Source: a virus. From it: a stretch of 23,478 nt of DNA. A program made the position numbers and the translations under genes. Where the stretch lies: the IMG/VR virus record IMGVR_UViG_3300020166_000118, positions 1 through 23,478 of that record; one strand, given 5' to 3'. Shown piece after piece: positions 1-23,478 of this stretch. The notes under the pieces are model-generated. The model was not told where the DNA came from. It searched no databases and saw nothing but the letters and a program-made list of their open reading frames with translations. Position 1 is the stretch's first letter, and every line of letters starts with the position of its first letter.

Positions 1-12
1 CGATGCGCTCAT
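1..12 (-). CDS. 5' end of next downstream gene (four codons only)
   Basis: An ATG at 12-10 overlaps the nrdB stop as ATGA. A GGGGAG stretch lies about 10 bases upstream inside the nrdB 3' end. Only M-S-A-S is visible before the window ends, so no function can be given. This is a start-site inference from spacing and the overlap style seen elsewhere in the window. Confidence 0.3.
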
Positions 13-986
13 GCCCAAACGTCTCCCCAATCACCAGACAATGCGCCTCGTGCGTAATCTGTGCTGCGATTCTCAAAAAAGTTAGTGTGAGTAGGAGCAT
101 TGATCATTTCTTCAACCCACGGCAGAGGATTCTTCTTCACTTTGAAAATGCCCTTGAGTCCAAGACTAATCAATCTACGATCACAGATGTAACGAATGTA
201 CTTCTTTACTTCTTCAGGTGTTAGATTGTCCATGTCACCCATCGCAAACGCTAGGTCAATAAACTGATCTTCAAGCTCTACCATCTTCTCAGCTATAGCG
301 TAAATCTTGCCCTTGAGATCATCGTTCCACAATTCAAGGTTTTCGTTTATATACTCACGGAACAACTTAATCATGTTCTCGGCATGCAGAGTTTCGTCTA
401 CGATTGACCAAGTAACAATCTGTCCCATGCCTTTCATCTTACCATGGCGTGGGAAGTTCAGTAGCATGATGAATGAAGAGAACAACTGCATGCCTTCAGT
501 GAATGCCGAGAAGGCTGCAATGTTTGTAGCAATAGTAGTCTTGTCTTGTGTCTCTACCGAAAGTTCTTGCAAGTAATCGTGCTTCTCTTTCATTGCCTCA
601 TACTCAAGAAATTCATTGTATGTAGACTCAGGCATGCCTAATGTCTCAATGAGGTGTGAGTATGCGGCAACATGAAGTGCTTCACGAGCAGCGAAACCTA
701 CAAGCATCATTCGTACTTCGGGCTGTGGAAAATTTGGTAGGTAGTTGTTTACATAACCACCTGCAACATCAATATCGCCCTGTGTAAAGAATCGAAAGAT
801 GTTTGTAAGAAATCCTTTCTCAGAATCAGAAAGTTTTGATTTCCAATCCTTAACATCTTCATTCATTGGCACTTCGGTGTGTAACCAATGTGACTGCTCA
901 TGCTTCAACCACGCATCATATGCCCAGGCGTAGTTGAATGGCTTGAAATAACTTCTTTCATCTGTCAATTTTAATTTTGTAGCCAT
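9..986 (-). CDS. nrdB: Ribonucleotide reductase class Ia, small (beta) subunit NrdB
   Basis: This 325-aa protein houses the diiron/tyrosyl radical cofactor that starts ribonucleotide reduction in the NrdA partner, supplying dNTPs for phage DNA. By comparison with the E. coli family pattern, visible ligands are D73, E102 and H105 (in REALH), E164 (FTEGMQ), E198 and H201 (VDETLH). Y109 (AAYSHL) sits where the radical tyrosine is expected, so the cofactor looks intact. The length is a little short of bacterial NrdB (about 375 aa) but normal for phage versions. The ATG follows directly after the TAA of the upstream 222-aa gene, with no gap, so translation is probably coupled. The gene belongs to the primase-thyX-nrdA-nrdB nucleotide-supply block. 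Confidence is high. Confidence 0.97.
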   Translation of the reverse strand: MATKLKLTDERSYFKPFNYAWAYDAWLKHEQSHWLHTEVPMNEDVKDWKSKLSDSEKGFLTNIFRFFTQGDIDVAGGYVNNYLPNFPQPEVRMMLVGFAAREALHVAAYSHLIETLGMPESTYNEFLEYEAMKEKHDYLQELSVETQDKTTIATNIAAFSAFTEGMQLFSSFIMLLNFPRHGKMKGMGQIVTWSIVDETLHAENMIKLFREYINENLELWNDDLKGKIYAIAEKMVELEDQFIDLAFAMGDMDNLTPEEVKKYIRYICDRRLISLGLKGIFKVKKNPLPWVEEMINAPTHTNFFENRSTDYARGALSGDWGDVWA

Positions 987-1655
987 TTATTCTGCTCTTA
1001 TGTTGTCTAATTTTTTAAAAAGTTCATCTCTATACGAATCATCAAACAAATGATATAAAACTATTTGTTTTGTTTGTTTTATATTGCAAATGCCATATTT
1101 TGACATTGGCTGAGTTCTTAGATCGAGTTGCTTGTAGTGTCTTACTTTACATGCTCTGCCGTTAATTATGTCTGTATCATAGTAATAGTTAGGATATCTT
1201 TCAGGATTGGTGATTCGAACAATCTTATCTGCTAATGGAGAATTGTATGTTTCAAGCGTGATTATGCCGCCAAGATATCCTTGTGTCAAGGCAACATCTG
1301 CAATATGTGATCCTAACATATTAGATGTTGTCGTGTTTTTACTTAAACTTTTTTTGTGTGAAGGTATGCTATAAAGTCTAGACTGTACATATATATTGGG
1401 ATCTTCATCAAACGGATAATACCCGTGTCCTGATAGGATCACACCGTTTTCTCTATAGATGTAATATCCTGCCCTGTCATCATATCTCTTATCTTTATAT
1501 AAGCAATATAATAAAGTATTAGGATTATTCTCCCAATTATCAGGTCTTATATTTATAGCTGCCGGTCTTTCATCATGCTTCGCAGCTTCACAAAAATCCA
1601 TCAATTTTTCTATAGGGTATTTACTCGTTACCCTTTCAACAGTTCTTTCTAACAT
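987..1655 (-). CDS. Unknown protein between nrdA and nrdB
   Basis: This 222-aa protein sits inside the nrdA-nrdB operon. It starts at an ATG sharing one base with the nrdA stop (TAATG), preceded by GAGGG, and its TAA directly abuts the nrdB ATG. I do not recognise a family with certainty. The centre (about residues 60-150) alternates hydrophobic strand-like stretches (AGYYIYRENGVILSG) with a helix-like stretch (HIADVALTQGYLGGI), which could fit a GNAT acetyltransferase-like fold, but I see no clear acetyl-CoA loop. The C-terminal part is rich in Tyr, Arg and Lys. The DNA looks more AT-rich than the nrd genes on both sides, so it may be a later insertion. No homing-endonuclease motif (GIY-YIG, LAGLIDADG or HNH) is seen. 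Confidence 0.85.
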   Translation of the reverse strand: MLERTVERVTSKYPIEKLMDFCEAAKHDERPAAINIRPDNWENNPNTLLYCLYKDKRYDDRAGYYIYRENGVILSGHGYYPFDEDPNIYVQSRLYSIPSHKKSLSKNTTTSNMLGSHIADVALTQGYLGGIITLETYNSPLADKIVRITNPERYPNYYYDTDIINGRACKVRHYKQLDLRTQPMSKYGICNIKQTKQIVLYHLFDDSYRDELFKKLDNIRAE

Positions 1656-3457
1656 TATCCCTCACAAGCCAAACAAGTATCATCATTTACGAGTGCTGTC
1701 ATATCAATCTCTTTGATGATTTGGCGTTCAATACGATTAGATACTTTGTCTGCCTTGCCTAGCTTTTCTGAGCGGCAGTAGTAAAGTGTCTTCAAGCCTT
1801 GCTTCCATGCCATGTAGTGAATTGCATGTAGATACTTGATGTTAGAGTCAGGACGGAAGAATGTATTGAGTGACTGTGCTTGGTCAATAAACTGCTGCCT
1901 GTCTGCTGCGTGTTCAATAACCCATCGCTGATCTATTTCCATAGAAGTCTTGAATACATCTTTCTCCCACTCATCTAAGAAGTTTAGATGTTGGACTGAT
2001 CCGTCGTTTGAGATGACTGATGACCAGATTTCGTCTTCTGCCTGTTTTGTTTCGCCAGCTTCAATCTTACTCTGAATGAGTTGTACCAGATACTTATTTT
2101 TGTTGAGAAAAGCTCCAGAAAGAGTGTCTTGCCTGTAAGCATTCGCCCTAAAAGGCTCAATAGAAGGTGAAGTGTTTCCCATAATAATACTACTACTAGC
2201 ATTGGGAGCAATAGCCATAACATGACTAAATCTAAGACCTCGTCCAGCAGCGTCAGGGGCTTCACCTCTGGCAGCCCCCAGTTCTTTGTTTGCGTCATCA
2301 AGTTTTCCTCTAATATGTTTAAACATTCTCAGATTAGTACCTTTAGCCATTGCGCTTTCCCACGGCAGATTCTTCTGCTGCAAGTAAGCGTGAAAGCCTA
2401 ATGCGCCTACACCAATACTTCTTTCACGGCTTGCTGAGAACTTAGCTCGTGCGACTTGATCGGGTGCGTTGTCGATAAAGAATTGTAATACATTGTCTAG
2501 CATCTCTGCAATGTCTTTGAGGAACAAACCGTTCTTGCTCCAAGCATCGTAATGCTCAAGATTTACAGATGACAAACAACATACTGCTGTTCTGTCTTTG
2601 TTTGTAGGCAGAATGATTTCTGAACAAAGATTTGATTGATGTACCTTGAGTCCTAATTCTTTCTGCCACTCAGGTAGATGTCGGTTACTTGTGTCAATGA
2701 AGTGAACATACGGCTCACCTGTTTCCATTCGAAGCTCAAGAATCTTCTGCCACAAATGCTTTGCTGACACAGTATCTCTGATTTCTCCTGAGTGAGGATC
2801 AATAAGATTCCAACCATCGTCAGCATCAGGATCAGTCATTGATCGTTCAACGAGTTCCATGAAACGGTCTGAGATGTTGATGCCGTGATGCAGGTTCAAA
2901 CAGCGAACATTCGGATCACCTGTCGGCTTTCGCATCTCAAGGTACATCATCACATCGGGATGAGAAATGTCAAGATAAGTAGCGTAAGAGCCCCTGCGAG
3001 TGCGTCCCTGGCGATATGCGAGGCACGATGCATCGTAAGTCTTGAGATGAGGCATAACACCAACAGACTTATCATCAGAGGAACGGATGCCAAAACCAAT
3101 GCCAACGCCACCCCCAAGCATAGATAACCAATTTGTTTCAGAAAGATTTTCAACGAGACCCTCTGCTGTATCATCAATAAAGTTTAGAAAGCATGAGATA
3201 GGCATGCCTTTATTTGAGCGACCATAAGAAAGAATAGGGGTCGAATAAGATAACCAGTGCTTACTGCTGTACTCATACAATCGTTGTGCGTGTTCTGGAT
3301 TACTGCCAAAAGTAGCACTCACATGTGCAAATCTTTCTTGAGGAGACTCTTCGTCTTCTCGCATGTACGATTCTTTGAGTCTTGCGAGTCCTAACTTATC
3401 AAACAGACTATCTCTTCCGTAGTCTATCTGTAGACCCATATATTCTTTCTTCGCCAT
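1655..3457 (-). CDS. nrdA: Ribonucleotide reductase class Ia, large (alpha) subunit NrdA, lacking the ATP-cone
   Basis: This 600-aa catalytic subunit reduces ribonucleoside diphosphates with NrdB. Expected residues are visible: C89 (PISCFL) and C293 (AVCCLS) as the redox pair, N276/C278/E280 (SNLCSE) as the active-site triad, Y559-Y560 (TLYYCRS) for radical transfer, and a C-terminal C595-x2-C598 pair for re-reduction. Bacterial NrdA is about 760 aa and begins with an ATP-cone of about 90 aa. Here C89 comes so early that the cone must be missing, so dATP shut-off by that domain is not expected (inference). The start overlaps the thyX stop as TAATG and follows GAGGA. The stop overlaps the next ATG the same way. 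Confidence is very high for function. Confidence 0.97.
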   Translation of the reverse strand: MAKKEYMGLQIDYGRDSLFDKLGLARLKESYMREDEESPQERFAHVSATFGSNPEHAQRLYEYSSKHWLSYSTPILSYGRSNKGMPISCFLNFIDDTAEGLVENLSETNWLSMLGGGVGIGFGIRSSDDKSVGVMPHLKTYDASCLAYRQGRTRRGSYATYLDISHPDVMMYLEMRKPTGDPNVRCLNLHHGINISDRFMELVERSMTDPDADDGWNLIDPHSGEIRDTVSAKHLWQKILELRMETGEPYVHFIDTSNRHLPEWQKELGLKVHQSNLCSEIILPTNKDRTAVCCLSSVNLEHYDAWSKNGLFLKDIAEMLDNVLQFFIDNAPDQVARAKFSASRERSIGVGALGFHAYLQQKNLPWESAMAKGTNLRMFKHIRGKLDDANKELGAARGEAPDAAGRGLRFSHVMAIAPNASSSIIMGNTSPSIEPFRANAYRQDTLSGAFLNKNKYLVQLIQSKIEAGETKQAEDEIWSSVISNDGSVQHLNFLDEWEKDVFKTSMEIDQRWVIEHAADRQQFIDQAQSLNTFFRPDSNIKYLHAIHYMAWKQGLKTLYYCRSEKLGKADKVSNRIERQIIKEIDMTALVNDDTCLACEG

Positions 3458-4113
3458 TATAGTTCCTCTACCGCTTTTGCCACATCAGGGAAGTGTTGGC
3501 TTAACACATCCCAACATTGGTCAGCTATTATCATATGCTCTTTCTGAGTTCCGTTAGACATTCTTAGTTTGCAGTAATGTATCCACGATCTAAGAGTGCC
3601 TGACATGTATAGTGTTGTTTCAGTATTACCTTCTGGCAGTACTGCCCTTGCTTGTTCTTTTGCTATTCCGTTTTCGAGCGCCCATTCATACGCATCATTG
3701 GCTGCGTTGATGACTCGTTTTTGGGCCATGTTCCAATTTTCTGCCAATTCCGTGTCTTCGGTTTCGATGCTGTTTTGACGATTCTTCTCGTCTTGTAGTC
3801 TACATTCCCTCGTCTCGAAGTTTGTTGATTTTGCATATCTCTGTGAAAATTCCTGAAAGCTAAAGCTACGATGCCTTATGATTTGCCTAGAGATGTCACG
3901 AGTAGTGGTAATCTCCAGTGTAACGGAAACCATCTCAAATGGGCTCCAATGTTCATGTTTTATTAGATATCCTAGTAGTTTTGATGCGGTGTTGGGACTA
4001 TTTTGATTGCCAGGGTTACTTACCCTAGCTGTGTATGCAATCAGTTCATTGGCCGTATTGCATCCAGTCATAGCAGATGGATGAGTCATTCCCACTAAAG
4101 CTGCTTTACTCAT
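3457..4113 (-). CDS. thyX: Flavin-dependent thymidylate synthase ThyX
   Basis: ThyX makes dTMP from dUMP using FAD, NADPH and methylene-tetrahydrofolate. The signature RHRxxSxxExSxRY is present as RHRSFSFQEFSQRY (R80-Y93, counted from the chosen start). The protein is 218 aa, usual for the family. The frame is open further up, with ATGs at 4128 and 4119, but the ATG at 4113 has GGAG nine bases upstream and makes the TAATG overlap used repeatedly in this genome, so I choose it. The ATG at 4119 is too close to the GGAG. Lying between primase and nrdA, it belongs to the early nucleotide-metabolism block. Using ThyX rather than a T4-type ThyA (Td) fits phages of small-genome aquatic hosts. Confidence 0.95.
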   Translation of the reverse strand: MSKAALVGMTHPSAMTGCNTANELIAYTARVSNPGNQNSPNTASKLLGYLIKHEHWSPFEMVSVTLEITTTRDISRQIIRHRSFSFQEFSQRYAKSTNFETRECRLQDEKNRQNSIETEDTELAENWNMAQKRVINAANDAYEWALENGIAKEQARAVLPEGNTETTLYMSGTLRSWIHYCKLRMSNGTQKEHMIIADQCWDVLSQHFPDVAKAVEEL

Positions 4114-5135
4114 TAACATTTTCTCCATGCTGTAAATTCAAGTTCTGCTTCAAGTCCTTCATAAGTATTACTATCTATAATATACTTAATGTCTTCTTTT
4201 GTCAACCCAGAAATTATCATATCGTTAATATCTTTCTCTTCAATGTCACTTGGCCATAAGCAAACTTTGTTGCCTGCTTTTATCTGTTTCTGTATGAGAG
4301 CGCAGATTTCTTTGTTTCTAGGCTGATTATCGAATATTACTGTAAAATATGTAAGTCCAATTGAATCAATTTTATGAAACGATGATCCCGCTGCTGCGAT
4401 TGAGTTATCGAGAAACAGACTATCAATGGGGCCTTCTACAATATAAACTTCCTTAGTCTTATCTATAACATCTAGACCAAAGATTGTAGGTACATCTTCC
4501 TTTATTTTAAGATTGATATATCTAAGATTTTCGCCTCGAATACCTCTCAATGCCATACCAGAAATTTGTCCACTCTCTTCAATGAACGGCAGAGAAATTC
4601 TGGGCTGTTTTATATTTAGTGCTTTTGAGTATTTAGAATTTAGCTGAGACAGATTACGAATATCATCAACATAATACAGTCGATGAAACTGGCTTTCGGG
4701 TATCATTCGTTTTTTGACATACTGAACTGCCTCATGATCAGACGGCAGAGTGTCCATTCTGTCCATAAGTCCGTCAATGATACTAAGTGGCTTGTCAAAT
4801 TGAGGCTTGAAGTCAAACGCAAAATCTATGTTTTCTTTTTTCTTGACTACTGGTTCGTCTTTCTTGACAAACTTTTCTAGTACATATTCTTTATATAATA
4901 GGGGATCAAGTGTCTCTAAGAATTTGCCAATAGTTGTGCCATAATCACAATTGTGGCAGCGATAAAACATGTTAGCTTCTTTCTTATAGAAGTAGCCACG
5001 AGCTTTATTTTGTTTGCCCGAAGAGTCTCCACAGATAATACACCGACAATTGAATAGGTAATCGTCTTTGCGTTTGAACAAAGGAAGCCGATTAGATATC
5101 ATGTTGATGTATTTGAGATCAATATAAAGAGACAT
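4113..5135 (-). CDS. DNA primase, T4 gp61-like
   Basis: This 340-aa primase makes RNA primers for lagging-strand synthesis with the gp41-like helicase encoded at 20444-21835. The N-terminal zinc-binding part has C32-x2-C35 and C60-x2-C63 (CRCIICG and YRCHNC). The TOPRIM catalytic domain is visible as YIVEGPID (E234, D238), IFDNQ (D269) and KDINDMI (301-307). The order and size match phage primases of the gp61 group. The ATG abuts a run of eight T residues that ends a hairpin. The only SD-like bases are AGG, eight bases upstream, within the hairpin's 3' arm. A consensus sigma70 promoter lies just upstream, so this is an early transcription unit with thyX and the nrd genes. The stop overlaps thyX as TAATG. 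Confidence 0.92.
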   Translation of the reverse strand: MSLYIDLKYINMISNRLPLFKRKDDYLFNCRCIICGDSSGKQNKARGYFYKKEANMFYRCHNCDYGTTIGKFLETLDPLLYKEYVLEKFVKKDEPVVKKKENIDFAFDFKPQFDKPLSIIDGLMDRMDTLPSDHEAVQYVKKRMIPESQFHRLYYVDDIRNLSQLNSKYSKALNIKQPRISLPFIEESGQISGMALRGIRGENLRYINLKIKEDVPTIFGLDVIDKTKEVYIVEGPIDSLFLDNSIAAAGSSFHKIDSIGLTYFTVIFDNQPRNKEICALIQKQIKAGNKVCLWPSDIEEKDINDMIISGLTKEDIKYIIDSNTYEGLEAELEFTAWRKC

Positions 5136-5165
5136 AAAAAAAACCTATATGTTTAGTATAGGTTT
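5136..5165 (-). terminator. Intrinsic-terminator-like hairpin abutting the primase start
   Basis: On the minus strand AAACCTATA (5165-5157), a 7-base loop and TATAGGTTT (5149-5141) form a 9-bp stem. The T-run 5143-5136 follows and runs straight into the primase ATG. It would end read-through from the coiled-coil gene upstream. The 3' arm also contains the only SD-like AGG for primase. Confidence 0.7.
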
Positions 5166-5194
5166 ATTATAGTACATTAGTGATGTGTTGTCAA
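5166..5194 (-). promoter_or_regulatory. Consensus sigma70 promoter for primase-thyX-nrd
   Basis: TTGACA at 5194-5189 and TATAAT at 5171-5166 on the minus strand have exactly 17 bases between them. The start point would fall near 5159, inside the 5' arm of the adjoining hairpin. Confidence 0.85.
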
Positions 5195-5197
5195 GTA

Positions 5198-5674
5198 CTA
5201 TTGCAATAGAAATGACCCGAGATTCACGCCGTTTCCTAGAATGACTCCACCGGCAATTACTATACCGAGTAGAATCCAGCGCCATCTTTCTAGTGCTGTG
5301 AGTCTGTCTTCTAATTTTGACTGCTTGTCGCCGAGGTGCAATTTTAGGTCTTTGATGGCCTCTAATACTTTATCGATTTCGTTTGACATTTTCTGTTCTA
5401 TCTCTCTCGTATTCGTAGTGAGTCTGGAATGGAGGTCTTTAACTTCATCGTCAAACTTATCTTCTGCCTGTTCCATTTCCTTTTTCAGCTCATCAAAATG
5501 AATTTCGCCGTCTTTCAGGCGTTGTTCATGTACTGCTAGTATCTGCCCGATGTTGTTTGATACATCAGTTATTTTGTCTAGAGCGGTTTCTAATTTTGAA
5601 AACAGTTGACCTATCTGATTCACATCATTTTTAACTAATGCCACTTCTGTTTCTAGAGTTTTAACTGTCGCCAT
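5198..5674 (-). CDS. Coiled-coil, C-terminally membrane-anchored protein (XhlA-like layout)
   Basis: This 158-aa protein has a long, highly charged heptad-like helix over about residues 5-130, then one membrane segment at about 133-149 (WILLGIVIAGGVILG) and a short tail. This layout resembles XhlA-type phage proteins that work with holins, and also other tail-anchored phage coiled coils. No sequence motif decides the role. The start lies 14 bases inside the end of the upstream 176-aa gene. It is the last gene of the late unit and is followed by the terminator-like hairpin at 5136-5165. A membrane or lysis-accessory role is an inference. The alternative is a structural or superinfection-related membrane protein. 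Confidence 0.85.
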   Translation of the reverse strand: MATVKTLETEVALVKNDVNQIGQLFSKLETALDKITDVSNNIGQILAVHEQRLKDGEIHFDELKKEMEQAEDKFDDEVKDLHSRLTTNTREIEQKMSNEIDKVLEAIKDLKLHLGDKQSKLEDRLTALERWRWILLGIVIAGGVILGNGVNLGSFLLQ

Positions 5675-6191
5675 TTTTCTTCTTCTTTTTTCTGCGTATC
5701 ATTGGCATCATTACAGGATCACGACCAGGTTCACCCTTTGGCCCAATTCCTATTCCGTCAATCCCACCGGCACCTGCTGCATTGGCTGCCACTTCTTCAT
5801 CCAAAAAGGATTTGAATGACATGGTGTTATGCTCTAAAAGTTTTGATTCTGCGATTACTTTCTCATCCGTCTCGTAGATAGTGAGTAGAATATCAAGCTC
5901 GGAATCAGTGTAATCTTTTACTTTCTCTTCTCTTAGTATACTAATTGCTGCTGCAAGTGTCAAGAGTCTTTTAGAATTTCTGTCAGGTGATTTTATCAAA
6001 GCAGCTTGTACTTTAAATACAAACCGTTGAAGCATTGAGTATGCGTCTTTTTCTGTGGACGTCTCAGGTTTCTTGATTCGCTTGCCGTTAGCATCAATAA
6101 TACCAAGTTCATACGCCTTAGATTTCTCGACAGGTGTGGTTAACATCTTGAGAATTCTGAGTGTTATATATCCATCTGCCAATCTAGACAT
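5661..6191 (-). CDS. Conserved T4-like phage protein of unknown function with internal FLDEE motif
   Basis: This 176-aa protein has an N-terminal helical domain (about 1-120) of a type I associate with T4-like aquatic phages (LADGYITLRILKMLTTP, then KPETSTEKDAY and RFVFK). A short motif, SFKSFLDEE (125-133), follows, then a Gly/Ala linker, a collagen-like GPKGEPGRD (150-158) and a basic tail (RRKKKKK). SFKSFLDEE resembles the N-termini of the proteins at 10968 and 8804, and could be a prohead-protease or capsid-targeting site (inference). The start overlaps the upstream stop as TAATG, with AGGG upstream. A virion-associated role is plausible from its position after structural genes. Function is unknown. 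Confidence 0.88.
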   Translation of the reverse strand: MSRLADGYITLRILKMLTTPVEKSKAYELGIIDANGKRIKKPETSTEKDAYSMLQRFVFKVQAALIKSPDRNSKRLLTLAAAISILREEKVKDYTDSELDILLTIYETDEKVIAESKLLEHNTMSFKSFLDEEVAANAAGAGGIDGIGIGPKGEPGRDPVMMPMIRRKKKKKNGDS

Positions 6192-6568
6192 TAAAGAGCC
6201 CTTAGTACTTTTATCAACTCGTCATTGAGAGGTATATCTGTTTCTTTTATGCCAGGTGAAACTACAGTTTCTAATGGCATTCTGTGTAAATACACTAAAT
6301 ATGTTTTTAATTCTGGCCAAAGTTGTTTTTCCAGTTTATAAAACAACATATCAGTCGTAGCTTCACCAAATACATTGTATAGAATTACCAGATGATTCAA
6401 CACAAGTCTTTCACTACTTTCGCCTGTGCTTTTATATCGATTCAAAAGACGCTTGACGTATTTAAATTTTTTCAAATCGTCTTCTAAATCTTTCATTCCC
6501 ATTGAACCGGGAGTGTAATAATTTTTCACAGCATACACCAAAAAATTATCTTCATTCAATTCTACCAT
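6191..6568 (-). CDS. Conserved small helical phage protein, function unknown
   Basis: This 125-aa protein is mostly predicted helix, with a basic segment (KKFKYVKRLLNRYK, about 33-46), then NHLVILYNVFG and a Trp-containing part (LWPELKTYLVYL). I recall similar small proteins next to structural genes in marine T4-like phages but cannot give a function. It lies in the late block after the two beta-rich structural proteins, nine bases downstream of the 146-aa gene. Its stop overlaps the next ATG as TAATG. No enzyme motif or membrane segment is seen. Confidence 0.87.
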   Translation of the reverse strand: MVELNEDNFLVYAVKNYYTPGSMGMKDLEDDLKKFKYVKRLLNRYKSTGESSERLVLNHLVILYNVFGEATTDMLFYKLEKQLWPELKTYLVYLHRMPLETVVSPGIKETDIPLNDELIKVLRAL

Positions 6569-6577
6569 TATTTAATC

Positions 6578-7018
6578 CTATCCTACTGTAGCGGTACCTC
6601 CAATGAAATACCATTTGCTATTAGTATATAGCAGGGTTGCAGTCTCGCCGACCGCATCAAAAGATATGTCGTTAGCGATAGTAGAATCTTGTAGTGTTAC
6701 TGTGTGACCACCTGTATTGGCTGTCATGATAACAATTTTAATCTGACCATCAACACCCGCAGCCAAAGTACAGTTACCGCTAGTTGAAAAATTCGACAGA
6801 TATGTAATGTTAGTTGTTAATATTATTGCGCCCGGTGCAGTTTGCGTATTAGTATCAGTAATAGCAATCGTATCGCTGAAACTAACAGGCGTGGCAACAT
6901 TAGCAAACAAAGTAGCGACAGTCGTTTTCTTACTGTCACTACCTCTTACTGTATATAGTATATCAGTTGCAGCGGCCGTAGTGACCGCTGTGAGTTCTGA
7001 TAGTTTCGCATCTGCCAT
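6578..7018 (-). CDS. Small beta-rich virion structural protein
   Basis: This 146-aa protein is rich in Thr, Ala, Val, Ile and Gly. Its N-terminus (ADAKLSELTAV, ATDILYTVRGSDSKKTT) is typical of marine phage tail or decoration proteins. The body alternates short beta strands (AIILTTNITYL, QIKIVIMTANTGGHTVTLQ, ATLLYTNSKWYFIGG), as in fibre or decoration domains. The start is supported by GGGAG eight bases upstream of the ATG. A late-promoter-like TAATAAATA (7051-7043) overlaps the upstream stop but deviates from TATAAATA. The assignment as structural comes from composition and context. The exact place in the virion is unknown. Confidence 0.87.
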   Translation of the reverse strand: MADAKLSELTAVTTAAATDILYTVRGSDSKKTTVATLFANVATPVSFSDTIAITDTNTQTAPGAIILTTNITYLSNFSTSGNCTLAAGVDGQIKIVIMTANTGGHTVTLQDSTIANDISFDAVGETATLLYTNSKWYFIGGTATVG

Positions 7019-7049
7019 ATTAAATACTCCCTAAAATAAAAAGTATTTA

Positions 7050-7451
7050 TTAAGCGTCTGGGAATTCAGTATCATCATCGTCTGCTGTAGCGACAACTGT
7101 ACCAGTACCTGCACCAACGCCTGTAGCGGTGAATACTGTGCCTGGATTTGAATCTGCTGCACCAACTAATGTGAAGTCTGTGTCACCTGTAGTAAGAATC
7201 TTATACTCTGTGCCGATAACAAGTGCGCCACCAGCTAAACCAACTGCTGCTTCATATACAGCATCAGTAGCTGCTGCGCCCATTGCTACGAGAGTTTCGT
7301 ATTTCTTTCTAGCACCAACAACAGTACGGCGAACCCAACCTGGTTGAGTAATGCCCGGAGTTGCTGCTACTTCTGCTTCGTCTACCATAAAGATTTCTGA
7401 GGCGGGTACACCAGTAATTACTGGCTTAACTGATTTTGACCATGCGGACAT
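7050..7451 (-). CDS. Small virion structural protein, tail/fibre-repeat type
   Basis: This 133-aa protein has an N-terminal part (1-60, basic around RRTVVGARKKYE), then a segment with the repeat-like unit GTEYKILTTGDTDFTLVG and FTATGVGAGTGTV, which recurs in fibre and tail proteins of aquatic phages. It ends in an acidic tail (ADDDDTEFPDA). The start shares one base with the upstream stop (TAATG) and has GGAG seven bases upstream. It is read with its neighbours as part of the late structural block. A role as a small tail, fibre or decoration protein is an inference from composition. Confidence 0.87.
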   Translation of the reverse strand: MSAWSKSVKPVITGVPASEIFMVDEAEVAATPGITQPGWVRRTVVGARKKYETLVAMGAAATDAVYEAAVGLAGGALVIGTEYKILTTGDTDFTLVGAADSNPGTVFTATGVGAGTGTVVATADDDDTEFPDA

Positions 7452-8770
7452 TAGAGTTCTCCTGTCGTTTTGTATTGTTCTATGATTGTATTGAGTTCTT
7501 TGTAGGCTTCAATTTTTTCTTTAGTTGAGCCTTCTTTAATTACTTTTCTAATAGCTGCGACTTGCTCTTTTACATCTTTCTTTGTAGGAGCCATGCCCTT
7601 TTGAGCACCTTTCTGCTTCATGTCTGCTTTAGCTCGCTTCTCAGCGTCTTTAGCAGCTTGTCCGCTTTGAACTCTGTCAGCAGCTCGTCTAATCATAGCG
7701 AGTCTGTCAGGAGTAGCCGCTGGGTTGCCGTATTCGTCAAGTCTTTCAGTCTCTTCTTCTACTTCTACTTCTTCTTTCTTCATCAAAGCCGCTCTGGCTG
7801 CTGAATTGCTCATGTTGCCTTTAGCAGCGTCTGGGCCAAAGCCTTTGAGTTTAACAACTTTACGACTACCATCTTTGTTGTATTTACCGTCAGCCATATC
7901 AGCACGGGCTTTCTCTCTGCGCTTCTCGTTATCTTCAAAACTTTCTTTCTTCATATCTTGTCTTGCTTGTGCTTTTTTGTCGAGTGAATCTAATGCGTTT
8001 GCTCTAGCTTGTTTGCTATCCCAAGACGGTTTAGTAGCTTTCTTGATAGCTTTGTCACGAGAACCCATGTACTCTGCTGTAGAAGTCTCAACCTTGCCGT
8101 CACCATCATGATCTTTCTTAGCCATCTTAGCTTCTTCAAGTGCTGCGTCTACTAGCTTAAAAAATTCTGCTTTACTTTCTTCTGGAAGATCACGAATGTT
8201 ATCAATACCGTAGTACTCTAGGCCAGCCTCGAACTGTTCTTTGTACATAGAGTTGAGATCGATAACTTCTTCATCGAGGCCAGCTTTCTCTTTTTCTTTA
8301 CGAATTTCTTTTGGAAGCATTCTGAACTTAGAGCGGCTCTTGACAGAAAGTCTGCGAGCTTTATTTTCTGCCCCTTTTCGCAGTCTTTCTTCTTCTTCAG
8401 GATCCATTGCTTCTTTCATGTCCTTCTCTTTCTCTTTCTTCATAGCTTTTGTTTTCTTCCCTTGTTCTTCTGGGCCGTCTACTATTTCAACGCCATCAAC
8501 CATTTTTTCATCTAAGTCCACGGTAGTTTCCTCCGTTTGATATCTAGTTTTTTGTGTATGTAATTTGGCACGATTGAATGCAGTGTCATCTTTCAACATA
8601 ATGTCAGTCATGTTGAACATATACTTTGATAACACATCTCTTTCAGTAGGCGTGAGTTGCTTGCCCATGTGAAGGCTGCTCATGGCAGTCATGAGAATAG
8701 GAAGTTTGCGACTTGGTACAATACCTTGACGCACTAGTTGCTCTAATCGTTGTTTGTTTTTGTTGTCCAT
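7451..8770 (-). CDS. Large, highly charged late protein, probably virion-internal or scaffold-like, with a Ca-loop-like motif
   Basis: This 439-aa protein has a conserved-looking N-terminus (about 5-70: RKLPILMTAM, LTPTERDVLSKYMFNMTDIM), then very charged, low-complexity helical sequence. An EF-hand-like loop, DHDGDGKVETST (220-231), has an unusual Thr in the last position. The body resembles internal-head or scaffold-type proteins of marine T4-like phages, but no precise homologue is recognised. The ATG has no SD. A TATAAATA late promoter ends five bases before it, so the mRNA may be leaderless. Its stop overlaps the 133-aa gene as TAATG. A structural role is an inference. Confidence 0.9.
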   Translation of the reverse strand: MDNKNKQRLEQLVRQGIVPSRKLPILMTAMSSLHMGKQLTPTERDVLSKYMFNMTDIMLKDDTAFNRAKLHTQKTRYQTEETTVDLDEKMVDGVEIVDGPEEQGKKTKAMKKEKEKDMKEAMDPEEEERLRKGAENKARRLSVKSRSKFRMLPKEIRKEKEKAGLDEEVIDLNSMYKEQFEAGLEYYGIDNIRDLPEESKAEFFKLVDAALEEAKMAKKDHDGDGKVETSTAEYMGSRDKAIKKATKPSWDSKQARANALDSLDKKAQARQDMKKESFEDNEKRREKARADMADGKYNKDGSRKVVKLKGFGPDAAKGNMSNSAARAALMKKEEVEVEEETERLDEYGNPAATPDRLAMIRRAADRVQSGQAAKDAEKRAKADMKQKGAQKGMAPTKKDVKEQVAAIRKVIKEGSTKEKIEAYKELNTIIEQYKTTGEL

Positions 8771-8794
8771 ACAAGTATTTATAACAAAACAAAC
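8752..8794 (-). promoter_or_regulatory. Stem-loop spanning late promoter and start of the 439-aa gene
   Basis: On the minus strand GTTTGTTTTGTT (8794-8783) can pair with AACAAAAACAAAC (8764-8752): 12 pairs with one bulged A. The loop holds the late promoter sequence and the ATG. Only read-through RNA would contain both arms. Confidence 0.45.
8776..8783 (-). promoter_or_regulatory. T4-type late promoter TATAAATA
   Basis: An exact TATAAATA on the minus strand ends five bases before the ATG of the 439-aa gene. By T4 spacing the transcript would start at or next to the A of ATG. Confidence 0.75.
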
Positions 8795-8803
8795 TTCAAG
8801 AAA

Positions 8804-10258
8804 CTACTTTCTTTTGATTTTAAATTTCTTAGCTGTTTGCTTCTTCGCCATTGGCTTTGCTGCTTTATACTTCTTAGCTTTCTGGCCGCCGCCTTTTCTG
8901 GACTTCATACGATTGATTTCCATCTTACGCATTCCAGGAAGCATTCTAACAGCAAGTCTTGAAACTAACGGTGCATACATGCCTATGAGTTTTTCTAGGC
9001 GACCTTTCTCTGCTGGTGGGAGTTGTGATTTGTCTCTGCCTTTCAGAAGGCGCTTGTAGACTGCGCCTCTAGCACCACGAGTTGCTCTTTTCTTCAGACG
9101 ATCAGGTGATGATCCTCGTCTAAGTGCAATGCCACGAGCCACTTTGAGTTTCTGTCTGTTCTTTCTAGCAGAAAACTTACGCTTGAGTCTACCTTGAACG
9201 GACAGAACCTCAGTGATATTTACTTCTGGCTCATCGTCTTCATCATCATCATCAAAAGCACCATATTCTAGTGCCATATCGTATGTAATGTTGTCGGCTT
9301 CGTGTTCTAGTTCTGCAATGTCTTGCTTTGTGAGTGCGTAATCACCAAGTACAGGTGCATCTTCTTCGTTGTCTTTTCTATATTCTGCTTTAGTTTCGTG
9401 TGCAGGACCAGACTCTTTTACATATTTGTCTTGCACATTCAAACGCTTTAGAGTCGATTGTTCTAATGTCTTGATGGGATCTTCTTTTGGATTCTTCTGA
9501 CCAGGCGTGTTGTCTTTCATATATTCTGTGCCAGCAGGAGTTCCCCAATCCATAGCACCCATATCTGAGTTATACTTGATCGATTCGCCCATTGCTCGTT
9601 CGCCGCTTCTACGCTTAGATTTTAGATAAGCAGCGACTGCCATTGCTCTACGCTTGGATCTATCTGCACCCTTAAACTGGGGTGCGTCAGACTTCTTGAA
9701 ATCGTCTACATATGTGCCGATGCTGTCTTTGTCAGCGTTGAGCTTTTCGTCAATAGTATTTGAAACTTTCTTTCTGACTTCGGGTGACAGTTCTTTGTAG
9801 TGATATAGGTCTTGGCTATCAGCGGTGTGCTTTTCGCCTGTCATTACTTGTCCGTTGTGAGCGTGTTGAGGACCTTTCCACTCTTTACCGTCTTTAGTGT
9901 AGTGACCTTCAGACTTCCAAGAATGTTCTTTGCCTTCTTTGTTCATTGCAAACATAGAACCAGTAGGACCACTCATAGGCTGAACACTGGCTACATCTTC
10001 CATAGGCACACAGTTATCGACAGTCTTGCCGCCCTTCTTCTTGGTACCCATGCGCTTGTAGCCTTTCCAGCATGCTTTGCCGTCAACGCCTTTTTCTTTC
10101 TCTTCGTTTTGAGAGTCTCTGAAGTCTTGTGCAGAAGGTGCGCCCTTAGAACCAGGCTTACGCATACGCTCCTTTGAGCCACCTTTAATGCGCTTTCTCT
10201 TTGCGTGGATATTATCCCAAAGTCCACCTTCTTCTAACTTATCTTTAAAGCTCTTCAT
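8804..10258 (-). CDS. Large basic mosaic protein with capsid-targeting-like N-terminus, probably packaged
   Basis: This 484-aa protein is built from modules of types I recall from marine T4-like phages. It begins MKSFKDKLEEGG (capsid-targeting-like), then GLWDNIHAKRKRIKGGS (12-28), a Cys-containing unit (GKACWKGYKRMGTKKKGGK to NCVP, C63 and C83), a central His/Gly/Lys part, DRSKRRAMAVAAYLKSKRR (199-217), an acidic patch (FDDDDEDDEPE, 335-345) and a very basic C-terminal domain (VQGRLKRKFSARKNRQK, ending KKFKIKRK). The basic ends and acidic patch suggest DNA or scaffold contact inside the head (inference). The start overlaps the o-spanin 3' end by 14 bases, with a GAAGAGA stretch close upstream. 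A weak A/T hairpin (8798-8813) spans its stop codon. Confidence 0.9.
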   Translation of the reverse strand: MKSFKDKLEEGGLWDNIHAKRKRIKGGSKERMRKPGSKGAPSAQDFRDSQNEEKEKGVDGKACWKGYKRMGTKKKGGKTVDNCVPMEDVASVQPMSGPTGSMFAMNKEGKEHSWKSEGHYTKDGKEWKGPQHAHNGQVMTGEKHTADSQDLYHYKELSPEVRKKVSNTIDEKLNADKDSIGTYVDDFKKSDAPQFKGADRSKRRAMAVAAYLKSKRRSGERAMGESIKYNSDMGAMDWGTPAGTEYMKDNTPGQKNPKEDPIKTLEQSTLKRLNVQDKYVKESGPAHETKAEYRKDNEEDAPVLGDYALTKQDIAELEHEADNITYDMALEYGAFDDDDEDDEPEVNITEVLSVQGRLKRKFSARKNRQKLKVARGIALRRGSSPDRLKKRATRGARGAVYKRLLKGRDKSQLPPAEKGRLEKLIGMYAPLVSRLAVRMLPGMRKMEINRMKSRKGGGQKAKKYKAAKPMAKKQTAKKFKIKRK

Positions 10259-10655
10259 CAGTCTCTTCTACCTTTTTAGGGTTTGCGTTCTCTTCGTAGT
10301 ACAATATTACTGCGCTTTGTGATTCAATGAATCTTCTTAGTTCGCCCATGTTCAGTGCTATGTTCTCGTAATCAGGCACACTGATAGCAAAGAATACTAA
10401 ACTACCTTCTGCCTTTTCAAATCTTTCTATAAATTCGTCTATATTCTCTTTTGTAACAGCATAAAACTCTATGTCATACAGAGTGACAGGCTTAGGTCTT
10501 GGCTGAATAGGAATCGTCCTTTCAACATACTCTACTTGTGTTACTACTACTTCCTCGGGTTTGAATATGCTACATGCAGTAAAACTACTCAGCAGTAACA
10601 GGAACAGGCTTGCCCGTAAGTATTTCCATTTCGTCAAATAGTTTTGCTGTTGCAT
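10245..10655 (-). CDS. o-spanin-like outer-membrane lipoprotein
   Basis: This 136-aa protein has an N-terminal signal peptide (hydrophobic about 15-24) followed by a lipobox-like SFTAC with C28 as the acylation site. Such a lipoprotein would anchor in the outer membrane and pair with the i-spanin encoded just upstream, whose 3' end it overlaps by 71 bases. Overlapping genes of this kind are characteristic of Rz/Rz1-type spanins. After the lipobox comes a Pro/Val-rich linker (PIQPRPKPV) and a small mixed domain, larger than classic Rz1. The start has GGAAG eight bases upstream. The lipobox has F at -3, a tolerated but not ideal variant. The assignment rests on architecture and gene overlap. 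Confidence 0.78.
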   Translation of the reverse strand: MQQQNYLTKWKYLRASLFLLLLSSFTACSIFKPEEVVVTQVEYVERTIPIQPRPKPVTLYDIEFYAVTKENIDEFIERFEKAEGSLVFFAISVPDYENIALNMGELRRFIESQSAVILYYEENANPKKVEETDEEL

Positions 10656-10968
10656 TATTTACTCTTCCTTCAATGAGTCCTGGCTTCTGTAGTGTCAGTA
10701 CTGTTAAATTGTGTCTTCTTAGTTTTCCTGCTAAATCGTCCGAATATGCTTCAGCTTCATTTAGTTGAGATTGCAATTCTTGATTTGTCTTCTCAAATTG
10801 TGCAGCGTCTTGTTGCAATCTACCTATAGTTTCTCTACTGGTCTCTGCTGCGACTGCAAGTTTTGCATTGTTGCTTCTCAAAGTTCCTATTGTAGCTTGA
10901 GTATCGTTATAATACCAATAACCAATACCACCAAAAGTAAGCAACATAACAAATAGTATCTTAGCCAT
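10585..10968 (-). CDS. i-spanin-like inner-membrane coiled-coil protein
   Basis: This 127-aa protein has one N-terminal membrane segment (about 3-20, ILFVMLLTFGGIGYWYY) and a periplasmic coiled coil (about 25-90: TLRSNNAKLAVAAE, RLQQDAAQFEKTNQELQSQL). It should bridge to the lipoprotein at 10245-10655 to fuse inner and outer membranes in the last step of Gram-negative lysis. The frame is open to 10980, but I use the ATG at 10968 because it shares one base with the upstream stop (TAATG) and has GGTGGA upstream. It belongs to the lysis region together with the endolysin and lipase. Spanins vary strongly in sequence, so the call is by architecture. Confidence 0.78.
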   Translation of the reverse strand: MAKILFVMLLTFGGIGYWYYNDTQATIGTLRSNNAKLAVAAETSRETIGRLQQDAAQFEKTNQELQSQLNEAEAYSDDLAGKLRRHNLTVLTLQKPGLIEGRVNNATAKLFDEMEILTGKPVPVTAE

Positions 10969-11249
10969 TAGCAGTTCCACCTACGCAATGACATTGCTTT
11001 ACGAGTAGGACGACCTTTCTCATCTTTCATGGGACCTTTCATGCCTCCCATTCTAGCACAAAAAGACTTTCTTCTTTTTGCCGCTTTACCTTTTGGATCT
11101 AGCTTGCTTGGAGAAGTAGTTACAGCAGTTTTCACACCGGCAGCTTTTGCTCCCTTGCGAGTCATGCCTGCGCCGTCTTCTGTGGCTCTGTAATGTCCCT
11201 TAGAATCTGCGCCTCTTTTTTCTTCTAGAAACTCTTTAAAACTTTTCAT
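10968..11249 (-). CDS. Small Cys-containing basic protein with capsid-targeting-like N-terminus (SFCAR family)
   Basis: This 93-aa protein begins MKSFKEFLEEKRGA, close to the T4 capsid-targeting sequence style (MKTYQEFIAE). The rest is a compact basic domain of a kind I know from large marine phages: GAGMTRKGAKAAGVK (26-40), then KRRKSFCARMGGMKGPM (58-74) and a C-terminus RKAMSLRRWNC. C64 and C93 may bind metal or form a disulfide, but this is not shown. I believe databases hold it as a DUF (possibly DUF6321), from memory only. Stop and start both use TAATG overlaps. Function is unknown. Packaging with the DNA is an inference. Confidence 0.87.
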   Translation of the reverse strand: MKSFKEFLEEKRGADSKGHYRATEDGAGMTRKGAKAAGVKTAVTTSPSKLDPKGKAAKRRKSFCARMGGMKGPMKDEKGRPTRKAMSLRRWNC

Positions 11250-11917
11250 TATTCAGTGTCCGAAAAAAATCTTGATTGATAATCTGCTAAATTAGCATCA
11301 TATGCTGCTTGGATTTCAGTGTAGTTGGTAACGTAGTCTATTGCTGTTAGGTTGCTCCTCGTGTTAGTGTCATAAACTTCTGCGTCATCGTTGAAAGACT
11401 TGCCCAATTTTGTCTGAACAACATCAAAAGAATCTTCCATGTAAATGACAACAGGTGTGCCTCCCAGTGCAGTTACCTTTTCTACAAATGCAGCTTCTCC
11501 TGCAATATGTTCTTCTATTAAAGCATCAACTTCTGATTGTGAAGCTTCAAAAGCAGAGAATTCTTCTCTTGGAGTTTTTGCTGGATGATTCACACCGCTT
11601 TTCAGTGCAACCAATTTACTGAGTGCTGCATCTACTTTTCTTCTTCTAGAGGAAAGAACAAATGTCCAATCCGAGGAAGAATTAGGCATACACTCGTGAC
11701 TATGACTATGAACTGCAATTGAATTTTCCCAAGTATCCAAAGTACTAGAATTCTGTTCTCTTCTAGTTTCGGTGCCTAGTAAGTCACATGTAGTAGAGCC
11801 TGAATTCACGCTAAAATGAGCATTGGTCATAACTTCATCTGCTATTGCCACACACAGAGGAACAAAAATTCTTTTACTTCCTGTTCTGCCGATTGGTGAA
11901 TAAATGTAATATTTCAT
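11249..11917 (-). CDS. Sulfotransferase-like protein (weak)
   Basis: This 222-aa protein starts with a strand and P-loop-like turn, YYIYSPIGRTGSKRIF (3-18), as in PAPS-dependent sulfotransferases, where this element binds the 5'-phosphosulfate. FVLSSRRRK (86-94) could be the 3'-phosphate site, and VHSHSH (69-74) may be near the active site. The remainder (DALIEEHIAGEAAFVEKV, then PVVIYMEDSF) is consistent with an alpha/beta fold, but the catalytic residues are not certain. AAGGGG lies five bases before the ATG. The upstream stop overlaps as ATGA. Its position inside the lysis region is odd for an enzyme. Function is tentative. Confidence 0.82.
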   Translation of the reverse strand: MKYYIYSPIGRTGSKRIFVPLCVAIADEVMTNAHFSVNSGSTTCDLLGTETRREQNSSTLDTWENSIAVHSHSHECMPNSSSDWTFVLSSRRRKVDAALSKLVALKSGVNHPAKTPREEFSAFEASQSEVDALIEEHIAGEAAFVEKVTALGGTPVVIYMEDSFDVVQTKLGKSFNDDAEVYDTNTRSNLTAIDYVTNYTEIQAAYDANLADYQSRFFSDTE

Positions 11918-12075
11918 TGCTCCCCCTTAAATGAAGTGAACAGTCCGTAAGCAAGTCCTGCCCACGCTACTGTGGTTACTATGCCACCTAGAACTATAAC
12001 ACTACCACAGATAATAATAAGAGCAACTCCATCCAGTGTAGTTCTTTCTTTTAGTCTGTCTTTAAGCCAGTTCAT
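11914..12075 (-). CDS. 53-aa membrane protein, holin candidate
   Basis: This short frame reads M-N-W-L-K-D-R-L-K-E-R-T-T-L-D-G-V-A, followed by hydrophobic sequence (ALIIICGSVIVLGGIVTTVA and WAGLAYGLF, about 18-46) and a short charged tail ending KGEQ. It overlaps both neighbours as ATGA (12072-12075 and 11914-11917), which strongly supports it as a real gene. Size, one long or two short membrane segments, and position between the endolysin/lipase and the spanins make it a holin or pinholin candidate. I recall similar ERTSxDG-type miniproteins in marine T4-like phages. The holin role is inferred, and the protein at 12072-12422 is a competitor. Confidence 0.8.
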   Translation of the reverse strand: MNWLKDRLKERTTLDGVALIIICGSVIVLGGIVTTVAWAGLAYGLFTSFKGEQ

Positions 12076-12422
12076 TTACTTTTCCTTTTTGTAGGAGTTT
12101 TCTTAGGCTTTAGCTTGTCTACCTCTACTTGCAGTGCTTTAATTTCTGACATAATTTCAGTAGTACCACCAGCAACAACAGGAGGATGTGAGAATTCTTC
12201 TAGTCGTTTAATCCTTTCTGCTAATAGTGGATACTGCTGAAGCCATTTCTCTTCTCGTTCTGCTATCTTGATGTCATATTTATCAGCAAGATAACTCATA
12301 AAAACATCTACTTTAACTTGTACCCACACACCAACTTTGGTGTTCTTGAACCAAGCATAAAAACTAGAGCCTATGATAGCCCCTAATATAGATTTAAGCG
12401 TAAGTACAACTATCCAAGGCAT
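12072..12422 (-). CDS. Membrane-anchored coiled-coil protein in the lysis region
   Basis: This 116-aa protein has a hydrophobic N-terminus (about 1-24: PWIVVLTLKSILGAIIGSSFYAWF), a helical middle (FMSYLADKYDIKIAEREEKW), a Pro/Gly break (HPPVVAGG) and a second short helix before a very basic tail (KPKKTPTKRKSK). It starts at a TAATG overlap with the lipase stop and ends at an ATGA overlap with the 53-aa membrane protein. The conserved coupling with lipase and holin candidate suggests a lysis or lysis-control role (inference). It could alternatively be a membrane-remodelling or superinfection protein. Confidence 0.83.
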   Translation of the reverse strand: MPWIVVLTLKSILGAIIGSSFYAWFKNTKVGVWVQVKVDVFMSYLADKYDIKIAEREEKWLQQYPLLAERIKRLEEFSHPPVVAGGTTEIMSEIKALQVEVDKLKPKKTPTKRKSK

Positions 12423-13138
12423 TAGTCATTGTCCTCTAGATATCTACAATACTCATCCATTCTGTGGTCACGAACACCGTCAAATACTGTGCCGTTCTTC
12501 CAAGCTGCTCTACGACCACGCCAACCGTCTTTGAATCTCTGCCACCAAGTCATCTTACGGACATTACCGTAGAAGTTGATGTAGCGAAGTTCACCGTGAT
12601 GCTTGTACCAAAGTAAGGCAGGAGGCATAGAAGGAACGATATCATTGTTGTTTACGCAGCGATAGTGTGGCACTTTAAGTTCTTTACACTTAGAAGGCGT
12701 AGCGTTTCGTGGACAACCGTATGTATAGAGTGCTTCTGCTGTTGGGTAATGAAAACAGAAGATAGAAGCAATCGCTGCTCCTAAACTATGACCTGTTACA
12801 AACACTGGACGCTTCTTGCGTCCCATGAGTTTCGCTACTTCACCATGCACTTTGAGTTCTAGCTTTTCGTACTCTTCATAAAAACCTTCGTGAAAGCCTC
12901 GTTCGTGAGTTGCTTCCAAGTCAGCAAAGATATCGCTCTTTTCTTTTGGCTCAGTGCCGCGGAATGCTACTGTGATTCGTTCTTTGTTACCAACGACATA
13001 CGCTTGTGCGCCTTCGGTGTCAAAAAACTTAACACTAGTAAAGCCAAGTGCTTTCCATTCTTTGCGTACTTCTTTGTCTAGGTCTTTGTATGCTAGTCTT
13101 GCGATGCATGCGTGATGATGAAACTCAGTTGATACCAT
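12422..13138 (-). CDS. Class 3 lipase-like alpha/beta hydrolase
   Basis: This 238-aa hydrolase has the class 3 lipase pattern: oxyanion region VAFRGTEP (57-64), the nucleophile elbow VTGHSLGAA (S118), the acid D166 in NNNDIVPSMPP and H225 in RDHRMDEY, so the triad is intact. No signal peptide is seen, so it would reach the envelope only when the inner membrane opens, like an endolysin. GGAG seven bases upstream supports the start. The gene lies 17 bases after the endolysin gene and overlaps the next membrane gene (TAATG). Phospholipid or lipid hydrolysis during lysis is the obvious reading, with substrate unknown. It could instead act on host storage lipids. Confidence 0.9.
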   Translation of the reverse strand: MVSTEFHHHACIARLAYKDLDKEVRKEWKALGFTSVKFFDTEGAQAYVVGNKERITVAFRGTEPKEKSDIFADLEATHERGFHEGFYEEYEKLELKVHGEVAKLMGRKKRPVFVTGHSLGAAIASIFCFHYPTAEALYTYGCPRNATPSKCKELKVPHYRCVNNNDIVPSMPPALLWYKHHGELRYINFYGNVRKMTWWQRFKDGWRGRRAAWKNGTVFDGVRDHRMDEYCRYLEDND

Positions 13139-13155
13139 TATTATTCTCCGTTTTA

Positions 13156-13617
13156 TTATCTATCTAAACTTGCCAAGTTCTCAAGCCTTACCATTAATCT
13201 TTCAGCACGATTAGATACCTGATTATACCATCGTGAATCTCTACCTTCTTTTGCTGCTTCTGTCCAATCACCTGCTTCTATTGCAGCATTGAACTTCTTG
13301 AATCCACTGAGACGAGGACGTCCCATGTTGAACATCATGTTAACCAGGATCTGCTGGACCTCGTCTGGGAAATTTCTAAATTGCCCTTCTCCGTATAGAG
13401 TGCTACACTCTCCGATGGCAATATCAAGGTCTCTTTCAAAACAGTCCCTGACTCTTTCCTCACTAACTGGAGTTCCAACCGGCCTTCCATATTCCTCGTC
13501 ACTTTCGAGGATAAGATGACCGACTCCGAAGGTAGGATAGCCGAGGTGATCTTCATATATGACATATTCTACCCCTTCGTCTATTTTTAATTGATTAAAT
13601 ACTGCTTCTCTGTTCAT
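13156..13617 (-). CDS. Endolysin, T4 lysozyme-like (GH24)
   Basis: This 153-aa muramidase cuts the peptidoglycan glycan strand at lysis. The T4 gpe active site is recognisable: E14 (KIDEG), D23 (IYEDHLGY) and T29 (PTFGVGH) match E11, D20 and T26 with the same spacing. The C-terminal lobe (FNMGRPRLSGFKKFNAAI, then RAERLMVRLE) matches the family. The length (T4: 164 aa) is normal. No signal peptide is present, so a holin is needed. GGAG nine bases upstream sets the start, 23 bases inside the end of the adenylyltransferase gene. It opens the lysis region with lipase, small membrane proteins and spanins. Confidence 0.95.
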   Translation of the reverse strand: MNREAVFNQLKIDEGVEYVIYEDHLGYPTFGVGHLILESDEEYGRPVGTPVSEERVRDCFERDLDIAIGECSTLYGEGQFRNFPDEVQQILVNMMFNMGRPRLSGFKKFNAAIEAGDWTEAAKEGRDSRWYNQVSNRAERLMVRLENLASLDR

Positions 13618-14221
13618 TTAAAAATGCTCCAAAAGATAATCTAGTCTGGTCTTCTTGTAGTCCCATGCCACTACGAGTAGCTTGAAATAATTTTTTAGCG
13701 TGTTCGTCAGATGCATTAGGATGCAAACCTGACTTGAATGATTTATAATCGTTGTTAGATGCATGCGCCCGCATCTTTGTACCACTAACACCTGTTGTGC
13801 CTTCTGCATCTGGATCTCTGTGACCTGCAGAGACTACTTTGAGATGTTTGAAGTGATACTGACCGTTAGGGCCATTGTATTTATCAGCGAGTTTTTGAAA
13901 CTCTTCTACTCTATCTGAACCCGCAACCATTGTAGCGTGTGTGTATCCATCTTTATGTAGTTTGGCTAAATGAGCCATGAAATGAGGATGTTCTTTTGTT
14001 GATGCTTCCACGTTTGCGTCTGGATGAACATGCTTCACATAGTCAACTTTGTGCTGACCTGATAAAGGATTCTTGTGCTTGTCCTGTGAGTGACTGACAA
14101 TCACCTTGTGGTCAGCACCGTGCGTTTCAGCAGTTTTCATAACGTGGTCAACAACTTTACTGTGACCAGCAGTGGGTGGGTTGAACCTCCCGAAACTGAA
14201 TACCATATGCTTATCAGCCAT
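13595..14221 (-). CDS. NMN adenylyltransferase-like nucleotidyltransferase
   Basis: This 208-aa protein begins with FGRFNPPTAGH (10-20), the nucleotide-binding H/TxGH motif of the cytidylyltransferase/NMNAT fold, and has VSGTKMRA (145-152) in place of ISxTxxR, both needed for adenylyl transfer. VAGSDRVEEF (99-108) fits the middle strand. This is the NMNAT/NadR-like branch, so NAD synthesis or activation of another phosphate substrate is likely, but the second substrate is not decided. The C-terminus carries SFGAFLNEQ (196-204), similar to the capsid-targeting-like peptides elsewhere here. It overlaps the ligase-like gene (TAATG, AGGTG upstream), suggesting a joint pathway. Confidence 0.9.
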   Translation of the reverse strand: MADKHMVFSFGRFNPPTAGHSKVVDHVMKTAETHGADHKVIVSHSQDKHKNPLSGQHKVDYVKHVHPDANVEASTKEHPHFMAHLAKLHKDGYTHATMVAGSDRVEEFQKLADKYNGPNGQYHFKHLKVVSAGHRDPDAEGTTGVSGTKMRAHASNNDYKSFKSGLHPNASDEHAKKLFQATRSGMGLQEDQTRLSFGAFLNEQRSSI

Positions 14222-15402
14222 TAGTCACCTGCCCTCGCAAAGTTTGCGGCACTGAATTCGTGTCTGTGTACAAGTTTAGAAGGTTTGCCGTTGTGATGTA
14301 TTACATAACCTTCAGGGTTTGTAGGTGCGCCTGCTATCTCGTGTCCAATTGTATTGTGTGAATTGAGTGCGTCTGTTAGCACTCCTTTCGCTTTCTGTAA
14401 ATGTTGCTGCATCGCAATAACATTTTCAATGTGTTCTTTATTCTTGTTTACATGGCTCATCGAGTCATCGTGAGTCTTAGTATGTCTTGCTTTTGCTGCG
14501 TCTGACTTGACACCAGCGACTTTCTTTTTCATTGCGGTAGAGTAGTGTTTGGCAAAACCATCATGTGATGGTGTAGAGCCGTCTCTCACAGTAGCGTTCA
14601 TGTAAGTTTTGATTGGGTGATCGCCTCGGGGTTGAAGTGGTTGTATCTTGGACACAGCCTCATGTGCTGCCGAGGGTGTCTTCTTATACGCTTCTACTGC
14701 TGCATCCAAATGTTTTTTGTATTCTGATTGATCTGCCTGCGTGTAGTTTACTTTTGATAGGTCGTGATGTATAGGTAGCTGATGAACATCCGCATGATCT
14801 TGTAGTTCAGGGACATGTCCTTGCTTGACTTTCATATCCTCAAACTTTTTGCCCTCATATGCCGTATGAACAGCTACGCCTATGTGTGAGTTTACCGCTT
14901 TCTGTGCGTGTTCTGAATCAGCAGGATGATGATAAGTGATAGTGTTTGTCTTATATGACACACGATGCCCCTCGTGCTTAACATCGCCAGCATGCATGAT
15001 GTCTGCTTGATAAACACCCTTGCCGTCATGTATTTTGGGCAGATGCGTCAGTGCTGCTGTAAGCTTTGATACTAGACCAGGAGCATGTCCGTGATTCTTT
15101 TCAATGTCTTCTGGTGTGTAGTTTAGCTTAGGATTCTTATTGAATACAGATTTAGAACCGACAAAGAATTTGCCATTCTCTGGGTGTGTACCAAATACAA
15201 CAGAAGGACTACCATCGTATTTCATGGTCACTTTAGTATTGTTGTCAGCGCCCTTTATTTTGTCATGCACACCGTTTAGTGTATGAAACGCATGAGCAAA
15301 CCCCTCCGAACCACCGTGAACAACATGATCTTCCACATGTTCTAGGTGCTTCAGTTTCTCATCAGACGCTTCTTCAGCTAAAAATTTTGTAAATTTCATC
15401 AT
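14221..15402 (-). CDS. Ligase-like covalent nucleotidyltransferase, His-rich, with capsid-targeting-like N-terminus
   Basis: This 393-aa protein shows the motifs of the ligase/capping-enzyme superfamily: motif I KYDG (K61 as the AMP/GMP-accepting lysine), a motif III-like VYQADIMH (130-137), motif IV EGYVI (364-368) and motif V-like KLVHR (376-380). Motifs IV and V lie very far from motif I, with a long His-rich helical insertion between (about 160-350). The N-terminus, MKFTKFLAEEASDE, looks like a T4 capsid-targeting peptide. I believe databases keep this family as a DUF (DUF6267, from memory). The ATG lacks an SD and lies five bases after a TATAAATA late promoter. RNA/DNA end joining or capping is plausible, with substrate unknown. 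Confidence 0.9.
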   Translation of the reverse strand: MMKFTKFLAEEASDEKLKHLEHVEDHVVHGGSEGFAHAFHTLNGVHDKIKGADNNTKVTMKYDGSPSVVFGTHPENGKFFVGSKSVFNKNPKLNYTPEDIEKNHGHAPGLVSKLTAALTHLPKIHDGKGVYQADIMHAGDVKHEGHRVSYKTNTITYHHPADSEHAQKAVNSHIGVAVHTAYEGKKFEDMKVKQGHVPELQDHADVHQLPIHHDLSKVNYTQADQSEYKKHLDAAVEAYKKTPSAAHEAVSKIQPLQPRGDHPIKTYMNATVRDGSTPSHDGFAKHYSTAMKKKVAGVKSDAAKARHTKTHDDSMSHVNKNKEHIENVIAMQQHLQKAKGVLTDALNSHNTIGHEIAGAPTNPEGYVIHHNGKPSKLVHRHEFSAANFARAGD

Positions 15403-15407
15403 GCTTA

Positions 15408-15415
15408 TATTTATA
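15408..15415 (-). promoter_or_regulatory. T4-type late promoter TATAAATA
   Basis: An exact TATAAATA on the minus strand ends five bases before the first ATG of the ligase-like gene (second in-frame ATG three bases on). No SD lies between. It would start the unit covering the nucleotidyltransferases and lysis genes. Confidence 0.75.
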
Positions 15416-16130
15416 ATAATTGAGAATACGAGAAGTTAATTTTTTCTTTTACTGTCCCAGCAAGGTTAGCAGGCATTCTTCTTGGTATTTTTATAACCAT
15501 TGTTTCATTATCATATGTTATTTTATCTACTGAAGTATCTACATAAGTTTTTCTTGCACCACGAACTACAGTAAATCCTAAATGTTCTGATATTTTTGAC
15601 AGAGTAACCACTTTTTCCAAAAGGTCAATAAACTCACGGTCACCATAATGCCAGCCAGTAAATGATTCGTCATATCCGCCTGCTTCCCAGAATTTATATC
15701 TGTCAACTATGAATACGTTTGGATGACTTGGCCAAGGAAAATACTTGAAAGATTCAGTTACATACATACAAAATTTGTAAATTCTATCTGTATTGAAAGA
15801 TACTGTTTTGAGAAATGCGATTACTTCTGGTGCAAACTGACAATCGATGTCAGAAAATAATATAAAGTCGCAGGAAGCAACTTTTGAAATCAGGTTTCTA
15901 CACCCGTGACTATTGAACCCCAAATCTTCGTCTACTACATAAAGATGAAAATATGGCAATTCAAGGTCTTTTACGATGTCATATGCTGGATATTTTTGAG
16001 AGCCGTCATCTACTAAAATAATTTCTACTTCGTGAGGATATTTTTTCCAAAGCGATATTTGTTCAAGTAGTAGTTCAGGTTCATCGTAATAGGTATAACC
16101 TATTGTAAATCTACAGTCCTTTGATGCCAT
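15411..16130 (-). CDS. Family 2-like glycosyltransferase
   Basis: This 239-aa protein has a GT-A fold: IILVDDGSQ (37-45) for nucleotide binding, GFNSHGCRNLI (71-81), the metal-binding DxD as SDID (93-96), and GGYDESFTGWHYGDREF (151-167), where D164 could be the catalytic base. It would transfer a sugar from a nucleotide-sugar, acceptor unknown. No membrane segment is seen, so it is cytoplasmic. A GGA eight bases upstream and a 20-base overlap with the preceding gene support the start. With the TagD-like enzyme upstream and the nucleotide-sugar dehydrogenase at the window end, it hints at a phage route modifying DNA, virion or host surface glycans (inference). Confidence 0.9.
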   Translation of the reverse strand: MASKDCRFTIGYTYYDEPELLLEQISLWKKYPHEVEIILVDDGSQKYPAYDIVKDLELPYFHLYVVDEDLGFNSHGCRNLISKVASCDFILFSDIDCQFAPEVIAFLKTVSFNTDRIYKFCMYVTESFKYFPWPSHPNVFIVDRYKFWEAGGYDESFTGWHYGDREFIDLLEKVVTLSKISEHLGFTVVRGARKTYVDTSVDKITYDNETMVIKIPRRMPANLAGTVKEKINFSYSQLL

Positions 16131-16458
16131 CCATTGCTTCCGTTACATCAATCGTGGTGACATCTTCTGCTGGAAAGTCAATTGTTCCGCCCTCTTGAAG
16201 CTGAAAATTTTCTCCGTGTGTCAGTGAATTGTTATCATACAGTTCAAAACCAGCATATATTTCTTTTACATCTACTTCTAACTTACCTTCGAGGATATGT
16301 TGAAACTTTGTTACTGCTGACCCAACGTCTTTCCATTTAGGTTCTTTCTTAAATCGTTCGATGATATATTCATTACCATCTACACATCGCCACATAGGGA
16401 CTTCCATGTTGCCAATATTTTTAAAGATTTTAGTGCATGCGACTAATTTCAACTTCAT
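16111..16458 (-). CDS. Unknown 115-aa protein
   Basis: No family is recognised. The protein is a mix of short strands and turns (MKLKLVACTKIFKNI, MWRCVDGNEYIIERF, EIYAGFELYD, ending acidic with DFPAEDVTTIDVTEAMDG). GGAG six bases upstream fixes the start. It overlaps the preceding 63-aa gene by 29 bases and the glycosyltransferase by 20 bases, so the three are probably translated together. There is no signal peptide or membrane segment. A cytoplasmic partner of the neighbouring sugar enzymes is possible but only by position. Confidence 0.78.
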   Translation of the reverse strand: MKLKLVACTKIFKNIGNMEVPMWRCVDGNEYIIERFKKEPKWKDVGSAVTKFQHILEGKLEVDVKEIYAGFELYDNNSLTHGENFQLQEGGTIDFPAEDVTTIDVTEAMDGIKGL

Positions 16459-16621
16459 TATAAAACTCCGGACATTGCTTAATTTCAGATAAGTTCACAT
16501 TATATTTAGTCGCTAATTTCTGTGCCTTATCATTCCAAAAAGATTTGAAGCTAGGATCTAATGCTCGTTGTCCTGCAACAACAACCTTAGCAATCTTTCG
16601 TTTTACATCATCATCGTTCAT
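16430..16621 (-). CDS. Unknown 63-aa protein
   Basis: This short protein begins MNDDDVKRKIAKVV and contains a helix-rich segment (FKSFWNDKAQKLATKY). The frame is open to 16672, but the ATG at 16621 has GGGAG six bases upstream and leaves a 16-base gap after the TagD-like gene, so I use it. No motif or family is recognised. It sits between the cytidylyltransferase and the 115-aa protein. The good SD and coupled arrangement support it as real. Confidence 0.72.
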   Translation of the reverse strand: MNDDDVKRKIAKVVVAGQRALDPSFKSFWNDKAQKLATKYNVNLSEIKQCPEFYNEVEISRMH

Positions 16622-16637
16622 ATTAAACTCCCAATCT

Positions 16638-17102
16638 TCAAGGTACAGTTCTAGTACTTGTTTGTTTAGCATTGTAGATTCGCTCCCTTAGTTCAGTGGT
16701 AGAGAAGTTGTGTTCTCTTTTGTTGTAATGAATTTCAATACCACGAGCCTCGCAAATTTCCTTGCCTGTGAAATTGCAATTACGATATTCTTCACCAAGA
16801 ATACGAATCTGAACATTCATGACCCGAAGCAAATCTTCTAAATCTTTTTCGGTTTGATAGACTACAATCTCATCGACATACTTTACCGCTTCAAGTTGAA
16901 TGTATCTCTCTACCAAAGATTGAATAGGCTTGTTTTTACTTGTAGGCCTGTCGATTGTAGGATCAGTTTGAAGCGCACATATAAGATAGCCGCACTGATT
17001 GTGCGCCTCTTTGAGCATAGTGATATGACCTGCATGTAGTAGATCAAAAGTAGACGCTGTTATACCTCTAGTGTACTCAAAATTATCTCTACTCTGCTGC
17101 AT
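16638..17102 (-). CDS. TagD-like cytidylyltransferase
   Basis: This protein of about 154 aa is the size of glycerol-3-phosphate cytidylyltransferase. It has GITASTFDLLHAGH (13-26), the HxGH nucleotide site, a conserved R-P-T-S-K-N-K-P loop, and FSTTELRERI (133-142), the ISTTxLR motif. It should join CTP to a phospho-sugar or glycerol phosphate, giving a CDP-activated donor. The glycosyltransferase downstream could use related chemistry. A GTG at 17108 is a possible earlier start. The ATG at 17102 fits the upstream GGAG better. It overlaps the YubB-like gene. The substrate cannot be decided from sequence: CDP-glycerol, CDP-ethanolamine-like or ADP-sugar relatives are alternatives. Confidence 0.92.
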   Translation of the reverse strand: MQQSRDNFEYTRGITASTFDLLHAGHITMLKEAHNQCGYLICALQTDPTIDRPTSKNKPIQSLVERYIQLEAVKYVDEIVVYQTEKDLEDLLRVMNVQIRILGEEYRNCNFTGKEICEARGIEIHYNKREHNFSTTELRERIYNAKQTSTRTVP

Positions 17103-17643
17103 TTTCACAAGACTCCAATAGATCGACTTCTATCACATGAACTCGATCATTAACAAAGTCATGCCAACCGTCATCTTCCCATGGATCATACTCATCAGAA
17201 TCTTCTGGCACTTCTTCTCCGTTGGCAGAAAGATATGACATACGAGCTTCGACCAAATCTTCGTAGTACTCTTCGTCTGCTATGATGTAGCCGTCATGAT
17301 ATAAAGCTGAGCCAACAAAGTTGTAACCTTCATCTGTAAATTGACAAGTAATTCGAACCTTCTCGTCAATTTCTAATAAATGGTCACCTAACAACTCAAC
17401 AAAAGGTAATACAGCAGACCATGCTGAGGTAACGCAAGCATAATCATCGGCAGCATCTTCGACAAATGCCCATTTTGCGCCTACTGAATCTATGTCTACC
17501 TTACCATCTTCGTTTCTTGGAAGAAACTCGGCATCAAACAATGACTTGTCATCAGCAATAAGTCCTCCAAAGATTCGCTCAAATTCGGCTTCTGCTTCTG
17601 CACTGCCTTGAACTTGAATGTAGTTATCAACATGATTTGCCAT
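17089..17643 (-). CDS. YubB/Api92-like protein
   Basis: This 184-aa, very acidic protein starts MANHVDNYIQVQG, the typical opening of the Api92-like/YubB ferredoxin-fold group found on phages and plasmids. GAKWAF (55-60) and a following region with conserved aromatic residues also fit. The acidic stretch EVPEDSDEYDPWEDDGWHD (143-161) is striking and could mimic nucleic acid. The function of the family is unknown. AGGAGG just before the ATG is one of the strongest SDs in the window. It follows the HTH gene with a small hairpin in the 57-base gap. Confidence 0.82.
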   Translation of the reverse strand: MANHVDNYIQVQGSAEAEAEFERIFGGLIADDKSLFDAEFLPRNEDGKVDIDSVGAKWAFVEDAADDYACVTSAWSAVLPFVELLGDHLLEIDEKVRITCQFTDEGYNFVGSALYHDGYIIADEEYYEDLVEARMSYLSANGEEVPEDSDEYDPWEDDGWHDFVNDRVHVIEVDLLESCENAAE

Positions 17644-17665
17644 ATTACCTCCTAATGAATTTGAG

Positions 17666-17688
17666 TGGGCAGTTTCGCATCATGCCCA
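17666..17688 (-). promoter_or_regulatory. Small intergenic hairpin between HTH and YubB-like genes
   Basis: TGGGCA (17688-17683) and TGCCCA (17671-17666) on the minus strand form a 6-bp, GC-rich stem with an 11-base loop. No T-run follows, so it is not a standard terminator. It may be a processing or stability element. Confidence 0.45.
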
Positions 17689-17700
17689 GGATATTAGTTC

Positions 17701-17988
17701 TTAGCCGAAGACTGAAGAACCCGCTGCTGCATAAGCTGCTGCAATCATCGCACGGCTAGGACGGCCTAGACGATAAGCAGTTTTGCCAGCCTTGTTTACA
17801 TTAGCGTAAACAGGGTAGCCTGCTGCACGGAGTTCCTGAACACGGGCGCTTACACGCTTAACACCGAACATAGAAGCCGCTTGTGCTTCAGTCAAAGATT
17901 GACCTGAACGGAGGAACTTGAGGATCTTCTCGTTCTGGTTCTTAGCAGGAGCTGCCTTAGCAGTTTTAGTTGTAGTAGTTGTAGCCAT
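17701..17988 (-). CDS. Winged-helix/HTH DNA-binding protein (early)
   Basis: This 95-aa protein has a Thr/Ala/Lys-rich N-terminal tail (1-18), a helix-turn-helix (LTEAQAASMFGVKRVSARVQELRAA split over 32-56, with the recognition helix near 44-55) and a wing (YPVYANVNKAGKTAYRL, 58-74). An Ala-rich helix closes it (MIAAAYAAAGSSVF). It resembles small HTH proteins common in marine phages. It should bind DNA, perhaps regulating early or middle genes. It has its own consensus sigma70 promoter and an 80- to 90-base leader with an 8-bp inverted repeat that may be its operator (inference). GGTG eight bases upstream of the ATG is the SD. Confidence 0.85.
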   Translation of the reverse strand: MATTTTTKTAKAAPAKNQNEKILKFLRSGQSLTEAQAASMFGVKRVSARVQELRAAGYPVYANVNKAGKTAYRLGRPSRAMIAAAYAAAGSSVFG

Positions 17989-18023
17989 AATTAAATCACC
18001 TTTACATTTACATTAAAAATTAA

Positions 18024-18060
18024 ACGACTTTACGGTCGCTATTTGAGATCACTCTCAAAT
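18024..18060 (-). promoter_or_regulatory. Leader hairpins of the HTH gene, possible operator or attenuator
   Basis: ATTTGAGA (18060-18053), GTGA loop (a GNRA type) and TCTCAAAT (18048-18041) make an 8-bp stem right after the expected start point. A weaker stem GCGAC/GTCGT (18039-18024, counting a G-T pair) with a T-rich stretch after it follows. The first is also a perfect DNA palindrome. Confidence 0.6.
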
Positions 18061-18077
18061 TCTTTAAACATGCTGAC

Positions 18078-18106
18078 ATTATACACAATAGGAGGTACAA
18101 TGTCAA
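18078..18106 (-). promoter_or_regulatory. Consensus sigma70 promoter for HTH gene
   Basis: TTGACA (18106-18101), 17-base spacer, TATAAT (18083-18078) on the minus strand, preceded by AATGC. Two other promoters here share the AATGCTTGACA block (18618-18646 and 19247-19275). Confidence 0.88.
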
Positions 18107-18109
18107 GCA

Positions 18110-18319
18110 TTAAAATTTCTCAATTTCGTTAGTGGCAAGATTACGCATCTCAAGGACGACATACGAAACCTTAGGACTTTGAGTCACCGAACCTGCCCAT
18201 GTACAAGCATCATTCCAGGTTAGAAATCCCATTTGCTCACATGTGTGCATGCCTTCTTTCATACCATCTAGATGATACTTGACCATTTCGACCTGACAAG
18301 GATAGTTAGATGTTTTCAT
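18110..18319 (-). CDS. Small early protein of unknown function (69 aa)
   Basis: The protein starts MKTSNYPCQVEMVKYHLDG and contains FLTWNDACTWAG and a C-terminal YVVLEMRNLATNEIEKF. The frame extends to 18340, but the ATG at 18319 makes the TAATG overlap and has AAAGGAG upstream. Family unknown. Position under the early promoter suggests host take-over or early metabolism (inference). Three cysteines and two Trp residues suggest a compact fold. Confidence 0.78.
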   Translation of the reverse strand: MKTSNYPCQVEMVKYHLDGMKEGMHTCEQMGFLTWNDACTWAGSVTQSPKVSYVVLEMRNLATNEIEKF

Positions 18320-18576
18320 TACACAAACTCCTTTGCCCATCGTTGGGCTGTCTCAAAATCAGGAGCGTACTCTAGCATTACGCCTAGAGCTTCCTCCATC
18401 TCAATACGATCCCTGTGGATCTCGTACTCAATCTGAGCATTGAGGCTATCACACTCTGCCTCAAGCTCCTCGGTGCTCCACTCGTCCCAATTAAAGCGAG
18501 GGCGAATGCCATTCAGCTCCTTAAATCTGTCTGAAATGTAGCTAACTAAATCGTCACGGTTCCAAGTATTGTTCAT
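18319..18576 (-). CDS. Small early acidic protein of unknown function (85 aa)
   Basis: The protein begins MNNTWNRDDLVSYISDRF and is acidic and helical (TEELEAECDSLNAQIEYEIHR). The frame is open to an ATG at 18606, but that would lie about five bases from the expected transcript start. The ATG at 18576 is preceded by GAGG in a leader identical over 28 bases to that of the gene at 18868, so I choose it. The stop overlaps the next gene (TAATG). Unknown function, probably early. Confidence 0.8.
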   Translation of the reverse strand: MNNTWNRDDLVSYISDRFKELNGIRPRFNWDEWSTEELEAECDSLNAQIEYEIHRDRIEMEEALGVMLEYAPDFETAQRWAKEFV

Positions 18577-18646
18577 AATATAAGCCCTCACAGCTTGTTT
18601 TTTCATTCTATGCGTACATTATAGCAACTATTAGGGCAAATGTCAA
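18574..18646 (-). repeat. 73-bp promoter+leader cassette, copy A
   Basis: Covers the start codon, SD, leader and sigma70 promoter of the 85-aa gene. It is gaplessly alignable with 19123-19195: 62 of 73 positions are identical by hand count, and the first 28 (18574-18601) are fully identical. Confidence 0.85.
18618..18646 (-). promoter_or_regulatory. Consensus sigma70 promoter (cassette copy A)
   Basis: TTGACA (18646-18641), 17-base spacer, TATAAT (18623-18618) on the minus strand, preceded by AATGC. Drives the genes from 18576 down. Confidence 0.88.
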
Positions 18647-18653
18647 GCATTAT

Positions 18654-18851
18654 TTAAACTAATTTAGCTATCCACGCCTGCTTGAATTCCTCAAGTAGGT
18701 ATTCATTCTCAGCGGCTTGGAGCAAAGTGTCGCCATTACATATGACAACCTCAGATGAATCAGCGTTATCCATGATGTATTCTTGGTATTCATTAAATAT
18801 GTCATTAACATCATTTTCCATATTGTTTTCAAACAGTCTTTCTTTATTCAT
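18654..18851 (-). CDS. Small early acidic protein of unknown function (65 aa)
   Basis: The protein begins MNKERLFENNMENDVND and carries VVICNGDTLLQAAE and a C-terminal LLEEFKQAWIAKLV. I recall CNGD-type miniproteins from marine T4-like phages, function unknown. The frame extends to 18920, but the ATG at 18851 has GAGGA seven bases upstream and does not overlap its neighbour, so I choose it. No motif is decisive. Confidence 0.75.
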   Translation of the reverse strand: MNKERLFENNMENDVNDIFNEYQEYIMDNADSSEVVICNGDTLLQAAENEYLLEEFKQAWIAKLV

Positions 18852-18867
18852 TATTTCATCCTCTTTT

Positions 18868-19125
18868 TTACATGCTCCAATAAGTTTCTGATCTTGGTGA
18901 GCAATAGTATGGAGTGTCATAGCGTTCCTGAAACTCCTTGTCTCCCATAAAACTTTTGCGTGTCACATAGGTCTCGTGAATCTCATACCGCTCGTTGGCA
19001 GCAAGATGATCCTTGATTGACTTCTCCAAAATGCTCTTATTGTCTGTGTCATAATCCTTTTTAAGTACTAGACGCTCGCCTTCTTTGGTACGACGGTCCG
19101 TTTTGTAAATTTCTACAGTGTACAT
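18868..19125 (-). CDS. Small early protein of unknown function (85 aa)
   Basis: The protein begins MYTVEIYKTDRRTKEGERLV and continues with charged strands and helices (KKDYDTDNKSILEKSIKDHL, ERYEIHETYV). The ATG at 19125 is preceded by the same leader and GAGG as the gene at 18319. An upstream GTG at 19140 is part of that SD region and is unlikely to be the start. It is the first gene after the tandem promoters. Function unknown. The name-giving feature is only its regulatory cassette. Confidence 0.8.
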   Translation of the reverse strand: MYTVEIYKTDRRTKEGERLVLKKDYDTDNKSILEKSIKDHLAANERYEIHETYVTRKSFMGDKEFQERYDTPYYCSPRSETYWSM

Positions 19126-19195
19126 AATATAAGCCCTCACAGCTTGTTTTCTCAGTTTATAAGTACATTATACAGACTATTTGGGTAGATGTCAA
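19123..19195 (-). repeat. 73-bp promoter+leader cassette, copy B
   Basis: Same layout and length as 18574-18646 (62/73 identical, 28 identical around SD and start codon). The identical part can form a short AAGC/GCTT stem with the SD GAGG in its loop. Confidence 0.85.
19167..19195 (-). promoter_or_regulatory. Consensus sigma70 promoter (cassette copy B)
   Basis: TTGACA (19195-19190), 17-base spacer, TATAAT (19172-19167) on the minus strand, preceded by AAAGC. Confidence 0.88.
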
Positions 19196-19246
19196 GCTTT
19201 ATTTTAACTTATTTGCCCTAGATAGATCAATGACTTACAACTAACT

Positions 19247-19275
19247 ATTATAGCTGCTTTGGTATGAAGTGTCAA
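19247..19275 (-). promoter_or_regulatory. Second, upstream consensus sigma70 promoter
   Basis: TTGACA (19275-19270), 17-base spacer, TATAAT (19252-19247), preceded by AATGC. It lies 51 bases upstream of the cassette-B promoter and makes a tandem pair. No gene fits between them. Confidence 0.87.
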
Positions 19276-19305
19276 GCATTAAATTATCATTAGAATCAAT
19301 GACTT

Positions 19306-19323
19306 AAAAATCGCACCAGGCGC
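19306..19323 (-). terminator. Weak terminator-like hairpin after the methyltransferase gene
   Basis: GCGC/GTGC with a 3-base loop (one G-T pair) is followed on the minus strand by GATTTTT. The stem is only 4 bp. The rest of 19276-19367 holds an imperfect CTCTGTGA duplication and nothing else I can name. Confidence 0.3.
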
Positions 19324-19367
19324 TCTGTGAGGCTCTCTGTGACATGGTATTTTTGTCTATAGTCTAG

Positions 19368-20072
19368 CTATATGATGAGAAAAGAAGCGTAGCTGCCTCG
19401 AGGACGAACGATTTCTGATGCAAATCCTTCAGTCGCTAAACGCTTTACTAACCACTCAGGATTGTATATTGTGAGCATATTAGAACAATTGTATTCAGCT
19501 TGAGTAAGAGTGTTTTCAACAATGAAATTATTGTCAAATAAGGTAAAAGTAGACTTACATTCGGCGATGTTAGACCTGAAGTCCACACAAGATCCGTATT
19601 CTTGGACTCTTCTCTGCCAAAACCATTTTGTGAGGACTTTATCTTCGGTAGATACAATGCTGAGGGCGATCTTCTTTGGACTTAAAGTTTTCATCCACTG
19701 AATTGTCAGTAGCAAGTCTAGAAAATCGGAGTGACTGAAAACGCTGTACGAGAAAATATAGTCAACGCTTCCATTTTTTAGGGTAGGATAGTCGGCGTGG
19801 TAGCTGCCGTTGTGATTGTATACCCAATTATATTTGTTGTACTTTAGAAATTCTGCTTTTGGAAAATCTTTCTTACCAATAGACAGTGCTTCGTTTTCCA
19901 TATCAATGCAGGTATAGTTCTCTTCTTTTATTTCACCCTCTGAGAAGTATAGGAGATTTGCAGTATTGCCACCATAGTCTAGTACTGTCGAATCTCCTAC
20001 TTCAACAAACATATCCTTGAACATAGGATATCTGTTGTGTTGTTCTTCTCTCGTATATAAGTTGTTCCACAT
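19368..20072 (-). CDS. Class I SAM-dependent methyltransferase
   Basis: This 234-aa protein shows the Rossmann-type methyltransferase order: motif I VLDYGGNTAN (30-39), the ribose-binding acid in CIDMEN (D57), and a motif IV-like VDYIFSYSVFSHSD (103-116), followed by the strand KIALSIVS. This is a small-molecule, sugar or general type, not a clear DNA methylase (no DPPY or NPPF motif). The glycine-rich loop is GGN rather than GxG, a common variant. There is no good SD upstream. It lies 15 bases after the EF-hand gene, so it is probably co-transcribed from that late promoter. Substrate unknown. Confidence 0.88.
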   Translation of the reverse strand: MWNNLYTREEQHNRYPMFKDMFVEVGDSTVLDYGGNTANLLYFSEGEIKEENYTCIDMENEALSIGKKDFPKAEFLKYNKYNWVYNHNGSYHADYPTLKNGSVDYIFSYSVFSHSDFLDLLLTIQWMKTLSPKKIALSIVSTEDKVLTKWFWQRRVQEYGSCVDFRSNIAECKSTFTLFDNNFIVENTLTQAEYNCSNMLTIYNPEWLVKRLATEGFASEIVRPRGSYASFLII

Positions 20073-20087
20073 AGTATAATTCTAACT

Positions 20088-20411
20088 TTATTGTTTTTTA
20101 GTAAAAGCTTGCGCTCCGAAGAATGCTGCAACAATACCAGCAACAGCAACAAAATAAGTAGGTGCCATATCACCCAGTGTGTCTTGTGCCTGGTCTAACC
20201 CCACTAGTGATGCAACTACAACTGCAAAGGGATACAGTAGCATACCTCCAAGTGCAAACCAAGCCATCTTGCGTTGTGCGTCTCGCATTGCATCTTGGTC
20301 TTCAAGTTCTTTACGCCTGAACTCCATGTACATCGCCTGTTCTTTTTCGCTTACTTTACCATCACCGTTAGTGTCTGCGGGATGAAATTCTTTCTTAGTT
20401 TCTTCTGCCAT
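20088..20411 (-). CDS. EF-hand protein with two membrane segments
   Basis: This 107-aa protein has a full 12-residue EF-hand loop, DTNGDGKVSEKE (D13-E24), a charged helix (MEFRRKELEDQDAMRDAQRK), then two membrane segments (about 49-70 and 84-101) and a short basic tail. I recall close relatives in many marine T4-like phages, without known function. A GTG at 20432 is in frame, but the ATG at 20411 has GGAG eight bases upstream and is clearly better. A TATAAATA late promoter and a 7-bp hairpin holding the SD in its loop lie just upstream. A calcium-responsive membrane or holin-like role is only a guess. Confidence 0.88.
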   Translation of the reverse strand: MAEETKKEFHPADTNGDGKVSEKEQAMYMEFRRKELEDQDAMRDAQRKMAWFALGGMLLYPFAVVVASLVGLDQAQDTLGDMAPTYFVAVAGIVAAFFGAQAFTKKQ

Positions 20412-20434
20412 AGTGAGTACTCCTTTTCTCACTA
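20411..20434 (-). promoter_or_regulatory. SD-presenting hairpin, 5' arm overlapping the late promoter
   Basis: TAGTGAG (20434-20428) pairs with CTCACTA (20417-20411). The 10-base loop contains the SD GGAG, and the last stem base is the A of the start codon. A transcript from the late promoter would start near 20427, just after the 5' arm, so it could not form this hairpin. Confidence 0.65.
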
Positions 20435-20440
20435 TTTATA
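20433..20440 (-). promoter_or_regulatory. T4-type late promoter TATAAATA
   Basis: Exact TATAAATA on the minus strand. By T4 spacing the start is near 20427, giving a leader of about 16 bases with an SD. Confidence 0.78.
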
Positions 20441-20443
20441 GAA

Positions 20444-21835
20444 TTAAAATTTTATGCTACCATAGTCTTTTTCAACATTCAGATTCTTTCTGTCAAATAC
20501 TGGAGTTTCATCATACTTAGAAGCACCCGAATCAGTCAGTCCTGCTTGTGGGTCTTCTAAGTCAAAGAGTTTCATTCTAGCTCTGTCTACACCAATCATA
20601 AATCGTTTGTTACTTGTAGGATCAGCATAACGATTCTTCAACTGCTTGACCATAATTACGCCTTGCTCTTCTAGCTCTTCAGTATTTATCAACGCTATCA
20701 TAATATCTGCTGTAGCAGGAAGACCAAACGATTCTGAAGTATCTGTCAACTCAACATCGCTGTTACCGTAACCACCTCGGGTAGTCTGTGTAGCTGTAAA
20801 TATGGGTAAGTTGAATTCACCCGCCAACCCTCGTAGCTCTTCTGCAATGCTTTTGATGATTGTGTAAGAATTTGCAGATGAACCAGCTTTGAATCTACTA
20901 CTTGCACAAATATTTAGATAGTCAATAAAAATGATATCAGGAGAGAAGTCTTTCTTCAAAGTCAACTCGTTCAACAAAGACTTAAAGTGTCCTGCATGTG
21001 CAGATGCTGTAGGATATTCTTTGATGATAAGACGACCTTGAATCTTAGAATTAATCTTAGCAATTCTGTCATCAAACATCTGTTTAGACAAATCTTTCAA
21101 CTGTCCAATAGGCAGATTCATTAAATTAGCATCGATTCGTTCAGCGATTCGCTCTTCTGACATTTCTAGTGTGATGTACAGAACATTTCTGCCCTGTGAA
21201 ATATGAGCTGCTGCCATGTGACACATGAACAGAGATTTACCAACACCAGTACCAGCAAGAGCAACATTCAACGTCTTGTTTGACAACCCACCTTCAGTAA
21301 TTTTGTTGAACATTTCTAAATCGAACGGCAACTTCTCTTCTAACCTGTGATAGAACTCGTATCTATCTGAAGCATTGTCAATGTAATCATGACCGACAGT
21401 GTTATCAAAACCGACGGCGAGTGCTTCTGATAGAATGCTAGGCAATGCATCTTTGCCTATGTCTTTGTTTCTACCGTCAATGATTTGAATGCCTTCCATA
21501 ATTGCATTGTACAGTGCTTTATCTTTACAAAACTTTTCAGTCTCATCTAGTAGCCACTGTTGCTTGCTATCACCTTGCTCAATATCGTTTACGATCTCTT
21601 GAATCTCAATATACTGAGTTTCTGATACCGATTTATCATCAGTAGTAGAAATTATAATAGCTTGCTTTGACGGAGGTGCATTGTATTCATTTACATATTG
21701 ATTAATCTTATTAAATATTACTCGTTCTGATGCATTCGAAAAATATTCTGGCTTTAGAAAAGGTATAACCTTTCGAAGATAATCTTCATTGTAACATAGA
21801 CCAGCTAGAATAATTCTTTCAATATTTTGTTGCAC
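20444..21835 (-). CDS. Replicative DNA helicase, T4 gp41-like (DnaB family)
   Basis: This 463-aa hexameric helicase unwinds the fork and works with the gp61-like primase. Walker A is AGTGVGKS (194-201), Walker B DIIFIDYLN (300-308), the H3-like motif PIFTATQ (344-350, Q350) and an arginine-finger-like KNRYADP follow. The N-terminal domain (about 1-150) fits the gp41 N-terminal region. The start codon is GTG, sharing bases with the upstream TAG (TAGTG), the only such variant in the window. It is preceded by uvsX and the zinc-ribbon gene, forming a replication/recombination unit. Length matches T4 gp41 (475 aa). Confidence is high. Confidence 0.95.
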   Translation of the reverse strand: MQQNIERIILAGLCYNEDYLRKVIPFLKPEYFSNASERVIFNKINQYVNEYNAPPSKQAIIISTTDDKSVSETQYIEIQEIVNDIEQGDSKQQWLLDETEKFCKDKALYNAIMEGIQIIDGRNKDIGKDALPSILSEALAVGFDNTVGHDYIDNASDRYEFYHRLEEKLPFDLEMFNKITEGGLSNKTLNVALAGTGVGKSLFMCHMAAAHISQGRNVLYITLEMSEERIAERIDANLMNLPIGQLKDLSKQMFDDRIAKINSKIQGRLIIKEYPTASAHAGHFKSLLNELTLKKDFSPDIIFIDYLNICASSRFKAGSSANSYTIIKSIAEELRGLAGEFNLPIFTATQTTRGGYGNSDVELTDTSESFGLPATADIMIALINTEELEEQGVIMVKQLKNRYADPTSNKRFMIGVDRARMKLFDLEDPQAGLTDSGASKYDETPVFDRKNLNVEKDYGSIKF

Positions 21836-22011
21836 TAAATGTTTTCCTTAATAGTTTCTTTCACGAATTCTTCACGAATAGCTTCGACACATGCCTCACA
21901 CAGATAAAGTTCTTCCTCATCTGTGTGAAAGCATACAGCGGTGTCAGATTCGTATATTGTAATTTGACATCGGTCACAAGCACCTTTAGTCTTCGATTGC
22001 TTCGTAGACAT
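21835..22011 (-). CDS. Zinc-ribbon miniprotein (58 aa)
   Basis: The protein has two CxxC knuckles, CDRC (12-15) and CEAC (38-41), on either side of a strand-rich centre, and a helical acidic tail. This is a zinc-ribbon fold that could bind nucleic acid or a protein. The frame is open to 22041, but the ATG at 22011 has GAGGA eight bases upstream. It overlaps the uvsX end by 26 bases. Its stop TAG overlaps the GTG start of the helicase. Position suggests a replication helper (inference). Confidence 0.83.
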   Translation of the reverse strand: MSTKQSKTKGACDRCQITIYESDTAVCFHTDEEELYLCEACVEAIREEFVKETIKENI

Positions 22012-23065
22012 CTGCAATATCCTCTTCAGTAATTTCTTCACGCATTATACCATCTGAACTTGAGATTGTATATCGTTTTGTAATCCAATCGATGAAAGTT
22101 TGATCGGAGAGAATAGGCAACCAGAAGTCTTTCTTGTATGTATCTGCTTTTCTATACTTAGGATCAATCGCTTCGCCCGTAGTAGTATCGACTCTCTGAT
22201 ACCAACCATTAGATGGCTTGACAACATGTCCAGATTCCATTGCCATGTCTAGCAGCCCTGACCACTTGCTGATACCACCATCGAATGATACTTCAAGAGG
22301 AATCTTAGACTTCTCACGCACGAAGCGAGACTTTTCAACATTGATAATGAAGTTGTAGCCAGTGACATCTGTGCCAGTCTTTTCTTGTTGCCGTCCAATG
22401 ATAAAGATATTAGACGCTGAGTAGTAGATGCCTGTGCCACCTGATACGACTGCCTTGCTGAACATTTCTTGCGTCTGATAGGTGTGATTCACAACAACCA
22501 TCGGGATATCTTTGATAGTCAAGTGAGGCGTTACCATTCTGAACAGTGACTTCAATTGCTTTGCACGGGTCATATCAGCGACAGACTTACCTTCAAGCGC
22601 ATCGTCCACTTCTTTCTTAGATGCTAAGTTGCCAACAGAGTCAATAATAATCATAACACGGTCATTGCGTTCGAACGTATTGACCTGAGCCATAATATCA
22701 TGTTTCAACTGCTCGATGTCAGTGATGGGCGTGTGAAGTACACGAGTAGTATCGATTTCAAAAGTATCGAAGTATGCTTGCGGCGTACCAAACTCTGAAT
22801 CGTAGAACAAAACAACTGCTTCGGGATACTTGTCAAGATACGACTTCGCCATCAACAGCGAGAAGGCAGTCTTGAAGTGCTTAGAAGGACCCGCAAAGAT
22901 TGTAAGACCAGGAGCAAGGCCGCCGTCTAGTTTACCTGACAATGCTACGTTAAGAGCAGGAACAGAGGTTTGTACTAAATCTTTTGTTGTGAAAAATTTA
23001 GATTCGGTTAGAATAGCAGTGTCTTTGATAGTGCTATTCTTTTTTAGTTTTTCAAGTAAGCTCAT
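21986..23065 (-). CDS. uvsX: RecA-like recombinase, T4 UvsX-like
   Basis: This 359-aa strand-exchange protein acts in recombination-dependent replication. Walker A is GPSKHFKT (59-66), the T4 UvsX type (GPSKSFKS) rather than the bacterial GPESSGKT. LFYDSEFGTP (86-95) is the conserved acidic strand and VMIIIDSVGNL (137-147) Walker B with D142. VVVNHTYQT (190-198) fits the loop with the conserved polar residue. The length is close to T4 UvsX (about 390). GGAG six bases upstream supports the start, and the stop of the upstream gene overlaps as ATGA. A sigma70-like promoter lies at 23119-23148, within that gene's 3' end. Confidence 0.95.
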   Translation of the reverse strand: MSLLEKLKKNSTIKDTAILTESKFFTTKDLVQTSVPALNVALSGKLDGGLAPGLTIFAGPSKHFKTAFSLLMAKSYLDKYPEAVVLFYDSEFGTPQAYFDTFEIDTTRVLHTPITDIEQLKHDIMAQVNTFERNDRVMIIIDSVGNLASKKEVDDALEGKSVADMTRAKQLKSLFRMVTPHLTIKDIPMVVVNHTYQTQEMFSKAVVSGGTGIYYSASNIFIIGRQQEKTGTDVTGYNFIINVEKSRFVREKSKIPLEVSFDGGISKWSGLLDMAMESGHVVKPSNGWYQRVDTTTGEAIDPKYRKADTYKKDFWLPILSDQTFIDWITKRYTISSSDGIMREEITEEDIADVYEAIED

Positions 23066-23478
23066 TTATTTCTCCGTTCATCATTAATTTTTAAAGCTGT
23101 GTCAAAAATATTAAGATCATTATAACACAATGTTTTCATGTGTGTCAAGTCTTTTGGAAAGCAACTGCCACCAAAGCCAGTTTTACCGTCCGGACCAGGA
23201 ACATTCCAATGAGTGCCTCCTGTCCAAGCATCGGCTGATAGTAAAACAGAAACATAATCATAATTTACATTTTCTCTTTTACATATTTCATAAAACTCAT
23301 TTGCTACTGCCACTCTCATCGCCAATGCTGCGTTACGCATGAGTTTGAACATGCTTGCCTCTTTGGGCCTGCACACACTTACTGGTTTGTTCAAACCTTC
23401 AAACAGTTCTAACAACTCGTCATCAATTTCGTCCATGCCCACAATGAGAGGCAAATTAGGATCGTCTACATCAACCCC
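23062..23478 (-). CDS. Nucleotide-sugar (UDP-glucose type) dehydrogenase, 3' part, short C-terminus
   Basis: The 138 visible residues are open to the window end, so the start is outside. They cover the central helical part (ASMFKLMRNAALAMRVAVANE) and the catalytic-cysteine motif GFGGSCFPKD, as in UDP-glucose 6-dehydrogenase and GDP-mannose dehydrogenase, which oxidise a nucleotide-sugar to a uronate with NAD. The protein ends about 33 residues after the Cys motif (ALKINDERRNK), whereas family members normally go on with a C-terminal nucleotide-sugar-binding domain of over 100 residues. So it appears truncated. A promoter for uvsX lies in its 3' end and its stop overlaps uvsX (ATGA). Confidence 0.88.
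   Translation of the reverse strand, partial: GVDVDDPNLPLIVGMDEIDDELLELFEGLNKPVSVCRPKEASMFKLMRNAALAMRVAVANEFYEICKRENVNYDYVSVLLSADAWTGGTHWNVPGPDGKTGFGGSCFPKDLTHMKTLCYNDLNIFDTALKINDERRNK
23119..23148 (-). promoter_or_regulatory. sigma70 promoter for uvsX, inside the upstream gene
   Basis: TTGACA (23148-23143) and TATAAT (23124-23119) on the minus strand with an 18-base spacer, in the coding end of the dehydrogenase gene. Confidence 0.78.

Follow-up and report, generated by a model that had tools for sequence, protein, structure and literature searches.

A short peptide recurs in five proteins encoded by the window, the whole 23.5-kb IMG/VR fragment that was analysed, which comes from an uncultured marine T4-like virus. 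Very probably it corresponds in kind to the tag by which bacteriophage T4 loads proteins into its head. The explanation strongly favoured here is that the peptide is a T4-type capsid-targeting and maturation signal that would be cut by a gp21-type protease, with the cargo injected, and that the copy in one 176-aa protein would serve to free an N-fist piece. The packaging role of the tag is well supported by its T4 register, its conservation in relatives and its agreement with the virion proteomes of relatives, while cleavage at the tag and injection of the cargo into the host are inferred. In T4, the capsid-targeting sequence has been described for IPI, IPII and IPIII (Mullaney and Black, 1996; reviewed in PMC9026906), the ten residues that open IPIII are enough to target the head, and mutagenesis has shown that residues 4 and 7 govern targeting while residues 8 and 10 govern processing by the protease gp21, whose cut follows L/I-x-E (PMC9026906). 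IPII and IPIII both open with MKTYQEFIAE, the type of sequence that the initial annotation of this DNA had named for T4 internal proteins. In the proposed mechanism, aromatic residues 4 and 7 would dock a tagged protein to the internal core during head assembly, and the phage's gp21-type protease would cut after the Glu of L/I-x-E, releasing the cargo within the head. Here the cargo would comprise two basic proteins, a cytidylyltransferase/NMNAT-like enzyme and a DUF6267 enzyme, all predicted to be delivered to the host together with the DNA; either terminus of a cargo protein may carry the signal.

The tagged genes lie in a block of probable virion-protein genes (5198-15402, minus strand) between the gp41 helicase (20444-21835) and gp61 primase (4113-5135) genes, the order being UvsX, gp41 helicase, small genes, the tagged-gene block, gp61 primase, and thyX-like, nrdA-like and nrdB-like genes, where primase and helicase were assigned by PHROGs and the last three were named by sequence inspection. 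The counterpart of this block in cyanophage S-SCSM1 comprises ORFs 89-97, with seven proteins flagged as virion proteins, and DUF6267, the cytidylyltransferase and the gene order of the window are common to Kyanoviridae, e.g. Syn9, HTVC008M and Melnitz. Megablast of the window returned one weak helicase match as its sole match, PADLOC returned nothing for the window proteins, and the gp21 and gp23 genes are absent from the 23.5-kb fragment. Among relatives, gp21 (PF03420) was found in seven of the 12 searched, the same seven having a full gp23, and the gp21-type protease is present in long relatives, including one (G007) whose cytidylyltransferase is 84% identical to that of the window.

All five peptides claimed by the initial annotation are present in the genes named there, on the minus strand. 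N-terminal copies are MMKFTKFLAEE of the DUF6267 protein (15402-15370, the ten-residue tag MMKFTKFLAE occupying 15373-15402), MKSFKEFLEE of a 93-aa protein (11249-11220) and MKSFKDKLEE of a 484-aa protein (10258-10229), whereas SFGAFLNE, followed by Q, is C-terminal in the cytidylyltransferase (13636-13613) and SFKSFLDE, followed by E, is internal in the 176-aa protein (5819-5796). Two copies deviate from the proposed consensus S/K-F-x-x-F-L-x-E-E: that of the 484-aa protein has K for F at position 7, and that of the cytidylyltransferase has NEQ rather than EE. The gene set has 37 ORFs on the minus strand; in these, [SK]F..[FK]L.E gives five matches, whereas 2000 shuffles averaged 0.028 and never exceeded 2. 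The resulting P value is optimistic because the pattern was composed after the peptides were seen, a fault of which the homologue and other-genome data are free; F..FL.E gives four matches against 0.08 in shuffles of the same ORFs. The motif occurs in none of the replication and nucleotide genes flanking 5661-15402 and in no other frame of the window. The L/I-x-E rule holds in all five copies, and the three N-terminal copies align with the T4 register M1, F4, F7, L8 and E10, one of them having K7. Only the DUF6267 protein and the 93-aa protein show the full set of features of a T4 capsid-targeting sequence (M1, aromatic 4, F or aromatic 7, L/I 8, E10); in the 484-aa copy residue 7 is not aromatic, and the C-terminal and internal copies do not have the N-terminal position. 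Position 7, at which the 484-aa copy is without Phe, is a targeting position in T4, and this copy fits the T4 rule imperfectly.

The tagged proteins belong to different families, and common ancestry of the five beyond the tag was dropped for that reason. The 393-aa DUF6267 protein (14221-15402, minus strand; PF19782, E 2.8e-97) is a candidate packaged enzyme, with a KYDG motif that recalls nucleotide ligases; a PDB sequence search with its profile gave chance matches only, and no mention of DUF6267 or DUF6321 was found in the open-access literature. The 208-aa cytidylyltransferase/NMNAT-like enzyme (13595-14221, minus strand; PF01467, phrog_3041) bears its tag at the C-terminus, a placement that is unusual yet probably functional. 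Two basic proteins complete the putative cargo, namely the 93-aa DUF6321 protein (10968-11249, minus strand; PF19846, E 1.3e-12; pI 10.6) and the 484-aa mosaic protein (8804-10258, minus strand; pI 9.8), whose homologues open with the tag variants MKSFKDHLEE, MKTFKDHLNE and MKTFKEYHLDE. Within the 484-aa protein, a short piece of major capsid protein (SVQPMSGPTGSMFAM; 9944-9988, minus strand) matches the Gp23 profile at E 8.6e-5, narrowly missing the cut-off of the family, and was seen in the closest relatives only. A tag on every protein of the block was also considered and dropped, as most of them have none.

One alternative is that the peptides are chance amphipathic starts of a kind common in basic phage proteins, and broad forms of the pattern indeed exceed chance only modestly across proteomes, with 19 N-terminal matches in cyanophage S-CREM2 against 8.6 after shuffling. 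In relatives, however (148 loci from IMG/VR scans, with 1514 distinct ORFs), strict versions of the tag occur 126 times at the N-terminus and 30 times at the C-terminus against about two each after shuffling, and chance is the least probable of the readings, to be given almost no weight. The initial annotation had named a chance-level motif frequency across the proteome as evidence against its reading; in complete relatives the motif was found above chance. The tag is present in 54 of the 57 DUF6267 homologues with their own start and is N-terminal in 30 of the 39 members of the 93-aa protein cluster, and 76 of 100 distinct N-terminal motifs of relatives start exactly at residue 4, as in T4. 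HTVC008M has no clear tag.

A second alternative holds that there is shared descent or gene-internal recombination only, by which neighbouring genes swapped ends and the motif has no function. The block is a mosaic, modules found in the 484-aa protein turn up elsewhere differently combined, and the tagged genes are neighbours in the window, all of which would suit such a history. In S-CREM2, however, tagged genes are widely scattered (3.8-12.8 kb, 107 kb and 124.6 kb), the tag is kept while flanking residues vary, and in the cytidylyltransferase family its placement differs, being C-terminal in 30 and N-terminal in 15 members of a 60-member cluster; with the motif conserved in diverged relatives, recombination alone is hard to hold and is considered very improbable.

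Evidence for packaging comes from published mass spectrometry of virions of related phages, and seven enzymes listed there as present in related cyanophage particles bear the tag. In S-CREM2 (virion list in PMC10665884, Table 3), the 219 proteins contain seven copies of F..F[LIMVF].E, six of the seven within the first 25 residues (shuffle 0.17), and five of the six N-terminally tagged proteins are in the virion list, with a Fisher P of 0.003 that is somewhat optimistic because the genome-wide patterns were picked after the first S-CREM2 matches had been seen. These five are a SAM hydrolase, a protein annotated as Cas9 that has no Pfam match, an APH/ChoK-like kinase, the cytidylyltransferase and ORF136, while the strict motif is missing from the N-terminal region of all 24 structural proteins in that list. 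In S-SCSM1, the NMNAT ORF91 (MKSFLQFLKEA at its start) and ORF93 (TFKEFLEYIE at its end, a C-terminal tag) are both flagged as virion proteins, and the S-SZBM1 cytidylyltransferase, which opens with MRFRQFIIEA, is the sole enzyme detected in the virions of that phage. The S-CRM01 kinase has been reported as a virion protein (PMC10665884), and its sequence, looked up as a prediction after that report, opens with MISFDQFLSEK. A cytidylyltransferase has also been found in S-SM1 virions (PMC3037559), and homologues of this enzyme are present in the virions of four cyanophages. A natural control is provided by the DUF6267 proteins of S-CREM2, S-SCSM1 and S-SZBM1, which are untagged and missing from the virion lists. 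Exceptions are two tagged orthologues, S-SCSM1 ORF30 and S-SZBM1 191, that virion analysis did not detect. Conversely, virions contain several proteins from this block that have no tag (S-CREM2 ORF155 and ORF156; S-SCSM1 ORF89, ORF90 and ORF92), and the tag is therefore not necessary; S-SCSM1 RegA is likewise untagged and flagged as a virion protein. Virion lists may include contaminants, as the S-CREM2 authors state (PMC10665884).

It could also be that the peptide serves generally as a helix for docking to a scaffold or another protein of the head, and that the protease leaves it uncut. This would account for the C-terminal copy of the cytidylyltransferase, where a cut would take off only a few residues (QRSSI), and the AlphaFold2 model of the DUF6267 protein (mean pLDDT 85), in which the tag (residues 1-12) is disordered with a short helix beside the folded domain, fits docking and cutting equally. 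Against it, 22 diverse DUF6267 homologues all keep the Glu of the cleavage position, L/I-x-E is kept in every copy of the window, the commonest next residue in relatives is Ala, as at T4 sites, and the T4 peptide of the same kind does both targeting and cleavage. An uncut docking helix is thus unlikely, although it is the most probable of the three alternatives. The preferred reading of the four cargo copies remains a packaging tag that would be cut by the protease.

The earlier view of one shared packaging and processing tag is well supported for packaging and falls for the internal copy, which is, to judge from its sequence, a maturation-type junction of a gp61.1-family protein, distinct from the cargo tag. 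The C-terminal and internal copies had both been called unusual; the former is so but is conserved (cf. S-SCSM1 ORF93), and the latter is a different thing. The 176-aa protein (5661-6191, minus strand) consists of an N-terminal domain, the junction SFKSFLDE (5796-5819), a segment that copies the N-terminus (N-fist/N-arm) of the major capsid protein (5691-5795, minus strand, EVAANAAGAGG...RDPVMMPMIRR) and a basic, lysine-rich tail. Its residues 2-171 match phrog_2086 (E 2.3e-16), the family of gp61.1 of RB43, Minot and PC-Liy1, and its N-terminal domain aligns with gp61.1 of RB43, Minot, PC-Liy1 and CC2 at z 15-19. The gene occupies the slot that gp41 and gp61 flank; a single gene (5198-5674) separates it from gp61, which the gp61.1 gene adjoins directly in T4, RB43, CC2, Minot, PC-Liy1 and PhiKpNIH-6. 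The window N-fist copy matches the S-SCSM1 major capsid protein at z 7.8 (0 of 400 shuffles) and the capsid protein of the closest relatives weakly, the phage's own capsid gene lying off the fragment. A linker between fused cargo modules had been considered for the internal copy and was dropped in favour of the gp61.1 junction.

In T4, gp61.1 has 54 residues, with the tag MKTFKEFIKE first and then a sequence that, of all T4 ORFs, matches gp23 best, at residues 57-93 (score 82, runner-up 50, 0 of 5000 shuffles), the region of the gp23 cleavage motif and N-fist (residues 66-91; PMC7136217, PMC9958956). Proteins in or near the gp61.1 slot of Syn9, S-SCSM1, S-CREM2, S-SZBM1, Melnitz and HTVC008M resemble the capsid N-terminus of their own phage, and those of S-SCSM1 (ORF97) and S-CREM2 (ORF160) are found in virions. 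Correctly matched pairing reaches a score that is equalled in two of 720 permutations in these six Kyanoviridae and in two of 100,000 in 13 phages, and this is only suggestive that the N-fist copy tends to track its own capsid protein in Kyanoviridae, because the six pairs were picked by eye and three matches (HTVC008M, Melnitz and S-SZBM1) are weak alone. In Straboviridae alone there was no matched-pair covariation of gp61.1 and gp23 (3088 of 5040 permutations), and the claim is accordingly limited to Kyanoviridae and the contrast between both families; the Minot capsid sequence was entered whole, as its landmark QPM was not found, and this leaves the Kyanoviridae result unaffected. The likeness of gp61.1 to capsid protein has been caught by annotation already, as some deposited gp61.1 proteins are named 'major capsid protein' or 'head morphogenesis protein' and PHROGs places Syn9 gp190 under 'major head protein', while neither a paper explaining this likeness nor a reported role for gp61.1 was found in the open-access literature. 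In the 176-aa protein, the motif takes the place of the major capsid protein cleavage site, with the N-fist copy and basic tail after it, and cleavage would most likely free the N-fist piece to settle into the sites of the capsid lattice that bind N-fists. A more tentative proposal, given somewhat less than even weight, is that gp61.1 of T4 and its marine relatives is an N-fist-mimicking capsid part whose mimic, freed by the protease, would fill N-fist sites left vacant for want of neighbouring capsid proteins, beside pentamers or the portal, and co-evolve with the capsid protein of its own phage.

If the packaging reading is true, the tag provides a sequence rule by which particle-borne proteins of marine phages can be predicted, and would account for the presence of cytidylyltransferases, kinases, a SAM hydrolase and a 'Cas9'-annotated protein in cyanophage virions; the authors of one virion study were unable to tell such enzymes from contamination. 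In the phage records searched, DUF6267 is encoded by about 470 and the cytidylyltransferase by about 530, mostly cyanophages, and the question therefore concerns abundant ocean viruses. The gp61.1 result, if true, would give this T4 gene, for which the literature yielded no function, a part in the head that can be tested. Earlier mention of such tags in cyanophages may exist outside the open-access literature.

The closest known systems are all in T4. The tags of IPI, IPII and IPIII share with those of the window ten N-terminal residues, aromatic 4 and 7, L/I 8 and E10, a gp21-type protease (here in relatives) and basic cargo, here beside enzymes; they differ in that the window cargo is unrelated and includes enzymes, one window tag is C-terminal and its cleavage, like that of the others, is a prediction. 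T4 Alt is an enzyme packaged in the head and processed by gp21 at both ends, with LTE-619 at the C-terminus (PMC5694885), and is comparable to the putatively packaged enzymes of the window; the C-terminal piece removed is 63 residues in Alt and would be about five in the window cytidylyltransferase. T4 gp61.1 (phrog_1823/phrog_2086) has the same slot between genes 41 and 61, the same family and the same order of motif, N-fist copy and basic tail as the 176-aa protein, and lacks the N-terminal domain that the window protein, RB43, CC2, Minot and PC-Liy1 have, while the window N-fist copy has diverged. Finally, the N-terminus of T4 gp23 carries an F-x-x-F-L-x-E junction (AFGSFLTE, followed by A, near the SFGAFLNE of the window cytidylyltransferase) immediately before the N-fist sequence that gp61.1 proteins copy, where gp23 continues into the capsid-protein fold and gp61.1 proteins into a basic tail.

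The virion protein of cyanophage S-CREM2 that is annotated as Cas9 (locus L168, 7704-10313) carries the capsid-targeting-like tag at residue 19 and a further partial tag, TFRDFLN, at its C-terminus, and no Pfam match was found for it. The tag takes its textbook form in two orthologous small proteins of relatives, MKTFKQFMSES in L173 (44215-44535) and MKSFKSFLSES in L178 (27312-27629), neither of which is in the published virion lists of related cyanophages. In four further relatives (L107, L126, L131 and L145), large proteins open with a tag-like peptide, after which comes a sequence resembling a P-loop kinase (GGPGSGK); these may represent another cargo enzyme.

In the window, a 15-residue piece of the 484-aa protein (9944-9988, minus strand) matches a conserved segment within the major capsid protein, VQPMSGPTG..FAM, almost exactly, and is present only in the closest relatives. 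Beyond the block of probable virion-protein genes there is a second cytidylyltransferase-like gene (16638-17108, minus strand; PF01467), whose product lacks the tag. Within this block, the lysozyme gene (13156-13617) overlaps the end of the tagged cytidylyltransferase gene (overlap 13595-13617), starting directly past most of its C-terminal tag codons. The lysozyme gene is adjoined, still inside the block, by a class-3 lipase-like gene (12422-13138, minus strand; PF01764, E = 6.9e-17), and a lipase-like protein (ORF157) has also been described by the S-CREM1 authors.
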